DNA from: a virus
DNA: 64,000 nucleotides
Reading direction: 5' to 3' (one strand)
Virus record (IMG/VR): IMGVR_UViG_3300026544_000001
Location: 60,677-124,676 of that record
In this document: positions 1-64,000 of the stretch, one piece after another
Numbering within the stretch: the first letter of the stretch is position 1
Layout: the number at the start of each line of letters is the position of its first letter
Notes under the pieces: generated by a model
What the model saw: only the letters and a program-made list of their open reading frames with translations
The model's database searches: none
What the model was told of the DNA's origin: nothing
Program-made: the position numbers and the translations under genes

Positions 1-201
1 CTTGCATTAACCAATGGCTGTATGGCTATGTTCAATGATACTGAAGCTGCGTTATTTGAGGATTTCCTCAGATCACAAGATAACTATTCATTTAGAGATA
101 TTACGTATGATAATGATGATATACTTGTAGCACTAGATAAGTGGTTATTAAATTTAACATTAGAACTAGATAACCCGGTTATAAATAGTTGTATTAAGTA
201 A
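1..201 (+). CDS. C-terminal end of an unrecognised protein (partial)
   Basis: Frame 1 is open from the window edge to a TAA at 199-201, giving 66 residues that begin LALTNGCMAMFND. The next gene, the giant fibre, starts 18 bases later behind an AAAAGG ribosome site. The TNGCM stretch faintly recalls the S-x-GC motif of L,D-transpeptidases, but there is too little sequence to support that. Given its position it is probably the last part of another virion or fibre protein. Confidence 0.6.
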   Translation, partial: LALTNGCMAMFNDTEAALFEDFLRSQDNYSFRDITYDNDDILVALDKWLLNLTLELDNPVINSCIK

Positions 202-219
202 TAGATAAAAGGTAAATAA

Positions 220-3200
220 ATGGCTGATAATTTTATAGATATATTAAAGGATATTAGAGGTACAGGTACAGACATAAATGCTGTGGGTAATGCTGACAGA
301 GCTGGGGAATTAGTTAGTCAAGATGGTGGTGGTATATGGCAAAGGTTTAAAGATAAAGAAGCAGCTGTAACTATAACACATGCTAATGTGGTTACAATGA
401 GTGAAACTGTTGCAACTACTCTATATGGTACTGAGGGAAATAACGGAGAACTTGCTAAGATAGCCACACAAGTAGCTGCAGTTAATGAGGTAAATGAAGT
501 ATTAGTAGCAGGAGACAATAATCTGTTTGATGACTTTAATACTAAGTATAGTACATTCACTAATGATGATCCGGATAACCCAGGGCTATATGAAAGACTA
601 GTTGAGTATACAGATGTGCTTACACATGATGGTGAAAATAAGAATATTAATCATTTAGATATAAGTGAGACTCCTGGTTCAGTTGTAGCTGTAGCTAGAG
701 ATTTAGAGGCTACTGATATAGATGGTACAGTTAGATCTGGTGATATGGCTGGGGTATCTTACATAGAGACTGTGTCTATTGATATGAATAGTGATTCTGG
801 TATGCTTCCTACTATAGCTAATGATATGCTAAGTACTGATAGTAAGATAGGTATTGTTAGTACTGATTTAAGTACTAATCATTATATAGAAGTAGTACAT
901 AATGATTTAACTAGCGTAGATGAAGATGGTGTAAATATTAGTAAGATAGTTAGTATAGGTACTAATATACAGAAAGGTAGTAGTTACTCTGAATTGTTAG
1001 CTACTGGTTCAGATTTACTATTAGGAGATACAAGCCATATAGTTACAGTTAGTAATGATATTGCAAATGTTGGTTATGTTAGTCAAGATTTACAAGGTAA
1101 GAAGTATGATGGTAGTGACTATGAAAGTAACATCGGAGAATCTAGAATAGAAGTACTTGGTAGCAACATACTTAAAGGTACTAATAGTGAAATGCTTATA
1201 GTTGGTGATGACTTACTTAAAGAAGAGAATAGTAACGTAGTTAAAGTATCTGATATAGTTGATGATGTTACAACAGTAGCTGGTAAAACTACAGAGATAA
1301 CTGACTTAAGTCAAAATATGTACAAGATTACTAGTATATATGAAGATTTAGAAGATACACTTAAAGTAGCTGATGAATTAGATGATGTTACTATAGTAGG
1401 TAAAGATTTAGATAATAGAGATGCTAATGGCGATGTATATGAGAATGGTGAAACTTCTAGAGTAATGACAGTTAGTAGAAACTTAGCTAAAAGTACTGAA
1501 AGTGAAGTATTACTAGTTGGTACAGATTTATATAAAGATACTGATAGTAGTATTAAAATAGTAAGTAATAATATAGATAATATAAATGCTGTTAAAGATG
1601 ATCTAGATAATGATGATAGTTATGTAGTAGCTGTTGGTACTGATTTAGTTAGTGATGAAAGTGAGATACGTAGATTATATACTATTAGTGATGAAGTAGT
1701 AGCTGTTAGTGGTAATAGTACTAATATCAATATAATATCAAATGACCTACAAGATAAAGATAAAGACGGTAATGATTATGAAGAAGGTACTAGTAGGATA
1801 AAAGTTGTAGGACTTAATATTAGTAAAACGGATAGCGAGACTATAGCAGTAGGTGAAGATTTACTTAGTACTACTAGTAAGATAGTTAGTGTATATACTA
1901 ATCAAGATAATATAATAAGTATAGCTGATAACTTGGCTAAAGGAGATGATAGTACTATATCAATAGTAGCTACTGACTTAAATAGAGATGATAGTAGAAT
2001 ATACCAAGTAGGTGTACATATTGATAATGTTATAGTAACTTCTGATAATATTGATTCTATTGTCTCTGTAGCTACAGATTTAGATTTAGGTGATGACTCA
2101 ACTGTTAAAGCGGTTAGTGATAATATGGAGAATGTTGTAAACGTTGGTCAAGATATTATTAGAGTTGAGAGAGTAGCACAATCTGCCGATAATGTTGATA
2201 ATGTATCTGATAATATAGGTAATGTTAATATTGTTGGAGATGACTTAGCACTAGGTAACGATAGTTTAATTAAACAAGCATCTGATGCTGTTGACGATTT
2301 ACAAGAAATTAAAGATAATATAGATGACATAACTACTATCGCTGATGATCTTAATAGCAAAGATGATGATGGTAATAGTACGAGTAAGATTATAACTGTA
2401 TCAGATAATATTACTAATGTAATAGCTGTAGGTAATAGTATTGGTAATATAGATACTGTTACTAAAGATCTTGATAAAATCAATAGAGTGTACGATAGTG
2501 TTGATAACGTTGATAGGGTAGAAGATAGTATAGCTAATATAGATAGAGTATATACTAGTGCCGATGCTATTGATAGAGTTAAGCTATCTGCTGATAATGT
2601 TGATACTATTGCTGAAGATATTGATAATATTGATGCAGTATCTGATAATGTAACTAAAATTAATACAGTAGCTGATGATATTACTAAAGTTGGTACTGTA
2701 GCAGATAGCATAGATAATGTTAACACTGTAAGTGATAACTTAGCTAAAGATGATAGCGAGATTAAATCTGTAGCTGGTAGTATAGATAGTGTAGAAGCTG
2801 TTGGTGCTAAGATAAGTCAAGTAAACACTGTAAGTGATAACTTAGATGATGGTGATGATAGCACTATAAAAATAGTTAGTGACAATATTACATATGTTCA
2901 AGATGTTAGCGCACATATGGATAATGTTAGAGACGTTAGTGATAGTACCGATAATATAGACAGTGTTGCAGCTGATGTTAACTTGGGAGATGATTCAACG
3001 ATTAAAATTACAGCTAATAATATTACTGATGTAAATACTGTAGGTACAAATATAGCTGATGTAAGTACAGTTAGCACAGATATAGCTAGTGTGAATACAA
3101 CTGCTACAGATATAGGGAGTATAAAAACTGTTGCTAGTAATTTAGATGATGGGGATACAAGTACGGTTAAGATAGTTAGTGATAATATCTCTAACGTTGA

Positions 3201-6200
3201 CTATGTAGGTGGAAGTATTGATAACGTAAATATTGTAGCTGAAAATGTTGATGATGGCGATACTAGTACTATTAAGATTACTGCTGATAATATTGGTAGT
3301 GTAGCTACTGTTGGAAGTGCTATAGACAATGTGAATACTGTAGCAGATAGAGATGCAGATATAGCTACAATTGCAGATGATCTAAATGCTGATACATCTA
3401 CAATAAAGACAGTATCTGATAATATAACTAATGTAAATTCTGTATCTGACATATCTTCAGATGTTAGTATAGTTGCTTCTAGAGATGCTGATATAGGTAC
3501 AGTAGCGGATGATGTAGAGCTAGGTGATGATAGTACAATTAAGATAGTAGCTGATAATATAGTAGATGTTCAGAATGCTGAAGAGAACGCCATACTAGCT
3601 AAAGGGTATGCTACTGCTGATGAAGATGTAGAAGTAGAAGATGGTACATACAGTGCTAAGAACTACAGCATAAAAGCAAATGCTAGTAAAGTAGCTAGTG
3701 CTAACAGCGAATCTATGTCAGCTGAGTGGGCAGATAAAGATGAAGATGTAGAGATAACCGATAATGCTGGTAAATATAGTGCTAAACATCATGCTATAAA
3801 AGCTGACGCTAGTGCAGTTGCTGCTAAAAGTAGTGAAGATACTACTAAGGATTACTTAGATCAAGTTAGCACTATTTATGATAACTTTGATGATAGATAC
3901 TTAGGAGCATTTGATACAGATCCTACTGAGGATAACGATGGTGATGCACTTGTAATGGGTATGATGTACTACAATACAGATGCTAAAGAGATTAGATTCT
4001 ATGACAGTGAGAATTGGGATAGACCAGAATTTAGTGCAAGTCAATCTGCATTAGCTGCTGCTGATAGTCAAGATGCTGCAAAGGTTAGTGAAGATAATGC
4101 TAAAATATCTGAGGACAATTCAGCTACAAGTGAGACCAATGCTAAGACTAGTGAGGACAACGCTAAGACATCTGAAGATAACTCAAAAGTTAGTGAAGAT
4201 AATGCTGCTGCTAGTGAAAGTAAAGCTAATGAATGGGCCGAGAAAGATGGTGAAGTAGAAAGTGGAAAATACAGTTCTAAACACTGGGCTGATGCTGCAA
4301 GTTCTTCAGCTAGTAGTGCCAAAGACAGTGAAGATGCTGCCAAAGTATCTGAAGATAACAGTAAAACATCTGAAGATAATGCCTTAAGTAGTGAGACTAA
4401 GGCAAGTAAATGGGCTTCAGAAGTTGAAGATACTGAAGTAGAAACTGATAAATACTCTGCTCTACACTATGCAGCCAAAGCTAGTGCTAGTGCTGATTCT
4501 GCAAATACAAGTGAAACTAATTCGTCTGCTAGCGAAACACTAGCCAATAAGTGGGCAGAAGAAGTAGAAGATACAGAAGTAGTTGACGGTAAGTACTCAG
4601 CGTTGCATCATGCTGCTAAAGCAGAATCAAGTGCTAGTGCAGCTAGTACTAGTGAGATTAATGCTAAAACTAGCGAAGATAATGCCAATGATAGTATGAA
4701 TACAGCTGTTAGTGCAAGAGATGAAGCTGTAGCTGTATACGATAACTTTGATGACAGGTATCTTGGAGCTAAAGATACAGCGCCAGATACAGATAATGAT
4801 GGAGATGATTTAATAACAGGTGCATTATATTTTGATACAGATGCAGGAGCTATGCAAGTATATGATGGTACTGATTGGACAGCAGCATATATCAGTGACG
4901 ATAAAATGTTAGATAAAACTAAAAACTTATCAGACTTAGATGATACCAGTATAGGTAGAACTAACTTAGGAGTTGAAATAGGTGTAGATGTATTAGCTTA
5001 TAGTGCTGATGTAGTTATAGATAGTGCTTATGTACATACAGATAATAACTATACTACAGAATATAAAGATAAGTTAGACGGTATTGCAGATAATGCAGAA
5101 GTTAATGTACAATCAGATTGGAATGTAACTGATGATACACTAGATACTTATATAGCTAATAAACCTAATGTTGTAGTACAAGAATCTATAATAGATGAAG
5201 ATGACATGGCTAGTGATAGTGATGTTAAGATTCCTACTCAACAATCAGTAAAGGCTTTTGCAAGTAATGCAGGAAACTTAACTAGTGGTGTTATAGATGA
5301 TGCAAGATTACCTGATGAAATAACTAGTAATACTAGCAGTGCATCTATATGGAAAACAGCTAGAAAAATAACATTAGAGGGTGATACAGACGGAGATGTT
5401 ACTATAGATGGATCTGCTGATGTTACACTAACAGTAACAGTAAAAGATGACAGCCATTCACACATCATAGATAACATAGATGGACTTGCAGATAGTTTAG
5501 ATAGTAAATTAGACGATAGTCAATTAGATACAACTAGTACACTTGGTACAGATGATACAAAGATACCTAGTCAAAAAGCTGTTAAAACTTATGTAGATAC
5601 TTCAGTTAGTGTAGATACTACAAACTTTGATGGTGTATTAGGGTCTAATGAAGATACTATACAAAAAGCATTTGATAAGTTAGATGATATTGTACTTACT
5701 AGTACTATGGAAGATCTAACTAATGTGAGTGTTACTGATATAACAGCTAGTCAAATACTAGCATGGGATAATGATAATACCGTATGGAAAAATATAGATA
5801 TACCAGAAAGTGGTGAATACAATGTTCAAGCAGATTGGAATGAAACAGATACTGCTGTAGATAGTTATATACTTAATAAGCCAGATGTTGTTACAGTAGA
5901 TAGAATATTAGATGAAGATGATATGGATAGTGACAGTAATACTAGTGTACCTACACAACAGTCTGTTCGTGCTTATGTTGAAGCTATGACTAGTCAGGCT
6001 GATGCTAATGCTAAACTTACTAAAGTATTTCAAGAAGTAGCTGCTGATGGGCAAACTGAATTTAAGTTTGCTTCAGATGAAATTAAGTACTTAGTAGATA
6101 GTATATCAGTATTTACAGATGGTGTGATATCTGATATAGCATACACTGCTGATGATGGTGTAAAAATAGTATTTGATCAAGGGTTAGAGGTAGATACGGA

Positions 6201-6357
6201 AGTTACTCTTATAGCTTATGGAGGAGCTGATGTATATACTAAGCAACAAATAGATACTAAGTTAGCATCACGTATAGTTGATTTAATACTGCATGGTGGA
6301 CATGCTGACACAACATATGATGATACTACAACAATAATAAATGGAGGAGCAGCATAA
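220..6357 (+). CDS. Giant tail fibre with a long V/I-D-N repeat shaft
   Basis: 2045 residues. After a short N-terminus come about 1,050 residues of a degenerate seven-residue repeat with the pattern V/I-x-x-V/I and frequent D-N-I, typical of long phage fibre shafts and compatible with a trimeric coiled coil. Residues from about 1125 on have SEDNAKTSEDN-type Ala/Ser repeats broken by two copies of an FDDRYLGA...DNDGD module. The C-terminal third carries common fibre motifs (YKDKLDGIADNAEVN, three copies of a P-T/S-Q-Q/K-S/A-V-K/R element). It probably forms an extended host-contacting fibre. Its stop overlaps the start of the next gene (TAATG), so the two are translationally coupled. The fibre role is a family-level inference; the receptor is unknown. 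Confidence 0.85.
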   Translation: MADNFIDILKDIRGTGTDINAVGNADRAGELVSQDGGGIWQRFKDKEAAVTITHANVVTMSETVATTLYGTEGNNGELAKIATQVAAVNEVNEVLVAGDNNLFDDFNTKYSTFTNDDPDNPGLYERLVEYTDVLTHDGENKNINHLDISETPGSVVAVARDLEATDIDGTVRSGDMAGVSYIETVSIDMNSDSGMLPTIANDMLSTDSKIGIVSTDLSTNHYIEVVHNDLTSVDEDGVNISKIVSIGTNIQKGSSYSELLATGSDLLLGDTSHIVTVSNDIANVGYVSQDLQGKKYDGSDYESNIGESRIEVLGSNILKGTNSEMLIVGDDLLKEENSNVVKVSDIVDDVTTVAGKTTEITDLSQNMYKITSIYEDLEDTLKVADELDDVTIVGKDLDNRDANGDVYENGETSRVMTVSRNLAKSTESEVLLVGTDLYKDTDSSIKIVSNNIDNINAVKDDLDNDDSYVVAVGTDLVSDESEIRRLYTISDEVVAVSGNSTNINIISNDLQDKDKDGNDYEEGTSRIKVVGLNISKTDSETIAVGEDLLSTTSKIVSVYTNQDNIISIADNLAKGDDSTISIVATDLNRDDSRIYQVGVHIDNVIVTSDNIDSIVSVATDLDLGDDSTVKAVSDNMENVVNVGQDIIRVERVAQSADNVDNVSDNIGNVNIVGDDLALGNDSLIKQASDAVDDLQEIKDNIDDITTIADDLNSKDDDGNSTSKIITVSDNITNVIAVGNSIGNIDTVTKDLDKINRVYDSVDNVDRVEDSIANIDRVYTSADAIDRVKLSADNVDTIAEDIDNIDAVSDNVTKINTVADDITKVGTVADSIDNVNTVSDNLAKDDSEIKSVAGSIDSVEAVGAKISQVNTVSDNLDDGDDSTIKIVSDNITYVQDVSAHMDNVRDVSDSTDNIDSVAADVNLGDDSTIKITANNITDVNTVGTNIADVSTVSTDIASVNTTATDIGSIKTVASNLDDGDTSTVKIVSDNISNVDYVGGSIDNVNIVAENVDDGDTSTIKITADNIGSVATVGSAIDNVNTVADRDADIATIADDLNADTSTIKTVSDNITNVNSVSDISSDVSIVASRDADIGTVADDVELGDDSTIKIVADNIVDVQNAEENAILAKGYATADEDVEVEDGTYSAKNYSIKANASKVASANSESMSAEWADKDEDVEITDNAGKYSAKHHAIKADASAVAAKSSEDTTKDYLDQVSTIYDNFDDRYLGAFDTDPTEDNDGDALVMGMMYYNTDAKEIRFYDSENWDRPEFSASQSALAAADSQDAAKVSEDNAKISEDNSATSETNAKTSEDNAKTSEDNSKVSEDNAAASESKANEWAEKDGEVESGKYSSKHWADAASSSASSAKDSEDAAKVSEDNSKTSEDNALSSETKASKWASEVEDTEVETDKYSALHYAAKASASADSANTSETNSSASETLANKWAEEVEDTEVVDGKYSALHHAAKAESSASAASTSEINAKTSEDNANDSMNTAVSARDEAVAVYDNFDDRYLGAKDTAPDTDNDGDDLITGALYFDTDAGAMQVYDGTDWTAAYISDDKMLDKTKNLSDLDDTSIGRTNLGVEIGVDVLAYSADVVIDSAYVHTDNNYTTEYKDKLDGIADNAEVNVQSDWNVTDDTLDTYIANKPNVVVQESIIDEDDMASDSDVKIPTQQSVKAFASNAGNLTSGVIDDARLPDEITSNTSSASIWKTARKITLEGDTDGDVTIDGSADVTLTVTVKDDSHSHIIDNIDGLADSLDSKLDDSQLDTTSTLGTDDTKIPSQKAVKTYVDTSVSVDTTNFDGVLGSNEDTIQKAFDKLDDIVLTSTMEDLTNVSVTDITASQILAWDNDNTVWKNIDIPESGEYNVQADWNETDTAVDSYILNKPDVVTVDRILDEDDMDSDSNTSVPTQQSVRAYVEAMTSQADANAKLTKVFQEVAADGQTEFKFASDEIKYLVDSISVFTDGVISDIAYTADDGVKIVFDQGLEVDTEVTLIAYGGADVYTKQQIDTKLASRIVDLILHGGHADTTYDDTTTIINGGAA

Positions 6358-6833
6358 TGGCTACTAAAATACAATTACGAAATGATACATCTGTTAATTG
6401 GGCAGATGTAAATCCTACCTTAGCCAGTGGAGAGCATGGGTATGAAACTGATACGGGCAAACAAAAAATAGGTGATGGTACTACTGCATGGGTTGATCTA
6501 CCGTATAAAATAGTAGGTGAAGCTAATACATTCACAGCTAGTCAAAGAGGAGCTATAACATCTTTAGCAGATGATACAGTAGCTTGGGATTTTAGAACAA
6601 CTAATAATTACAGTGTTAGTTTAACTGCTGATGCTGATATAACACTAGCTACTGATGGTGCTTTAGGTTGTACTGGTCAAGGTGGTATGTTTACTGTGAC
6701 TACAGCTGAGCACATAACTGGATGGAGTGCTGAGTTTAAATGGAAAACTGAACCAACTGACTTAAGTGGTGTTGAGAGATTTGCTTATTTTGTAGAAGCT
6801 GAAGATACAATAGCTATTGGTAGGATTCAATAA
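6357..6833 (+). CDS. Fibre-associated protein with Mtd-N/hyaluronidase-type N-terminus
   Basis: 158 residues. The first 50 or so match the N-terminal repeat found in many phage fibres and in major tropism determinants: IQLRNDT, then W..VNP.L..GEHGYETDTGK and KIGDGTTAW..LPY. The remainder is a small beta-rich domain with no clear relative. Start and stop both overlap the neighbours through TAATG, placing it in one translational unit with the giant fibre and the LamG protein. It probably caps or links fibre parts. Confidence 0.75.
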   Translation: MATKIQLRNDTSVNWADVNPTLASGEHGYETDTGKQKIGDGTTAWVDLPYKIVGEANTFTASQRGAITSLADDTVAWDFRTTNNYSVSLTADADITLATDGALGCTGQGGMFTVTTAEHITGWSAEFKWKTEPTDLSGVERFAYFVEAEDTIAIGRIQ

Positions 6834-9800
6834 TGAGTATAGTTAACGGTATGGGTGGTATGTTTGGAGGGTGTACATTTCGCCCTCAGTTAGGATGTAC
6901 AACTACAAGTATAGTAGATAATACTGATCCATTTGGTGATGGTAGTTTAATAGCTAAGTATCTATTAGATGGAGATGCTACTGATTTGTGTGGTAATTAT
7001 GATAGCGATAGTGAAAATTATAGCACCTATTTAAGTGGGGTGTATAATGATTGTATTGCATTTACTGATAAAACTGGGTATGTAAATGTTCCTAATATAG
7101 GTCCTATATGTGACTATTCAAAATCGTGGACTGTTAGTTTTGCGTGGAAATGGGATGGCGAACAGCCTAATAGTAAATATTGGTTTCTTATCCACATAAA
7201 TGATTTAGCTATAGAATGGGCTAATAATGCTAACGACGGTGAGATATATTTTGCGTTACTAAACGGTGGTACAGGTGATGTTATAGATAGACGCTTTGAT
7301 GATGATACATTATTCACTGATAACAACTGGCATCATACAGTAATAGTACATAAAGAAGGTGTAGATGATTTATTTATTACTATAGATGGTGGTGTATTAA
7401 CTGAAGAGGATGCTGGATTACACGATAATGGTACATTTTATCGTACCGATAATATGAGGATAGGTAATACCGCAGATGATGAGGATAAAGTGAGTGATAG
7501 TGGTCTCATAGATCAAGTTGAAATATACAACAGAGCATTAAATCCTCAAGAAGTACAAATGCTATATACTCAAAGTAAATACATAGCTGATCCAACACAA
7601 TCAATACCAGGTTTAGTAGCACATTACCCATTAGATGGTACAGCAGAGGATATACAAGGATATGGAGCTAATGAAAGTGGTGTGGAGTACAATGGAGTAG
7701 CATTTGTAGATGAGACTAAGTTTGGCGGTAGTAAGGTAGCTGTGTTTGATGGTAGTGATGATTATGTGAAGATCCCTATAATTGGCTTATCACCAAGTAA
7801 TTACACAATGACAGCTTGGGTAAAAACCACAGGTAGTGGTATATTTACGTCTATGTTATCTGATTCTTTTTGTTACGCTCAAGTAAATGATGATGGTTAT
7901 TTAAGATCTTATGACCTAAATGAGGAAGTTATAGGAAGCACTATAGTAAATGATGGAAAATGGCATTTCCTTACTGTTGTTAAAGATAACGGAGTGCAAT
8001 CTGTGTGGGTGGATAGTATAAAAGAAGCTGAAAAAGATAATGGAGATAATGGGGATAGTGGAGATAGAATAACATGTATAGGTTGTTATAATACTGAAAG
8101 TTCTTTTTTATCTGGTTTTATAGCAAGAGTTGGTTTTTATAATAAAGCTTTATCAGATAGTGAAATAACTGACCTATACAATCAAGAGAACGAAACAACT
8201 GATGGGTTGATTGCATATTACCCACTAGATGGTGATGCAAGTGATTATAGTACAAGTAACAATGCTGTATTGGATGGTACAATAAATGGTGATGTAAGCT
8301 TTGCTAATGATGATGACTATGGAGATAGTGTAGCATCATTTGATGGTGATGGGGATTATGTTAGTACTCAAATAGTACCTGCAGGAGGAGATAAAACATT
8401 ATCGTGTTGGTTCAATATGAATGGAACTTCTGATACTCAAGGATTGATATCGTTTCCTACAACTGCTAACGAGTATCAAGGAACATCATTAATAATTGAT
8501 GGGGATAAATTAGAGGTTAGTGGTAGAAATGGAGATGGTGCTTTTAAGTCAACTTCAGTTGATTTTACTACCACAAATGAATGGCATCATGCAGTTGGTG
8601 TATTGTCAGGTGCAGTATTAACACTATACTTAGATGGTGAGGATGTTGCTACACTAGATATGACTGATGTATCTGATGATAAAGATGGGGTTGTTATAGG
8701 GTGTGTAAATGGAGATTCTGTAAGTTATTATACAAACGGCTCAATAGCCAATGTCCAAATATTCAACAGAGCATTAACAAGTGATGAAGTTAATAAACTA
8801 TATAATAAAGAAACAATAACATCAGGATTAATAGCTCATTATCCATTAGCTGAAGATGCAACTAATAAAGCAGGATATTATGGAACTGAGAATGGTGGAT
8901 TGATCTATAGTGAACAATATGGTGATAGTGTTGGAAGCTTTGATGGTGTTGATGACTATATAGAGACTACTGAAATGTCATTAGCTTCAGAGTTCACTGT
9001 TACTGGTTGGGTTAAGGTTATTGACTTAGATAGTGATGAAGACGTGGTTATCGCTATAAATTGGAATGCAGATGCAAGTACGAGATTTGGTATAAAGAGT
9101 GATTCTGACGACGATACATCATTATCTATACAATGTGGTGATGATGATGCTTGGCATAGTATACCTGGTGCTATTGATAATACTTGGATGTTTATATCAG
9201 TTACGTATGATGGTACTGATACAGTATCAAAAGTATATGGCGAAACTGAAGTTGCATTTACTACGAATGTAACATTAGATAATAGTAAAGTGTGTATAGG
9301 TAATTTCAATTCTGATTCTAGTGGATATTTCAATGGAAATGTAGCCAATGTTAGAATATACGACAAAGCACTAACAGCAGAACAAATAACAGACTTATAC
9401 AATAAGAAAGATGTAACTGATGGATTAGTAGCTCACTATCCATTGACTAAAGAATGGAGAGCTAGTGATAGATGGGTTGCATATAATGGTACTGAAGTTA
9501 GTAATGTTTATGAAGAAGACTCTATTAGTGTAGTGTCTAAATTTCCATCAGATGTAAATTCAAGAATAGCGCTTAATCAAAAATTCAATAAAACATATAC
9601 TTATGGGTTTTGGATTAAAATGCCAACAGATGATACTACTTTTGTACCTTTGTCTGTATATGAAGGTGATGATGCTAGAGGGTATTTCAACTTAAATAGA
9701 GATGATGAACAAGGTTCAATTATAACTGCTTATAATGATGGTAGTTGGACCATATCAGATAAACTTACAGGTGCATATACCGATATAAAAGAATGGACTT

Positions 9801-10663
9801 ATCTAGTATTTGTGTGTAAAACAGATAATGTAGATGTATATGCAGATGGAATATATACAGGTAATATAACATCATTACCTATTGAAGAAAGGGATTTATA
9901 TATAATGGGTGGTGGCCCTAGTAATGATAGTTCTGATGATGATGTTTATATCAAAAATGTACGAATCTACAACAGAGCTTTAACAGAAGATGAAATATCT
10001 ACTATATACAACTACGAGAAAGTAACTAGAAATATAGTAGTAGATAGAGGATTGGTAGCTTATTATCCGCTAAAAGATAACAGTAATGATCATTGGGTTA
10101 ATCAGTTAGATGGAACTGATAATGGTGATGTAAGTTATGATGGAGTTAGTGCTAGTTTTGATGGAGATGGTGATTATATAAAACTCCCTAATATCACACA
10201 GGATACCAGTAGAAGTATGTGCTGTTGGTTAAAAACTGTAGATACTAATACCCATTATTTTATAACAAATAAAGATAACTCAAGCACTAGTGATGATATA
10301 GGAGAGTCTATACAGATGTCTGGAGATAATTTAGTTGCTAGTGCTAGATGGGCTGTTCAAGGAGAATCTGCTACTATTGATTCAGGTATCTCACCAGCAT
10401 CAGATATTTGGTATTTTGCTTGTGTGGTTGTAGACGCTGATGCTTCAACAATGACATTTTATGTTGGTGATACTTATTCAGATACTGCGGATGTAACTTT
10501 TAAAGCTACAGATGAAGACAAATGTATGATAGGTGCTATAGATGACAGTGGTGCTACAGGTTTCGCTAACGGAAAGATATCAAACGTACGTATTTACAAT
10601 AGAGTACTAAGTCCAGAAGAAATTACAACAATATACAATACAGAAAAGGGAGAATTTGAATAA
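6833..10663 (+). CDS. Adhesin with six tandem LamG/concanavalin-like domains
   Basis: 1276 residues. Six repeats of about 200 residues begin near residues 38, 260, 458, 665, 863 and 1073. Each opens with GL-I/V-A-H/Y-YPLDG-like sequence and closes with a motif such as IYNRALT..EI..LYN. This is the signature of LamG-like (concanavalin fold) jelly-roll domains used for carbohydrate or protein binding. No catalytic glycosidase motif is visible. It lies between the Mtd-N-like protein and a DUF4376-like protein with TAATG overlaps on both sides. The likely role is a multivalent receptor-binding or decoration protein. Confidence 0.85.
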   Translation: MSIVNGMGGMFGGCTFRPQLGCTTTSIVDNTDPFGDGSLIAKYLLDGDATDLCGNYDSDSENYSTYLSGVYNDCIAFTDKTGYVNVPNIGPICDYSKSWTVSFAWKWDGEQPNSKYWFLIHINDLAIEWANNANDGEIYFALLNGGTGDVIDRRFDDDTLFTDNNWHHTVIVHKEGVDDLFITIDGGVLTEEDAGLHDNGTFYRTDNMRIGNTADDEDKVSDSGLIDQVEIYNRALNPQEVQMLYTQSKYIADPTQSIPGLVAHYPLDGTAEDIQGYGANESGVEYNGVAFVDETKFGGSKVAVFDGSDDYVKIPIIGLSPSNYTMTAWVKTTGSGIFTSMLSDSFCYAQVNDDGYLRSYDLNEEVIGSTIVNDGKWHFLTVVKDNGVQSVWVDSIKEAEKDNGDNGDSGDRITCIGCYNTESSFLSGFIARVGFYNKALSDSEITDLYNQENETTDGLIAYYPLDGDASDYSTSNNAVLDGTINGDVSFANDDDYGDSVASFDGDGDYVSTQIVPAGGDKTLSCWFNMNGTSDTQGLISFPTTANEYQGTSLIIDGDKLEVSGRNGDGAFKSTSVDFTTTNEWHHAVGVLSGAVLTLYLDGEDVATLDMTDVSDDKDGVVIGCVNGDSVSYYTNGSIANVQIFNRALTSDEVNKLYNKETITSGLIAHYPLAEDATNKAGYYGTENGGLIYSEQYGDSVGSFDGVDDYIETTEMSLASEFTVTGWVKVIDLDSDEDVVIAINWNADASTRFGIKSDSDDDTSLSIQCGDDDAWHSIPGAIDNTWMFISVTYDGTDTVSKVYGETEVAFTTNVTLDNSKVCIGNFNSDSSGYFNGNVANVRIYDKALTAEQITDLYNKKDVTDGLVAHYPLTKEWRASDRWVAYNGTEVSNVYEEDSISVVSKFPSDVNSRIALNQKFNKTYTYGFWIKMPTDDTTFVPLSVYEGDDARGYFNLNRDDEQGSIITAYNDGSWTISDKLTGAYTDIKEWTYLVFVCKTDNVDVYADGIYTGNITSLPIEERDLYIMGGGPSNDSSDDDVYIKNVRIYNRALTEDEISTIYNYEKVTRNIVVDRGLVAYYPLKDNSNDHWVNQLDGTDNGDVSYDGVSASFDGDGDYIKLPNITQDTSRSMCCWLKTVDTNTHYFITNKDNSSTSDDIGESIQMSGDNLVASARWAVQGESATIDSGISPASDIWYFACVVVDADASTMTFYVGDTYSDTADVTFKATDEDKCMIGAIDDSGATGFANGKISNVRIYNRVLSPEEITTIYNTEKGEFE

Positions 10664-11340
10664 TGAAATTATATAACAACGGAACAGGTAAGATAGAAGA
10701 AGTACCATCTATGATTAGAGTAGATGGTATCAATAGATACTCAAAGAAGATGAGTGAGAGTCAACTAAATCAAGCAGGATACTATAGAGTAACTAGTAGT
10801 CCAGCAATAGATAAGAAATACTATAAAGAAGGTCCAGTAAGTTGGGAGATAGTAGATGGTAAAGCAGTTAAAACAATAGAAAAGATAGAATTACCATTGG
10901 ATAATATAAAGAAAAGAATGTTATCTAGTATAAGTGAATCGTTCAAGAAGTTTGGTGAAAGACCAGTGGTAGATACAGGGCTAGGATATAAAGTAGATGG
11001 TGGGTTAGCTGACCTACAAAGATTCCAAATAGGTGCAGAGTTAGGTATAGAGTTCATAAAAGATATAGATGGTAATACTAACAGTATAGATACTGATGGA
11101 TATGCAATAGTAATACAGAAGATTAAAGAGTATGGTTTAGCTATGTACCAAACTAAGTGGACTAGAGAAGCGGAAGTACAAGCTATAGATAATATAGAAG
11201 ATTGTATAGCTTATGAGAAATTTCCATATGAAGTAGAACAGTTAATAGTGGATGAAAATGGTGATGCTATACTAGATGATGATGGTAATGAACAATATGA
11301 AACAGTAACTAAGTATAAAAATAAATGCACTGAATGGTAG
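10663..11340 (+). CDS. DUF4376-like fibre protein / fibre chaperone
   Basis: 225 residues. The middle (IKKRMLSSISESFKKFGERP, then GLGYKVDGGLADLQRFQIG) and a later stretch (IKEYGLAMYQTKW) match the layout of DUF4376 proteins, which sit next to phage fibre genes and resemble fibre-assembly proteins. An acidic segment near the end (VDENGDAILDDDGNEQYETV) follows. Its stop is TAG, and the next gene follows 10 bases later behind TAGGAGATAG. The assembly or attachment role is inferred from context. Confidence 0.65.
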   Translation: MKLYNNGTGKIEEVPSMIRVDGINRYSKKMSESQLNQAGYYRVTSSPAIDKKYYKEGPVSWEIVDGKAVKTIEKIELPLDNIKKRMLSSISESFKKFGERPVVDTGLGYKVDGGLADLQRFQIGAELGIEFIKDIDGNTNSIDTDGYAIVIQKIKEYGLAMYQTKWTREAEVQAIDNIEDCIAYEKFPYEVEQLIVDENGDAILDDDGNEQYETVTKYKNKCTEW

Positions 11341-11350
11341 GAGATAGATT

Positions 11351-12100
11351 ATGAGCTATAGACGTAAATTATTATATGAATTTAAAACAAAAGATAGCAC
11401 TGGGTTAGACCTTATACCTACGAGTGCTATGGTAGTAGTTATTGACTATAATGGTAAATATACTCAATTTATAAAAACAGGAGCTATAGAAGCTGATACA
11501 ACTATAGAAAATGCTATTTCTGATAATAACTTAGTACGTTTATTAAGTGTTAAAGATGGTGAATTAAGTGAAATCAACTTTACTCAAACTAAGAGTGACA
11601 AGTTAGATAGCACAGACAACCCTCATGGTGTTACTAAAGCTCAAGTAGGATTAGATGCTGTAGACAATACTGCGGATGTAGATAAACCAGTAAGTACAGC
11701 ACAACAAGACGCTTTAGACCTAAAAGTAGATATAGCTAATGTAATAGATGACCTAACTCATACAGATACAGATAAACCATTAAGTGCTAACCAAGGTAAA
11801 ATATTAAATGAAGCTATTGTTACGCTGAACGGTGATGATACTATTTCAGGATCAGTAGATACTAAAGTAAAAGTAGTAAATGATAGAGTAACAGAGTTAA
11901 AAACTACATCTGTATTAGTTGTAGCTACAGAAGATGGAGATCTAGAAGTTACTATAGGTAATACTGATGGTGAGCCATTAACAGTTATGTTAGAAGGATA
12001 TCCATTAGATACAGATGGTTATACTAGAACTGATACTACAGTAACAGTACAAGATGTAAAAGAAAATGAACAAGTATACGTTATAGCTCATAACGGATAA
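11351..12100 (+). CDS. Short fibre protein with YRRK..YEF N-terminal motif
   Basis: 249 residues. The first 40 (SYRRK..YEF, then DYNGKYTQFIK) are shared with the much longer protein at 12209, suggesting a common virion-attachment domain. The middle has typical fibre elements: NPHGVTKAQVGLDAVDNTAD and DKPLSANQGKILNEA. A LNGDD..SGSVDTK segment resembles the repeat unit of the protein at 30057. The C-terminus is a small beta domain. It is probably a short receptor-binding fibre paralogous to the next gene. Confidence 0.7.
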   Translation: MSYRRKLLYEFKTKDSTGLDLIPTSAMVVVIDYNGKYTQFIKTGAIEADTTIENAISDNNLVRLLSVKDGELSEINFTQTKSDKLDSTDNPHGVTKAQVGLDAVDNTADVDKPVSTAQQDALDLKVDIANVIDDLTHTDTDKPLSANQGKILNEAIVTLNGDDTISGSVDTKVKVVNDRVTELKTTSVLVVATEDGDLEVTIGNTDGEPLTVMLEGYPLDTDGYTRTDTTVTVQDVKENEQVYVIAHNG

Positions 12101-12123
12101 GCTAAACCCTTCCTGGGTTCAGC
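12101..12123 (+). terminator. Hairpin after short fibre gene
   Basis: GCT-A-AACCC / GGGTT-C-AGC forms an eight-pair stem with one A/C mismatch and a five-base loop, starting directly after the TAA of the 11351 gene. No T-run follows, so it could be an RNA processing or stabilising element as easily as a terminator. The remaining roughly 80 bases before 12209 contain a small GGGA/TCCC hairpin and the AAGGAG ribosome site. Confidence 0.5.
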
Positions 12124-12208
12124 AATAATCAATCAATAATTAGATACAATACAACCAACTAAGGAAACTTGGAAATAAACTGGGAGATAGTCCCGACAAG
12201 GAGACATG

Positions 12209-15200
12209 ATGGCATATCGTAGAAAACCTATATATGAGTTCGAAGATGAGAACTCAGTAGGATTAGCAAATATACCAAATGGAAGTAAAGTAATAGTTAA
12301 GAACTATGAAGGTAAACCAAAGGAATTCACTAAGAGGGATGATAGTGGAATAATAGGTGCTACAGATACAGTAAAAGCAGTATTAGAAAGTAGTGCTACA
12401 CCAACAGGAGTAACAGAAGCTACAGAAGATAGAGACATGATACTGGATGCACAGTTCAATGGTTATGGGTATACTAAAAGAGTACCAAAGAAAGGTAGAT
12501 GGGAATCAACTGATATACCAAATACGCTTATAGATAAGACTTTAGATCCAATAAGATTTAGTGATGGGTTAATAGAAAGAACTGATGGTACAATAAGATT
12601 GCCTGATGCACCATTTGCTCCTCAACTAGAAACAACATTGACTTTAGACCAAGATGTATTTACAGCAACAGCTAATAAAGGTGAAGTGATACAAGCGGTT
12701 GAGGGTAGTGAGTTGGTTGTTAATGGTACGTTTGATGATGATAGTGCTTGGGCCCTAGGGGCTGATTGGGAAATTACTGATGGTGTACTTAGTTGTACGG
12801 ATTCTACACATGATACCCTCCAGGATATAGGACTACAGTTAGGGGTTAGTTATGTGCTATCGATAAACGTTACCTCATTTACTAAAGGTAGTTTCTACAT
12901 CAAAGAAGGGGCTAGTGGGGCATATGTACTATCGAACATTAAGTCGGTAGGTACCTATACTACAGTATTCACTGCCTCATCTACGGGGGACATACTACTG
13001 AGTATGGGTGGTGAGAGTACCTTTAGCTTAGACAACATCTCAGTCAAAGCTGTACCACAAAGGCTACAAGCACTGGAAGATGTAACAGATGAATTTGTGT
13101 TTAGTGATAAGTTCACTATATATGGTAATGATGAGTTATTAGACTATTCAGTTAATGGAGTAACTACACAAGAGTCACATAAGAGTGGGGATATCATTCA
13201 TGTAGGTAATGGTGCTGAGTTGGTGACAGGTGATAGTGCCACATTCACTGATGGTATAGGTGACTGGGAATTATTATCAGGTGATGCTATGACTCACGAT
13301 GATACAGCTAAAGTAGGTGTACTTGCGGCAGATACTTCTGTAACCCTCAAAGCCATCCCTGGTAAGGACCAAATTGATGTGGGATTTGGTTATATAGTGT
13401 CATTCACTCTAGGAAATATGACTAACCAGAGTGTGCAGTTATTTGCAGATGGGTCTGTTTCAAAGACTGTTACTACTAATGGAGTGCACACAGTAGCTAC
13501 CCATACCAATAATAATAGTAACATCTATATAATAGTAACAGCAGGTGATGCAGGGGCTACAGTAGACAACATCTCAGTAACACCAATAGAACAAACATAT
13601 CAAGCTTTAACAGATACAACAGCAGGTGATAAACTGAACACATCTAAATTCCAAAAGATAGATTATATCACTAGAACAGATGTTATACTACTTACTAAAA
13701 CTGGTTACAAAACATTCAAAGGTACACATTCGTTCGCTCCTCAAACAAGTAACAAAGAGATAGCTGAAGCATATGGGTTTAGTTGGAATAAAGGATTGAG
13801 TCAAGCTAGTAACTTAGAGGTTATTAATAGTAATGGTGAGTTAGAAGTAATAAGTGGTGAAGTTATTGTGAGTGGGTTAGTGTCGAGACTTGGAAATTAT
13901 GCATACCATCCAGTCTTTGGGGTTACTGGTGGGACACTTACATATGCTGAAAAATTAGATGGTAGTGGTGATAAAGATAATAGATATTGGTATAATACTT
14001 CATTAGTTAATACTGCTGAATCTATTTATGACTCAATATTATATACGGATACATATGCTAATCCAAGTATTGTAAATGGATTAAATAATGGTAGACCAGA
14101 CAGCAAATTCTACGACAAAATTTACTTCGATGGATTAGGTGGTATTAGATCAAAACTACCATATGCAATCAAACCAAATCTTACTGACTTACTAAAAGAG
14201 CAAGAGCAGTTACTGATAGGTGTTGATGATGATGCTGAGAGTAGTGGGGTGGAGTGTCTTGCCGTGGGTGATCTTGTTTACTCAGGAAACTATAATGATA
14301 TTAATTGCTCAGGACTGTATGTTGCTATTGGTGTTGATGATTATATAGTCGTATTAAACAAAAACTATATGTATTTCCCAGAAGGTACAATTATAGAATT
14401 TTCTAATATCAACGGTAAAGCCATACTTATTGCCAAAGCAAATGGAAGACTTAAGCGATTATATACATCTTCTGAATCTGGTGATTATGGTTTGCCTTGG
14501 GTAGGAAATACAAACCTTGGCAATACTAGTAAAATCACAAAAACAAACAAAGCACTCACAACAGCTGGAACAAATTTAACTATAGATTGTATAGGTGACC
14601 CATCACGTTATAAATCAATAGATACCACAACAGCACTACAGTCAGATTCAACAGATTCAGGTACAGAACTTAGACAAAATGCTCTAGTATGGGATATAGA
14701 CAATTCTAAGATGTATCAATACTTAGATACTGACGATAGGGATAATGTAGATATGACTGCTGAAGATTTTACTGATACAGCTAAGTATGAGTATGTTATA
14801 GGTAGGTATCCAAATTCGTGGATGAATAGACTAGATAGAGGATTGAGTTTAGGGTTTAATCCGTTGTTGATTTCGGATACTGGTGGCAACCTAATACCAG
14901 ATGGTATAAAAGATGATTTCAAATTAAGCACTAAAACAGTAGATATCTATGATGCGGTATATACAGATACTAGCGGTCTTACTTTTTCTAATACAGTAGT
15001 TGCGGGTAGCAATATTCAAAACACTATAGCATGGTCTAATTTAAGCCCTAAGCGAGTTGCAATTATACCTTACACCTCACTAAACCAACCACTACAACAA
15101 TCAACACCAAAACCTATAATAGTACCACCTACAAAGGTTATAGCAAACAGTAGTCACTCTTGGTATCAAGGTGGAGGATTAACTAACTGCGTAACTGGTA

Positions 15201-15982
15201 AAGTAGCTACAAATGATGGTAAAGGATTAGTGAGTAAAGTGGTTGAGGATTGTGAGGTGGGTATGTACACATATAAAGTATCTGATATTAAAAATGGTAC
15301 TGATTATACATTGATTCCTGGTGATATCCTACTAATAGATGTACCAATATCAGAAGTTAGTAATAGTAATACACCCTCTAGTATATACAAAGAATGGGTA
15401 TATGGTGATACTTATACTGTTAACTGGTTGTATATACAAAGTACTCAATGGGAGAATAGTATCTTATGGAAAAACGTGTCAACACCACAGCACGACACAA
15501 TCAACCTATCATCTTCAAACTCACCAGCTTCTAAGTCGTTAATATCACTTGGATTAGATGGTGATGAGTATGTTGTTCAGGTTATGGGTGAGGAGATGGT
15601 TTGGGATTTTGATGCTGATAGTGGAGGTGACGTGTTAGCTCTAGCTATTGACACGGATACGCTACTTACTACTGGTAAACTATTTATGGCGACCGGTTTT
15701 GACAACGCTGAGTTCAATAATAGAGTATTCAAATACCTTAATACAGATAATACTGTAAACTGGGATGCGGGGGAATGGGCTGATTACCACATAGCCGTTG
15801 ATGGTACAATCAAGCACTTTACAGGGAGTGACTACCCTGAATTTGAGCTATGGGATGGAAACGGATTTGGAGAATCAAGTCAATTCGAACAACTCACATC
15901 AGGTACGCGACTTGACGACAACGGAAACACAGTAAGAACATATTGTGGAATTAAAAGAACCGGAATAATGGTAGGAGAATAA
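12209..15982 (+). CDS. Large mosaic tail fibre with carbohydrate-binding-like modules
   Basis: About 1257 residues. ATG at 12209 is preferred over 12206: it lies five bases from GGAG, and it aligns MAYRRK with MSYRRK of the upstream paralogue. Residues about 165-285 and 333-461 are two jelly-roll modules, each opening with E-L-V and closing with DNISV. This pattern is common to CBM-like domains in phage fibres. Around residue 834 the gene carries a 58-bp stretch identical to part of the tail gene at 50170. The C-terminal half contains probable receptor-binding domains I cannot name. The CBM-like modules look visibly richer in G+C than their surroundings. Confidence 0.75.
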   Translation: MAYRRKPIYEFEDENSVGLANIPNGSKVIVKNYEGKPKEFTKRDDSGIIGATDTVKAVLESSATPTGVTEATEDRDMILDAQFNGYGYTKRVPKKGRWESTDIPNTLIDKTLDPIRFSDGLIERTDGTIRLPDAPFAPQLETTLTLDQDVFTATANKGEVIQAVEGSELVVNGTFDDDSAWALGADWEITDGVLSCTDSTHDTLQDIGLQLGVSYVLSINVTSFTKGSFYIKEGASGAYVLSNIKSVGTYTTVFTASSTGDILLSMGGESTFSLDNISVKAVPQRLQALEDVTDEFVFSDKFTIYGNDELLDYSVNGVTTQESHKSGDIIHVGNGAELVTGDSATFTDGIGDWELLSGDAMTHDDTAKVGVLAADTSVTLKAIPGKDQIDVGFGYIVSFTLGNMTNQSVQLFADGSVSKTVTTNGVHTVATHTNNNSNIYIIVTAGDAGATVDNISVTPIEQTYQALTDTTAGDKLNTSKFQKIDYITRTDVILLTKTGYKTFKGTHSFAPQTSNKEIAEAYGFSWNKGLSQASNLEVINSNGELEVISGEVIVSGLVSRLGNYAYHPVFGVTGGTLTYAEKLDGSGDKDNRYWYNTSLVNTAESIYDSILYTDTYANPSIVNGLNNGRPDSKFYDKIYFDGLGGIRSKLPYAIKPNLTDLLKEQEQLLIGVDDDAESSGVECLAVGDLVYSGNYNDINCSGLYVAIGVDDYIVVLNKNYMYFPEGTIIEFSNINGKAILIAKANGRLKRLYTSSESGDYGLPWVGNTNLGNTSKITKTNKALTTAGTNLTIDCIGDPSRYKSIDTTTALQSDSTDSGTELRQNALVWDIDNSKMYQYLDTDDRDNVDMTAEDFTDTAKYEYVIGRYPNSWMNRLDRGLSLGFNPLLISDTGGNLIPDGIKDDFKLSTKTVDIYDAVYTDTSGLTFSNTVVAGSNIQNTIAWSNLSPKRVAIIPYTSLNQPLQQSTPKPIIVPPTKVIANSSHSWYQGGGLTNCVTGKVATNDGKGLVSKVVEDCEVGMYTYKVSDIKNGTDYTLIPGDILLIDVPISEVSNSNTPSSIYKEWVYGDTYTVNWLYIQSTQWENSILWKNVSTPQHDTINLSSSNSPASKSLISLGLDGDEYVVQVMGEEMVWDFDADSGGDVLALAIDTDTLLTTGKLFMATGFDNAEFNNRVFKYLNTDNTVNWDAGEWADYHIAVDGTIKHFTGSDYPEFELWDGNGFGESSQFEQLTSGTRLDDNGNTVRTYCGIKRTGIMVGE
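14711..14768 (+). repeat. 58-bp exact repeat, copy 1 (other copy at 51559)
   Basis: Base-for-base identical to 51559-51616, in the same reading frame and encoding YQYLDTDDRDNVDMTAED in both. The flanking protein sequence is also related (LRQ..LV upstream), but the flanking DNA has diverged, so the identity marks a shared module under recent recombination or gene conversion. Confidence 0.9.
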
Positions 15983-15983
15983 G

Positions 15984-16754
15984 ATGACACAAATAACAAG
16001 AGTAATCAATAAGGGTAACCTGAAGGCAGCTGAGAAGCTTCTAAAGGTTGAGCTAGAGAAGCAAAACAGAACTAAGTTCAATAAGGAACTAAGAGAGGCA
16101 TATGAGTTAGCAGTACCCCAAACAAGAGTAGCTAACGATGAAGAGAAAGAGGCACAGTATGCTGATTACACTGAGATGTGTGAAGCAGCTGGAATTGAAG
16201 CAGAGATAGCTGCAGAGGACTATGAGTACTCAGAAGTAACTACAGAGCTAGATGAGGACTACATACCATACAGCACTTGGTCAACAGCTAAGGTACAGAG
16301 AGAGATGACAACTGAAGAAGAGGATAGCTACTACGAAGCTGATGAGTCAGAAGATAAACCAGCTAGAGCAGACTACGAGTTCCCAACAGTAGATACAGAA
16401 GAGCTAGTACACCCATATACAGGATTAACTACTGATGAACTAGAAGCTGGAGTAGTGGGGTATGGTCCACTAGCAGCTAAGAAGAAAGAACTAGAACTAG
16501 CTAAGGTAAATAAACAAGCTGAAGCCCTGTTAACTGAGTATCCTCAATATGAGAGAGATAGTTGGGATATACAAGAAGCAGAGGCGATAGCATACAAGGC
16601 TGATGATACAGCTAGTACTCCATTAATAGATGGAATAGTTGCAGCTAGAGGGTGTGACAAGTCTGAACTAGTAGATAAGATACTAGAGAAAGCTGGCTTG
16701 TTCAAACAAGCAATAGGTTATACTATAGGTCAAAGACAGGTGGTAGCAGGGTGA
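15984..16754 (+). CDS. Tail-fibre assembly protein-like (Tfa/DUF4376 type C-terminus)
   Basis: 256 residues. The last 70 or so (SWDIQEAEA.AYKADD..TPLIDGIVAARG, then ELVDKILEKAGLFKQAIGY and IGQRQ) match the C-terminal domain of phage fibre-assembly proteins that chaperone trimerisation. The N-terminus is helical and highly charged; the middle is acidic and Tyr/Glu-rich. It starts two bases after the stop of the large fibre, fitting a dedicated chaperone. Codon use is noticeably less AT-rich than in nearby genes, suggesting separate acquisition together with the fibre tip. Confidence 0.7.
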   Translation: MTQITRVINKGNLKAAEKLLKVELEKQNRTKFNKELREAYELAVPQTRVANDEEKEAQYADYTEMCEAAGIEAEIAAEDYEYSEVTTELDEDYIPYSTWSTAKVQREMTTEEEDSYYEADESEDKPARADYEFPTVDTEELVHPYTGLTTDELEAGVVGYGPLAAKKKELELAKVNKQAEALLTEYPQYERDSWDIQEAEAIAYKADDTASTPLIDGIVAARGCDKSELVDKILEKAGLFKQAIGYTIGQRQVVAG

Positions 16755-17002
16755 TAGAATATATACTAGCTAAATTAAATATAGGTTTAAATGATAAAGT
16801 AATGCATGCTATGTATGGAACTATCATTTATTTAATGTTATTGTTAGTTATTTCACCTCTACAAGCATTAATAGGTATAACCATCATAGCAGTAGGTAAG
16901 GAAGTATATGACTACTTCAATAGTAGTATACATACACCAGATATGTATGATGCATTAGCTACAATAGTTGTACCATTGGTGCTAACAATTATTATAATAT
17001 AA
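16751..17002 (+). CDS. Small membrane protein
   Basis: 83 residues with about three hydrophobic segments (roughly 20-38, 38-48 and 66-83). Polar motifs DKVMHAMYG and GKEVYDYF lie between them, and DMYDALAT comes before the last. The ATG overlaps the TGA of the fibre chaperone (GTGATAG context). Phage inner-membrane proteins of this shape exist, and a holin or host-membrane role is possible, but I do not recognise the family with confidence. Confidence 0.6.
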   Translation: MIEYILAKLNIGLNDKVMHAMYGTIIYLMLLLVISPLQALIGITIIAVGKEVYDYFNSSIHTPDMYDALATIVVPLVLTIIII

Positions 17003-17013
17003 AAGGATAAGAC

Positions 17014-17238
17014 ATGGGTTTTTGGCATGACATAGAAGAGAGTTTCAGTTTAAAGAGTGAGTTAAAAGATATACTAGCTAAGACTAGTACAGATACAATA
17101 GATGAAGATTATAATACATTTATATCTATGATGTATAGTGCTGGATTAACAGAAGGTACAGCTAATAACATATTAGAAGATGTAAATAAGACATTCATAG
17201 CTAAGGCAGAGGAATTAGGTTGTGTCTTCCCGAAGTAG
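17014..17238 (+). CDS. Small hypothetical protein
   Basis: 74 residues, acidic and mostly helical, preceded by AAAAGGATAAGAC. There are no membrane segments or recognised motif. Its 3' end overlaps the GTG start of the HNH gene by 17 bases, so the two are probably co-translated. Function unknown. Confidence 0.6.
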   Translation: MGFWHDIEESFSLKSELKDILAKTSTDTIDEDYNTFISMMYSAGLTEGTANNILEDVNKTFIAKAEELGCVFPK

Positions 17239-17527
17239 AGATAGAGAGTACAGACAGTGGAGAGCTGCAGTAATACGTAGAGATAAAAGATGTGCGATAT
17301 GTGGTAGTAGAGCAGGTAGAACTGCTCATCACATAGACTGCTGGAGCTATCATCCTGATAAAAGATATGATGTAGATAACGGGGTTACACTATGTTCACA
17401 TCACCATGTTCTATTCCACTGTAGCTATAAGAATAGTTATAGAGAGGAGTGTACAAGAAAAGACTATGATAACTTCATAGAACTACTAACTAAAGAAAAA
17501 CTATATAATAACTTACTACAACAATAG
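17222..17527 (+). CDS. HNH endonuclease
   Basis: 101 residues from a GTG start. C24-x2-C27, the H36-H37 pair, N53 and the H60-H62 cluster give the beta-beta-alpha-metal HNH layout (RDKRCAICG, TAHHID, VDNGVTLCSHHH). It could be a homing nuclease or a packaging-associated nuclease. No terminase is visible next to it, so homing or an accessory role is more likely. A strong hairpin follows about 35 bases downstream. Confidence 0.8.
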   Translation: MSSRSRDREYRQWRAAVIRRDKRCAICGSRAGRTAHHIDCWSYHPDKRYDVDNGVTLCSHHHVLFHCSYKNSYREECTRKDYDNFIELLTKEKLYNNLLQQ

Positions 17528-17561
17528 CGATAGTCGAACAGGCCCGCAAAGTGAGGCAAAT

Positions 17562-17584
17562 AGGATGACTAAAGTAGTCATCTT
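17562..17584 (+). terminator. Hairpin after HNH gene
   Basis: GATGACTA / TAGTCATC forms a perfect 8-bp stem with an AAG loop, extendable by one wobble and one A-T pair, followed by TTCT. It closes the gene block that ends with the HNH gene and precedes the AT-rich repeat region. Confidence 0.55.
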
Positions 17585-17594
17585 CTAGTATACC

Positions 17595-17775
17595 AAATAG
17601 TTAAATAGTTCAGTGTTTAAAGTAGATTCATATTAAATAGTTGTTAAATATTACTGCTGACGTTAAATAGTTTAGTATTTAAGGGACTATTTAGACTATT
17701 TGGTTTTATCTCTAACTATTTAACAACTATTTGATTTTTATTTCCCTTATTTACTTAACTATTTAAACTATTTAA
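17595..17775. repeat. Inverted array of TTAAATAGTT-type repeats; candidate origin
   Basis: The left half carries direct copies of (TT)AAATAGTT at 17595, 17601, 17633 and 17663. The right half carries the reverse complement AACTATTT(AA) at 17714, 17725, 17757 and 17766, plus partial ACTATTT copies at 17686 and 17695. The whole roughly 330-base gene-free region (17528-17859) is extremely AT-rich. Clustered repeats of a 10-mer in opposed orientation next to a RepA-like ATPase gene resemble an iteron origin or a large regulatory region. Origin function is inference. Confidence 0.6.
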
Positions 17776-17789
17776 TAAATTGTATATGC

Positions 17790-17832
17790 ATACATATGTA
17801 TAAGGTACATATAAGTATACATATGTTATAAT
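17790..17832 (+). promoter_or_regulatory. Extended -10 promoter with twin palindromic operators
   Basis: ATACATATGT occurs at 17790-17799 and 17817-17826, each containing the palindrome ACATATGT, 27 bp apart. The second directly abuts TGTTATAAT: an extended -10 with TATAAT at 17827-17832. No good -35 is visible. The promoter would drive the small DNA-binding-like protein at 17860 and the ATPase at 18015. Repressor binding to the palindromes would block it. Confidence 0.6.
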
Positions 17833-17859
17833 ACAACATAACAAATTAAGGAGTTTAAT

Positions 17860-18012
17860 ATGGAACAAGGTAAGAAGAAGGTATTATGGTTTAATGATTC
17901 ACAGTTAGAATTATTAGAAATGATAAAAGAAATAACAAATGAATCTAATAGTCTAATAGTTAGAAAAAGTATGTCATTATATTATGATACTATAAAAAAT
18001 AAAAAGAAGTAG
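17860..18012 (+). CDS. Small putative DNA-binding regulator
   Basis: 50 residues, beginning MEQGKKKVLWFNDSQLELLE and ending in a basic KNKKK tail. The ribosome site is AAGGAG. A beta-strand followed by two helices is compatible with a ribbon-helix-helix fold, but the sequence is too short and divergent for a firm call. It sits directly behind an extended -10 promoter flanked by twin palindromes, so autoregulation is plausible. It ends two bases before the ATPase start. Confidence 0.6.
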   Translation: MEQGKKKVLWFNDSQLELLEMIKEITNESNSLIVRKSMSLYYDTIKNKKK

Positions 18013-18014
18013 CC

Positions 18015-18974
18015 ATGATGAATGACCTAACTACATTAGTAGAGGATAAATTAGAAGTAATAACATTAGACTACCTAGAGTCTTTAGGAGATATAGAAAT
18101 GTTAACAAATTTAGTACCTGATGGAATGTTAACTTGCATACATTCAGTAGGTGGACAAGGTAAAAGTACACTAATAGCTGCACATGTTGATACTATACTA
18201 AAAAGTAACAATAGTATAAAAGAAGCTATATGGTTAGATTATGATGCTGCTGTAAGACGTAATACTACATTATTTAAAACATTATTAACAGAACATAAGG
18301 AAAATATTAAAGTAGTTCCTGTATATACAGAAAACAGTATGAACAAACTAGATACTTATTTAAGTAAAAAAGATTTACACAGTACTGTTATTGTAGTAGA
18401 TGCTTTACAAGGTATGTGTAATAGAATGTCAGCAGATATCAATAAAGCTACGGATATGGGAACTGTTATGGATAAACTACGTGGTTACTGTGATAATGGT
18501 GCTACAGTTATTGTAATACATCATAGTAATAAACAGGATAAAGAAGGTTGGTCTAATTTTAGAGGTAGTGCAGTTATACAGGATTCTGTAGATAACCTAT
18601 ACCAACTAAGACAAGTTAAAAGAACAAATAATAAACTAACTGTTGAAGTTGATATATCACCAAAGTTTAGCTTCTCACTAGATGAATCAGGTGATATCAT
18701 AAAGGAGTATACTATAGCTAAAGATTTAAGCTATAATGGATCTTATAAACCTTGTAAATGGACAGACAACCAAATACAATTAGCTAAAGCTATAGTAACA
18801 AATTCAGAGATGACATCATTACTTAAAGCAGAAATAGAAGTTAAATCTAAATTGAAATTTGGATTAAATAAAACAAAAGAATTGATTAAGTATATGCTTG
18901 AAACTAAAATAATAGATAAAGTAAAAGTAGATACTAATAGATATATTTACATACTACCAGGAGAAATAGCATGA
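18015..18974 (+). CDS. RepA-like RecA-fold ATPase/helicase
   Basis: 319 residues. Walker A is GGQGKST at residues 46-52. Walker B is VIVVDA (Asp129). VIVIHHSN at about 165-172 is the sensor strand, and FRGSAVIQDSVDNLYQL is typical of RepA/AAA_25 plasmid and phage ATPases. The C-terminal 90 or so residues are basic and helical, possibly a winged-helix DNA-binding tail. It follows the repeat array, suggesting an initiator or replicative helicase-loader role. ATG at 18015 and 18018 are both possible starts. Confidence 0.75.
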   Translation: MMNDLTTLVEDKLEVITLDYLESLGDIEMLTNLVPDGMLTCIHSVGGQGKSTLIAAHVDTILKSNNSIKEAIWLDYDAAVRRNTTLFKTLLTEHKENIKVVPVYTENSMNKLDTYLSKKDLHSTVIVVDALQGMCNRMSADINKATDMGTVMDKLRGYCDNGATVIVIHHSNKQDKEGWSNFRGSAVIQDSVDNLYQLRQVKRTNNKLTVEVDISPKFSFSLDESGDIIKEYTIAKDLSYNGSYKPCKWTDNQIQLAKAIVTNSEMTSLLKAEIEVKSKLKFGLNKTKELIKYMLETKIIDKVKVDTNRYIYILPGEIA

Positions 18975-19624
18975 ATCAGATAAAAGTGACAGTTAGTGGT
19001 ATACTAGATTACTTAGGTATAGTAGGGATTAATCGTAGAATGTTTAGCGAAATGCTAAGTAAATACAATCTACCAGAAGAACGTCACTGTGGGTTTACTG
19101 TATATACAATTCCAGATGACCTACTGTTCAATCTATGTGTAGATAATAACCTATATTGTATGCTTTCTAAGAAGGATCAAGTTGATATGAATTATAAACT
19201 TAAAGACTACAGTGACGATATTGAACGAAGTGTTTCTAGACGTAATAGAAGTAAAAATCAAACTAGTTCTTACTACCACCCTAAATATTTATACATATTT
19301 GGTCTTATGCGTAATAACCAACAAACAGATCTAATTAAAGTAGGAATAAGTAATGCAGTTGAACATAGAATGATCTCTCTTAGTAATAGTTGGAGTCCTA
19401 TAGGAGTTAGTTTTTACCTTAAATACAAGACAACAGTAAAGGTAAATAAAGCAGAACCTATAGAAAAAAGTATACATAGGATATTAGAGTCGTTCGGTTA
19501 TAAATATGAAGCAAAACATAAATATACAGGATACTCTGAATTATTTAGAGATAATGATCTTGTGTACGATATTGTTAGAAGCATAAACAAACAGGCTACT
19601 ATTAATATTAATAGTAGCATATAA
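18971..19624 (+). CDS. GIY-YIG-related (T5orf172-type) nuclease-like protein
   Basis: 217 residues. The N-terminal 90 resemble a small DNA-binding domain. From about 100 on, YLYIFGLMRN...DLIKVGISN..EHRMISL and then KAEPIEKSIHRILE follow the T5orf172/MUG113 pattern (Y-I, K-x-G-I-S, R, E-x-x-H), a branch of the GIY-YIG superfamily. It overlaps the ATPase gene by ATGA and ends in a 24-bp palindrome. It could be a homing-type nuclease or an accessory DNA-processing enzyme. Confidence 0.65.
   Translation: MNQIKVTVSGILDYLGIVGINRRMFSEMLSKYNLPEERHCGFTVYTIPDDLLFNLCVDNNLYCMLSKKDQVDMNYKLKDYSDDIERSVSRRNRSKNQTSSYYHPKYLYIFGLMRNNQQTDLIKVGISNAVEHRMISLSNSWSPIGVSFYLKYKTTVKVNKAEPIEKSIHRILESFGYKYEAKHKYTGYSELFRDNDLVYDIVRSINKQATININSSI
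19595..19618 (+). terminator. 24-bp perfect palindrome at gene end
   Basis: GCTACTATTAAT and its exact reverse complement are adjacent, inside the last codons of the 18971 gene and four bases before its TAA. As RNA it would fold into a strong hairpin with a small loop, but no T-run follows. It may terminate or attenuate the ATPase operon, or be a protein-binding site. Confidence 0.5.
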
Positions 19625-19678
19625 ATTCTAGGAATATCAGATGATAACAACTATAAAATAAGCGATATCCTGATAGAG

Positions 19679-19783
19679 ATGTTAAGTAATGAACCAGGAG
19701 GTAGTCTACTATGTAGCGATGATGTTGTATACATAATTAAAATGGTAGAAAAAGATTATATAATAGTAGATAAGGAGAAATAA
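19679..19783 (+). CDS. Small hypothetical protein
   Basis: 34 residues (MLSNEPGGSLLCSDDVVYII...) overlapping the next ATG by one base. The same frame is open upstream to the previous TAA at 19622, so the real product may start earlier at a non-ATG codon near 19625. No family is recognised. Confidence 0.4.
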   Translation: MLSNEPGGSLLCSDDVVYIIKMVEKDYIIVDKEK

Positions 19784-20106
19784 TGAAAAAGTATATAGAT
19801 GTATTTAATAACTATGGAGTAGAGATTACTGATAAGATAAAAACGTACAATAAGATAATCAAAGAGTATGATTGGATAGGTTGTGCAGGTCAAGTAGATG
19901 GTACTAACAGCAGAGGTAGAACCACAAAGATAGAAACCCCAGATGGACAAATAAGGATAGTTATATACTACAATGGTGAAGTATCTGTATTAGCTCATGA
20001 AGCATACCATGCAATGATGTATATAGCAAATCTGCATGATATACAGGATGAAGAGTTTATAGCGTATGGGGTACAAAAAATAATAAAAGAAGTAATGGAG
20101 AAATAA
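19783..20106 (+). CDS. Small zincin-like metallopeptidase (HEAYH)
   Basis: 107 residues. H72-E73-A-Y-H76 is an HExxH zinc motif preceded by a hydrophobic strand (VSVLA) and followed by DIQDEEFIAYG, where E90 or E91 could be the third ligand. Small phage proteins of this layout resemble ImmA/IrrE-like or gluzincin-type peptidases. GAGAAATAATG gives the ribosome site. The substrate is unknown; removal of a host or phage regulator would be one possibility. Confidence 0.65.
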   Translation: MKKYIDVFNNYGVEITDKIKTYNKIIKEYDWIGCAGQVDGTNSRGRTTKIETPDGQIRIVIYYNGEVSVLAHEAYHAMMYIANLHDIQDEEFIAYGVQKIIKEVMEK

Positions 20107-20405
20107 TGAAAAGACCAGTAGGAAGACCAAGAAAAGATAGAGTTAAAATAGGCTTGTCAATATATAAAGAAGCTAATAATCAGTTAACAGAGTTAGCTGA
20201 TAAAGAAGGTAAGACTAAGAGTGCATACATAGAAGATCTGATAAGCAATGCATATGAGATGGAAAAGATTGCAGTACTTACACAGGAAGAACTTATTAGG
20301 TTCTGGGAAGAAGAGAAAGAAGTATGTGAAGCTAGAATAGGTAAGATGGAAGAAGTAGGTACAGATCAGTACTTCGATCTAGATGCGATAGGAGAAAATA
20401 GATGA
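20106..20405 (+). CDS. Ribbon-helix-helix DNA-binding protein with AT-hook-like tail
   Basis: 99 residues. KRPVGRPRKDR at the N-terminus has the GRP core of an AT-hook. VKIGLSIYKEANNQLTEL followed by EGKTKSAYIEDLI is the strand-helix-helix of a CopG/Arc-type domain. The C-terminal half is acidic and helical. It is probably a transcriptional regulator of the AT-rich phage DNA. It overlaps both neighbours by a few bases, within a run of small early-type genes. Confidence 0.7.
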   Translation: MKRPVGRPRKDRVKIGLSIYKEANNQLTELADKEGKTKSAYIEDLISNAYEMEKIAVLTQEELIRFWEEEKEVCEARIGKMEEVGTDQYFDLDAIGENR

Positions 20406-20686
20406 ATATAGAACTAAAATTAAAATTTGCTTGGTTACCAAAAATAACTAGTAATGATGAAAAGATATGGCTAGGTTGGTATGTGTCAGCAGTACAAACA
20501 AGAATTAGTTATACATATGAAGATAACATAGGTGCTTTACCTGAAGAGGTATCAGAAGAAATATACTCATGGTACAATCCAGATTCAATAGGTTATGACT
20601 ATGATATTATAGATGCAGAAAATTGGGGTGTAGCTAACCTAAACAGATCAGTTAGATTTACTTACCCTTGGAGTACCTCATGTTAG
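20402..20686 (+). CDS. Hypothetical protein
   Basis: 94 residues, rich in Trp and Tyr and acidic in the middle (EEVSEEIYSWYNPDSIGYDY). ATGA overlap with the previous gene. No recognised domain or membrane segment. Probably cytoplasmic. Confidence 0.6.
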   Translation: MNIELKLKFAWLPKITSNDEKIWLGWYVSAVQTRISYTYEDNIGALPEEVSEEIYSWYNPDSIGYDYDIIDAENWGVANLNRSVRFTYPWSTSC

Positions 20687-21066
20687 AACGTTTACCCGAT
20701 TGGTGCTATAATGAAGAAGAGATAGCTGAGTATAATGCTGAGCTACTTGCCACTAGGTATATACCAATGACACATGAGAAAGGACATATAGTAGCATACA
20801 AGTTGTATGGTAGTAAAGGTTACACTGGAAAAGTGATGCTGATGCATACAGAAGATATAGATGGATTGCAGACAGCGGCAGACAATGAGTGGAAGGATAC
20901 TAGGATTAGATGCATAGTAGGATGTAGTAGAGAAGCATACATAGATGAATACTGGGCAGTAATGAAAGTACTAGATAGATGGAAGTATAAACCAAAGTAT
21001 GATAGAATAGGTAGTGATAGAGTATTCAGTTGGGAAGACTGGATGGATAAACTAATAGGAGAATAG
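20680..21066 (+). CDS. Hypothetical protein
   Basis: 128 residues from ATG at 20680, chosen because GGAG lies seven bases upstream; the more 5' TTG at 20668 has no ribosome site. Mixed alpha/beta composition with EEEIAEYNAELLATRYIPM near the start. No family recognised. The start lies inside the end of the previous gene. Confidence 0.6.
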   Translation: MLERLPDWCYNEEEIAEYNAELLATRYIPMTHEKGHIVAYKLYGSKGYTGKVMLMHTEDIDGLQTAADNEWKDTRIRCIVGCSREAYIDEYWAVMKVLDRWKYKPKYDRIGSDRVFSWEDWMDKLIGE

Positions 21067-21213
21067 ATGTCACTAGAACAAGATGAAATAGATGAACTGC
21101 TGAGAGTTAAAGAGCAGATAGACAGTAAACTAAGCTTGGCACAAGAAGCTAAGAATAAGATAGCTATAATATATCAAGATGTGTGTGGTATGACACTAGA
21201 TTCAGAACTCTAG
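21067..21213 (+). CDS. Small helical hypothetical protein
   Basis: 48 residues from ATG at 21067 to TAG at 21211, directly after the previous stop. The sequence (EQDEIDELLRVKEQIDSKL...) predicts a short coiled coil. No function recognised. Confidence 0.5.
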   Translation: MSLEQDEIDELLRVKEQIDSKLSLAQEAKNKIAIIYQDVCGMTLDSEL

Positions 21214-21365
21214 ATAGTAGAGATGAAGTAATATCCGTGATAACACTAATCGAGTCATTTATACGGGGTGATAATCAATATAAAGTATGTATACAGAGAA
21301 TAAAATCCAGTATGAAGAAGAGGGATGGGGTATATAAGCTGTATGTAAGGTACATGCAGTTATAA
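21183..21365 (+). CDS. Doubtful small ORF before the tRNAs
   Basis: 60 residues from a GTG at 21183, overlapping the end of the previous small gene by 31 bases. A basic C-terminus (KSSMKKRDGVYKLYVRYM) is notable. There is no convincing ribosome site and no recognised relative, so this may be a chance frame. Confidence 0.25.
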   Translation: MWYDTRFRTLDSRDEVISVITLIESFIRGDNQYKVCIQRIKSSMKKRDGVYKLYVRYMQL

Positions 21366-21384
21366 TACGTGTAATTTAAATAAA

Positions 21385-21460
21385 GGGCCATTAACTCATT
21401 TGGTAGAGTATCTGCCTTGCACGTAGAAAGCGATCAGTTCGACTCTGATATGGTCCACCA
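21385..21460 (+). tRNA. tRNA-Ala(UGC)
   Basis: 76 nt with encoded CCA. Acceptor arms GGGCCAT / ATGGTCC pair fully with one G-T, the D stem is ACTC/GAGT, and the anticodon loop CTTGCAC gives anticodon TGC. The T arm is ATCAG-TTCGACT-CTGAT. All arms are intact. Such phage tRNAs usually supplement host decoding of late genes. Confidence 0.9.
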
Positions 21461-21472
21461 TTTAAATAATAT

Positions 21473-21516
21473 ACGAGGTAGTAGCTCAATTGGTAGGGCA
21501 CCACTCCATATAGGCT
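21473..21516 (+). pseudogene. Truncated tRNA (5' half, possibly Trp-like)
   Basis: The stretch reads ACGAGGTAGTAGCTCAATTG and continues as a normal D arm (GGTAGGGC) into an anticodon-loop-like CTCCATA, where CCA would be a Trp anticodon. The anticodon stem does not pair, and no T arm or 3' acceptor strand follows before the next tRNA at 21524. It appears to be the remnant of a tRNA gene deleted on its 3' side. Confidence 0.6.
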
Positions 21517-21523
21517 AATACAT

Positions 21524-21599
21524 ACAGCTGTAGCTCAATCGGAAGAGCGTTCGCCTGTCACGCGAAAGGTAGCGGGATCATAACCCGTCAGCTGTGCCA
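21524..21599 (+). tRNA. tRNA-Asp(GUC)
   Basis: 76 nt with encoded CCA and discriminator G. Acceptor arms ACAGCTG / CAGCTGT pair fully. The anticodon stem TTCGC/GCGAA encloses loop CTGTCAC with anticodon GTC. The T stem GCGGG/CCCGT pairs with one G-T, but the loop ATCATAA departs from the usual TTCRANY, so function may be reduced. Confidence 0.85.
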
Positions 21600-21664
21600 G
21601 CTCAAAAGTTTACATTAAGCGCCATTAAGATATACTTATACAAATAAACTAAAAGGTATATAAG

Positions 21665-22513
21665 ATGGAATTCGCAGAAGACGAAAAAGGAATATGGTTA
21701 ATTCAGCCAAATGGACGAAGAAGAAGGGCAATCAAAACAAGTTGCAAACACTGCAATAAAGAATTCTTTACACCCAAGAGAACACAGATTGCTAAATTCT
21801 GTTCAAGAGAGTGTGTAATAAACTCAAAATCGCATAAACGAAGAATAACACAGTGTGTTAATTGTGGTAAAGATACTAAAAACGATAAATTTTGCAGTCA
21901 TAGTTGTAGTGCTGCTTTTAATAATAAAAGAAGAAAATTAAGTAAAGAGACGAAAGCTAAAATTAGTATTGCCGCAGTATCAAATATGAGTCATCTTAAT
22001 TTTATAGGAAATAAAAGTACCAAGCGTAGACCAAAGTATTGCAAATTGTATTTATGCAAATGTAAAAAATGTGGAAAAGATTTTCTATACAAAAGAAAAG
22101 ATAAAAAATGCTGTTCGGATAAATGCTACCATGAAACAGTAGGAGGGTATAGAGAAAACTCTGTAAGATCAAATGGTGCATATGTTACAGACTCGTTTGG
22201 TAATAATGTTTATCTGCAATCTTCCTATGAACTTGAATGTGCAAAAGTTCTTGATCGTAATAACATAAAATGGGTCAGGCCATCTTATTTAAAGTATAGA
22301 GATTCTTTAGGTAAAAATAGAAAGTATTATCCAGATTTTTACTTACCTAGTATAGATGTGTATCTTGATCCTAAAAATAAATTACTTATAGGTAGAGATA
22401 CTGAGAAAATACATTTAGCGTCTATTCAAAATAATGTAAAGATACTTATTCTTGGGAAAGATATAATATATAATGAAAAACTACTTTTAAAAACAGTATT
22501 AATCAAAACTTAA
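21665..22513 (+). CDS. Zinc-finger homing endonuclease, Vsr/EDxHD-like
   Basis: 282 residues. It carries several Cys pairs (CKHC...FCSREC, CVNC...FCSHSC, CKKC...CCSDKC) forming three zinc fingers, and a NUMOD3-like SKETKAKISIAAVSN between them. The C-terminal catalytic-like domain has SSYELECAKVLDRNNIKW and YYPDFYLPSIDVYLDPKN, as in Vsr-like PD-(D/E)xK homing enzymes. It stands alone after the tRNA cluster, behind AAAAGGTATATAAG. I see no intron around it, so it is probably a free-standing homing gene. Confidence 0.75.
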   Translation: MEFAEDEKGIWLIQPNGRRRRAIKTSCKHCNKEFFTPKRTQIAKFCSRECVINSKSHKRRITQCVNCGKDTKNDKFCSHSCSAAFNNKRRKLSKETKAKISIAAVSNMSHLNFIGNKSTKRRPKYCKLYLCKCKKCGKDFLYKRKDKKCCSDKCYHETVGGYRENSVRSNGAYVTDSFGNNVYLQSSYELECAKVLDRNNIKWVRPSYLKYRDSLGKNRKYYPDFYLPSIDVYLDPKNKLLIGRDTEKIHLASIQNNVKILILGKDIIYNEKLLLKTVLIKT

Positions 22514-22557
22514 AACTTATTGTTATATAATTATTAAAAATTTAAAAGGATAATTTA

Positions 22558-22692
22558 ATGGATGAAATAGCTGATGAATGTGCAGATATAATTGATAATG
22601 TGTTAGAACGTAAGGGTATAACACTATCACCTATGGAAATAGATGAAGTAAGAGATATAATACAAACTATATTAGAAGATGGTGGTTATTAA
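22558..22692 (+). CDS. Small acidic hypothetical protein
   Basis: 44 residues from ATG at 22558 behind AAAAGGATAATTTA to TAA at 22690. The sequence is acidic and helical (MDEIADECADIIDNVLE...). It ends two bases before the next ATG. No function recognised. Confidence 0.55.
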   Translation: MDEIADECADIIDNVLERKGITLSPMEIDEVRDIIQTILEDGGY

Positions 22693-22694
22693 TA

Positions 22695-22907
22695 ATGGAT
22701 CTTATGGGTAATATACTGATAATAGTATCTATGATAATTGTATTTATAGGTATAAGTAGTATGCTTATAAGAAGCACTAAACCTTGTCCTGAGTGTGGTG
22801 GTACAATGACTACAGTAGGTTACATAGGCGATAGAAACGGTCCAGCTGTAGATAACATACTTTGGGAATGTAAAGATTGTAACTATAATGAACAGGAGTT
22901 GGTGTGA
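22695..22907 (+). CDS. Membrane-anchored zinc-ribbon protein
   Basis: 70 residues: one transmembrane helix (about 6-26), then CPECGG and CKDCN about 30 residues apart, forming a probable zinc ribbon on the cytoplasmic side. Function unknown. Its TGA overlaps the GTG start of the next gene. Confidence 0.6.
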   Translation: MDLMGNILIIVSMIIVFIGISSMLIRSTKPCPECGGTMTTVGYIGDRNGPAVDNILWECKDCNYNEQELV

Positions 22908-23329
22908 AGGTACATAGTAGAAGAAACTCTAACAAACGTAATAAGAAGATGGAAAGTCAACGTAGATATAGAGGTAAAGACTTTGCTAAAAGAGATAAAC
23001 AAATAGCAGATAAGTTCTCTAGTATTAAAAGAGTTGAGTTATATAGTAAAGTATATAAAGAAGTTAATTTCAATGGAGAAACTACTTTTAGAGGTAGCGT
23101 AAAGACAGAACCAAAACCTATACTACTTACTGATGTAGTAGTAGATGGCACATACATTGAATATGTATGGGTTACTATAGGACAAGAAGATTGGGCGAAA
23201 TTAGCTATGTTACCAAAAGATAGAGACTCTTACAGAATATATCTAACTGGTGAAGTTCATAAGTATATGACAGATAAATGCTCTACTGAGAAGATAGGTA
23301 TAAGAAAAGCAAGGTTAATACATGAGTAA
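22904..23329 (+). CDS. Hypothetical basic protein
   Basis: 141 residues from GTG at 22904, overlapping the previous stop. The N-terminal 50 are strongly basic (HSRRNSNKRNKKMESQRRYR), compatible with nucleic-acid binding. The remainder is mixed alpha/beta. No family recognised. Confidence 0.55.
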   Translation: MKVHSRRNSNKRNKKMESQRRYRGKDFAKRDKQIADKFSSIKRVELYSKVYKEVNFNGETTFRGSVKTEPKPILLTDVVVDGTYIEYVWVTIGQEDWAKLAMLPKDRDSYRIYLTGEVHKYMTDKCSTEKIGIRKARLIHE

Positions 23330-23585
23330 TATAATTAAGTATAGTAAAGCTATTAGAGCTTATAGTAATGAGATAGGAACTCCTATTGTAGCTGATATGG
23401 ATATAGGCGAAATAGCTATGTACTGGTATGACAAGTACTGCGAGTTAAAAGAAGTAGAAATAAATAACTTTGCACAAGGTATGGAGTATATGGCTAGAGC
23501 TACTGCAGCTGAAAGTAAAGCTAATGCCTATGCAGAAGCACTGGAAAGTGTACTACTTGTTAGCAGACCTAAGAGGTTATCATGA
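23322..23585 (+). CDS. Hypothetical protein
   Basis: 87 residues, helical, Ala-rich C-terminal half (YMARATAAESKANAYAEALE). ATGA-type overlaps tie it to both neighbours, leading into the spanin pair. No function recognised. Confidence 0.55.
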   Translation: MSNIIKYSKAIRAYSNEIGTPIVADMDIGEIAMYWYDKYCELKEVEINNFAQGMEYMARATAAESKANAYAEALESVLLVSRPKRLS

Positions 23586-23836
23586 ATACAGTAATACTAT
23601 ACGGATTAGTTATTTCTATTATGAGTTTCTTATATATAGATGTACAAGCTAAGGATAAAGAGATAGCTGATCTTGAGAATAAACTAGTCAACCAGAAAGC
23701 TTATCTAGAAGATAAAGTTAAGAAAGTTGCATTTAATGTAAAGATGCTTACTAAGAAACAATCTATAGAGGAGAAGATTAACTATGACAAGAATAGCTCT
23801 AGTGTTAATATCAATAGCTTACGTATTTACTATTAG
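23582..23836 (+). CDS. Inner-membrane spanin (Rz-like)
   Basis: 84 residues with an N-terminal signal anchor (about 4-20: VILYGLVISIMSFLYI) followed by a periplasmic coiled coil (KDKEIADLENKLVNQKAYLE). That is the topology of an i-spanin. The lipoprotein gene at 23784 starts inside its 3' end in another frame, which is the classic Rz/Rz1 arrangement. The pair would bridge and fuse inner and outer membranes in the last step of lysis. Confidence 0.7.
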   Translation: MNTVILYGLVISIMSFLYIDVQAKDKEIADLENKLVNQKAYLEDKVKKVAFNVKMLTKKQSIEEKINYDKNSSSVNINSLRIYY

Positions 23837-24062
23837 TGGATGTGGTACTGAAGCAACTCCTGCAGTACGTCAAAGATTTGAAATGCAGAAAATAGATCTA
23901 CCAGAAGGTAGTGTGTATGTAGAAGTAGATAGTGTGGAAACTAGAACTAAATGTACACCAGTTGTGTTAGAAGTAAGTAAAGTACTTAGAGGGGTAATAG
24001 GTTTCTATGAGTATCAAGTAGATGAGTATAATAAGGCAGACAATAATGAAAGTCATAAATAA
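23784..24062 (+). CDS. Outer-membrane lipoprotein spanin (Rz1-like)
   Basis: 92 residues with a lipoprotein signal peptide (MTRIALVLISIAYVFTISGC) whose lipobox ISGC places the acylated Cys at residue 20. The mature part is a short periplasmic domain. It starts 53 bases inside the i-spanin gene. Presence of an o-spanin indicates a host with an outer membrane. Confidence 0.7.
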   Translation: MTRIALVLISIAYVFTISGCGTEATPAVRQRFEMQKIDLPEGSVYVEVDSVETRTKCTPVVLEVSKVLRGVIGFYEYQVDEYNKADNNESHK

Positions 24063-24624
24063 ACTTATTGAAGATAAGATGGATGAAGCAGATAAGTTAC
24101 ATCTACATAATGTTAATTGCATAGCTACGTTATTAGCTAGTATTATGATGTTAGATGATTATGATCTAATGGTAGTTAGTATAGCTGCAGGTATACATGA
24201 CATAGGTAAGATACAACTAGATCAGGATGTACTGAATGCAGAAAGAAGGCTTACCGAGGAAGAGTATAAACACGTTAAGCAACATAGTCATAATAGCTCA
24301 GAACTATTCATACGTAATGTATCAGATAGTATGGACACTAACCTAGTGATAGCTATATCAAAAGCAATAATGTATCATCATGAAAGAGAGTCAGGAGAAG
24401 GTTACCCTGGAGGACTCAAAGGGCGTGCTATACCTATTCATGCTAAAATAATAGCTGTAGCTGATGTGTACGATGCATTAAGTAGCAAAAGATGTTATAA
24501 GGATAGTTGGGATACTGAAGAAGTAGATAAACATTTCATTGAAAACAGTGGTAAACTGTATGATAGAGATGTAGTTAAAGCATTATTAGGATGCACATAC
24601 AATATAAGGAAGTTATACAAATGA
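24046..24624 (+). CDS. Stand-alone HD-GYP cyclic-dinucleotide phosphodiesterase
   Basis: 192 residues from ATG at 24046, which has AAGG nine bases upstream; ATG at 24022 lies deep in the previous gene. H21 and HDIGK (H51-D52) are present, as are H80, the HHE (111-113) and ESGEGYPGGLKGRAIP carrying the GYP signature. AKIIAVADVYDALSSKRCYK supplies D140. Every conserved HD-GYP position I know is present, so it should hydrolyse c-di-GMP or a related cyclic dinucleotide in the cytoplasm. No receiver or sensor domain is fused. It sits between spanins and a holin candidate, so it is probably expressed with lysis genes. Confidence 0.85.
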   Translation: MKVINKLIEDKMDEADKLHLHNVNCIATLLASIMMLDDYDLMVVSIAAGIHDIGKIQLDQDVLNAERRLTEEEYKHVKQHSHNSSELFIRNVSDSMDTNLVIAISKAIMYHHERESGEGYPGGLKGRAIPIHAKIIAVADVYDALSSKRCYKDSWDTEEVDKHFIENSGKLYDRDVVKALLGCTYNIRKLYK

Positions 24625-24827
24625 AAAAGCAAGATATAAAATTAACTGTAAGATACATAGTACTAGGTTTCATAATGTACCTAGCGTATAGAGTAACTAG
24701 TGCTGAGTATATAATTAGTTTAAAAGATGTAAACTCAACTACATTACAAGTAGTAGTAGGTGCAATCTTCGGAGCGCTTACAATGATTACTGGCAAGCAT
24801 TTTTCTGAATCTATAGATAAAGATTAA
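24621..24827 (+). CDS. Small two-helix membrane protein, holin candidate
   Basis: 68 residues from ATG at 24621; AGGAAG lies upstream and the start overlaps the HD-GYP stop (ATGA). Two transmembrane helices (about 10-26 and 42-58, VVVGAIFGALTMITG) with a short loop and charged ends fit a class II holin. It lies between the spanins and the endolysin. Confidence 0.5.
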   Translation: MKKQDIKLTVRYIVLGFIMYLAYRVTSAEYIISLKDVNSTTLQVVVGAIFGALTMITGKHFSESIDKD

Positions 24828-24854
24828 TATTAGTTCATACTTAGAAGGATAAAA

Positions 24855-25190
24855 ATGATTTTACATGAAGATATTTTAAATAATAAGTCACCAGGGAATG
24901 GTAAAATAATAAGTACTTTTAAAAAGTTACCTGACAGGATTAAATCTATACATGGTGATAAGCGTATTAGAGAGGTAGCTAGAAAAGCTGGACTAAAGTA
25001 TAAAATACATTATATGATTAAAACAAAAAATGCTATGGGTATTGAGAAGAAGCTTCTTACTTTTGGTAAGCCAGTAGATGCAGGTAATATAGACGGAAAA
25101 ACAGAATTCAGAGAAATAGACGATAAGTTATTCGGAAGCTTTAGTTGGGTGTTAAAAGAACACTTCAACACAACAATAGATAAGGATTAG
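24855..25190 (+). CDS. Hypothetical protein, weakly GIY-YIG/T5orf172-like
   Basis: 111 residues. KLPDRIKSIHGDKRIREVAR and GIEKKLLTFGKPVDAGNIDG, then KTEFREI, resemble the later part of T5orf172-type nuclease domains (E-K-x-L-L, G-x-T-E-F), but the catalytic N-terminal strands are not recognisable. It could be a diverged nuclease fragment or something unrelated. It starts behind AGAAGGATAAAA and ends just before the endolysin. Confidence 0.45.
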   Translation: MILHEDILNNKSPGNGKIISTFKKLPDRIKSIHGDKRIREVARKAGLKYKIHYMIKTKNAMGIEKKLLTFGKPVDAGNIDGKTEFREIDDKLFGSFSWVLKEHFNTTIDKD

Positions 25191-25192
25191 AT

Positions 25193-25588
25193 ATGGGTTA
25201 TAGATTTGGTAAGACTAGCTTAAGTAGGCTGGTAGGAGTAGATAATAAATTAGTTGAAGTTGCAAAGACAGCTATTAACATAAGTAAACAAGACTTTACA
25301 ATAGTAGAAGGATTACGTACACCTGAGAGACAGCTAGAGTTGTATGAAAAAGGTATGAGTGAGTTAGATGGTTATAAAAATATAAGCTCACATCAATTGG
25401 GAGAAGCTATAGATATAGCTCCATATAAAGATGGTAAACTACTATGGTCGTTAACTAACAGTAGAGAATGGTTAGAAATAGGTAGAGCAATGCTAAGGGC
25501 AGCTAGATTGCATGATGTTGATATAGAATGGGGAATAGGTTATAACATAGGTACTGGTTATGATGCTCCACATTTTCAACTAAAATAA
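25193..25588 (+). CDS. Endolysin, M15-family peptidase
   Basis: 131 residues. VEGLRTPERQLELYEKG, SSHQLGEAIDIAP (H67, D74) and DAPHFQL (H127) are the zinc ligands and substrate-contact motifs of VanY/CwlK-type M15 peptidases, common as phage endolysins. It should cleave peptidoglycan peptide stems. There is no signal peptide, so export would need a holin. It follows the holin candidate closely. Confidence 0.85.
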   Translation: MGYRFGKTSLSRLVGVDNKLVEVAKTAINISKQDFTIVEGLRTPERQLELYEKGMSELDGYKNISSHQLGEAIDIAPYKDGKLLWSLTNSREWLEIGRAMLRAARLHDVDIEWGIGYNIGTGYDAPHFQLK

Positions 25589-25607
25589 TAAGTCTAAAGT
25601 ATGTAAG

Positions 25608-25635
25608 CTGAATGTAATATAAATTAGCCTATAAT
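25608..25635 (+). promoter_or_regulatory. Candidate promoter for the signalling operon
   Basis: TATAAT at 25630-25635 lies in the 86-base gap before 25675. CTGAAT at 25608-25613 is a weak -35 with a 16-base spacer. It is the only visible promoter between the endolysin and the two-component genes. Confidence 0.4.
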
Positions 25636-25674
25636 GATTTATAAAATAACGAATATTTAACACAGGTAGATATA

Positions 25675-25929
25675 ATGGATAAAAGAATTGCTAAATTAGA
25701 GTCTGAATTACAACAGCTGCAAATAACAATGAAGATGATGGATGGTACCTTAGAGATACTTAATGGTACACTATCTCGTTTTAATGAATCAGTAAATCAT
25801 ATAAATGAAATAGAAAATATACTATATAAGAAAGAACAAAGAAGAACCATAATATGTGCAAGTGCTATAATACTTAGCGTAGGTTCTATTGCTGGTATAT
25901 TAACTGCAATTACAATGTTTAAAGGGTAG
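25675..25929 (+). CDS. Coiled-coil tail-anchored membrane protein (XhlA-like)
   Basis: 84 residues: coiled coil (about 1-50, KLESELQQLQITMKMMDGTL), a basic patch KKEQRR, then one C-terminal membrane helix (about 58-80). This resembles XhlA-type proteins that work with holins, but may equally be a scaffold for the signalling proteins downstream. It is the first gene after the candidate promoter. Confidence 0.5.
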   Translation: MDKRIAKLESELQQLQITMKMMDGTLEILNGTLSRFNESVNHINEIENILYKKEQRRTIICASAIILSVGSIAGILTAITMFKG

Positions 25930-25933
25930 TAAG

Positions 25934-26404
25934 ATGAGTAAGTATACTGAAATAGAAACTAAAATAAATAAGATGTCAAAAGACTTTAAAGATCAAATAC
26001 GTGCACTTACAGTTGTCGGTCAGAGTGAAATAAGTGATTTTGCAATAGACATAAAAACAGATGAGAATAAAGATGTAGTTAGATTCGTTATCCATGCAAA
26101 TGATGTACTTAATACAAAACAAATACATATAACAAACGCTATAGTAGATATACTTGAAGAGATGCTAAATATTAAAAAAGAAGTTGTTGCAGGTTTAGAT
26201 GAAATAGAAAACAGAAGAATAACGCCTAAGAAAGTTGTATCTAAAGGATGGGGTATAATAGAAAAAATAACGGGGTTAAAAACCATACTAGCTTTGATTG
26301 TTATACTTGGTATACTTGGTATATTTATTACTATGCCAGATCAGACAATAGAGTTATTTAGAAGTGGCGGTTTAAAAGAATTATTAAAAGGTATATTAAG
26401 ATGA
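25934..26404 (+). CDS. Membrane protein with cytoplasmic helical domain
   Basis: 156 residues: helical N-terminal domain of about 115 residues, one strongly hydrophobic helix (about 118-135, ILALIVILGILGIFI) and a short basic C-terminus. It overlaps the response-regulator start by ATGA. Its position between a coiled-coil membrane protein and the two-component genes suggests a partner in that system or a lysis regulator. No family recognised. Confidence 0.55.
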   Translation: MSKYTEIETKINKMSKDFKDQIRALTVVGQSEISDFAIDIKTDENKDVVRFVIHANDVLNTKQIHITNAIVDILEEMLNIKKEVVAGLDEIENRRITPKKVVSKGWGIIEKITGLKTILALIVILGILGIFITMPDQTIELFRSGGLKELLKGILR

Positions 26405-27063
26405 GTATGTTTAATTTTATAAAAAAGTTATTTAACAAAGAGGAATCTGAAAGTATAATAGAGTACAACCTTGAGGAAGAAACATTGGAACCTGATGACA
26501 AGCCTTTGATATGTGCAGATTGTAATCTGCAGAAGATAGGTAATTGTAATCCGTGTATAATGGATAATATAGCATTTGTTAATAGTTACCATGCTAATAG
26601 AAAAACTCTAATAATTGTAGATGATAACAGAGGTTCAGCATCATTTCTAGCAGATGACCTGTATAGAGAGATAGGTGAGGATATTAACATCATAACATTT
26701 ACTAGTGAGTATGCAGGTTTTATATTGGAAGAGATGTTAGATAAGACTGGTATAGGTGTAGACTATGCTATACTAGATATAACCCTAGGTGGAATAAGAA
26801 GACTAGGTGGAAAGAATGTTGTATACGATGGAGTAGATATATATAAAATACTAATGGAAAAGAATAGTGAAACAGAGTATCTATTCTATACAAGTAATAA
26901 TATGAATAAACAGTTGAAAACTATCAATGCTTTAATAGTAAAGTATAATAAAACTAATAGAGGTAATGATATAGAAAATAAGATAATCTATAAAGCTAGT
27001 AAATTTTCAAAACAAGATATAGAGAGCATCATTAGTAAATTAAATATTAAAAGGAGCAGATAA
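26401..27063 (+). CDS. Receiver-domain response regulator with Cys-rich N-terminus
   Basis: 220 residues. From about 68 on it is a receiver domain: LIIVDDN (D74-D75), AILDITLGG (phospho-acceptor D126), LFYTSNN (T164) and IIYKASK (K198) at the canonical places. There is no output domain after it. Before it, C38-x2-C41 and C49-x2-C52 could bind zinc or an iron-sulphur cluster. It may signal by protein contact, as single-domain regulators do. It overlaps the sensor gene by TAATG, indicating coupled translation. Confidence 0.8.
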   Translation: MSMFNFIKKLFNKEESESIIEYNLEEETLEPDDKPLICADCNLQKIGNCNPCIMDNIAFVNSYHANRKTLIIVDDNRGSASFLADDLYREIGEDINIITFTSEYAGFILEEMLDKTGIGVDYAILDITLGGIRRLGGKNVVYDGVDIYKILMEKNSETEYLFYTSNNMNKQLKTINALIVKYNKTNRGNDIENKIIYKASKFSKQDIESIISKLNIKRSR

Positions 27064-27674
27064 TGCCAGGTAGTTTAAAAACAACGTTACTTTCACTTCT
27101 TGTTATCTTTATAATCTTTGTTGGGTACGTAACAGGTAAAATGGTAGTAGAGAATATAGCTAGTAGTCAGAATATACTAAATCTTAACAGTGTATCTAAA
27201 TGTGCTAAGAAACTAACAAGATGTGATATTAGTAATGTTGACGAAAAGCAAATAGTTGAAGTTATGAATATATGTGCAAAGAATGTTAGATCAATTGGTC
27301 AAACTGGAGATATGTTTGTTATACGTAAAAGTGATGCTAAAATAGTATGGGATGCTTCTCAAGATTGTAGTGTATCTGATAGTAATAAAGCTTTCCTTAC
27401 CAAAGAAGGTGTGTGTAAGTTATTTACAAAACCAGATACGTGTAAACAAGCATCTTATATAATGAGAAATGAACCTCCTAGAGGGACATTAAAGTGGACA
27501 TTTGATGATAGTGAAGAAATAGTTAATTATCTATACCTAGCTTGTTCTATAGATAATGATCATTACATACTTGGTTGTGGTGCACAAACAGATGAGATAA
27601 TAACTACACTTAGGGTATTTATTATACCTGTACTTTCTCTTCTAGTAATCTTACTTATCGTTATATCAGTATAG
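27063..27674 (+). CDS. Membrane sensor with Cache-like, Cys-rich periplasmic domain
   Basis: 203 residues: membrane helix about 9-25, periplasmic domain about 27-182, second membrane helix about 184-203 ending the protein. GQTGDMFVIRKSDAKIVWDA resembles the core strands of single Cache domains, which bind small ligands outside the membrane. The domain has eight cysteines (47, 54, 71, 102, 118, 127, 161, 172), suggesting disulphides or redox/metal sensing. It has no kinase domain of its own. The kinase follows in the same frame after one TAG and 12 bases. Confidence 0.65.
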   Translation: MPGSLKTTLLSLLVIFIIFVGYVTGKMVVENIASSQNILNLNSVSKCAKKLTRCDISNVDEKQIVEVMNICAKNVRSIGQTGDMFVIRKSDAKIVWDASQDCSVSDSNKAFLTKEGVCKLFTKPDTCKQASYIMRNEPPRGTLKWTFDDSEEIVNYLYLACSIDNDHYILGCGAQTDEIITTLRVFIIPVLSLLVILLIVISV

Positions 27675-27686
27675 AGTTCATTAGAT

Positions 27687-28871
27687 ATGTTAATACATAA
27701 GATAATAATAATTATAGCATTCACAATTGTTATGACGCTTGTGGAGCAAGTAGTTAATAACATGTATAAACTACTTAATTCACAGAAGTACTACTATTTA
27801 CAATACAATAAAGGTAAAGAGATAACTAGGAGAGAGTGTGTAAAACTATTTAACTGTAAATATGTTATTAAGATAGATAGCTATAAATTTGTAAAAAAGA
27901 CTTTTGATAAAGGTTATGTTATATCTAAAGAAGAGGTTATTCCTACATGGAAAGCAATACTTGATAATAAAGTATACATAGATCTAAATACAATGATGGT
28001 TGGTGTTAGAGCTGGTAAGGATAGAATAATTTTTAAAAACATATTTATCATTACAGGTAATAATATAAGAACAATTATGGTTAGTAGCCCTATATATGTG
28101 TTGTTTATACTCTATATGGTTATTGTACTTAATGATGGAAAAAGAAAACATGATATAATTAAAAATAGAATGAATGAGTACAGTGTTGAGTTAAGAGGTA
28201 TTATAATGTTTAGTGAAAATCTTAATCATGAAGTTAACAATGCATTAAGTGTAATAAATAATAAAGCTCGACTTGCATTGGAAAAAGTTAATAGAACATG
28301 TATGGGTAAAGAGATAATAAACAATGATTTTGAATATATATTTGATGCATGTGATCAGATAGAAACTATAACAAAGAAGTTACAAGGTATAAAACACTTT
28401 AAGCATAATAGCGATCATAGAACATTATATGAGGTTATACAAAAATCATTTGATTTCGCTACACTAGGTTCACCTAATGTAAAAACTACTATAGATGAAA
28501 AACTACTTAGTTATGAAGCTAAAGGTATTAGTAATATTGACCTTCATGGTAGATTACTAAACCATATAAAGAATAGTATAGAGGCTAAAGCTAGTGAAAT
28601 AAAAATAGTACTAGGTAAACTAAAAGGGGATACTATCGGGTTATATATTATAGATAATGGTAATGGTGTACCTGCAGAAGTTAGGAATACTTTATTTGAT
28701 GAAAATGTAAGTAGTAAGAAAGATAAAAACTATGTAGGTGGTAATGGTATGTATATTAACAAACACATAATGAAAGCCTATGGAGGGGATATACGTCTTG
28801 TTAGTAGTATACCTGGTAAAACCGTATTTGAATTATCATTTAAATACAGAAAGATATCAAGCAAAAATTAA
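27687..28871 (+). CDS. Membrane sensor histidine kinase
   Basis: 394 residues. Membrane helices at about 5-22 and 130-148 enclose a roughly 105-residue extracytoplasmic domain. The dimerisation/phosphoacceptor helix has NLNHEVNNALSVI (H181, with E182). The ATPase domain has LLNHIKNSIEAKA (N box), IIDNGNGVP (G1, D323) and VGGNGMYINKHIMKAYGG (G2). All boxes needed for activity are present. The ribosome site is weak and the start lies 12 bases after the sensor stop, so expression may depend on reinitiation. The natural partner is the receiver protein at 26401. Confidence 0.88.
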   Translation: MLIHKIIIIIAFTIVMTLVEQVVNNMYKLLNSQKYYYLQYNKGKEITRRECVKLFNCKYVIKIDSYKFVKKTFDKGYVISKEEVIPTWKAILDNKVYIDLNTMMVGVRAGKDRIIFKNIFIITGNNIRTIMVSSPIYVLFILYMVIVLNDGKRKHDIIKNRMNEYSVELRGIIMFSENLNHEVNNALSVINNKARLALEKVNRTCMGKEIINNDFEYIFDACDQIETITKKLQGIKHFKHNSDHRTLYEVIQKSFDFATLGSPNVKTTIDEKLLSYEAKGISNIDLHGRLLNHIKNSIEAKASEIKIVLGKLKGDTIGLYIIDNGNGVPAEVRNTLFDENVSSKKDKNYVGGNGMYINKHIMKAYGGDIRLVSSIPGKTVFELSFKYRKISSKN

Positions 28872-28918
28872 GAAGGATTAGTATATAATTACATATAATT
28901 TATAAAAGGAGAACAACC

Positions 28919-29374
28919 TTGACTCAACAACAAGCAGAAGAACTATTTGAATCTATAGGTAAATCAGTAGATGAAAGATTAAAAAAAGATAGGTTAACTG
29001 TACTTATAGGGCAAGAGAAGTTCTATAAACTTAAGTTAGAGACTATAGGTAAAGAAACTGATGAGTTAGTTGAATACTTTCTAAAAAAATCAAATATTAC
29101 AACTAATAAGAAAAGATCTCCTTGGTTAAACAAGGTATTAACTAAACTAGGTATGGTCCCTATATTAGTAGCACTAAGTATAACTAGTGTATCATACAGC
29201 AGTACTGTGGTGGTTAATGAAGATGTTATGATAGACTTAGCATTTGAGCCTAAACAATCTTTAACTTGTAAACTACTACATGAAGGTTGTGGTACAGATT
29301 TATACAAAAAACTTTGGGGTACAGATAAAGGTAACTTGAAGAATAACTATGGTATACTTTCTACAATAAGTTAA
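28919..29374 (+). CDS. Single-span membrane protein
   Basis: 151 residues from TTG at 28919, chosen because AAAAGGAG lies eight bases upstream. A charged helical cytoplasmic half (1-75) is followed by a hydrophobic helix (about 79-97) and an extracytoplasmic tail with two cysteines (CKLLHEGC). It is the last gene of the signalling block. Function unknown. Confidence 0.6.
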   Translation: MTQQQAEELFESIGKSVDERLKKDRLTVLIGQEKFYKLKLETIGKETDELVEYFLKKSNITTNKKRSPWLNKVLTKLGMVPILVALSITSVSYSSTVVVNEDVMIDLAFEPKQSLTCKLLHEGCGTDLYKKLWGTDKGNLKNNYGILSTIS

Positions 29375-29383
29375 GGAGTTGCC

Positions 29384-30037
29384 GTGAATATCAAAATATG
29401 TACAAAATGTAAACAAGAATTGACATTTGATAAATTTGCAAAAGCAAAGAAAGGTAAATTCGGTATAGAGGCTGTATGTAAAGAATGCAAAAAAATGTAT
29501 ACTAGAAGTGTAGATGGGTTAGTTAGAGAATTATTTAATCAACAGAAAAAATCTAGTAAACATAGAAATCAAGTAGGTACTGTAGAATATACACTTGAGG
29601 AATTACAATCTTGGTGCAAAGGTCAAAAAGAATTCAAGAATCTATATGATAATTGGGTAAAGTCTGACTATAACACTAAGTTGAGACCGTCGATAGATAG
29701 GCTTGATGACTATAAAGGTTATTCATTTGATAATATTCAACTGATGACATGGATAGAAAACAAGCAAAAGGGCCACGACTCTCGTAAAAATGGCAGCAAT
29801 AATAAAGATAGTAAGGCTGTGGTTCAACTAGATATGGATGGTAACTTTATTGCAGAGTTCTACTCTCAAAAAGAAGCTATGCGTCAAACTGGTATAAACC
29901 ATGCTAGAATATCTAAAGTATGTAGAGGCGATTGTACAACCAACCCTGTTGGTAAACAATATAAAAGCTTAAGTACAGGTGGTTTTAAGTGGATGTTCAA
30001 AACAGAATATGATAGCTTAAACCCTAATAATTTATAA
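29384..30037 (+). CDS. Homing endonuclease, HNH-type with NUMOD1
   Basis: 217 residues from GTG behind AAGGAG. N-terminal zinc finger CTKC...CKEC; central LRPSIDRLDDYKGYSFDNIQ, typical of phage HNH homing enzymes; then a C-terminal NUMOD1 repeat (VVQLDMDGNFIAEFYSQKEA and ISKVCRG). No intron splice structure is visible around it, so it appears free-standing, inserted between the signalling and adhesin regions. Confidence 0.78.
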   Translation: MNIKICTKCKQELTFDKFAKAKKGKFGIEAVCKECKKMYTRSVDGLVRELFNQQKKSSKHRNQVGTVEYTLEELQSWCKGQKEFKNLYDNWVKSDYNTKLRPSIDRLDDYKGYSFDNIQLMTWIENKQKGHDSRKNGSNNKDSKAVVQLDMDGNFIAEFYSQKEAMRQTGINHARISKVCRGDCTTNPVGKQYKSLSTGGFKWMFKTEYDSLNPNNL

Positions 30038-30056
30038 AACAAGAAAAGGATTTAAC

Positions 30057-31715
30057 ATGGCTGATAACGTGACTTCGGATGATTTAGAAAAGGCATTGAG
30101 TGATTTAGCAGAGTCTATGGGGCTTTCTGTAAAAGAATACGTAGAAGGTGGTTTCTTAGACCTAACAACATATAATGAGGCTCAATCAGCAGTAATTGCA
30201 AGATTAGATGCAATTGATGTAATTGATGCAGAAGATGATGTTGAAACAATAGCAGAGAAGCTTATTGCAATTAATAAAGTACTAAGTGATGATGATGGAG
30301 TATTACAAAATATTCTAAATATGATTAATGATAATCAATCACAAATCGTTACTGAGTCAGATAGAGCAAAAGGTGTTGAAGCTGGATTAAGAACAGATGT
30401 TGATAATGCTACTTCAAAAGGTAATGCTAATGAATCTGCAATCAATGATATCAAATCTGGTATAAGTGATTACAAAACTACTACTGAAGATAGATTCACA
30501 GCAGTAGAAGGTAGAGTTACAGATGATGAAGCTGCTATAGCTACATTAACTGCAGATGTTGATACAGAAGGTTCTGTAGCATACTCAGTTGAACAAGAAG
30601 CTATCAGAGCTAAATCAGTAAGTGGTAAACTTGCAGACTTATCTACAGATGATAAAGATTCATTAGTTGGTGCAATCAATGAAGTTCAAGCTGAAACAAT
30701 AACTGCTCAAGCTGGTGTTGATGGTTTAGTAACTAGAATGGGTTCTGCTGAAGAAGCAATCAATACAATTAATGGTGACGTAGATACTGATGGTTCTATG
30801 GCTAAAGCTATTAAAGTTGCTGATGATGCTGTAAGAGCTGACATTGCTGCTGATATTGAATCTACAAGAAGTGGATTACAAGATGGTATAGATGCTAACA
30901 CAGGTGCAATCGCTGTATTAAATGGTGATGACGAAACAGAAGGTTCTGTTGCAAAAGCTATCAAAGATGCTACTGGTGGAGATATCAGTGATTTAAGTGA
31001 TAGAATGGATGCTACTGAAGCTGCTACATCTACAAATAAATCATCTATTGATTTACTAAATGCTGATGATCAAACTGAAGGTTCAGTTGACTACAAAATA
31101 GCACAAGCTGCTGGTGAGTCAAATGAAGTTACTGATGCACTATCTGATAGAATCACAGTAAACGAAGGTGATTTAGCTACACTTAAAGGTGATGCTGAGA
31201 CTGAAGGTTCAGTTGCTAAACAAGTTGCTGATGCTAAAGCTGCTACTGATGCTGTAGTTGCTGATAACAAAGCTGCTATAGAGTCTACTGTATCTGATTT
31301 AGATGATAGAGTTGTTGCTAATAAAACTGCTGCTGCAGATGCACTAGCTGCTGCTAAAACTGAGTTAAGTGATTCAATCGCTGCTGAAGTAACTAGAGCT
31401 ACAGACGCTGAAGTTGCATTAGGTGATAGAGTTAAAGTTAATGAAGATATCTTAAATGATACAACAGATGAAGATGATAACCTAGTTAAAGGTATCGTTA
31501 CTAGAACATCTGATTTAGAGTCTGCATTAAGTGCACAAGCTCAAAAACAAATTGATGATCTTCAAGCTGCAATTGATGATTTAAAAGCTTACTCTGATTC
31601 AAATGATTTAAAAGCTGCTTCAATGGATATTTGTGGTGTTCACAATAAATTCAGAGGTGCTCTTGGATTAGGTGATAAAGACTGTGGTGGTGACGGAGAC
31701 GGTGAGGCTGTATAG
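30057..31715 (+). CDS. Repetitive coiled-coil virion fibre
   Basis: 552 residues, acidic, Ala/Asp-rich. A unit of about 50 residues repeats with the core L..D..TEGSVA..I (five clear copies between about 165 and 390), separated by coiled-coil stretches such as AAKTELSDSIAAEVTRATDA. The C-terminus ends in a small Cys-containing domain (DICGVHNKF...GDKDCGG). Codon use is more uniform than in neighbours, and two strong hairpins follow directly, as expected of an abundant virion protein. It is probably a head or tail fibre. Confidence 0.65.
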   Translation: MADNVTSDDLEKALSDLAESMGLSVKEYVEGGFLDLTTYNEAQSAVIARLDAIDVIDAEDDVETIAEKLIAINKVLSDDDGVLQNILNMINDNQSQIVTESDRAKGVEAGLRTDVDNATSKGNANESAINDIKSGISDYKTTTEDRFTAVEGRVTDDEAAIATLTADVDTEGSVAYSVEQEAIRAKSVSGKLADLSTDDKDSLVGAINEVQAETITAQAGVDGLVTRMGSAEEAINTINGDVDTDGSMAKAIKVADDAVRADIAADIESTRSGLQDGIDANTGAIAVLNGDDETEGSVAKAIKDATGGDISDLSDRMDATEAATSTNKSSIDLLNADDQTEGSVDYKIAQAAGESNEVTDALSDRITVNEGDLATLKGDAETEGSVAKQVADAKAATDAVVADNKAAIESTVSDLDDRVVANKTAAADALAAAKTELSDSIAAEVTRATDAEVALGDRVKVNEDILNDTTDEDDNLVKGIVTRTSDLESALSAQAQKQIDDLQAAIDDLKAYSDSNDLKAASMDICGVHNKFRGALGLGDKDCGGDGDGEAV

Positions 31716-31728
31716 TCTGACTGTTGAT

Positions 31729-31754
31729 AATAGACTTGGGAAACCTTGTCTATT
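31729..31754 (+). terminator. Hairpin with GNRA loop after fibre gene
   Basis: AATAGAC / GTCTATT forms a 7-bp outer stem. Two T-T mismatches and GG/CC then close a GAAA tetraloop. It is 13 bases after the stop of the 30057 gene and just before a second hairpin. Confidence 0.6.
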
Positions 31755-31755
31755 A

Positions 31756-31792
31756 CCCACTATAGAGATACTATAGGTATTTGTATAGTGGG
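31756..31792 (+). terminator. Long hairpin following fibre gene
   Basis: CCCACTATA / TATAGTGGG forms a 9-bp stem whose loop contains a further ATAC/GTAT stem. TTAAAACC follows. Together with the GNRA hairpin next to it, this makes a tandem terminator or RNA-stability element between 30057 and 31826. Confidence 0.6.
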
Positions 31793-31825
31793 TTAAAACC
31801 TATTATATAACTAAAAGGATAAATA

Positions 31826-32866
31826 ATGAAAAAAGTAAAAAAAGCATTTAATGTAGAATATGATTTAACAAGTCAAGAGTTTAAAGAAACAAAGATGGAC
31901 ATGGTATCAGAAAAATGTCAAACAATGCATGGTGATAGTGTACTATGTAAAGTTATGACTTATTGTGTTCCAGATCATCAACTAGTTATTCATACTACTG
32001 CTGAGAATCAAGAGTTTATGGGTGCTCCAAGTATGGAACTAGCTATGAGACCATTAGCTGAACAATCGTTCTTAACAATGGACGATGATATGGTTAAAAC
32101 ATATGAGATCACAATTACAGCTAATACAGATCTACCTGATTATGTTACAGCACTGAACATAGCCCAAGCTAAAGCTGATAAAATGTTCGAAGAAGATGAT
32201 ACTAAAATACCTCTTGTTACTGTTATTGATTATAGATGGGGTAATTCTCCAGCTACAATAGGTGCTAGTATATTTACAAGTACAGATGAAGACGGTAATA
32301 GTATAAGTTTAATAGGTGCTACAGATAGTGCTGCAGTAGTTCATGTAGGTGATGCTGAAGCTGGTGCAAAGGCTGCTGCGTGTACATTATACTGTGAAAA
32401 ATGGGAAGATGGTGTTGACGATGTATTCGTAAAAGATTATAGTGACTCGTTTGCTTATGGGTATAGAGTGGAATGCGACCTAGAAGTAACTAGTGATGAT
32501 AAAAGTGGTTATATCTTTGGTGTGTACTACGCAGGAAAAGAGAGTTATGAAACAAATGGTATAACTTTATATATAGATGATGGAAAATTAACTCTTGATG
32601 CTGAAAAAGGTTCAGGGGATACTGTTCTTGTACATACTGATTTAGCTTTAGTAAAAGAGTCTACTCATTTAGTATATGATGCATACGTTACTTCAGATGG
32701 TAAGAAAAACGTATACATTAAATACGGAGATGAAGAAGTAACTTTAGAAGATACTGGTTGGGATACTGGTTGTAGCAGATTCTACATACCTATGAATGAC
32801 AACTGGTTAGAGGGTATGGTACTATCAGACTTCCAAATGACACAACATACAGAAGCACAAGAATAA
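31826..32866 (+). CDS. Virion adhesin, paralogue A (conserved N-terminus, LamG-like tail)
   Basis: 346 residues. Residues 1-185 are closely similar to the protein at 36443 (FNVEYDLTS, MVKTYEITIT, FEEDDTKIPL, VIDYRWGN, GDAEAGAKA). The two genes share a 41-bp identical DNA stretch (32171-32211 and 36785-36825). Residues about 190-346 are a beta-sandwich with concanavalin-like features (YGYRVECDLEVTSDDKSGYI, FYIPMNDNWLEGMVLSDFQ). The N-terminus probably attaches to the virion and the C-terminus binds a ligand. The function of the N-terminal domain is unknown. Confidence 0.65.
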   Translation: MKKVKKAFNVEYDLTSQEFKETKMDMVSEKCQTMHGDSVLCKVMTYCVPDHQLVIHTTAENQEFMGAPSMELAMRPLAEQSFLTMDDDMVKTYEITITANTDLPDYVTALNIAQAKADKMFEEDDTKIPLVTVIDYRWGNSPATIGASIFTSTDEDGNSISLIGATDSAAVVHVGDAEAGAKAAACTLYCEKWEDGVDDVFVKDYSDSFAYGYRVECDLEVTSDDKSGYIFGVYYAGKESYETNGITLYIDDGKLTLDAEKGSGDTVLVHTDLALVKESTHLVYDAYVTSDGKKNVYIKYGDEEVTLEDTGWDTGCSRFYIPMNDNWLEGMVLSDFQMTQHTEAQE

Positions 32867-32867
32867 C

Positions 32868-32901
32868 CTTACCAATACACTCTTCGGAGTGTATGAGTAA
32901 G
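32868..32901 (+). repeat. UUCG hairpin, copy 1
   Basis: CTTAC-CA-ATACACTC-TTCG-GAGTGTAT-GA-GTAAG: a 5-bp stem, a 2x2 internal loop, an 8-bp stem and a UUCG tetraloop. It is nearly identical to the element at 37614, and both follow paralogous genes directly. The ribosome site of the next gene (AAAGGAAAAG) lies just downstream. Confidence 0.8.
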
Positions 32902-32918
32902 TTTATAAAGGAAAAGAA

Positions 32919-33257
32919 ATGACATTAACCATAGATATGTATACAGATAAAAGTATTAAAGGATCACTTGATATACAGGTAGATAATTACTTAAAAGCTA
33001 AGTTACATAGAGTATACCAACAACCTACATTTGTATTTATAAATAAATTTTGCTATAATAAACTACCAAAAGAAAATAGAGATAGTATAACAACTATGGA
33101 CAGTAATACAGAAACAGAAATGACAGTTGAAGAGATACTAGCTACAGATGTTATGTTTATATTAACTAGTAAAGAAAACAATAATATAGATGAGTTTGTA
33201 GATTTAGTACAACAGTATACTGGTGAGGAACTTAAGTATTTGGTAGTAGATTATTAG
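32919..33257 (+). CDS. Hypothetical protein
   Basis: 112 residues, mixed alpha/beta, with no recognised motif or membrane segment. It begins behind the first UUCG hairpin (AAAGGAAAAGAA) and ends ten bases before the next gene. It lies among virion adhesins and may be a small structural or assembly protein. Confidence 0.55.
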   Translation: MTLTIDMYTDKSIKGSLDIQVDNYLKAKLHRVYQQPTFVFINKFCYNKLPKENRDSITTMDSNTETEMTVEEILATDVMFILTSKENNNIDEFVDLVQQYTGEELKYLVVDY

Positions 33258-33266
33258 GAGAGGTAT

Positions 33267-34592
33267 ATGGGTATCAGTGTAGAAGACGATATAATAATAG
33301 TAACTGACGGTACCTACTCTACTAAAGACATATGTGATGCCCTAGATAATGAGTATGCACAAGAACTAACAGACAATATATATCATATTAAAAAATCAAT
33401 ATTTATAGGTAACAAAGATTGTACAGGAGAAGCTGAACTAATCGATGCTGGTGTGGTAATAAAAGCAGATGGAGAGTATTTCCAAGTACATAAAGGAAGT
33501 AAACTACAACTAGGTGAACTACGAGATAATGGTACTACTGTAAATGGGTGTACACTAATAGGTAAAAACTTAACTAAGTACTATGGTTTTGGTGGGGGTG
33601 CTGACACTGATGGTAACGGTAGATCAACAGACATTAGTGGTGATCTATACCTATATGGGTGTACTATAGATATGTGGACATTCTGGAGTTGGTTCAGAGG
33701 TGAAGATCAAGAAGTAAAAATAGTTGATTGTATTGTAAATGGCTATGGACGTATACAAGGAGAAACTAGTATAGTTCGTAATATTACTATAGAGAAAAGT
33801 AATGGTAGATATGGAGTACTTAGTCCTAAAGGTAGATTAGCAGAGTATAGAAATATATCAGTAGGTAGTACTGATGGTACAAGTGAAGAAGCTGCCATAT
33901 ATTGGAACCCTCAATTAGCTCCTTATATGAGAATAGATGGTGGTGTATTTAGTGGATATGAAAATCTAATATATACAGAAGAAGCTGGTGATGAGAAAGG
34001 ATATCTTGAATTTGTTGGTAGTGAGATACTAGATGGGTTACAAAGATACACTAAAGATGATAAGAGTGATGTATATGTAAAGTATATCTATAATCCTGTA
34101 CTATGTGACATCAATGGTGATGTTATGGATGGATTAGATATACAAGTGCTAGATACTGAAGATAATGAAATCTGGTCTGGTACTAGTGATACAGATGGTA
34201 AAATTTATGTTGAACTAATGACTGCTAGACAGATAGGTGAAGATGACATAGAATACTTCACTAGGTACAAAATGAAAGGTGTAATAGATGATATAGACTT
34301 TGAATTTTGTTTTGAGATAACTAGTAACATAATAGATGTAAATGTAGTTATACCTGCCTGTGTAGCTACTAGTAGTGGAAGTGAAGCTGTAGACTACGAT
34401 AGGATACAAGCTATGCTAGATAGCTGTAAGGACGATGTATGTGAATGTAATAGTGTTAGTACTGATCTATTAATAAGTAAAGTTAACACTATAAGTGAAA
34501 CTCAAATGGAGCTAATGTTAGCTGTTGGTAGTGAAGTAGCTGAAACCCAGACATATGTACAATCCGTAGACAATGGAAGTATGTTAGTCTAG
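33267..34592 (+). CDS. Beta-helix-like virion protein with Ig-like domain
   Basis: 441 residues. Residues about 60-270 have short regularly spaced beta strands with Gly/Asp turns (DLYLYGC.I, VKIVDCIVNGYGRIQG, MRIDGGVFSGYENLIYT), as in right-handed beta-helix spikes. Residues about 275-355 form an Ig/transthyretin-like domain (LDIQVLDTEDNEIWSG, SDTDGKIYVEL). A short helical tail ends the protein. No lyase active site is visible, so it is probably a structural or binding spike. Confidence 0.55.
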   Translation: MGISVEDDIIIVTDGTYSTKDICDALDNEYAQELTDNIYHIKKSIFIGNKDCTGEAELIDAGVVIKADGEYFQVHKGSKLQLGELRDNGTTVNGCTLIGKNLTKYYGFGGGADTDGNGRSTDISGDLYLYGCTIDMWTFWSWFRGEDQEVKIVDCIVNGYGRIQGETSIVRNITIEKSNGRYGVLSPKGRLAEYRNISVGSTDGTSEEAAIYWNPQLAPYMRIDGGVFSGYENLIYTEEAGDEKGYLEFVGSEILDGLQRYTKDDKSDVYVKYIYNPVLCDINGDVMDGLDIQVLDTEDNEIWSGTSDTDGKIYVELMTARQIGEDDIEYFTRYKMKGVIDDIDFEFCFEITSNIIDVNVVIPACVATSSGSEAVDYDRIQAMLDSCKDDVCECNSVSTDLLISKVNTISETQMELMLAVGSEVAETQTYVQSVDNGSMLV

Positions 34593-34633
34593 GCATAGAC
34601 TATAAATATATGACATAAACATTGGAGAATGCT

Positions 34634-35563
34634 ATGAAAAAAGCAGGAATAGAATACCTAATAGGTAGAGATTTAAATCCGGATTTTACTGGACTAGCTG
34701 ACACTTTTAGTGCTAAATATAAGTTAAAAGGTGATACAGATTGGACTGATGTAGAAGGTTCATTTGAAGAAGATGGTGCAGGTGTATATAGATTACCTAT
34801 TACATACCCAAGTAAAGGTGTATATACAGTATTAATAGAAAGTACTGATGCACGAGTTAATACTATGAGTGCATTAACAATAGTTGATGATGCAAGTATA
34901 GATGATGTAAAAGAAGTAGTTGATGCTTTAGTTACTACATTAGATGCAGTTAAAACACAAGTAGATACATTAGATGAAGAAACAGTTAATGGTATCAGTG
35001 ATAAAGTTATAGCTGTTGATGATAAATTAGTTGAATTAAAAGGTCTATTAAGTGATACTGATGATGATGCTGTTGTATCATTAAGAGAATTACTACAAGA
35101 TATCACAGATGCTGGTTCTGATAGAGACGGTGTTATTAGTGCATTAACAGGATACACTGATGGTGTTGAGGCTATGCTTCAAGGTTTAGAGTATGTAGAT
35201 GCTGATGGTAATACAGTTAGTGCTGATGACTCATATGGCTTAAAAGACATCTATGATGCTATTACAGCTGGTAATGATGATAGTACTGTAGCTGATAAAG
35301 TAGATGCAGTTAAAGCAGTTGTAGATGCTAATAAAGCATTACTAGAAGATGATACATATGGATTAAGTAAATTAAAAGACTTAATAGATCATTGTGAAAC
35401 TGTAAGTTTAGCTAAAGGTGATGATATCATCGCTATACTAAATGATGAAGATACAGGTATAGTTGCATTAAGAGATAGTTTACAAACTAAACTAGATAGT
35501 ATGGATAGTAAATTAGATACAATAGTAGCTAATACAACTGACCTAGGTACTATACTTATATAG
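34634..35563 (+). CDS. Ig-like plus coiled-coil virion protein
   Basis: 309 residues from ATG at 34634 (GGAGA upstream; the earlier TTG at 34622 has no ribosome site). Residues 1-95 form an Ig-like domain (GLADTFSAKYKLKGDTDW, GVYTVLIESTDA). The remainder is a long acidic coiled coil with repeated V-D-A-L/L-D-T elements, ending SKLDTIVANTTDLGTILI. It is probably a fibre or linker on the virion. Confidence 0.6.
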   Translation: MKKAGIEYLIGRDLNPDFTGLADTFSAKYKLKGDTDWTDVEGSFEEDGAGVYRLPITYPSKGVYTVLIESTDARVNTMSALTIVDDASIDDVKEVVDALVTTLDAVKTQVDTLDEETVNGISDKVIAVDDKLVELKGLLSDTDDDAVVSLRELLQDITDAGSDRDGVISALTGYTDGVEAMLQGLEYVDADGNTVSADDSYGLKDIYDAITAGNDDSTVADKVDAVKAVVDANKALLEDDTYGLSKLKDLIDHCETVSLAKGDDIIAILNDEDTGIVALRDSLQTKLDSMDSKLDTIVANTTDLGTILI

Positions 35564-35572
35564 GTAACTGCC

Positions 35573-35674
35573 ATGCTTGATAGAGAAGATATATGGTTAA
35601 TAACTGGTGTATGTATCTATCAAGTGATGGCTTTTATGCTTGAGTATTGGATGATAGAGAGTACACTTAGATGA
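35573..35674 (+). CDS. 33-residue membrane peptide
   Basis: ATG at 35573 to TGA at 35672, overlapping the next ATG (ATGA). One transmembrane helix (IWLITGVCIYQVMAFML) makes up most of it. The overlap and exact fit between neighbours support a real gene. Function unknown. Confidence 0.5.
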   Translation: MLDREDIWLITGVCIYQVMAFMLEYWMIESTLR

Positions 35675-36414
35675 AACATAATAATCAAAAGAACTTAGGT
35701 GAAGTATTTGATGTAAAATTTACTAGTAGCTTATTAGATACTATAAAGGTGTATGCTATAAATGGCATTGACGATGCAGATGATATAACACCTAGTATAG
35801 ATATACAAGAGAGTAATGGCATATATAGTCAAGAAGTAACTATGCCTGATACAGATAGTTGGGTAGTAGTACTAGTTAACGGTGTTAGTCAAGTACTAAG
35901 AGTAGGTAAACCAGAACCTATAGTTATATTCTATGGTAAAGCAGATAACTATCACTGTGTAAGACGAACGGTAGATGGTGATGTGTTAGATGATAAGGAT
36001 ATGAGTAAAGTAGGTCCTGGTTTATTTACTATGACTGTAAGTGATTACGGTTATAGTATAGTAGAGATAAATGGCTTAAGTGCTGTATTTGATCCTAGGT
36101 ATTGTGATGGTGCAATGAAAGGAACTATCTACATAGAAGCTAACTCTTTTAAAGGTGTACATCTTAATGTAAATGATACCGTAGGTAACTATCTAGTTAA
36201 GCAAATAGAGAATCAAAATAGTGTAATATGTAAAGATGTTATCAAGTATTTTAAAACTTACGTTCATGGTGAGATGTATACCTTTATACCAGGTAGTACC
36301 CCTATAGGAAGTAAGTGGGATTTTAACTTACTAGACGATGACGGACTGTCTAGGTGTATATGGGTAGATAGCCTTGACTTTGATGAAACTTTAAAGATAG
36401 ATTGGGTAAAATAA
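35671..36414 (+). CDS. Virion protein with Ig-like and shared C-terminal domain
   Basis: 247 residues. The N-terminus is a beta domain (GEVFDVKFTSSLLDTIKVYA). The C-terminal 80 (about 165-247) contain FIPGSTP...WDFNLLDDDG and IKIDW-like strands that match the C-terminus of the protein at 37678 (FVPGSTP...NFSMVMEDG). This suggests a common virion-docking or oligomerisation module. Function otherwise unknown. Confidence 0.55.
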   Translation: MKHNNQKNLGEVFDVKFTSSLLDTIKVYAINGIDDADDITPSIDIQESNGIYSQEVTMPDTDSWVVVLVNGVSQVLRVGKPEPIVIFYGKADNYHCVRRTVDGDVLDDKDMSKVGPGLFTMTVSDYGYSIVEINGLSAVFDPRYCDGAMKGTIYIEANSFKGVHLNVNDTVGNYLVKQIENQNSVICKDVIKYFKTYVHGEMYTFIPGSTPIGSKWDFNLLDDDGLSRCIWVDSLDFDETLKIDWVK

Positions 36415-36442
36415 GGTTTAATTAAACTAAAAGGAAATAAAT

Positions 36443-37612
36443 ATGAAACCAGTAAAAAAGATATTGAATGTAGAGTATGACTTAAGTAGTGCAGACTTTA
36501 TTGAACAAAAGATGGATGAGATTAGTACTCATCACCAAGAAAGAAGTAATGACTTTATAGTAAAAGTTACAACATACTGTGTACCAGATCATGCATTCGT
36601 AGTGTCAACTACAGAAGAGAGTGCATCATTTATGGGAGCTCCAGGTAAGATGTTAGCAAATAGACCTGTTAAAGATGATACTATGCTTACAATGGATGAT
36701 GATATGGTTAAAACATATGAAATCACTATCACTAAAGATACTGACTTACCAGACTATGTAACTGCTATAAATGTTGCACAGGCAAAAGCTGATAAAATGT
36801 TCGAAGAAGATGATACTAAAATACCATTAATAGTTGTAATTGATTACAGATGGGGGAATCCTAAGACTATAGTTAGTGCTAGTATATTTACAGATACTGA
36901 TGAAGATGGCAAACCGTTATGTACTATAGGGTATTCTGATAGCGCTGCTAATGTAGTTCTAGGTGATGCTGAAGCTGGTGCAAAGGCTGATGAAGTATAC
37001 AAAGAGTATGGTTATCCTCAAGCCGGAGCATTAGAAGATTCAAATTATTATTGGTCATTTAAAGAATCAGAAAATGCTGATATAGGTGAGTTAAACTGGA
37101 CTTTAAAAGGTGATGCTAAGATAGAAAATGAGTGGTTAGTTGTTAATGGTAATAATGGTATAGCTCAATTAGACGATATGGGTAGCATGCATGTTCGAAA
37201 ATTTAAAACTACTTTTATGATTGATACATTAGAAGATATTAATAATTGTATGATTTTATCTACCAGAAGTGATAATAATCTATCGAGAATGGGTATATCT
37301 TATAATACTAAAGATAAAATGATAGTTGTTTCTACTATATACGATTCAGGTGATACTTATTATGAGTATCATATTAATGATATAGAATTAGAAACTGGAG
37401 TAGCGTATAGTATAATAATTAAATTTACAGAGAATACAGCTACAGTTACTTTAAACGAAACTATTGTTGCTGAAGATATTGATCCAAGTTACAGTAACAG
37501 TGATGTTGATGATAAAATAGATTATGCAGTGATAGGTGCTTATAAGAATAGTGGTGGATATGAAGCTAACCAATTCTTTGGTAAAATAAAAGACTTAAGT
37601 TTGGTATCTTAG
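36443..37612 (+). CDS. Virion adhesin, paralogue B (swapped LamG-like tail)
   Basis: 389 residues. Residues 1-185 parallel the protein at 31826 almost throughout. The C-terminal 200 are unrelated in sequence to paralogue A but also look concanavalin-like (LNWTLKGDAKIENEWLVVNG, SIIIKFTENTATVTLNETIV, FGKIKDLSLV). The same UUCG hairpin follows. Conserved base plus variable sandwich is the usual design of exchangeable receptor-binding proteins. Confidence 0.65.
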   Translation: MKPVKKILNVEYDLSSADFIEQKMDEISTHHQERSNDFIVKVTTYCVPDHAFVVSTTEESASFMGAPGKMLANRPVKDDTMLTMDDDMVKTYEITITKDTDLPDYVTAINVAQAKADKMFEEDDTKIPLIVVIDYRWGNPKTIVSASIFTDTDEDGKPLCTIGYSDSAANVVLGDAEAGAKADEVYKEYGYPQAGALEDSNYYWSFKESENADIGELNWTLKGDAKIENEWLVVNGNNGIAQLDDMGSMHVRKFKTTFMIDTLEDINNCMILSTRSDNNLSRMGISYNTKDKMIVVSTIYDSGDTYYEYHINDIELETGVAYSIIIKFTENTATVTLNETIVAEDIDPSYSNSDVDDKIDYAVIGAYKNSGGYEANQFFGKIKDLSLVS

Positions 37613-37613
37613 A

Positions 37614-37647
37614 CTTATCAATACACTCTTCGGAGTGTATGAGTAAG
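37614..37647 (+). repeat. UUCG hairpin, copy 2
   Basis: CTTAT-CA-ATACACTC-TTCG-GAGTGTAT-GA-GTAAG. It differs from copy 1 at one stem position, where C-G becomes T-G and pairing is kept. The identity extends through GAGTAAGTTTATAAAGGAAAA, including the ribosome site region. It may stabilise mRNA ends or act as a terminator. Confidence 0.8.
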
Positions 37648-37677
37648 TTTATAAAGGAAAATAATAAGGGGAAAGAT

Positions 37678-39384
37678 ATGAGTTTGTCAATAAGTTTTAA
37701 TGGTAACATAGTTGATTCTAATGAGGATGCTATTAATTGTAGGTATAAAGGGTATCATGTTGAACAGGATGAGTGGTCTGATTGGTATGATAGTAGTAAT
37801 GAGTATTATTCACTAGATTTAGGAGATAGTAGTTGGCTGACACAATACGGAAGTGTGAATAATCCTGGTGATAATATAGTTATAATATTCGAAACACTAG
37901 AAGAGGATCCGCTAGATAGACAATTTGGAATACTAAAATTGCAACTAAATAGTGATGACACATATATAATAGATGTACAACTTAGAGCCTGTTATGCCCC
38001 TACTATTGATAGTATGTGGGGATTATCTAGTGCTGTTGATGGTGCTACAACATTTGTAAATGCAGATGATAATGATACAGTAACATATATCGGTAGAGTT
38101 AATACTGATGAGTCTATAGTTGAATCTTTTACTGATGAAAAGTCATGGGACTATAATGGTACTACTATGTGGCATAAGATCATGGTAGGTAGTACAGATG
38201 TATTTGGTGATAGAGTAGGTATAGATACTAAAGAGTATGACTGGACAGAAGATGATGCCTTTGTTACAGATACTGTACATCAATATGACGCGATTAGTCA
38301 AACTGATGAAGATAAAGCACAAGAAGTTGAGGCTAAAGTAACTAACTTAAAAGGTCAAGTAGTAACAAGCATTAAAAAACTACAAATTAGATATAACACA
38401 CCTGTTGCAGACATAACTTGGAGTCCTACAGTTCCTAGTATACTAGATACATTTACAGTAACTGGTGCTAATACTGATATAGATAGTAGAGTTATTGCAA
38501 TAAGCTACAAGTATGATGGTACAGAAGTAGATAATAACACTGAGTTAGACTACGAATGGACACAAGACCTAGGTGATACTTATGTAGTAGAAGGTCATAC
38601 AGTTAATACTGATGTATCATGGAATGATGGATTCAATGATTTTACAATAGCACATCAAGAGCATTTTAGTATGACTAACTTAGCTCCTAGTTTTACATTA
38701 ACTAAAGAAGTAGTAGGTGAAGAAGAGGATAATGACATTAAATTTACTTTAAGTGATCTAATTGATCCTGATGGTGATGATACTAAACTAGAAGCTAGAT
38801 GGGTAATAGAATATAAAGTGCCTTTTAGTAATGATTGGATAGTAGTTCAAGATGCAGGATACCCTGCTGAGGCTGATTTAGATCCTAAAGAATGGATATT
38901 TGAAACAGCTGGTGACTATAGAATTAGTACATATGTTAAAGATGAACATGGATTGGAAGCTACTCAAAATGTAGAAGTAACATTTGCTAGTGGTAGTAGT
39001 TGTGATGGTAGTGGTAAAATCAAACTAAATACTGAAGACGGTAAAGTTAGATGGCAGTTAATTAGTATACCTGTTAAAAATAAAAAAATTAAAGAGTACT
39101 TCGTAGATTGGTTAGATAGCAAGATTAAAGAGTACGATGATACTAAAGATGTAACAGATGTACTAGAAAGAGTTACTGCATACCCAGGTCAATTAGGTAA
39201 GGCATTAACATTTGTTCCTGGATCTACTCCTGAAGGAGCAGAAGGTAACTTCAGTATGGTAATGGAAGATGGAACTAATGTAAACGAGATACTAGGTTTC
39301 TGGTGTGCTATTAAAGACTATAAAAGCATCACAGACGGTGAAGACCTAGTGTTTGAATGGGCACAAGCAGATAGTGAAGCATAA
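37678..39384 (+). CDS. Multi-domain virion protein with Ig-like repeats
   Basis: 568 residues from ATG at 37678 behind AGGGGAAAG. The upstream ATG at 37639 is inside the hairpin and is rejected. It contains several Ig/cadherin-like segments (VADITWSPTVPSILDTFTVT; FTLSDLIDPDGDDTKLEARW; DYRISTYVKDEHGLEATQ). The C-terminal roughly 110 residues are shared with the protein at 35671. Probably a head or tail decoration protein with exposed Ig-like domains. Confidence 0.6.
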   Translation: MSLSISFNGNIVDSNEDAINCRYKGYHVEQDEWSDWYDSSNEYYSLDLGDSSWLTQYGSVNNPGDNIVIIFETLEEDPLDRQFGILKLQLNSDDTYIIDVQLRACYAPTIDSMWGLSSAVDGATTFVNADDNDTVTYIGRVNTDESIVESFTDEKSWDYNGTTMWHKIMVGSTDVFGDRVGIDTKEYDWTEDDAFVTDTVHQYDAISQTDEDKAQEVEAKVTNLKGQVVTSIKKLQIRYNTPVADITWSPTVPSILDTFTVTGANTDIDSRVIAISYKYDGTEVDNNTELDYEWTQDLGDTYVVEGHTVNTDVSWNDGFNDFTIAHQEHFSMTNLAPSFTLTKEVVGEEEDNDIKFTLSDLIDPDGDDTKLEARWVIEYKVPFSNDWIVVQDAGYPAEADLDPKEWIFETAGDYRISTYVKDEHGLEATQNVEVTFASGSSCDGSGKIKLNTEDGKVRWQLISIPVKNKKIKEYFVDWLDSKIKEYDDTKDVTDVLERVTAYPGQLGKALTFVPGSTPEGAEGNFSMVMEDGTNVNEILGFWCAIKDYKSITDGEDLVFEWAQADSEA

Positions 39385-39394
39385 TAGGTAGTTA

Positions 39395-40093
39395 ATGTAC
39401 TCATTATCTATAAACGGAAAAGCTATAGGGAGTGGGAAGGTAATACTTACCAATACTTCCTGTGATTCTCAATATACTAGTGTATACGTAGATAATTACT
39501 ATTCAATAGAAGGTAAAGCTCCTTCTATTGGAAATGTGTTAGAATGTAACGTAGGTAATAATTCATTTGTGTATGTATACAATGGGGAAAGTACCATAGT
39601 AAAAGATATTAAGGACTATACAGAGACAGTTAAAGATATTAGTGTAGAAAAAGTTGGTATTAATAGATATAAGATAGAATCATCTGATAAAGCATTATAT
39701 GTTATATCTACTAATAATACAGATATCGTAGATACTACAGATATTAATACTAAGTTACAATTGGCTACTGTTATGTCATATAGTGGGTGTGAAATACAGT
39801 TTAAAACTACTGGTGTATTTAATATTAAAGTGTATATATTAGATAATGATAATTTCATATTGTATAGTAAGAAGCTTAATATTAATATTACATGTGAGTC
39901 AACTAACGAAGCTGTAGTAATAGAGAAAGAAGTTATCAAGTTTAATGATAGGATAATATTTGTAAGTGATTATAAGACAGTAAGTGGTGAAATAGAATTA
40001 ATAGAACCCACTGCTGATATAGCTCTGATAAATGGTAGTGCAGATATAGAATCTGGTGAAATTACTGCTGATATAGCAGTTATAGACATATAA
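39395..40093 (+). CDS. Hypothetical virion protein
   Basis: 232 residues, beta-rich with hardly any helices and an alternating T/S/N pattern. The C-terminus has a short ADIALINGSADIESGEITAD repeat. It sits between Ig-rich virion proteins and a probable tail-domain protein. No recognised family. Confidence 0.5.
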   Translation: MYSLSINGKAIGSGKVILTNTSCDSQYTSVYVDNYYSIEGKAPSIGNVLECNVGNNSFVYVYNGESTIVKDIKDYTETVKDISVEKVGINRYKIESSDKALYVISTNNTDIVDTTDINTKLQLATVMSYSGCEIQFKTTGVFNIKVYILDNDNFILYSKKLNINITCESTNEAVVIEKEVIKFNDRIIFVSDYKTVSGEIELIEPTADIALINGSADIESGEITADIAVIDI

Positions 40094-40107
40094 TGAGGTG
40101 AATAAAT

Positions 40108-40707
40108 ATGGCAACTAATTTAAGTGATATAATAAGGCCTGCTGGAGATACTTATCCCAGCAAAACTACTATACGTATAAATGGTGTACCTATAGACTTA
40201 ACAGGATGGAATGTTGATGTTAGGTACAAAAAAGGTGCTGAAGAATACATAATAGATTGTGTTATTACTGATAATAAGAATGGCAGGGTTAACATATATC
40301 CACATGGTGTGAAAAAGATTGATCATGATGAGATACTTGACCCTAAACTATATATAACAAGTGAAAACATACTTCACATGCTCACTAAGTACTCAGATGG
40401 CAATGCTATTAATATAGGTATATTAGAGGATGGCACTATACTAAATAATGAGGAAGTTAGTGATCAGTTAAAAGAGATACATGCAAATGATGATACATAC
40501 ACTGTTCCTGATACTATAGGTGAAGTCCCTTTTGAAGATAAAGATCTATTAATAGCTAGGATGAAGAATCAAGTATGGGATGAAGACGAAGCAGGTGCTC
40601 AGTACCCATACTACTTAGTTAGATGGAAACAGTACCCCGATGGTTATGTAGAAGAGATGACACATGCTTCTGGTATGGTGAGATTAACATCAAGATTCCC
40701 TATTTAA
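40108..40707 (+). CDS. Small virion protein with BppU-like N-terminus
   Basis: 199 residues. DTYPSKTTIRINGVPIDLTG followed by V.VRYKKG is the opening of a beta-sandwich used at the N-terminus of many phage tail/baseplate proteins; the gene at 49731 has a related layout (GLPIDINGY). The C-terminal half is of unknown fold. It is the last gene before the portal. Confidence 0.55.
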   Translation: MATNLSDIIRPAGDTYPSKTTIRINGVPIDLTGWNVDVRYKKGAEEYIIDCVITDNKNGRVNIYPHGVKKIDHDEILDPKLYITSENILHMLTKYSDGNAINIGILEDGTILNNEEVSDQLKEIHANDDTYTVPDTIGEVPFEDKDLLIARMKNQVWDEDEAGAQYPYYLVRWKQYPDGYVEEMTHASGMVRLTSRFPI

Positions 40708-40762
40708 TGATTGTATAAGCAGTTGTTAAGTATAATCGGATAATAAATAGTTAAGGATAAAT

Positions 40763-42964
40763 ATGGCATTCGAAAAAGAAATAATAGATGGTGAACAATG
40801 TCGACTTACTAAATGGAAAAAAGAACCCAGCTTCAAAGACTTGTATGCTGACTATGATGAAGCTAGTAGTGATCAGGATAAGCAGGTAGAGAAGATACTA
40901 CAGTATAGAGTAGATATGGAAGGTGGTAAGCCACTACCTAAATCTATTCGTGACAGAGGTAAATCTACACAAAGACCATTAGTTATTCGTAAAGCTGCTG
41001 AATGGGCTTACCCTATTCTGGAAGAACCCTTTCTAAGTACTAGTAATATGTTTGTAGTTAATCCTAGAGGTAAGGATGATGAACAGAAGGCTAAGTTATC
41101 AAGCATATGGTTAAACTGGGTAATGAATACTAAGATAAGAAAGACTGATTTTATTGCTGAAATGGTAAGGACATTATACGATGAAGGTACTGTGTTAGTT
41201 AAAGATGGTTGGTTAGCTGAGTATGATGAAATAGAAGTTGAGTACATGGAACCTGTATATGCAAGCCCTGAAGAAAGTTACCAGATTATACAACAAAAAG
41301 TGCAAGTAGGTGAAATGAGTCAAGAAGAAGCTCAAGCTATGTTAGAAGCAGGGCAACCTGTACAGGTAGGGGAAGTTAAAAGAGTACGAATAGAAAATAA
41401 GCTGGTAGAGAATCATCCTATAGTGGAAGTAATAGATAATACTAATATAACAGTTGATCCATTATGTGATGGTGACATAGATAAAGCTAGATTCATTATA
41501 CATGAATACGAGACTGACTATGCTACACTTAAAGACCAGGAGTACGATGCAGAAACCGGTACAGGTATTTACAAGAATATAGATAATGTAGAGATTGGTG
41601 AAGGGGATGCTGATGAAGTGTATGAGTATAGAGATAATGTACCAACATTTGCATTCAAAGATAAACCTCGTAAGAAAGTTAAAGCTTGCGAATACTGGGG
41701 TTATTGGGACATACATGGTGATGGTACACTAACTGCTATAGTTGCTACTTGGATAGGTAAAACACTAGTTAGATTGGAAGAGAATCCATTTCCACATGGT
41801 GAGTTACCCTTTAGTGTAGCTACATATATGCCAAGAACTAAAGAGTTCTGGGGACAACCTGATGCTGAACTACTTAGAGAAAACCAAGAGACAATAGGTG
41901 TATACACTAGAGCTATGCAAGATCAAACTATAACTAATAGCTTAGGACAACAAATAGTTGATGAGACCTTATTTACTAGAGAGAGTCAATGGCAAGCATT
42001 CAATAAAGGGTTAAACGCTAGATCAAGAGCAGGAGCAAGTCCTGATTCAATGATATACAAAAGTAAAATACAGCCAATAGATAAATCAGCATTTGATATG
42101 TTAACATTACAAAGACAAGATGCTGAATCATTAAGTGGTCAAAAGTCCTTCGATAATGGTATATCAGGAAGTTCGTTAGGTAGTAGTGTAGGAGGAATAA
42201 AGACTGCTGATAATGCTATGACTAAACGTAAGCTAAGTGTACTAAGAAGGATTAGTGATAGCTTATTAGGTAGAATGGCTAGGCATATGTTAGCTAATGC
42301 TCAAGAGTTTGCTGAAGAAGAAATGATACTTAGATTAACTGATGGCGAATTCGTTAATGTGATGAAGCAAGATATCCAAATGGAATACGATCTTAAGGTA
42401 GAGATTAATACGCCCGAAAAAGAAGAAGCTATAAGTAATAAGATAGCATTTATGTTACAAACTACTATGCAGTCTATGCCATTTGACTTTACTAAAGTTA
42501 TGCTGAAAAGATGGGCCAGAGTCAATAAAATGCCAGATGTTGAAAAAGATATAGATGAGATACAACCTCCTGGACCTACTCCAGAAGAACAACAGATGCA
42601 ACAAATGCAGATGGAGAAGATGAGACTAGATCTAGAAACAGCCCAAATGCAAAATGAAAAGATAAAAGCTGAGATAATGAAACTATACAGTGATAAAGAT
42701 AGAAACGATGCACATACATATGAAGCTATGCATAGGATGGACTTAAATAGTGAGAAGTTACAAAGTGAGGCTCGATTAAAAGCTGCGCAGGCAGATAAGA
42801 TAGAAAGCGAAACAGATATGTTGGATGCTGAGTTTATAGATCATCAAACTGGTAGTAAGAGGCAAAGAGAAGTAGAAGATCAAGAGTACAAAGCTAATGT
42901 GGACTTGATGAAACAACAACTAAATAAAAAAGGAATGAACGATGGAAGAACAACAAGTAAGTAA
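40763..42964 (+). CDS. Portal protein
   Basis: 733 residues. It has the order of a podovirus portal: a charged N-terminal clip/wing region (RPLVIRKAAEWAYPILEEPF, FLSTSNMFVVNP), a stem with long helices around 360-460 (LLRENQETIGVYTRAMQDQT), and a C-terminal Gln/Met-rich coiled-coil barrel (about 600-733). Twelve copies would form the DNA channel and head-tail connector. Two shorter genes and the scaffold follow, then the capsid gene, as expected. Similarity to the N4/phiEco32-type portals is my impression and not a measured match. Confidence 0.85.
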   Translation: MAFEKEIIDGEQCRLTKWKKEPSFKDLYADYDEASSDQDKQVEKILQYRVDMEGGKPLPKSIRDRGKSTQRPLVIRKAAEWAYPILEEPFLSTSNMFVVNPRGKDDEQKAKLSSIWLNWVMNTKIRKTDFIAEMVRTLYDEGTVLVKDGWLAEYDEIEVEYMEPVYASPEESYQIIQQKVQVGEMSQEEAQAMLEAGQPVQVGEVKRVRIENKLVENHPIVEVIDNTNITVDPLCDGDIDKARFIIHEYETDYATLKDQEYDAETGTGIYKNIDNVEIGEGDADEVYEYRDNVPTFAFKDKPRKKVKACEYWGYWDIHGDGTLTAIVATWIGKTLVRLEENPFPHGELPFSVATYMPRTKEFWGQPDAELLRENQETIGVYTRAMQDQTITNSLGQQIVDETLFTRESQWQAFNKGLNARSRAGASPDSMIYKSKIQPIDKSAFDMLTLQRQDAESLSGQKSFDNGISGSSLGSSVGGIKTADNAMTKRKLSVLRRISDSLLGRMARHMLANAQEFAEEEMILRLTDGEFVNVMKQDIQMEYDLKVEINTPEKEEAISNKIAFMLQTTMQSMPFDFTKVMLKRWARVNKMPDVEKDIDEIQPPGPTPEEQQMQQMQMEKMRLDLETAQMQNEKIKAEIMKLYSDKDRNDAHTYEAMHRMDLNSEKLQSEARLKAAQADKIESETDMLDAEFIDHQTGSKRQREVEDQEYKANVDLMKQQLNKKGMNDGRTTSK

Positions 42965-43385
42965 TCAGGTACCCTATGTACCTCATCCAGCAACTGCTGA
43001 CAAGAATGCTCAAATGGCAAGTCAAGCTATTCAAGAGAATACACAGCTTAAAGCGGCTTTGATGAATGAGAGAACAGCACATCAACAAAATATGCGACAG
43101 ATTGGTAATCAATATGAGGCAGATGTACAAGCTGCTCATGATGTAGGTATACAAAAAGGTATGATGGCGGGACAACAACAAGACATGCAAGAACAACCAG
43201 GAATAGCTGAACAAGTTATACAAGCAGCACAGCAAGGTATACCAATAACTCCTGATGATGCTAGAATGGCAGCGGAAGAATTACTAGCTAGTGGTATGAG
43301 TTCTGAAGAGGTTGATCAACTAATGCAGCAAATACCGATAAAGCAGCCACAGCAAGCTTCTACCGATAATAAATACTCTATGTAG
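42942..43385 (+). CDS. Gln/Ala-rich head-assembly protein
   Basis: 147 residues overlapping the portal 3' end by 23 bases. Rich in Gln, Met and Ala, with a central coiled coil and a GIPITPDDARMAAEELLASG region. It could be a connector accessory or short scaffold. A 121-base gap with no clear hairpin follows. Confidence 0.55.
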   Translation: MEEQQVSNQVPYVPHPATADKNAQMASQAIQENTQLKAALMNERTAHQQNMRQIGNQYEADVQAAHDVGIQKGMMAGQQQDMQEQPGIAEQVIQAAQQGIPITPDDARMAAEELLASGMSSEEVDQLMQQIPIKQPQQASTDNKYSM

Positions 43386-43506
43386 GTTAAGATACAGTTA
43401 AGTACTAATATAGTAAAATAGCAACGTGACCAATAAAGCTGATGTCTGAAATCTCTGCTTAATAATGGCAATGTGCATAGCATACCCAATAAACTAAGGA
43501 TAGGCA

Positions 43507-43920
43507 ATGGTTGAACAAACTAACCGAACAAAAGAGTTAGAAGCTGTAGATGCTTCAATTAAGCAATTAAGACTAGAAAAAGAAAGTCTTATAGAACAAA
43601 AGAATGTAGCTGACGCTATAGTAAGATTAGAATCTAATGAAGATTATAAGTTAGCTATAGAAAAAGCATTCATAGAAACTGAAACTAAGTCAATAATGGA
43701 TATGTTAGCTGGTGATGATTTCGTAACTAATGAAACTGAAGATGCTCTAAATAGTGCATTAAGAGTTATCAGAGGGTTCAGATCATTTATTAAGAACTAC
43801 AAAGATAGTTGTGCTAATATAGATAGTCAAATTACTGCTAAAGATGGAATGCTAAAAGATGAAATAGCTTATAGGGATTCTGTTTATAAAGGTGAAGTAG
43901 ATTTAGGAGATAGTGAATAA
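43507..43920 (+). CDS. Coiled-coil head-module protein
   Basis: 137 residues, predicted mostly coiled coil (LEAVDASIKQLRLEKESLIE). It overlaps the scaffold start by one base (TAATG). Its place in the portal-scaffold-capsid order suggests an assembly factor or a small head protein. Confidence 0.55.
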   Translation: MVEQTNRTKELEAVDASIKQLRLEKESLIEQKNVADAIVRLESNEDYKLAIEKAFIETETKSIMDMLAGDDFVTNETEDALNSALRVIRGFRSFIKNYKDSCANIDSQITAKDGMLKDEIAYRDSVYKGEVDLGDSE

Positions 43921-45284
43921 TGAGTGCTTATGAGGAACTACAGGCTTTAATGTCAGGGGAAAAGAAGCTAGAAGCTATAGAGGAAGATTTCCAACCAGCT
44001 GATGAGGATGGTGAAGAGATTGAACGAGATATAAACTATGAGGACACAGAGGGTCAAGAAACTGAAGATGTTGATGATGCGGAACCGAATGATGAGAGTG
44101 ACGACGATGATCAGGATAACGAAGAAGGCACTACAGAAGAAGATTCAGAAAACACTCAAGTAGATGATGATAGTGAAAAGTCAGAAGATGATGAATCTAC
44201 TGATGATAACGATGAGGCAGACACGAATGATACTAATGAAGCAGATGGTGACGGTCAGACTGCAGAAGAAGATCAGGAAACTGAAGAAGTTGACTATGAG
44301 AAGTTAAAGTCAGATTACGAGAAGCTACAAGCTGATTATGATAAGACTAAAGCGTTCTACGACAAAGTTACTAGCGACTTTAAAGCAAGTGGCACAATGG
44401 TAAAAGGTATTGATGATCCTGAAAAGATTAGACAGATGATTTCTATGGGACAAAACTATGGAGAAAAAAATGCTGCTCTCAAGCCATATAGACCATTTCT
44501 AAAAACACTTAAAGAATTAGGTGTGATAGAGAAACCAGAGCTGTTTGACTATGCAATAGACATCCTTAAAAAAGATAAAAATGCTATCAAACATGCTGTA
44601 AAAGACAGTGGTATAGATACTGATGAGTTGCTAGAACTAGAGAGTAATGAAGTTAATTACACTCCTAGTGTACATAGAGAATCACAAGCTGAGATAGTGT
44701 TAGATGACCTAATGGATACAGCAAGAGTTCAAGGTATAGATGCTAAATTCACTACGGAATTAGGAGATAAGTGGGCGAAAGACAATAGTCTTAATGACAT
44801 ACTTGAAAATCCTGAAAAAGGTGCAGCTATTATAAGTCACATGAGTCAAGTTAATGAAGATGGTTCTACTGTATATGATGAAATAATGAGTAGAGTTGTT
44901 CAGAATAGAATGACAGATCAATATGGAACATATGCGAATAAGCCGTTAGTTAAACAATATGAAGAAGCAGGAGCTCAGTTACAAAGTGAGTATCAAGAGC
45001 AAACTCGTATACAACAACTTGAACAAGTGAAAGTAAATCAGCAAAAAGTAAATGCTGAAAAAGCTAAGATAGCTGCACAAAGAGAGGCAGAAGAGTATAG
45101 AATAAAAGCTGAACAAGAGAAGAAAAAAGTAGAAGAAGCTAGAAAGAAAGCTGCAAGTTTTAGTAAACCTAAACCAAAGAAAAAACCAAAGAAAAGCTTT
45201 GACCCGATAGAAAAAAGTCAAGAACTAGTTGGTGATGATTTGATGGAATACTTTAATAAGAGTATCTTAGGTAGAGGCTACTAA
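43920..45284 (+). CDS. Scaffolding protein
   Basis: 454 residues. An intensely acidic N-terminal third (runs such as DESDDDDQDNEEGTTEED), then a coiled coil (VDYEKLKSDYEKLQADYDK), a helical middle and a Lys-rich C-terminus (KPKPKKKPKKSF). Acidic, helical and basic-tailed proteins directly before the capsid gene are typical internal scaffolds; the basic tail usually contacts the capsid protein. Confidence 0.75.
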   Translation: MSAYEELQALMSGEKKLEAIEEDFQPADEDGEEIERDINYEDTEGQETEDVDDAEPNDESDDDDQDNEEGTTEEDSENTQVDDDSEKSEDDESTDDNDEADTNDTNEADGDGQTAEEDQETEEVDYEKLKSDYEKLQADYDKTKAFYDKVTSDFKASGTMVKGIDDPEKIRQMISMGQNYGEKNAALKPYRPFLKTLKELGVIEKPELFDYAIDILKKDKNAIKHAVKDSGIDTDELLELESNEVNYTPSVHRESQAEIVLDDLMDTARVQGIDAKFTTELGDKWAKDNSLNDILENPEKGAAIISHMSQVNEDGSTVYDEIMSRVVQNRMTDQYGTYANKPLVKQYEEAGAQLQSEYQEQTRIQQLEQVKVNQQKVNAEKAKIAAQREAEEYRIKAEQEKKKVEEARKKAASFSKPKPKKKPKKSFDPIEKSQELVGDDLMEYFNKSILGRGY

Positions 45285-45307
45285 TAAAACAAAATTAAGG
45301 AAATAAG

Positions 45308-46705
45308 ATGAGTAATCAAACAACAATGTTCAATCAAGGTGGAATAACTTCAAGTACAATAGACAGACAGTTTACACCAGAGTTCGTAAGTAAAGCAATA
45401 GTGGAAATGCCTGCTAGACAGACAGTATTCTTAGATAGAGGTAATAGAGATAATCAACCAGATAACCATGGTGATACATTTACTATGGAAGTTAGATTTC
45501 CTGTACTTAATAAAGGTAATATGATAGATGGCGGTATTGATGCATTAGGTGCATTATATTTAGGTAATGAATGGTACTCAATCAATGCTGATGGTTCATT
45601 AAAGAATACGTTTAGAGCCGATAGCTATATGGTTAATGGTGAAAAAACATATGAAGAAGCTGTAGCTGCTGCTAAGGCTGATGCAGAAGCGGATAAACCT
45701 GCTGACGGTAAAATTGCTTCTGGTGCTGGTTCTATTAGAAATGGACAAAATTCATTATTAGTTGATAAAGGTGGAATTACTCCAATCCCTGAAACTGGTG
45801 GTCAAATGAATGAAGTTAATGGTTCGAGTAAAATGGTATCTGCTAAGGTTGATACATTTGGTATGAATACTAAATATACAGTTAAAGGTACTAAATTAGA
45901 TTCTAGACCAAGACTAATTGGCAGAGCTATTGAAGATTTAGGTAGAGCTAGAAAAGAAGCTCAAGAAGGCCAAGCTAGAGCAAGTGTTATTGCTGCTGCT
46001 GAATTAAATAGAATGTGTGCGTCTGCTGATGGTGTATGTCCAGCTGAGCTAGACGGTTACGATACATTAAACTATGAAGTATTTGAAGCTTGGGAGCAAG
46101 ATTTACAAAATGCAGAAATCCCATTACAAACTATGATAGTTAGTGGTTCAACTAAAATTGATACTAAAATTATTGATGGGGCATATATAGTTTATATTAA
46201 TAAAGAGCTGGTACCTACATTAAGAAAGATCAAAGGACCAGATGGTACTACAATTTGGACACCAGTATCTAAGTACACAGAAAGAAGCGGAACTAAAGAA
46301 TGGAATGGACTTCATGGTGAGGTTGGTGCATTAGATGGTTTACCGTTTAGATTCGTTGTAGTTCAAGACATGCCAGTTCTTAAGGGGCAAGGTGAAGAAG
46401 TTGGTGGTGATAATGATGCTGCTAAAGATGATGATGCTGTTAAAGCTAGAGCGTACAAAACACTTAATGCTGCTGGAGATAAAGCATACTATGATATATT
46501 CCAACTAATAGTTGTTGGTGATGATTGTTATACTACATTATCATATAACTGGGGTAACGTTCAAGCTGAACATGTTAAACCTCAAAGAGATTTAGTTAAT
46601 GATATCTATAAAACTAGAGGAGCTATTGTTACTCAATGGAGTTATGGCTTCTTAGCATATAGACCAGAAAGACTAAGAGCACTTGCTTGTAGTTGTGGTA
46701 GATAG
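45308..46705 (+). CDS. Major capsid protein (N4-gp56-like)
   Basis: 465 residues. The N-terminus has SSTIDRQFTPEFVSKAIVEM and PARQTVFLDRG; the middle DTFGMNTKYTVKGTK followed by helices LIGRAIEDLGRARKEAQEG; the end YYDIFQLIVVGDDCYTTLSY and then TRGAIVTQWSYGFLAYRPER. This order matches the N4-gp56 family of HK97-fold capsid proteins. An insertion around residues 70-160 may be surface-exposed. The ribosome site is AAGGAAATAAG. The gene ends TAG-TAA and is followed by two strong hairpins, as expected of the most abundant protein. Confidence 0.85.
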   Translation: MSNQTTMFNQGGITSSTIDRQFTPEFVSKAIVEMPARQTVFLDRGNRDNQPDNHGDTFTMEVRFPVLNKGNMIDGGIDALGALYLGNEWYSINADGSLKNTFRADSYMVNGEKTYEEAVAAAKADAEADKPADGKIASGAGSIRNGQNSLLVDKGGITPIPETGGQMNEVNGSSKMVSAKVDTFGMNTKYTVKGTKLDSRPRLIGRAIEDLGRARKEAQEGQARASVIAAAELNRMCASADGVCPAELDGYDTLNYEVFEAWEQDLQNAEIPLQTMIVSGSTKIDTKIIDGAYIVYINKELVPTLRKIKGPDGTTIWTPVSKYTERSGTKEWNGLHGEVGALDGLPFRFVVVQDMPVLKGQGEEVGGDNDAAKDDDAVKARAYKTLNAAGDKAYYDIFQLIVVGDDCYTTLSYNWGNVQAEHVKPQRDLVNDIYKTRGAIVTQWSYGFLAYRPERLRALACSCGR

Positions 46706-46731
46706 TAATTAGGATTCGCACCTAATTCGTT

Positions 46732-46757
46732 CAGGTCTAAGTAATTCTTAAGACCTG
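46732..46757 (+). terminator. Hairpin after capsid gene
   Basis: CAGGTCT / AGACCTG forms a 7-bp stem; AAG/CTT adds three pairs after a bulged A, with loop TAATT. It lies about 25 bases past the capsid stop. No long T-run follows, but the sequence downstream is AT-rich. Confidence 0.65.
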
Positions 46758-46767
46758 TTACAGTATA

Positions 46768-46797
46768 TTACCTTTATCGATAAATAGGTAAAGGTAA
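46768..46797 (+). terminator. Second hairpin after capsid gene
   Basis: TTACCTTTA / TAAAGGTAA forms a perfect 9-bp stem with a 12-base loop, containing its own palindrome TTATCGATAA. Its 3' arm contains AAAGG, the ribosome site of the micro-ORF at 46802, so folding would hide that site. Confidence 0.65.
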
Positions 46798-46801
46798 TTA
46801 T

Positions 46802-46855
46802 ATGAAACTTATAAAACTAACACAATCAAAAGAACTTATCGCAGACAATAAATAA
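46802..46855 (+). CDS. 17-residue micro-ORF in the capsid-tail gap
   Basis: ATG at 46802 with AAAGG seven to ten bases upstream, ending TAA at 46853. The peptide is MKLIKLTQSKELIADNK. The MK.I.LTQ.K opening resembles the N-terminus of many phage AP2/HNH homing proteins, so it may be a remnant of a lost homing gene. It may also act as a leader peptide. The remaining roughly 115 bases up to 46971 hold no recognisable gene. Confidence 0.35.
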   Translation: MKLIKLTQSKELIADNK

Positions 46856-46970
46856 TCTCATTGTAAAATACTAATATTAATATAAGAGTAATATAAGCTA
46901 GTTAAGTGTACAATACGATACAAATAAACTAAATATGGCAATGCTCAATAGAGTAACCAAAGGAGAAATA

Positions 46971-47552
46971 ATGACATTAACTGGAAATGAAACTAAAAAA
47001 GATTTACTTAAAATAGCAACTAAGTTAGAAATCACTGAAGTAAATGAGAAAACTAAGAATGATGATATCATAGAATTAATTAAAGCACATGCGGACTATG
47101 AAGAAGAGTATGTACCTACATTAGATGAATTAGATGATGAAGATGTTCCTGGTATAGTTAAAACACCTACAGGTAATATTATAGAAAAGACTACTAGCAG
47201 ACGTGAAGATAAGCAACTATTCAATGAAGCTACTGTTAAAGCGATCATTACTGATCATGATAATACTGTTACAATAGAAAATGATCAAGAAGGTCGACTA
47301 TTCTCATTCAGTTGGGGTAATATGTATAGTGGAGTTATACAAGAGAAAGTTAGAGTTGACGGACATGCTACTCCGATAAGTAGAGGAGGTATACGACACT
47401 TAGAGACTATTAAGATACCTCAAAATTATACAGGTACTGATGGTAAACCTAAAGTTAGAATGGTTAAAAGATTTACTATAAATGTAGTGGATGGTTGGAC
47501 TCCTGAGCAATTACAAGAGTTAAAGAAAAAACAACTAGCAGTTATGGAGTAA
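46971..47552 (+). CDS. Conserved structural protein after capsid
   Basis: 193 residues from ATG at 46971, which has AAAGGAGAAATA directly upstream; the ATG at 46935 lacks a site. The N-terminal 45 look like a small helical SAP/HeH-type domain (ETKKDLLKIATKLEITEV). The C-terminal part is beta-rich with basic patches (PKVRMVKRFTINVVDG). It is probably a head-completion or decoration protein. Confidence 0.55.
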   Translation: MTLTGNETKKDLLKIATKLEITEVNEKTKNDDIIELIKAHADYEEEYVPTLDELDDEDVPGIVKTPTGNIIEKTTSRREDKQLFNEATVKAIITDHDNTVTIENDQEGRLFSFSWGNMYSGVIQEKVRVDGHATPISRGGIRHLETIKIPQNYTGTDGKPKVRMVKRFTINVVDGWTPEQLQELKKKQLAVME

Positions 47553-47555
47553 TAG

Positions 47556-48038
47556 ATGGCAACTATAGTAGTTAACACTGGAATAGAAATAGAGTTTAGT
47601 ACACTAATAGATGCTACTAGCACTAATAGTATTATAGTTGGAGCTAGTGAAAAGAACTACGCTCTTACTGTAGAAAGTGCTAATAGAATGAGCATAACTA
47701 GAGGTCATTTGTATGATGAAGTAGACACTGATACAGATAATGATAGAGTAGTGTATACCGCTCCTGTTACTAATATGTCTCCTACTACTGATGGTAAAAT
47801 AGCTATCAAGCATACATTCGCAATTGCTGGTAGATATACTGTTAAGTTGTGTATCATACAAAATCCTGATATTGAGATAAATGATGATGACTCAGCTAAT
47901 ATCTTAACAGATAAACTATACGAAGAAGTACTTATTCCAATAATAACTACTACAGTACAAGTTAACGATTCAATTACTTCTGTACAACTTGAAGAAGTGA
48001 TTAATGATAGTCTATTCAAAGATCTAGAGTTGGAGTAG
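47556..48038 (+). CDS. Probable head-tail joining or neck protein
   Basis: 160 residues, beta-rich, acidic (HLYDEVDTDTDNDRVVYTAP; AIAGRYTVKLCII). Three bases after the previous stop. Position between capsid and tail genes suggests a neck component. No sequence family recognised. Confidence 0.5.
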   Translation: MATIVVNTGIEIEFSTLIDATSTNSIIVGASEKNYALTVESANRMSITRGHLYDEVDTDTDNDRVVYTAPVTNMSPTTDGKIAIKHTFAIAGRYTVKLCIIQNPDIEINDDDSANILTDKLYEEVLIPIITTTVQVNDSITSVQLEEVINDSLFKDLELE

Positions 48039-48042
48039 TAAT

Positions 48043-49722
48043 ATGAGTGCACAATTAGAGGGTATAACTGAATTAAAGATAGATGGTACTGGTTCATTTG
48101 ATAAGTTAATGAGTGCTGTGTATCTACACATAGAACAAGCACTTAACAGTAGTCAAATTACTCAAGAACAAGCTGGTGCTATATACACTAATGTAATACC
48201 TTCTATAGTGCATGAATCTGTAAACTTTGAAATGCAGAAAGATGTACTTAATGAACAATTAGTGCAAGAAAAAGCTAAAACTCAATTATTGTACTCTGAT
48301 CTTGAAGTTAAAGATGCTGAGTTAAAACAATTAGGAATTACTATAGATAATAGTGTAAAAGACGGTAAACTCAAAGACAAGCAGATTGTAGAGGCGGATA
48401 AACAGATTGAACAACTAGAAGCTGCTACTAAGATATCTTTAGATAAATTTGAGTTGGATAGAGATACAACACTTACTGATATTAAACTTAAAGAAAAAGA
48501 TTTAGAACTTAAAGCTAAACAAGTTACTCAAGCGGATAAACAGATTGAACAACTAGTTATTGACACTGAACTTAAGCAAAATAAATTTGAACTAGATAGG
48601 GACATTGCATTAAAAGATGTAGACCTTAAACAAGAAGAAATAGATATGTCTAAAAGTCAATTAGTTATCCAAGAAGCTAAAGAGTCAAGAGATAAATTAA
48701 TGTTCGCTAAAGAATTACTTATTAAAGAAAGTGATGTATCTATTGAAGAAACTAAAGTAGCCAGAGAAAACACCATGGCACTTAGCGATAAGAAGAAATT
48801 AGAATCAGAAGAGATACAGCAAGAAATGCTTAAAGAGCAGTTAGTGGAGTTGCAAGAGAAGAATGGAGTTATAGATTACATACCTATATTCTATAGTAAG
48901 TATATAAACTATAATAAAGAAACTAAATTAGTTGCTCCTACACTAGTAGATGGTACTGATGGCTCAAGCATTAATGATTACACCTATTCTGACAGTATTA
49001 CAGTAGAACCTGTATTTCAAGTATACTTAGATGGGATAAATGAGTGGAACATGCTTACTACAGATATGCCTACTAACATTGATACATTAGCTAGGTATAT
49101 ATCATTTCGTAATGGTGGTAATGCCATACATACTAATGTGTTATTACGTAATAACCCATCTGCACTAGGTGATGTATTTGCTATAAAAGATGATACAGAT
49201 AGCTGGATGATAGTTCCATATATAAATGATGAAACAGCTAAACCTACAGCAATATTAAGTCCTACAGCAAGTACTGCTTTAAAGGACTTAAGATATTTTG
49301 ACCCTAACGATACTAGTACAGTACGAACTATTGGGGATTCAGGTGATGACAATAAAGGGTGGTTAAGTTTGTTAGACGAGTTTGCTGACAACGGTATAGC
49401 CCACATAGTAACATTCATAAGAGATGTCTCTACATGGGAACTAGATAACCCTAATAATAGAGTTATTACTGTATTAAGTGAGAATGGTTATAATGGTACT
49501 GGAGATAATCCAGATAATAAACCTAATAGTTTACAGCATATAACTTACCCATTAACTAAGGATGAAACTAATATTTATAAAACAATAAAATCTACATTTA
49601 CTGAAGATTCTGATTCAATAAATAATAGTTTAATATCATTGCAAAAGCAAGAAGTAATACAGAAAATGGAATTAGCTGATAGGCAGAGTAATGTAGCAGT
49701 ATTACCTACAACATTTAAATAA
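48043..49722 (+). CDS. Coiled-coil virion protein with C-terminal beta domain
   Basis: 559 residues. Residues about 60-270 are a continuous coiled coil with a repeated AKQVTQADKQIEQL-type element (two close copies). From about 280 a beta-rich domain follows (SITVEPVFQVYLDGINEW). The domain order recalls the shorter protein at 58334, which also has a helical N-terminus with KAKEL-like runs. Probably a neck, tail or internal protein. Confidence 0.55.
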   Translation: MSAQLEGITELKIDGTGSFDKLMSAVYLHIEQALNSSQITQEQAGAIYTNVIPSIVHESVNFEMQKDVLNEQLVQEKAKTQLLYSDLEVKDAELKQLGITIDNSVKDGKLKDKQIVEADKQIEQLEAATKISLDKFELDRDTTLTDIKLKEKDLELKAKQVTQADKQIEQLVIDTELKQNKFELDRDIALKDVDLKQEEIDMSKSQLVIQEAKESRDKLMFAKELLIKESDVSIEETKVARENTMALSDKKKLESEEIQQEMLKEQLVELQEKNGVIDYIPIFYSKYINYNKETKLVAPTLVDGTDGSSINDYTYSDSITVEPVFQVYLDGINEWNMLTTDMPTNIDTLARYISFRNGGNAIHTNVLLRNNPSALGDVFAIKDDTDSWMIVPYINDETAKPTAILSPTASTALKDLRYFDPNDTSTVRTIGDSGDDNKGWLSLLDEFADNGIAHIVTFIRDVSTWELDNPNNRVITVLSENGYNGTGDNPDNKPNSLQHITYPLTKDETNIYKTIKSTFTEDSDSINNSLISLQKQEVIQKMELADRQSNVAVLPTTFK

Positions 49723-49730
49723 GGTTTGAT

Positions 49731-50168
49731 ATGAGTGCAGCACACAAAGATATAATAATAGAAAAAGGTAGTAGTTTTGTTATGAAGATACAAGCTACTA
49801 CATCCGGTACAGGGTTACCGATAGATATAAATGGGTACACCCCTGAAATAGTATTAAAATATATAGATAAGGGTTCTGTTAAATATGTGTATGATGCTAA
49901 TAATAAATCATATGTATCATTTACTACAGTTAACACTAAAGATAACACTATTGTAGATGCTTCTAATGGTAAGTTTATGATAAAGTTAAATAGTACTATC
50001 ACAAATGCCTTAAGTACACTTATCGGTGATGATATAAAGAATAAATTTGCTACTGAGTATAACTATAGTTATGATATACTATTAACTAAATATGATACTT
50101 CTGTAGACCCTGCTACTATAGTTGATAGGATAAAAGTAGTACGCGGTAGATGTGCTGTAAGGTTATAG
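49731..50168 (+). CDS. Tail/baseplate protein with BppU-like N-terminus
   Basis: 145 residues. KGSSFVMKIQATTSGTGLPI then DINGYTPEIVLKY is the common phage pattern of an opening strand followed by PIDLTGY-like sequence, and IVDRIKVVRGRCAV forms the closing strand. Such domains anchor fibres or form tail hubs. It ends two bases before the large tail gene. Confidence 0.6.
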   Translation: MSAAHKDIIIEKGSSFVMKIQATTSGTGLPIDINGYTPEIVLKYIDKGSVKYVYDANNKSYVSFTTVNTKDNTIVDASNGKFMIKLNSTITNALSTLIGDDIKNKFATEYNYSYDILLTKYDTSVDPATIVDRIKVVRGRCAVRL

Positions 50169-50169
50169 T

Positions 50170-53100
50170 ATGTCTGATATCTATGAATTAACTGAATGTG
50201 TTGCAGCTGACCTTGCTAATGGTGATATAATTGCTCAAAACCCTGAAGAAGAGTTTGTAGCAGAGATAGATACAGATAGTTTTAAAACAGCAAATGGTGA
50301 AGAATATAATCAGATCACTATAGAAGATTCCTATAGACTTGTAGCAGGTGCCGACAATACTACTAAGCATGAGTACAGTATTCCACAAACAACATTAGAA
50401 AGTTTATGGACTAGTGTAGACTCACTTAGACAAAGCATATTAGATAATGTAGCAGGTATGGAAACTGCTATTATAAACACTATAGACTATAGTGTGTCTA
50501 ACTCTGAAGGAATTATAAGACAAGAATTAGATAGACTAAATGCCTTATATATAAGTACAGGTATGAAAGATGAATTTGCACTTACCAGCGAATTAAGTCA
50601 AAATGTTATTGCAAGACAATATGTTATAGATAGATGGACTGGTTTATATGTACAAGATAGAGAAGACTGGGGATCAGATCAAGATGATTTTCTTACTCAA
50701 AGATGGGCATATACTAGCGGTGCTGATGCAGACAATAATGGGTATAGTTTAGCAGAAATTCCTGGTACATTAGGATGGATAAAGACTGATGATCCTAATA
50801 GATACAATGATAATGAAACAGATACTTCTGGTAATTCTATAGTACGAGATATAGTGTATGATGATGAATGCCCTGATGGATATGAGAAATGGTATCATTA
50901 TAATACAGTAATAACTAGTCAGGATATATACGATAAAATAATAAGAGTTGAACATAACCAAGCTAGTTATACTGAAGATCTGAGAGTATTAGTAGATAAA
51001 GATACGGAATTAGTAGAAAAGACTGAACACCTACAAGTACAAAGTGATATAAGTACTATTACACTAGATACAATGGCTGGAGTAATGCTAGGTACACAAG
51101 ACTACTACTTATATAATTATCCTGATGAAGTGGGTAAGGTTAATGATGGAGATGATGATACTATAGGAGTACTTCCAACCACAGGGCAATTAGTATGTTT
51201 TGAAGTAGTAGATGACACTTATACACTAAGAACAGATGTAATGGATATTAAGCCTACTGACATTAGGTATGAATATACGGGTACATTAGATGATTCATTA
51301 AAACCAATGGACGGGTGGCTAGGTTGGCAGATTACTGCTGCTTCAGCGTCTGATACTAATATCAATACAATACAAAGTAAAGTTAATATACTACAACAAC
51401 AACTAGATAAAGAAATAGATAGCTGGTTCCAAGATAATGATCCTTTTCCTGTATATGAAGATGCTACTAACGTTGATGATGACACAAAATTAACTAGTGA
51501 TATAGATGATTCACAAACAGCTCTAAGACAATATTCCCTTGTATTGGTAGATTCTGTTATGTATCAATACTTAGATACTGACGATAGGGATAATGTAGAT
51601 ATGACTGCTGAAGATTATAGTAGTGATAAATATAGAAGATATTATAAGGATCCTGAAATAGAGTGGAGATACTCAGGCACTGATGATACTGACAGTGATG
51701 ATGTACTAAAAAATAGACATACTGGAGATTTGTTCTACAATTCAATCAGTGGTCAAGCTTTTAGATATGTATACAAAGAAGGTGAGTTCTACTGGGAAGC
51801 TATTACTGATACTGCTATCACTAAAGCATTAAGTGCTGCTAATAGTGCACAAGCTACTGCTGATGGTAAGATGGCATTTTTCACAGGCAGTGATGTGCCT
51901 ACCTATGCTGAAAGTGAATATGAGAATGCTGTAGGAGATGTATGGGTACCAACAGATACTATATTTGTAGAGTATGATAATGGAGACTATATACTAAAAG
52001 ATAGTACTTATGTGTTAGCTACTGATGACGAAAAAGCAGATGATGATATACAAAAGTACTATAGATATAGTATTAATACTAAATATGTATTTACGAAAAT
52101 CAACTCAGATTCATATATGTGGCTAATTGATAGTACTGAAAATAATATTGCAGCTATAATTACAGGAGATGTAAGTTTAGCTAATGCTACTATTAACGGA
52201 GTAGACTTACCTAGTTATATGTTAGATCCTGCTAATACAGGTACTACAAATATGATACAAACATTTACTAATAGTGGTATGCCATTTGAAGATGATAATG
52301 ATACAATAAAATCGTTCATTGTAGATAAAGGGGTTGATGTCGGAGATATATTCATAGATGAGAGAGAGGTTACTTCTTCGCTAGGTGGTAGTGTGTCAGT
52401 ACTAACTTCATATAAATACAAAGGACTAATTGATGATGTGTATGTATTTACTGCTATGGCTGATCCTGAAAGCACTAAACAACTGATGGACTTGACTGAT
52501 GGTAAACGAAATATATACAATCAAGCAGTCGAACCTAAAAGTACAGATAGTATACCTCCTATGGCTGGAGATATGTGGTACAAAACTGATACTAATGAAT
52601 TATTTATATATACAGACGATTCTTGGCAAAATACTAATTTAAATACTGCGTTAAAAGAAGAATTAGAAACACAGATAGATAGTAAGGTAGTATTCTATCA
52701 TCAAGATGATGTACCTGAAGATGATCATATAACAGGGCATTACGATGAAAGAGATGCTACTAGTGATAGGCATATATATGATTTATGGACATGTACTAAA
52801 TCTGTTGATAGCTATGAAAAAGGTTCAACTTATAAATATACTTGTATAGGAAATGATGATGATGGTTGGGACTACAGTTGGGAACTTACTGATGATATCT
52901 TATCGGCAATAGCTGAGCAAGTAGCAGAAACTACTGTAGCGTACTACTTAGATCATACACCTACTACAAATGACTTAGCTAGAAATAAGACAGACTTTAT
53001 CAAGGGTGATATGTGGATTCCTACTAAATATATAGATGGTTATAATGAAGGTAAAATATATGTGTATAATGATGGTACTTGGGTAGATGGGTCTATTACA

Positions 53101-54746
53101 TATACAGATGATACAGTAATCGAAGCCATACTAGCTGGTACAAAACCATTAGCCATAAATAATTTGCTACTTGCTCAGTTCGATACTGAAGGCAATGTTA
53201 TTGAAGGTACAGAAGTTACATTCGGTGATGCTGTTAGATTACAGTCAGACAGTGAAATAGATGTGTATAGTGGTAGTCACTTACCTGGTACTGTAGTAGA
53301 TGGTGAGACTTATTTAGAAGTATTTGATACTAGTGATGATGGTTATCCGTATAAAGCATTATTAGATGACAGTGATATATATATATACAGGCATACAGTT
53401 AATAGTATTATAAGTGGAACTACTGAAAGTACATTAGTAGAAGATCCTTATGTATATAGTGAAAGTACTGAACGTTGGTACAAAAGTGCAAACTATTCAT
53501 TAGCAGACTTAGCTGACTATACAGATGATAAAAGAGCAATATACTCATCTGACATTCCTACTAATGCAGCTCTTAGAAGTAGTAGTTTATCTACAATAGG
53601 TAAATTAGCTACAAACGATATACTTATAGTTAAACGAGAAGACATTAAGTACTTACCTTATAGTGATTGTTTTGTTAGTTATGGTAGTGATTACTCTAAA
53701 CAAATAATATCAGCTAATTACATTAATAGGTTGGAAGAAGATATAGATAGCCATGATAGTGATGATATAGTATGGGCATTAAAACCTAGTAATGATAAGT
53801 ATTGTAAAATTAAATACTCTGATGCTATTAGTAATAAGTATAAAGTACTAAAAACTAACAGTAGTTACTATCAGCCTATAGGTAGCAAATTTTCAGAATG
53901 TTATGACGATATAAGCAATTCAGAGAAGTATGCTAAACTATATGATGGACAGATGTTCTACTGGGATTCTGATAACTCCACTACTACTATAGGTGATGTA
54001 GCGTACTTATTAGGTAGATGGGTAGACCAGTCTGAAGCAGAAGCTATTAATAACGATGCTAATGCTTGGGTTGGTGGAGGACATAGTTTCGTTACTGGTC
54101 CTAATAGAGAGATAACAGGTTGGAGCTATAATGACGGTAGTGACATATCTAGTGAATTTGTTATAAGGGCAAATACATTTAAATTACAAAGCAGCGATGG
54201 TAATGATCCTATTACACCATTTAAAGTAGAAGGCAGTAATACTTACTTCAATGGTATAGTTACATTTAGTAATGTTATAGATGAAGATGGTAATGATGTT
54301 ACTACTAAAATAGGTGATGCTGAAAGTAGAGCTATACAAGATGCAGCTGATAAATTAGCTGAGGCAAAAGCAGCTATTGAAGACACTACAGATAGTTTAG
54401 ATAGTAAAATAGATACTAATGTAAATACTTTAGATAGTAAAATAGATACTAATGTAAATAGCTTACAAGATAGTATAGATTCATTAGCTGCGGACAACAC
54501 AACATTCTCTGATATTATTAATAATGATGTTGTATACAAAGCTAATGTTATATCAGATATAAATGATAGCGAGGCTGTTATAGATGGTGGTAGGATATCA
54601 GCCAATCAATTAGTTATAGGAGGAGAGTTAGTTAGTGACCTATCTAATAGGACTCCTGTATCAGATGCTTCAGGGATGTTTATGGATAAAAATGGTATAA
54701 GTATATTCAATAATGGAATTGAAGTAATAAGGTTAGGTAAGTTATA

Positions 54747-54747
<1 letters not shown>
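50170..54747 (+). CDS. Giant tail tip / central fibre protein
   Basis: 1525 residues. It contains several GDMWYKTDTNELFIY-type modules (W-x-x-T..L-x-I-Y), a WVPT..I/Y repeat, and a block identical in DNA to the fibre at 12209 (residue about 463). The last 200 residues resemble J-like tail-tip ends: FRANTFKLQS-like strands (VIRANTFKLQSSDGNDPI), a paired LDSKIDTNVN coiled coil, then AVIDGGRISANQLVIGGELV. It probably forms the tail tip that holds fibres and contacts the surface first. Confidence 0.7.
51559..51616 (+). repeat. 58-bp exact repeat, copy 2 (other copy at 14711)
   Basis: Identical to 14711-14768 and in the same frame. Flanks differ in DNA but encode related sequence, marking a shared module between the tail-tip and fibre genes. 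Confidence 0.9.
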
Positions 54748-55160
<413 letters not shown>

Positions 55161-55164
55161 TTGG

Positions 55165-56301
55165 ATGGAAGAACTAGTAATTAAAGATAGTAATAATAAT
55201 GTGATGCTTACATCTGCAGGGTATCAGTTATTTTTTAATCAAAAAATAACTTACTCTTTTGTTACTGAACTTGACAATGATAGCAACGGATATAACTTTA
55301 TTTCAGAAGAGAATAGCCAACCTGTAATGTATACCTACTTTACCTTAATAAGGTACACTCCAAATGCTAATATCTTCCCTTTTATTAAGTTTAATGGTGA
55401 AACTAGGTATGTAACTATTCTTGATATTATCATAACCAACTCTAAACTAATAGATAACCCTTATGCTACCGTACAAATTCAACTACTAGCGCACAAAGCT
55501 TTTACAGAAGACAAAGAACCTACGCTGTATGTATTTACTGATTATAAATCCTTAGTAAATAAGAACGATAATGAGTACGGAATGGAGATAAAAGATTCTG
55601 ATAATAATATAAAATACAGTACGAACTATGTACCTCTTAATATACATGAAACTGTAGATGTTACTATTTCTAATAGGTGCAGGGAAGGGTCTAAAGGTAG
55701 TGGTAAATCTGCTAATTTAAACCCTGATACGGAAAACCAGTTTCCGATAGATACTGATACTTGGCTGAATAAATATATGTATTACTGCCCTATACATTCT
55801 TACGGAGCAGAGGTATATACACATGAAGAAAGTCGTACTACTTGTACAGGACTTGACTACTTTGGCGTGTGTATGGGTACAAAAACAGCCTACGCCTATG
55901 GAGGGTTGTGGTATGCTTATTATAAAGGAGCATTTAAACCTCACCATGGATTTATTAAAACTTCTTATTCTCTTTATACCTACTTACAGACTGAACGTAG
56001 TGCCAGTACTACTTCTTGGTCTGTAGCCGGAATTGAGAAGTTATGGGGAGGAGCACCTTCAGTAGACGCCATGGGTATATCAGGCTCTTTTATAAATACA
56101 ACAGCTAATGTCAATAATGAGTATACGGTACTTATTGCGGATTCCGAAGAGTATGGTGATGACAATAACTTTTTTAGGTTTCCTGATGAATATGTGGTAG
56201 ACCTTCTTCTTACTTTTTTTGCCATGCTATTTAGCTCAAGCCCTGTAGCCAATATCTATAAATATAAGTATGATAATCCAGATGATTATCCTCCTTATTA
56301 A
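55165..56301 (+). CDS. Tail-associated protein of unknown fold
   Basis: 378 residues. Beta-rich N-terminal half, then a Gly/Tyr/Cys-rich region (TCTGLDYFGVCMGTKTAYAY, WYAYYKGAFKPHHGF) and a hydrophobic stretch near the end (VVDLLLTFFAMLF). It lies directly before the gene block that includes the ACP and ketosynthase genes. It could be a tail spike or a membrane-interacting tail protein. No family recognised. Confidence 0.5.
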   Translation: MEELVIKDSNNNVMLTSAGYQLFFNQKITYSFVTELDNDSNGYNFISEENSQPVMYTYFTLIRYTPNANIFPFIKFNGETRYVTILDIIITNSKLIDNPYATVQIQLLAHKAFTEDKEPTLYVFTDYKSLVNKNDNEYGMEIKDSDNNIKYSTNYVPLNIHETVDVTISNRCREGSKGSGKSANLNPDTENQFPIDTDTWLNKYMYYCPIHSYGAEVYTHEESRTTCTGLDYFGVCMGTKTAYAYGGLWYAYYKGAFKPHHGFIKTSYSLYTYLQTERSASTTSWSVAGIEKLWGGAPSVDAMGISGSFINTTANVNNEYTVLIADSEEYGDDNNFFRFPDEYVVDLLLTFFAMLFSSSPVANIYKYKYDNPDDYPPY

Positions 56302-56315
56302 GAGAGGTCATATTA

Positions 56316-56543
56316 ATGTATAAATTAGTTATAAATAAAGTTATAAAGAAAAATAATGGGTCTATGGTTTATACCTATACCTTACATACTAGATACCCTA
56401 AGTTAAATGAGGATATTATAATCAGCACTAAAGACAGTATACACTTAAATACCTCATATCCTTTATCTGCGGATGAGCTACTGCTGAAAGTACTTGAAAG
56501 GACAGGAAAATTAGATGAATATAATAATACCCTCAGATATTAA
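56316..56543 (+). CDS. Small hypothetical protein upstream of the ACP/KS block
   Basis: 75 residues, beta strands followed by a helix (SADELLLKVLERTGKL). It overlaps the next gene by 29 bases in another frame, so the two are coupled. Function unknown. Confidence 0.5.
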   Translation: MYKLVINKVIKKNNGSMVYTYTLHTRYPKLNEDIIISTKDSIHLNTSYPLSADELLLKVLERTGKLDEYNNTLRY

Positions 56544-57189
56544 TAGACTATCTCCTTTATTTCTTATATGGTTATACATAGTATCTAATAGATCTATGAA
56601 CCTACTTGACAGGAAGAAGATAATAGAAAGTATACACAGTAACTCTAAAGTTGTTTTGAGTGTGTATGGAGGGTTACTTCGAATAGCAAGTTCATCATAC
56701 AATCCTAGTTTTGCGAGTGCTGCAGATAAATTACTGCATAATTCATTAAATGTTAAATCTATAAAATCTATAAAATCTACTAACAACTTTACTCATGAGT
56801 ATGATTCGGTATTGTACACAGCACTAACTACTGGGACTGATTTCAGCCTTGCGTCTGTTATCTCAAACTTATACGCTTATAATAAAAAATACTCTGTCAT
56901 TGACAGTGATATACGTTTAGTAATGTATAAAATATACTATACTACTATACTTCATAAGGAAAATAGTATACCTAAATTTATTAAGTTATTGGAAACAGTA
57001 GCTATTCTTTCATTTTGTTCTAAGCCAACATCAGGTATGCTATATGTGGATGAAATATATGAAAATCAAGTAGTAATTGGGATTGTTACGGATAAGCCCA
57101 CAACTGGTCTTACTCCGTTAGGTTTCAAGAAAATAAGTAACAAAGCACTGGTATTAGCAGAACTTAGAAAAAGGCATAATAATGAATGA
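56515..57189 (+). CDS. Unknown protein coupled to the ACP gene
   Basis: 224 residues, largely helical, with AGGA seven bases before the ATG. Its end overlaps the ACP-like gene by 8 bases, so it is translated with it. It has no motif I recognise: no acyltransferase HxxxD, no PPTase signature, no thioesterase serine motif. It may be a tail protein or an undescribed partner of the ACP/ketosynthase pair. Confidence 0.5.
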   Translation: MNIIIPSDINRLSPLFLIWLYIVSNRSMNLLDRKKIIESIHSNSKVVLSVYGGLLRIASSSYNPSFASAADKLLHNSLNVKSIKSIKSTNNFTHEYDSVLYTALTTGTDFSLASVISNLYAYNKKYSVIDSDIRLVMYKIYYTTILHKENSIPKFIKLLETVAILSFCSKPTSGMLYVDEIYENQVVIGIVTDKPTTGLTPLGFKKISNKALVLAELRKRHNNE

Positions 57190-57412
57190 AAAATATAAAT
57201 TTATATGTGATATTGTAAATGCAAATGGAGGATGTGTTCATGACGTTAATGAACTTTTAATAAAAACAGGAATTGATAGTTTTGCAGTACTTACTGTACT
57301 ATTAGAAGTAGATGATGAGTTTAGTATATTAAAAGACATTGATTTTGATAAAATAGACTATACAGCGTTGAGTATACATAATATCGCCAATGGAGATATA
57401 AAATGTATATAG
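57182..57412 (+). CDS. Acyl-carrier-protein-like protein
   Basis: 76 residues, the normal ACP size. GIDSF (30-34) gives S33 as the candidate 4'-phosphopantetheine attachment site, followed by helix II FAVLTVLLEVDDEFSI, matching the DSLxxVEL...EEEF pattern of ACPs. The helix I and helix III/IV regions (KFICDIVN; YTALSIHNIANGD) fit the four-helix layout. It overlaps both neighbours. AAGG lies seven bases upstream. It would need a host phosphopantetheinyl transferase. By sequence alone it is weaker than the ketosynthase call, but the pairing supports it strongly. Confidence 0.75.
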   Translation: MNEKYKFICDIVNANGGCVHDVNELLIKTGIDSFAVLTVLLEVDDEFSILKDIDFDKIDYTALSIHNIANGDIKCI

Positions 57413-58332
57413 CTGATTATACTTATACCGTAGGTGACTATACTTCTAAAGATAGTATAGTGTTTTCTACAGAGCTCCGAGAAAATAATAAAGGTTATAA
57501 TAATTGTAGTAAATATTTTAAACAGTTTTGTGTTTCAAATACTTTGTTATTAGCTAACAGTAAAACTTATATTTTATACATATCCGGTCCTTCATTATCC
57601 TCTACATTTTCTACCATTACAGACTTAAGTCGATTTACTTTTAAAGATAGTACAACAACCAACTACTTAAATGGGTATACTGGACCTCTTATACGTACTT
57701 TGTCATGTAGTATGTTGCATATGTATGAAAAACAACTTATAACAACTGTACCTACTTGCAAAGTAATTGGTAAAGAAACTATAGACTTTGCATGTGCATC
57801 TGGTGGCTATGCTATAGCTCGAGCTGAAGAATTACTAGATACAAAAAATATCGAACAAGTAATAATAGTAGGAGAAGAGATTATTACATTCAATACATAC
57901 GCATTATTTAAAGAAAACAATATTGATTTACTGCTAGGAGACGGGTTTGCCGCAGCTATACTAAATAATACACCTTCTGATTACCAAATAAGTAATTTTA
58001 TAAAGTACAATTCTTATAATATAAACCCATTTCATGTAGATTGTGAAGGGTATTCTAAAGTATATACTGGAGTGTGTAATTATGTGAAATTGCATGGTAC
58101 AGGAACTAATACCAATACCATAGCAGAGGCCGAAATTATTCAAAATAGTAACATACCTATCTATTATAAATATAAAATAGGTCATACCCAAGGTTTAAGT
58201 GCATTTGTAGAAACATTAATGCTACTTAATGATACCAGTATAAGAAATAATTCAACTATTGAGGTACTTGCTAGTGGTTTTGGGGGATACTATATAGGAT
58301 ATACAGTAAGTAAAAACAAAAAGGATAAATAA
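57403..58332 (+). CDS. Beta-ketoacyl-ACP synthase (ketosynthase), compact
   Basis: 309 residues, against about 410 for FabF. IDFACASGGYAIARAEELL places the nucleophile at C131. VKLHGTGTNTNTIAEAEII supplies H231. YYKYKIGHTQGLSAFVETL supplies K256 and H261, with the same five-residue spacing as K335/H340 in FabF. GDGFAAAIL and ASGFGGYYIGYT correspond to the GEGA and GFGGTN motifs. The Cys-His-His-Lys set is therefore intact and a decarboxylating Claisen condensation is expected. The first 100 residues are shortened and diverged. It starts within the end of the ACP gene and ends one base before the tail gene at 58334, so it belongs to the virion operon. The substrate and product are unknown. Confidence 0.9.
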   Translation: MYIADYTYTVGDYTSKDSIVFSTELRENNKGYNNCSKYFKQFCVSNTLLLANSKTYILYISGPSLSSTFSTITDLSRFTFKDSTTTNYLNGYTGPLIRTLSCSMLHMYEKQLITTVPTCKVIGKETIDFACASGGYAIARAEELLDTKNIEQVIIVGEEIITFNTYALFKENNIDLLLGDGFAAAILNNTPSDYQISNFIKYNSYNINPFHVDCEGYSKVYTGVCNYVKLHGTGTNTNTIAEAEIIQNSNIPIYYKYKIGHTQGLSAFVETLMLLNDTSIRNNSTIEVLASGFGGYYIGYTVSKNKKDK

Positions 58333-58333
58333 A

Positions 58334-59242
58334 ATGAGTGATGAAGTAATAAGTAATTTAGCAATAAAAACATTAGAAGTAGATAGCAGTGAGTTAATTA
58401 TATTAACTAATGATTTAGTTGAAAATAGTATAGGTGAATCAGGTGGTTTTAATGCTGCTAAAAGATTATTGAAAGAAGAGTTAGATAATTTAGATAGTAC
58501 TAAAATGGACGATGTACAAAAAGCAGGGGTATTTGCGGGATTTGTAAAAGATGTATATTTAGATATTAATAAGCAAGCAATGCAAATGGCATTTAATATA
58601 TTAAAGACTAATGAAGAGTTAACATTATCTAAATATAAAACTGAAGTTGATTATGATAAAATGAGAGCTGATATAGCTATGCTACAAGAACAAAAAGAAG
58701 GTATTGTAAAAGATAACCTACTTAAAGAAAAAGAGTTATTAGTATCTGATGAGAAAGTTGCTATAGCCAGATATGATAAACTAGATAAGATAGCTAAGTT
58801 GAAAAAACAAATGGGAGTAGAGCCTACTACATACACAACCAGAACTATTACAAATGGCAGTTACTATTCTATCTATAATGGAGCTAGTTATATTACTGAT
58901 GGTGGAGGTAACTTCTTAGATAGTGATGGAAATGCTACAGAAGATCCAGAGCAATACGTTAGAGTGGTATTTGATTCTGTAGATGTTGTTAGTGATGTTG
59001 TAGGAAATACAAGTACACCTGGTGCAATAGATAAACAAATAGTTGGTTACGATCAAGTTAATAGAAAAGATTTGATTAAAACTGTTAATGAAGTTAGGGG
59101 ACTGCTAGTTAATGCACAAGCTGAACATATTCCTACATGGATGAATACAACAGTTAAAGAGTTAATAAAAACAGTAGCTAAAGATGATGCTAATGTTATA
59201 GCAGCAGTAAATTCTAGTACAGCGGATGATGATTTACAGTAA
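58334..59242 (+). CDS. Coiled-coil virion protein
   Basis: 302 residues. Helical N-terminal domain (SELIILTNDLVENSIGESGG), coiled coil (YDKMRADIAMLQEQKEGIVK), then a beta/helical C-terminal half. It resembles a neck or tail component. AAAAGGATAAATAAA lies upstream, and the 3' end overlaps the next gene by one base. Confidence 0.55.
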   Translation: MSDEVISNLAIKTLEVDSSELIILTNDLVENSIGESGGFNAAKRLLKEELDNLDSTKMDDVQKAGVFAGFVKDVYLDINKQAMQMAFNILKTNEELTLSKYKTEVDYDKMRADIAMLQEQKEGIVKDNLLKEKELLVSDEKVAIARYDKLDKIAKLKKQMGVEPTTYTTRTITNGSYYSIYNGASYITDGGGNFLDSDGNATEDPEQYVRVVFDSVDVVSDVVGNTSTPGAIDKQIVGYDQVNRKDLIKTVNEVRGLLVNAQAEHIPTWMNTTVKELIKTVAKDDANVIAAVNSSTADDDLQ

Positions 59243-59868
59243 TGCGTATATTAGTTAGAGCTACTGATTACAAGTTTAGTAAAACATTCTTCAGAAATGT
59301 GTATGATGGTATTACTAATGATTCTATTAGTAATGGTAGATTATTTCATATGATGAAGTCTGTACACTATGCTAAAGTACCTAAGTCGGTACAACAGAAT
59401 ATAGTAAGTTATACTACATATGTAAATGATGAGGGTAATAGTACTAGCACTCCTGTATATGGGCCTACATTTGAAATATCTGGCGGAGCTGACTTTACGA
59501 ACTATATAAAAACACATATAAATAATAATGAACCTGAATGTAAATGGAGTTTCATTTGTACTATGAGTAAGGAGAGTGGGTTAATTAGTCAAGAAGAGCT
59601 GGATATGTTGATAGACTTTAAGATGAGAAAGATACTAGTTGATAGAGAAGGTAAACGTATAGTAGCTGAGTATAAGAAATTTGGATTATCGGTAGAGCAG
59701 AAAATCAGAAATGATATAAGTCATAGAAAAGTACATCAATATATGTATGATACTTGGTTACGAGATATAGTAGAATTAGTTAAAAATGACTGCAGTAGAA
59801 ATGAGTTCTTAGTTAAATACTATGCTATGGTTAATTGGTTGAAACGTAGGTACAACTATGCTGAGTAG
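59242..59868 (+). CDS. Hypothetical structural protein
   Basis: 208 residues. A mixed N-terminal half is followed by a helical C-terminal half with many basic residues (RKVHQYMYDTWLRDIVELVK). It overlaps the next gene by 11 bases. Its place among tail/internal genes suggests a virion or assembly role. Confidence 0.55.
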   Translation: MRILVRATDYKFSKTFFRNVYDGITNDSISNGRLFHMMKSVHYAKVPKSVQQNIVSYTTYVNDEGNSTSTPVYGPTFEISGGADFTNYIKTHINNNEPECKWSFICTMSKESGLISQEELDMLIDFKMRKILVDREGKRIVAEYKKFGLSVEQKIRNDISHRKVHQYMYDTWLRDIVELVKNDCSRNEFLVKYYAMVNWLKRRYNYAE

Positions 59869-60541
59869 TTATTTATATAAAGAAATGAACTCATCTTTAG
59901 TACAAACTAAAGAATGGTTTGATACGTATTTTACTAATTGTATAATTGATGATATAAGTATATTTCGTATATCACATAGAATAGGGCCTATAACTAATAT
60001 TAGTGATAATCCTGTTGATATTATCACGAAACAGTTGTATACAGTAGATTTTATGAAATTAATATATAGAGTAGATGAACAACTGCAGTTATGGAACTAT
60101 ACTAGTCCTTATACACCTGCATGTAATACCAAGATGTTTAATCAAGATGCTGGTTGTATGTATATGCCTAATGGGGTAGTTATGACTGTAGAAGATCCTG
60201 GAAATATATATGGAGAGGAAGTAGTAATAGGTAAAGAAACTACAGGCAAAAATATATGCACTAAAATAGATTCAACGTCATTAATGTATGTAAGATCAAG
60301 TTGTTACTTTCCTACTATGCATTATGTTGATATGGAATATGATTTGTTACCTAAGTTGAAGTATGTTAAGGATATACCTAAATATGTGTTAGACTCTATA
60401 AGCTTACTTGCCTATATAGGTAGATTAGTGTATGAACTAACAGAAGCCAGAGATGGTAGTAATGGTGTGTTCATAGTACCTATAACAGTACTTAAAGTAC
60501 AGTTAGATAATCTAGTTAGTATATCAAATAAATATGTATAG
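59858..60541 (+). CDS. Hypothetical structural protein
   Basis: 227 residues, mixed alpha/beta (FRISHRIGPITNISDNPVDI). No transmembrane helices. Coupled to the previous gene by overlap. Probably tail tube or internal protein, but the sequence gives no family. Confidence 0.5.
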   Translation: MLSSYLYKEMNSSLVQTKEWFDTYFTNCIIDDISIFRISHRIGPITNISDNPVDIITKQLYTVDFMKLIYRVDEQLQLWNYTSPYTPACNTKMFNQDAGCMYMPNGVVMTVEDPGNIYGEEVVIGKETTGKNICTKIDSTSLMYVRSSCYFPTMHYVDMEYDLLPKLKYVKDIPKYVLDSISLLAYIGRLVYELTEARDGSNGVFIVPITVLKVQLDNLVSISNKYV

Positions 60542-60550
60542 GAGAGTAAG

Positions 60551-61411
60551 ATGACTGGAGGAACAAATAATTCATTAGCTACATATTCTGTAGATGAGGA
60601 TACTTTTGATCTATATGATGAAGTATTTAAGTTTAAAGATAGTTTATCCTCTATTGAATTTGGTGGATTACTAGATTGTTATAAAGTGTTTTTTGCAGTT
60701 GAAGATACAGAGAAAAATAGAAAAGAGCTAGATAGGATATTCACTGGAGATGGCATATCATGGAAAGATAAATTTAACTTACTAGAAGGTGAGCATAAGA
60801 CTTCAGATGGTACTACAATAGTTAATAAGTATTACATAAAGTATGAATACGGTAAAAAACTTAATAGTGCTCAAGCTAAGTTTTTAGCGTCTAATTTAGA
60901 TGTGTACTCTGACAGTCATTCTACTTCCTGTTGGAAACGTACATTAGAACAAATTGCTGTTATGGCTATTGCAGTGTATACTGGAAATCCTTGGGTAATG
61001 GCTTCTGCATTTATAAGCTCAGCTTATTACTTTTCTGGCAGACCTATGCCTAAAGATCTCGCTATAGCTTTAGCAGTTATTACGTTAGGTGAAGGAGTAG
61101 CAAACTCAGGTTGGACAGTAGCAAATGTAGCCAGTGTTGCAAACTTAGGCATTGGTTATGTTAATAATCAAAAAAGTATTCAAGAGCTGCAAAAAATACA
61201 TGAAGTACAGAGAAAAACAAAAGAAAATAGAGAATCCTATTATGAGGCTAAAGAATTTGAAAGTCATTTAAGATATATATATGAAGATAGCTTTAATACC
61301 TGTTGGAGAGGTAACTTAGAAAAGAGCCCATATTACGATATACAGATGTTATATTCAGACTACGCATCATACCCTTGGGTTACTACTAATATATGGGATC
61401 AGGATGAATAA
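60551..61411 (+). CDS. Virion protein with hydrophobic central region
   Basis: 286 residues. Residues about 135-200 are hydrophobic and Gly/Ala-rich (IAVMAIAVYTGNPWVMASAF, LAIALAVITLGEGVANSGW), flanked by charged helical ends. This is the make-up of podovirus internal proteins that insert into the host membrane on DNA entry. Inferred from composition and position only. Confidence 0.55.
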   Translation: MTGGTNNSLATYSVDEDTFDLYDEVFKFKDSLSSIEFGGLLDCYKVFFAVEDTEKNRKELDRIFTGDGISWKDKFNLLEGEHKTSDGTTIVNKYYIKYEYGKKLNSAQAKFLASNLDVYSDSHSTSCWKRTLEQIAVMAIAVYTGNPWVMASAFISSAYYFSGRPMPKDLAIALAVITLGEGVANSGWTVANVASVANLGIGYVNNQKSIQELQKIHEVQRKTKENRESYYEAKEFESHLRYIYEDSFNTCWRGNLEKSPYYDIQMLYSDYASYPWVTTNIWDQDE

Positions 61412-61450
61412 AGAAAAATTTAAGTATAATAAAAATAAAAAGGATTTATA

Positions 61451-61978
61451 ATGTCTACGTATTCTTCAACAGGACAACAAATTACTAATACAGATGATTT
61501 ATCACAATACTTTACAGATGGTAGTGTTATTGGTTTTAATAGTGGAGTAACTAGCGCACAAGTTCAACCAGTAACTACAAATAGTATAGCTAATACATAC
61601 CAACCCAATACGGTGTCTTTCTGGGGCAAAACTTTTAACAGCGGAGGAACTGGTAGCTATGCTAACATATCAGATGGTGCTGGAGGTACTATAGGAATAG
61701 ATCAGAGTGCTTATAATTCTATACAACAAGGTAATGCTAATTTGCCAGCTAATCAACAAACACAAGCTACAATAACCCCTAAGCAATATGGTATGAGTCA
61801 AGGAGTTGCTAATGCTATTGGTATAGGACAACTAGGATTAGGTATAGCTAGTTACTTTGATACAAGAAAAGCTAATAAAGCTAACTTAGAACTTGCTAAA
61901 AAGGACTATCAACTAAGTGCGGATAAATGGAATGACTTAAAAAGTTTTAGGTCAAATCTTGGTAAACAATTTAGTTAA
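61451..61978 (+). CDS. Internal virion protein-like
   Basis: 175 residues. Low-complexity Gly/Gln/Asn/Thr N-terminal half. The C-terminal 60 residues (GVANAIGIGQLGLGIASYFD, then TRKANKANLELAKKDYQL and FRSNLGKQF) follow the pattern common to small internal or ejected proteins of podoviruses. AAAAAGGATTTATA upstream. Confidence 0.65.
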   Translation: MSTYSSTGQQITNTDDLSQYFTDGSVIGFNSGVTSAQVQPVTTNSIANTYQPNTVSFWGKTFNSGGTGSYANISDGAGGTIGIDQSAYNSIQQGNANLPANQQTQATITPKQYGMSQGVANAIGIGQLGLGIASYFDTRKANKANLELAKKDYQLSADKWNDLKSFRSNLGKQFS

Positions 61979-61987
61979 GGAATAGGT

Positions 61988-63604
61988 ATGCCACAATTTC
62001 AATATAGAGATCCAACTAAAGCAGCTAGAGAAGCGCTTAATGGCTATGCTAATATGATGAATAAAAGACAAAAGCAAGCTGACGAACAAGCTAGATTAGC
62101 CTTAGCTGATAAAAGGTACCAACAACAACAAGATTGGCAAAATAAGCAATGGGAACATAAGCTTGATAGAGAGCAAACTGCTGATGCTAGACTAGATGCT
62201 AAGCAAGCGCAAGATAGTTATACTAATAGTTTGGTAGCTAAAATGTATGGTGCTAAAGATACTAATGAGTTAGCTAGTACTATGAAAGAGATTAGTAAGA
62301 ATGGTGGGTATAATAGTAATACAATAGGTAGTACTTATAGACAGTTGCATAAAGACTTACAAGCTAATGATAAACAAGCTAGCTCTGCACAGCTGCTGCA
62401 GAATATTAGTAAAGGTAGAACAACAGATAATGTTAGTACATATAGTGATGGTAATAAATATATACTAAGTGATGCAGATATGAATAAACAACTAGCTATG
62501 AGTGATTTATACGATAAGAAATATGCTAATGGTAAAGTAAATGATGGATTCATTAGTAAATTACAAGGAATGGTTCCGCAAGTACAAGGCCATAAATACA
62601 GTAAGTATGACCAAGCTAATGTGCTTAGAAGCCAGATAGCAGGATTGGATCCTACTAAGTATGATGTAAATAGTTTAAATAATGCTGCAGCTAATTTAGA
62701 AAAAGTAGCAGGTAGTAGTACTAATACAGCTGAACTTAATTATCGTGATAGAGCATTAGCTGAAAAAGAAAGAGGTAAGCTAGCTGCTGATATAGTTACT
62801 AAAGGTATAAAAGGTACTGAGCAGTATAAAACTACTGCTAAAAGCTATAATGATAAACTTAACTATATAACTAAACAAATAGCTAAAAGTAACTATAGTA
62901 AAAGTAAGGCTAATGGTGGTAGTAATACTAAATACTTAACTGATGTTATATCATATGAAAATAAGATTAAAGATATGGACTTAGGTTCTAATGATACTAA
63001 AGAAGCTATTAGAATGTATAGAAATCATATCAATGAAGGAGAAGATCCTAAGTTTATATATGAAAAATTCTTAGCTTCTAAAGATGATGGAACATTTACT
63101 GATAATAAGATAAACAAAACTAAGCTTGTTGAACAAGATGTATTCCTAAATGGTTTAAAGAAAAAAGGTGGACAAAGTGGATTACTACAAGCTCAGTTAG
63201 CTAAAGTAACAGCTAATAGAGATAAAGCACTGAAAGAATTACCTGAACAGATACAAGGTAGAGCAATGACTAGAGATGAGAAATTTACTAAATTATATGA
63301 ACAAGCTAGTAAAAATCCAGTAAGTAGTAATATTCCTGTTAAGAAAAATATTCAACCAGTTATTAAGAAAACGCCTAAAATTACTACAAAGGTTATTAGT
63401 AGTGACGCTAACAATACTGTTAGAAATAAAGAAGTAAAAGAAAATCAGAATATGTTACTAGAAAAGATTACTATACAGCAAAAACTTAATAAGCTAAAAG
63501 GATCACTGACTAATAGAAGAACCCACGCTGTTAATCAAACTAAAACTGATGAGTACAATAAATTACTAAGTAGATTAAAAACTATAAATAGTAAACTAAA
63601 GTAA
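61988..63604 (+). CDS. Long helical internal virion protein
   Basis: 538 residues, rich in Lys, Gln and Asn, predicted almost wholly helical (ADEQARLALADKRYQQQQDW). The order small linker protein, long helical protein, then further large gene resembles the ejected core proteins of podoviruses. A perfect hairpin follows before the last gene. Confidence 0.6.
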   Translation: MPQFQYRDPTKAAREALNGYANMMNKRQKQADEQARLALADKRYQQQQDWQNKQWEHKLDREQTADARLDAKQAQDSYTNSLVAKMYGAKDTNELASTMKEISKNGGYNSNTIGSTYRQLHKDLQANDKQASSAQLLQNISKGRTTDNVSTYSDGNKYILSDADMNKQLAMSDLYDKKYANGKVNDGFISKLQGMVPQVQGHKYSKYDQANVLRSQIAGLDPTKYDVNSLNNAAANLEKVAGSSTNTAELNYRDRALAEKERGKLAADIVTKGIKGTEQYKTTAKSYNDKLNYITKQIAKSNYSKSKANGGSNTKYLTDVISYENKIKDMDLGSNDTKEAIRMYRNHINEGEDPKFIYEKFLASKDDGTFTDNKINKTKLVEQDVFLNGLKKKGGQSGLLQAQLAKVTANRDKALKELPEQIQGRAMTRDEKFTKLYEQASKNPVSSNIPVKKNIQPVIKKTPKITTKVISSDANNTVRNKEVKENQNMLLEKITIQQKLNKLKGSLTNRRTHAVNQTKTDEYNKLLSRLKTINSKLK

Positions 63605-63612
63605 CCCTTAAC

Positions 63613-63643
63613 TTAATATTAGGTATAATCTACCTAATATTAA
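63613..63643 (+). promoter_or_regulatory. 13-bp perfect hairpin with TATAAT across its loop
   Basis: TTAATATTAGGTA and TACCTAATATTAA are exact reverse complements around TAATC. TATAAT spans the 5' arm and the loop (63624-63629). It could be a terminator for the previous gene, a promoter with a palindromic operator for the next, or both. Confidence 0.6.
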
Positions 63644-63661
63644 AGTACAAGGATACTATAG

Positions 63662-64000
63662 ATGGGATTAATGGAATACTACGAGAATGATCCGTTCTCA
63701 CAACAATTAGACTACGCACCTGAAGAAGATGACTTACTTACTAAAAAGAAAAAGAAGTTATTAGATAAAGTTAAAGAAAAATCAGCAAGATTGCATACAA
63801 TAAAAGATAATAACGTACTTACTAAATTAAATGGTAATGACTTCTATGATGCAGATAGTACATATTCAAAGGGCATAGGTACTAAGTCTACTACAAGATT
63901 AGGAGACCCTGAAGACTCAACTGCTTCATATGTCAACGCTCCAGAAGCCCCTAATACAATAAGACACAAGTTCCATAGAGAGCCTACAGCCGATGAGTTA
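63662..64000 (+). CDS. N-terminal part of a further, probably large, virion protein (partial)
   Basis: 113 residues open to the window edge, starting at ATG 63662 behind AAGGATACTATAG. Lys-rich beginning (LLTKKKKKLLDKVKEKSARL). TTRLGDPEDS...VNAPEA loosely recalls the RL..IDAPE strand of thermonuclease-like domains, but the preceding DGDT motif is not clear. Probably an internal virion or ejected protein. Confidence 0.55.
   Translation, partial: MGLMEYYENDPFSQQLDYAPEEDDLLTKKKKKLLDKVKEKSARLHTIKDNNVLTKLNGNDFYDADSTYSKGIGTKSTTRLGDPEDSTASYVNAPEAPNTIRHKFHREPTADEL

Follow-up and report, generated by a model that had tools for sequence, protein, structure and literature searches.

Within a 64,000-nt stretch of phage DNA (positions 60,677 to 124,676 of the IMG/VR record IMGVR_UViG_3300026544_000001; hereafter the window, to which all coordinates refer), three closely spaced genes at 26401-28871, set in a region of late genes, encode a receiver, a sensor with two membrane helices and a membrane-bound histidine kinase. 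We consider it probable, if far from certain, that this cassette is a phage-specific, envelope-sensing two-component system whose output lies at the membrane, the signal passing from the histidine kinase (HK) to a lone receiver (REC) and then to a tail-anchored protein (TA). What the analysis establishes directly is which genes are present and in what order, that their catalytic residues are conserved, what fold is predicted for the receiver, and that the tail-anchored partner is nearly always there.

The phage record is 124.7 kb long and ends in a direct repeat of 126 bp exact (133 of 136), and the genes on both flanks of the cassette are phage genes of the same strand; the possibility raised in an earlier note on this DNA, that a host contig had been joined in during assembly, is therefore not supported. 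All the features described here lie on the + strand. An i-spanin-like gene (23582..23836; an N-terminal transmembrane (TM) helix, then a charged part) overlaps the gene of an o-spanin-like lipoprotein (23784..24062; lipobox ISGC), both being named from their architecture, and a PHROG search gave no match for either. Spanin-like pairs, like the barrel genes described below, only suggest an outer membrane in the host. Then come an M15 endolysin gene (25193..25588; phrog_465, E=4.1e-37; Pfam Peptidase_M15_4, E=1.2e-6), a gene for an 84-aa protein (25675..25929) with a helical N-terminal part and, by hydropathy, a C-terminal TM helix at residues 58-76, and that of the 156-aa TA (25934..26404). The receiver (220 aa; 26401..27063), sensor (203 aa; 27063..27674) and kinase (394 aa; 27687..28871) reading frames are present as previously described, and so are the coupled starts: the TA stop codon, which ends at 26404, overlaps the receiver ATG at 26401 (ATGA), the receiver and sensor genes overlap at 27063 (TAATG), and 12 nt separate the sensor from the kinase. 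Between 22500 and 32000 promoter-like sites were fewer than in shuffled sequences and no + strand terminator was found, so that no transcript boundary can be claimed.

The original identification of the receiver rested on motifs, since the Pfam Response_reg match of the window protein is below threshold (E=0.054; score 14.1 bits, cut-off 30.2). It is now borne out by the relatives of the protein and by its AlphaFold model, which matches solved receivers in Foldseek and aligns with one of them, 3h5i, over 118 residues (Z 13.0, rmsd 2.3 A). The acidic pair D74 D75 (codons 26620..26625), the phospho-acceptor D126 (26776..26778) and K198 (26992..26994) are invariant in all 21 receivers of the family, and the switch residue T164 (26890..26892) is Thr in 20 of them and Ser in one. 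A DNA-binding response regulator was ruled out as an identity for this protein: the predicted receiver fold extends to about residue 217 of 220, and the four receivers scanned have no second Pfam domain over cut-off. The N-terminus of the window receiver is a short amphipathic, Phe-rich stretch (modeled as a helix over residues 4-11, at low pLDDT; net charge of the first 20 residues 0) which, judging from its sequence, probably binds the membrane and holds REC at the inner membrane. When compared with other ORFs from these loci (n=373), the receiver N-termini have a higher mean moment (0.61 v 0.44, p=1.2e-6) and more F+W (2.4 v 0.95, p=1.7e-8), these p-values treating related sequences as independent. 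A joint N-terminal criterion picks out only 7 of the 21 receivers and 3 of the 373 other ORFs, and the N-terminus of the L009 receiver is not clearly amphipathic.

The window kinase matches Pfam HATPase_c over the curated cut-off (E=9.5e-12), and the profile of its family matches solved histidine kinases. The phospho-histidine H181 (codon 28227..28229), E182, N296 of the N box (28572..28574) and D323 of the G1 box (D323-G327, 28653..28667) occur in 23/23 kinases; G325 and G327 occur in 22, the L072 kinase having no G1 segment, and G352 and G354 of the G2 box (G352-G354, 28740..28748) also in 22, the L070 kinase being cut by the contig end. D126 and H181, both invariant, were correctly numbered in the earlier note. 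The H box of the window kinase reads HEVNN, with A186 where 22/23 kinases have Pro; the family consensus is HELNTP, and the family motifs are KxIKYSNGN and ENxHHELNTP. As far as sequence can tell, HK and REC are very likely a working phosphotransfer pair.

Twenty-two further IMG/VR contigs, divergent from the window (20-32% identity to its proteins for the 10 receivers and 11 kinases compared), carry the same kinase family, and of the resulting 23 virus contigs 21 have a receiver beside the kinase. The search for homologous cassettes that had been suggested has thus given substance to the proposal of a complete phage-borne two-component system. In the two remaining contigs, either the contig ends within the kinase gene (L079) or no receiver was detected (L052). 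The kinase follows the receiver directly in 19 of the 21 pairs and follows a sensor gene in the other two, always on the same strand, and the REC and HK trees have their main clades in common. Searches with the window receiver alone, or with two-row alignments, found only the contig of L001, and the family was opened by alignments limited to the receiver core, the ATPase core and then the kinase motifs; of 36 kinase-motif stretches, 8 were family members by profile and the other 28 were dropped, and all 15 viral stretches found by the DNA pattern for ENxHHELNTP were family members. By homology, the one way in which the rarity of such pairs in lytic phages could be assessed, there was no close relative of the cassette in 50,697 phage records. 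Searches of known-phage DNA and protein gave weak generic kinase matches or nothing, plasmids gave no match to the L054 receiver, and a bacterial genome scan with two peptide patterns only yielded a single weak candidate (L046, a 5.2-kb MAG contig) that falls below the family profiles.

The most constant neighbor of this pair is a membrane protein. A TA gene lies directly upstream of the receiver in 19/23 contigs by profile, the window included, and in 20 counting architecture; it was not found in L052 or L080. Where all three genes are found by profile, TA, REC and HK are on one strand (19/19), with a TA-REC gap of -118 to 16 nt, the lower value reflecting start-codon choice. Members of the TA family have 101-217 residues and a single C-terminal TM helix; in 20/20 TA-type proteins there is one strong TM close to the C-terminal end, followed by another 12-31 residues. 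In the window TA a helical N-terminal part is followed by a single TM helix at 117-135 (hydropathy) and a 21-residue tail; the model of this protein is all-helical at low confidence (mean pLDDT 65.6). In searches bearing on a relation to known holins or antiholins, the TA proteins gave no solved-structure match below E=0.04, the window TA gave no informative PHROG match, and neither it nor the L001 protein has a Pfam match over cut-off. This conservation strengthens the suggestion of a receiver that works through contact between proteins, with the 25934 protein as candidate target, and we lean slightly towards an output at the membrane via TA. For the 25675 protein, the other candidate target proposed and at most a possible member of the cassette, no counterpart was detected in relatives.

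At the input end the cassette is variable. The two-helix sensor has TM helices at 5-23 and 185-203 (hydropathy) and a Cys-rich extracytoplasmic part between them; it has no Pfam match over cut-off and no solved-structure match, and is found in the window and in one relative, L073, where a homolog (34% identity, E=3e-38) occupies the same place between REC and HK. Elsewhere the input module is a small secreted protein (12/23 contigs), usually followed by an outer-membrane-barrel-like gene, of which the L071 copy had no match in phage records. In the window kinase itself, TM helices 1-19 and 130-148 (hydropathy) stand either side of about 110 residues. Of the 22 kinases whose N-terminus is complete, 17 have an extracytoplasmic C-x4-C, and the window kinase has C-x5-C; there are extra cysteine clusters in several cytoplasmic loops. 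These clusters, which are not universal, might have a metal or redox role.

We would order these elements as follows. An envelope signal would be read by the extracytoplasmic domain of the kinase together with the accessory input module, that is the sensor at 27063 here and the small secreted protein, often with the barrel-like gene after it, in relatives. HK would then autophosphorylate on H181 and, as the intact catalytic residues suggest, phosphorylate the single-domain receiver on D126, and the membrane-held receiver would contact the conserved upstream tail-anchored protein, not DNA. In the last and weakest step, this output might tune a membrane event of infection; lysis timing and the response to superinfection are the likeliest candidates. 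Such control is plausible because lysis genes are close to the cassette in some lineages, though far in others, and we propose it only tentatively. The link to lysis made in the earlier note is only partly supported: among the 11 contigs with an endolysin-like gene, five have it within 4 kb of the kinase and a sixth within 8 kb, and in the other five (G002, G005, G013, G015 and G018) the distance is 19 to 107 kb. Five of 11 within 4 kb has P=0.0007 under uniform placement and P=0.026 after merging the related G000, G001 and G006. Lysis genes adjoin the cassette in the window, L001, L051, L006, L054 and L053; no endolysin was found in the other 12/23 contigs, and Phage_lysozyme and Amidase_2 searches of all 23 gave nothing. 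In T4 lysis inhibition, which involves the RI antiholin and the T holin, an envelope signal during infection alters lysis timing, to our knowledge with no phosphorelay; the analogy is in the way it works, and no homology is claimed. A bolder and rather unlikely version is a trans-envelope system, in which the barrel and small secreted protein (or the two-helix sensor) would report an external event to HK and the lone receiver would switch TA, setting lysis timing or the superinfection response by phosphorylation without transcription; the event could be, for instance, a superinfecting phage or a periplasmic redox change.

Other readings of the cassette have to be weighed. It could rewire the host, HK and the lone receiver feeding or draining host two-component or chemotaxis pathways as phosphate donor or sink, with TA a mere anchor: the receiver consists of one CheY/Spo0F-like domain only, and there are phage proteins that target two-component systems of the host (PIT4, PMC10714779). 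We regard this as unlikely, however, given the cognate receiver beside the kinase in 21/23 contigs, the TA in 19/23, and the clades shared by the REC and HK trees, as expected of a self-contained relay. It is distinctly unlikely that the phospho-receiver binds phage or host RNA polymerase and so controls phage transcription; a phage multisubunit RNA polymerase gene does lie within 7 kb in L001 and L051, but Rpb1_2 matches occur in only 5/23 contigs and not in the record of the window, the receivers scanned have no DNA-binding output domain, and what accompanies the pair so constantly is a membrane protein. Jumbo phages carry two-aspartate cRec domains, and the receiver might be such an enzyme acting on cyclic phosphates beside a kinase that is there by accident; the available text of the papers concerned has cRec never found with histidine kinases (PMC7824862, PMC9503650) and linked to NAD/ADPr enzymes (PMC7824862). 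This identity is very improbable, since D126, T/S164 and K198 are all kept and the kinase comes directly after the receiver in 19/21 contigs and after the sensor gene in 2/21; the same-strand downstream kinase in 21/21 receiver contigs also speaks against it. It is hardly credible that the cassette came from a host and is carried along without selection, or that the assembly is chimeric: some copies may be decaying (L072 combines a kinase lacking G1 with a split barrel gene), but the catalytic residues invariant across 23 divergent contigs largely refute the first, and the flanking phage genes and end repeat speak against the second.

The envelope-sensing cassette that we favor resembles known systems in parts. 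It shares with the bacterial lone-receiver systems (CheY and Spo0F with their kinases) the H, N, G1 and G2 boxes and a (beta-alpha)5 receiver with DD, D, T/S and K and no output domain; it differs from them in being phage-borne, in a receiver too divergent for the Pfam cut-off and with a probable membrane-binding N-terminus, in its near-constant tail-anchored partner gene, and in its kinase motifs KxIKYSNGN and ENxHHELNTP. Among the agr proteins, AgrC is the sensor kinase. The Clostridioides phage phiCDHM1 carries genes for AgrD, AgrB and AgrC, and thus a phage-encoded sensor kinase; unlike our cassette this is a temperate quorum-sensing locus without the AgrA regulator, and the available text mentions no tail-anchored partner (PMC7790227). 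CDS-30 of Alteromonas phage V22, an auxiliary gene annotated as histidine kinase/response regulator (CheY-like), is likewise a phage protein with a receiver fold, but a single gene, for which no cassette is described in the available text (PMC7289586); in this comparison the BFVD match was A0A6C0R1B8 (E=5.3e-4). Pelagiphage histidine kinases also adjoin envelope genes, but are tied to curli (T8SS) export genes, and the available text speaks of neither a partner receiver nor a tail-anchored protein (PMC9599517). No paper describing the cassette was found in the open-access full-text literature, subscription papers and preprints lying outside that search.

Sensor kinases in phages are nothing new. 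Here, however, divergent phages share a fixed cassette in which the kinase-receiver pair is complete and catalytically intact, and this suggests that real-time sensing of the envelope can be part of the infection program. If the receiver does act on a membrane protein and not on DNA, this would allow the phage to act fast late in infection. The ENxHHELNTP motif of the kinase provides a sequence signature by which the cassette can be found, and the cassette itself offers a testable handle on the lysis decision in phages without known lysis-inhibition genes.

An ORF check of the window places the receiver (REC, 26401-27063, 220 aa), the two-helix sensor (27063-27674) and the membrane histidine kinase (HK, 27687-28871, 394 aa; all on the + strand) exactly at the positions, 26401-28871, where the earlier note had described a complete phage-borne two-component system. 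That observation is confirmed, and its interpretation is supported and extended by a family of 23 viral contigs. Upstream of the receiver, and joined to it by an ATGA overlap, lies the gene (25934-26404, +) of a tail-anchored-type membrane protein (TA) of 156 residues with a single TM helix near its C-terminus. The kinase has a HATPase_c domain above the Pfam cut-off (E=9.5e-12), the single such match in the entire window record (G000). The final 126 bases of this record are repeated near its start (133/136 identical), as expected of a closed or terminally redundant genome.

The window receiver falls below the Pfam cut-off (E=0.054), and independent tests of its identity were therefore needed. 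When a profile of ten relatives was compared with the sequences of solved structures, the top ten matches were all receivers, Spo0F and CheY among them, with borderline E-values (best 0.0073). In the AlphaFold model of the receiver, block-mean pLDDT values are 77-95 beyond residue 60; its 50 best Foldseek matches are all receivers or response regulators except apo-YsxC at rank 18, and VIA-align 2 superposes it on 3h5i with Z 13.0 and an rmsd of 2.3 Å over 118 residues, the lower matches being mostly receivers too (Z 11-12). The protein has D74, D75, D126, T164 and K198, which we take to be the canonical receiver catalytic residues. In the window protein the receiver fold has no output domain behind it, in agreement with the earlier claim that one is lacking.

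A kinase search of viral contigs returned one relative, L001, in which the gene order is likewise TA-REC-HK. Core alignments and two kinase motifs enlarged the family to 23 contigs, the window's included; all 15 stretches carrying a DNA pattern for ENxHHELNTP proved to be family members, 12 of them from new contigs. The kinase is present in all 23 and the receiver in 21. The TA protein was detected in 19 by a profile made from ten members, the other nine detections resting on homology to those, and L074 has a further one, recognised by its architecture. A small secreted protein, in which G-W-x-R is invariant, occurs in 12/23, seven of these being detected by homology to the remaining members. 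L079 is among the incomplete cassettes, its locus being cut by the contig end; L052 has only kinase, secreted protein and barrel, and no TA was found in L080. Each of the 22 further records has one family kinase, that of L015/G007 being counted once as its match came in two pieces of a single frame. In both L001 and L051 a homolog of a 552-aa coiled-coil-like protein (window 30057-31715, +) lies just 3' of the cassette, and synteny thus extends beyond the kinase in that lineage. L001 also has a single long ORF (2768-7129, +) that combines RNA polymerase domains of the beta type (Rpb2) and the beta-prime type (Rpb1); the counterpart of this ORF in L051 (11772-16085, -) gives an Rpb1_2 match.

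Identity to the window proteins is 20-32% (10 receivers and 11 kinases compared). D74, D75, D126, G144, F162 and K198 are invariant in 21/21 receivers, T164 being replaced by S in L070, and H181, E182, K236, N296, S297, A300 and D323 are invariant in 23/23 kinases. The L072 copy may be decaying, mis-assembled or affected by sequencing error, since its kinase (9438-10646, -) is without the G1 segment and the barrel gene 3' of it (8030-9163, -) is split into two. Trees of REC and of HK, each built from 20 contigs, have in common the groups L005/L006/L054/L055/L069/L071/L076 and L072-L075/L077/L078/L080 and the pair L001/L051; support is weak at many of the deep forks, and the window sits on a long branch that carries no starred support. 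The natural reading is that receiver and kinase would have been inherited together as a pair.

The input modules look exchangeable around a constant core. A C-x4-C motif occurs in the extracytoplasmic part of 17 of the 22 kinases with a complete N-terminus; the window kinase has C-x5-C there, and in L001 and L051 the domain is nearly absent. The two-helix sensors of the window and L073 are homologous (34% identity) and are in both cases encoded between receiver and kinase, and both loci lack the secreted protein. In most of the 12 contigs with that protein a barrel-like gene comes after it (eight aligned, one more split, in L072); its profile gave one match among solved proteins, a '50 kDa outer membrane protein' (E=1.4e-5), and two of the eight members match DUF3373. 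The window kinase is followed by an ORF (28919-29374, +; 151 aa, central hydrophobic stretch) with no homolog among the relatives; it may encode a shorter secreted protein that begins at an internal start codon. Two extra CheY-like receivers (E=2.1e-9 and 8.8e-5 in Pfam) directly after the L054 kinase (8852-9656, -) perhaps form a longer relay.

In 20/20 TA-type proteins the strongest hydrophobic segment, looked for only after residue 40, is near the C-terminus with 12-31 residues behind it, and positive charge precedes it in most. The receiver N-termini (three start sites trimmed) bear short amphipathic, Phe-rich stretches; compared with 373 control ORFs from these loci they have a higher hydrophobic moment (p=1.2e-6) and Phe/Trp count (p=1.7e-8), the sequences being related and not independent, and a stricter joint criterion was passed by only 7/21 receivers versus 3/373 controls. 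Together with the missing output domain of the window receiver, the C-terminal helix and these N-termini point to a putative receiver output at the inner membrane.

In the window the cassette comes after an M15 endolysin gene and a pair of spanin-like genes; a GH108 endolysin and a holin adjoin it in L001 and L051, an M15 endolysin does so in L006 and L054, and L053 has spanin genes nearby and an M15 endolysin 7.5 kb away. Endolysin-like matches were found in 11 contigs (leaving out one within a 1310-aa frame of G007), at <4 kb from the kinase in five, <8 kb in one and far off in five, and were not found in the remaining 12/23. This proximity has P=0.0007 under uniform placement and P=0.026 with the related G000, G001 and G006 counted once. 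Lysis control, raised in the earlier note, is thus a reasonable hypothesis in certain lineages but not a family-wide trait. Between the window's spanin-like pair and endolysin lies an HD-GYP-type protein (24022-24624, +; Pfam HD_5 E=3.7e-24, HD and GYP motifs by eye), with motifs like those in cyclic-di-GMP phosphodiesterases and no homolog in the loci of relatives. Outside the window, a 158-aa ORF (G000:C1:47684-48160, -) with an N-terminal hydrophobic segment is lysozyme-like by eye; Pfam Phage_lysozyme has no match in G000, this ORF included.

Phage kinases as such were already known, and AgrC is a sensor kinase. It is present without AgrA in phiCDHM1 (PMC7790227); Alteromonas phage V22 has one kinase/response-regulator gene (PMC7289586), pelagiphages have kinases adjoining curli genes (PMC9599517), and jumbo-phage cRec domains are stated never to accompany kinases (PMC7824862, PMC9503650). 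None of these cases is described there as a kinase and its receiver joined by a tail-anchored protein, and full-text searches of an open-access library found no description of a TA-REC-HK cassette. What is new would be the phage-specific character of the system and its membrane output: by function, the cassette is probably a two-component system belonging to the phage, with a predicted effector step at its end.

Follow-up and report, generated by a model that had tools for sequence, protein, structure and literature searches.

Why a large bacterial virus should carry, in the midst of its virion genes, a predicted acyl carrier protein (ACP) together with a predicted beta-ketoacyl-ACP synthase (ketosynthase, KS) is the question raised by this locus. 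The answer proposed here is that the pair would serve as a dedicated acyl supply for the acylation of an ejected virion protein. Catalysis, chain length, transfer and target are all inferred, and the proposal is considered to have an even chance of being correct.

The ACP and KS genes and their surroundings

The window, by which is meant the whole stretch of 64,000 nucleotides analysed, represents the final 64 kb of a 124,676-bp IMG/VR record. Its portal, major capsid (MCP) and gp54-like proteins were assigned to phage families (PHROG-type profiles), and with a portal, an MCP and a giant virion RNA polymerase all present, the contig is, as judged from sequence, an N4-like (Schitoviridae-related) large bacterial virus. 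The N4-type virion RNA polymerase was found as a 2153-aa ORF at the opposite contig end. As the two contig ends share approximately 128 bp (window positions 63873-64000 correspond to the contig start, L001 9-136) and the polymerase gene runs in an open frame across the join, the contig was taken to be circular in assembly, and the record is probably a full-length phage genome of ~124.5 kb. The features of interest are as follows.

40763..42964, + strand: portal protein, ~35% identity to Schitoviridae portals
45308..46705, + strand: major capsid protein (phrog_1357)
48043..49722, + strand: virion structural protein, N4 gp54-like (phrog_2050)
56515..57189, + strand: 224-aa gene, function unassigned, directly upstream of the ACP gene and overlapping it
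57182..57412, + strand: predicted ACP, 76 aa, GIDSF; PDB profile matches are carrier proteins, D32-S33 kept
57278-57280, + strand: codon of the predicted phosphopantetheine serine S33; D32-S33 invariant in 118 sequences
57403..58332, + strand: predicted short, thiolase-fold beta-ketoacyl-ACP synthase, 309 aa (Pfam, NCBIfam, PDB profile, AF2, tree)
57793..57795, + strand: codon of the KS nucleophile Cys131; C in 123/123 alignable sequences
58093..58095, + strand: codon of KS His231 (HGTGT); 125/125
58168..58170, + strand: codon of KS Lys256; 125/125
58183..58185, + strand: codon of KS His261 (GHTQG); 125/125
58334..59242, + strand: 302-aa gene, function unassigned, directly downstream of the KS gene
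59242..59868, + strand: 208-aa gene, best gp53-family match in the window, non-significant (E=0.015)
63662..64000, + strand: first part of the virion RNA polymerase ORF (phrog_2206, E=6.9e-68), the remainder lying at the opposite end of the circular contig

The ACP and KS genes precede the polymerase gene by ~5.3 kb, in the same orientation, within the block that encodes virion proteins gp55-gp51 in N4-like phages. A preliminary description of this DNA had placed them in a tail operon; the location among virion genes was upheld, while the tail label proved imprecise, the block being that between MCP and virion RNA polymerase, for which "ejection/virion-protein operon" is more exact. A search of the contig yielded no match to an SDR reductase, PPTase, malonyl transferase (AT), second ACP or Pfam acetyltransferase, in agreement with the earlier remark that no reductase was nearby, and the contig consequently did not show the accompanying reductase, malonyl transferase or FAS genes by which an auxiliary FAS-II operon (fabG-acpP-fabF) would be recognised. 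Elsewhere in the window, a 1276-aa protein with six concanavalin-A-like/laminin-G repeats (6833-10663) is probably a receptor-binding virion protein, a 394-aa protein contains a histidine-kinase-type ATPase domain (27687-28871), and a 137-aa protein encoded among the virion genes (54747-55160) has a run of about 12 threonines near its N-terminus. No relatives of positions 60551-61411 were found in IMG/VR.

The reading frames of the preliminary description (57182-57412, 76 aa, with GIDSF and S33, overlapping 57403-58332, 309 aa) were reproduced exactly, the overlap between the two genes amounting to 10 nt. The comparison with KS families that it had suggested was positive: the window KS matched Pfam ACP_syn_III (PF08545) with E=2.2e-7 and 31.1 bits (cut-off 24 bits) and several NCBIfam KS families (best E=2.6e-6). 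When the window KS was combined with nine relatives in a profile, ketosynthases and other thiolase-superfamily chains were recovered from the PDB (best E=3e-9). Structure models were built from input alignments containing only the window and IMG/VR loci; the AlphaFold2 (AF2) model of the KS reached a pTM of 0.79 and a mean pLDDT of 73, with its weakest part at residues 64-99, and a fold search of the PDB yielded 1009 matches at E<=1e-3. Among the matches listed, the top hits were KS/thiolase-fold enzymes with a probability of 1.00. A fold that was not thiolase-like would have spoken against the earlier assignment, and no such refuting observation was made for the KS. The full ketosynthase set that had been claimed (C131/H231/K256/H261) is present in the sequence and invariant across the relatives. 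By sequence and model, the product of 57403-58332 is a thiolase-fold KS with an intact catalytic set, from which condensation activity is inferred.

The viral KS has the thiolase fold, the Cys/His/His/Lys set and the HGTGT and GHT motifs in common with the FabF/FabH ketosynthases. Unlike these, it is reduced in its N-terminal region, and in the tree the viral KS group stands apart from canonical FabF and PKS sequences. A PF00109 scan of the contig gave no match, so that a full-length FabF-type N-terminal domain could not be assigned, and the KS of a P22-like relative covered this profile at positions 114-247 only. The shortened N-terminus had previously been regarded as odd; the KS is indeed short, but not unusually so, as members of the viral family typically measure 275-376 aa.

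The ACP was less readily recognised. As a single sequence it missed Pfam PF00550 and every single-family model, whereas profiles of the window ACP and its relatives matched carrier proteins in the PDB, the best being NodF (E=1.7e-5), with mitochondrial complex I chains also among the matches. The HMM comparison suggested for this protein was thus met by the relatives' profile and not by the single sequence. The protein is small and acidic, and the Asp-Ser pair was found in 118/118 sequences. The product of 57182-57412 is, on this evidence, an acyl carrier protein, its phosphopantetheinylation at S33 being inferred.

Distribution of the ACP-KS pair

With the window KS alone as query, a search of IMG/VR returned no match. 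The family was opened by a weak match (E=0.2) between the window KS and the spring-derived P22-like phage MW202545.1, in which an ACP (DIDSLD) and then a KS are encoded between a tail/stabilisation gene and ejection-type genes. With the MW202545.1 KS as query, 51 IMG/VR loci were obtained; at least 469 related KS loci were found with an alignment that included the window, and an N4-type alignment gave 18 further loci. As inferred from these searches, the ACP-KS pairing is present in hundreds of uncultured viruses. The loci are phylogenetically correlated, and locus counts therefore overstate independence. Of the 124 loci in which the KS is complete, 117 have the ACP gene directly upstream of it, as do all 15 of the further N4-type loci examined; among the seven exceptions, five have the KS gene at, or close to, the end of the contig, and in one (L123) the ACP was one gene away. 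Although the window proteins are only ~20-35% identical to their relatives, the catalytic Cys/His/Lys/His and the ACP Asp-Ser are invariant.

The pair is carried by N4-like and P22-like podoviruses and by a third lineage (L068/L157), and lies in the virion block in all three. The tree places the window KS inside an N4-type group (99/94), which in turn joins L068 and L069 (100/100). The P22-type KS sequences form a separate group (97/98); several branches are long, and a common origin of both groups remains unresolved. Variations in arrangement were also seen. In the N4-like contigs L123 (913-4881) and L129 the KS gene adjoins the portal gene, the L123 ACP being located one gene upstream. In the third lineage (L068 9472-17062 and L157 9796-17769) the portal gene is downstream and a peptidase-like gene upstream, and the ACP and KS genes are followed by a ~100-aa gene in place of one of ~160 aa.

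When 84,980 bacterial and archaeal species genomes were searched, with a P22-like and not an N4-type KS as query, only seven loci were found. One of these, L138, turned out to be a phage contig in a Balneolaceae bin. Two others, L139 (1027-3886) and L140 (2-6135), are clusters in Campylobacterota MAGs that encode the same short-type KS with an MBL-fold hydrolase and FabG, and L139 additionally has an ACP and PKS-type genes; by sequence, their KS is predicted to be a bacterial relative of the viral one. As the KS family is near-absent from cellular genomes, at least as judged with this P22-like query, the gene does not qualify as a recent acquisition from a cellular host.

The third and fourth genes of the cassette

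In the relatives, the usual order is ACP, KS, a ~150-aa gene and a membrane-active virion protein. For the P22-like third gene (~150 aa), sequence comparison with Pfam, PHROG and the PDB was negative. Its AF2 model (pLDDT 94, element order a-a-b-b-b-a-b-a-b-b) returned 62 matches in a PDB fold search (E<=1e-3), and all among the matches listed have the GNAT fold. Going by this model, the product looks like a GNAT-fold acyltransferase; acyl-ACP-dependent transfer is inferred. The earlier observation that no acyltransferase was nearby is thus true of the window, but does not extend to the P22-like relatives, in which a GNAT-fold gene follows the KS. By position, the P22-like third gene corresponds to P22 gene 14, lying between the genes for the tail needle and those for ejection. 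P22 gene 14 (phrog_651, head morphogenesis; L165 612-1067) is likewise ~150 aa and located just before ejection genes 7-20-16, whereas in P22 itself neither an ACP nor a KS separates gene 26 from gene 14. P22 gp14 was rejected as a third-gene homologue, the position agreeing but no sequence match to the third-gene profiles being found.

For the N4-type third gene (~160 aa), neither a Pfam nor a PDB match was obtained, and the N4-type and P22-like third genes did not match each other by profile; both results count against the acylation of a virion protein. That the N4-type gene encodes a GNAT is inferred only from its size, position and the look of its sequence. In the window, the third-gene profiles gave no convincing member, and neither an acyltransferase nor an acylated substrate was identified, which also weighs against the proposal. 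The 224-aa gene at 56515-57189 was considered as a family member and discarded, its match to the first profile being non-significant (E=0.042) and absent with a larger profile.

In N4-like relatives the gp54-like gene (phrog_2050) is directly upstream of the ACP, and the KS and third gene are followed by a fourth gene of ~700-930 aa that is homologous to N4 gp53. In the P22-like loci, the third gene is followed by a large protein whose N-terminal helices are amphipathic and rich in Val/Ala (MSAVVEAVGDVV...). Of 49 non-redundant fourth genes, 38 encode Ser or Gly as the second residue, compared with 13.8% of 383 control genes; 19 of the 49 have a strongly hydrophobic N-terminal region, compared with 4.4% of controls. 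The N4-like phages phi50-12, JSF3 and pVa5 have the same gene order around the insertion (gp54-gp53-gp52-vRNAP) as the cassette loci, except that gp53 directly follows gp54, without ACP, KS or third gene. An N-terminal segment of ~46 residues is present in 16 of 18 cassette-linked gp53 proteins and absent in all four cassette-free Schitoviridae gp53 proteins; the two N4-type cassette loci without it (L069 and L162) count against the acylation of gp53. As Met-Gly is likewise found at or close to the beginning of at least three of the four gp53 proteins without a cassette, Ser/Gly at residue 2 was ruled out as a cassette-specific acylation signal, and more weight was therefore placed on the N-terminal segment. 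With the gp53 profile, the window gave only the non-significant match at 59242-59868.

Part of the cassette is also found in cultured Alteromonas phages. In R22Y (L164, PP212876.1, 6791-11501), gp54-like, ACP, third gene and gp53 follow in this order, and in PT11-V19 (L166, 1423-5777) the ACP, third gene and gp53 homologue are arranged in the same way; neither has a KS. The KS is therefore not obligatory, a further point against the proposal. ACP, third gene and gp53 seem to form the core in this lineage, with the KS either added elsewhere or lost in R22Y and PT11-V19; its addition would, by inference, shape the acyl chain.

Proposed mechanism and alternatives

In the proposed mechanism, a viral acylation cassette sits inserted in the virion-protein operon. 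A host PPTase would convert the phage ACP to holo-ACP, host FAS-II would load it with an acyl or malonyl group, and the phage KS would extend or select the chain, with reduction possibly completed by host FabG/FabZ/FabI. The GNAT-like N-acyltransferase encoded by the third gene of most relatives would then use this dedicated acyl-ACP on a virion protein, most likely the downstream membrane-active one (N4 gp53-like, or its amphipathic P22-like equivalent). Once ejected through the envelope, the acylated protein would insert into the membrane with the aid of its acyl chain during genome entry. In the window phage, transferase and target may be too divergent to identify, or their roles may be filled by host or other phage proteins. 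That they cannot be recognised there is the main weakness of the proposal for this phage. The preliminary description had listed a specialised acyl chain made with host enzymes and the acylation of a virion protein among its hypotheses; a combination of the two is favoured because of the conserved gene order of the relatives and the location among ejected virion proteins, without biochemical proof. The more general claim that short-tailed phages of several lineages use their own ACP, KS and GNAT to lipidate ejected, membrane-inserting virion proteins is advanced tentatively, as one that may well be right but falls somewhat short of an even chance.

It was also possible that ACP and KS act as auxiliary metabolic genes, boosting or redirecting host fatty-acid synthesis late in infection and so altering membrane fluidity or envelope lipids. 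This is the published reading for acpP of R22Y and of roseobacter prophages (PMC11705849, PMC8224337), and it accords with the intact catalytic residues and with KS and ACP being FAS-II components. However, the contig has no other FAS genes of the types searched, the cassette holds a fixed place among virion genes in unrelated phages, where a gene resembling a GNAT and one for a membrane-active virion protein come next, and the near-absence of the KS family from cellular genomes, as judged with the P22-like query, indicates that it is not a recent host gene. The alteration of host lipids, as had been suggested earlier, is less favoured because of the first two of these points; it is regarded as unlikely, though it cannot be dismissed. 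The GNAT neighbours, together with the absence of a detectable reductase, would also suit a KS that is mainly a malonyl-ACP decarboxylase or acetoacetyl former, with acetyl- or beta-ketoacyl-ACP supplied to a GNAT that acetylates virion proteins at the N-terminus without any lipidation. Ser and Gly as second residues are common N-acetylation sites, and the viral KS proteins, at 275-309 aa, are small. Against this, the nucleophile Cys is kept, which suggests condensation, the hydrophobic N-terminal region of the downstream protein fits a long chain better, and acetyl-CoA is already on hand; such a role is thought improbable.

Alternatively, the acyl product might be a lipid or small molecule destined for the virion or for taking over the host, in which case the substrate of the GNAT would be a small molecule and not a protein. 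Precedent exists in NodF/NodE/NodA and in bacterial clusters that join ACP/KS to an N-acyltransferase or FabG for specialised lipids, and the Campylobacterota relatives L139 and L140 lie in clusters of this kind (FabG; ACP and PKS-type genes). No sugar- or polyketide-building genes were noticed beside the viral modules, however, and their constant neighbour is a membrane-active virion protein, so that this possibility was judged quite improbable. Finally, ACP and KS could act without catalysis, as structural or chaperone proteins in virion assembly, given that ACPs are structural elsewhere (as in the mitochondrial complex I chains) and that the genes lie within those for morphogenesis. The invariance of four catalytic residues and of the Asp-Ser across very divergent sequences makes this the least credible of the alternatives, and it is given very little weight.

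Two known systems offer analogies. NodE is a dedicated KS and NodA a separate N-acyltransferase. The NodF-NodE pair (with NodA) thus shares with the viral pair a dedicated ACP and KS placed atop the host FAS and a separate N-acyltransferase, although the similarity of the ACP to NodF is the sole likeness seen by sequence. Nod factors are lipo-chitooligosaccharides, whereas the viral pair lies among virion genes, has a shorter KS and has no sugar-building genes noticed beside it. In Salmonella, acylation of the SipB translocon depends on IacP (PMC5279801). As described in the available part of that report, a dedicated ACP is likewise encoded with a membrane-perforating delivery protein whose acylation promotes insertion; on the other hand, no dedicated KS or GNAT is reported there, acylation is cysteine-dependent, and the process is bacterial secretion and not phage ejection (PMC5279801). 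The cassette may work like NodF/NodE/NodA or IacP-SipB, by analogy only; membership in neither system was demonstrated.

Phage ACPs and prophage fabG-acpP-fabF clusters have already been reported (PMC8224337, PMC5463345, PMC11705849). Among these, the R22Y ACP (gp30) was published as an auxiliary metabolic gene for host lipid metabolism (PMC11705849), and Rhodobacteraceae prophage ACPs were annotated as auxiliary metabolic genes (PMC8224337). Gene gp30 and the cassette ACP represent the same gene in the same location, with the KS absent from R22Y. The host-lipid interpretation is given in both reports, and the conserved virion neighbours are not discussed in those parts of them that were available (PMC11705849, PMC8224337). 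No published virion-embedded ACP-KS(-GNAT) cassette was found in the open-access literature, and virus-specific protein lipidation in genome delivery is undescribed in the literature searched.

It is still poorly understood how short-tailed phages get DNA and protein channels through the envelope. R22Y and PT11-V19 provide a cultured laboratory system in which the role of the cassette can be tested. If the proposal is true, lipidation would join the genome-delivery process, and phage ACPs filed as metabolic helpers would need reinterpretation.
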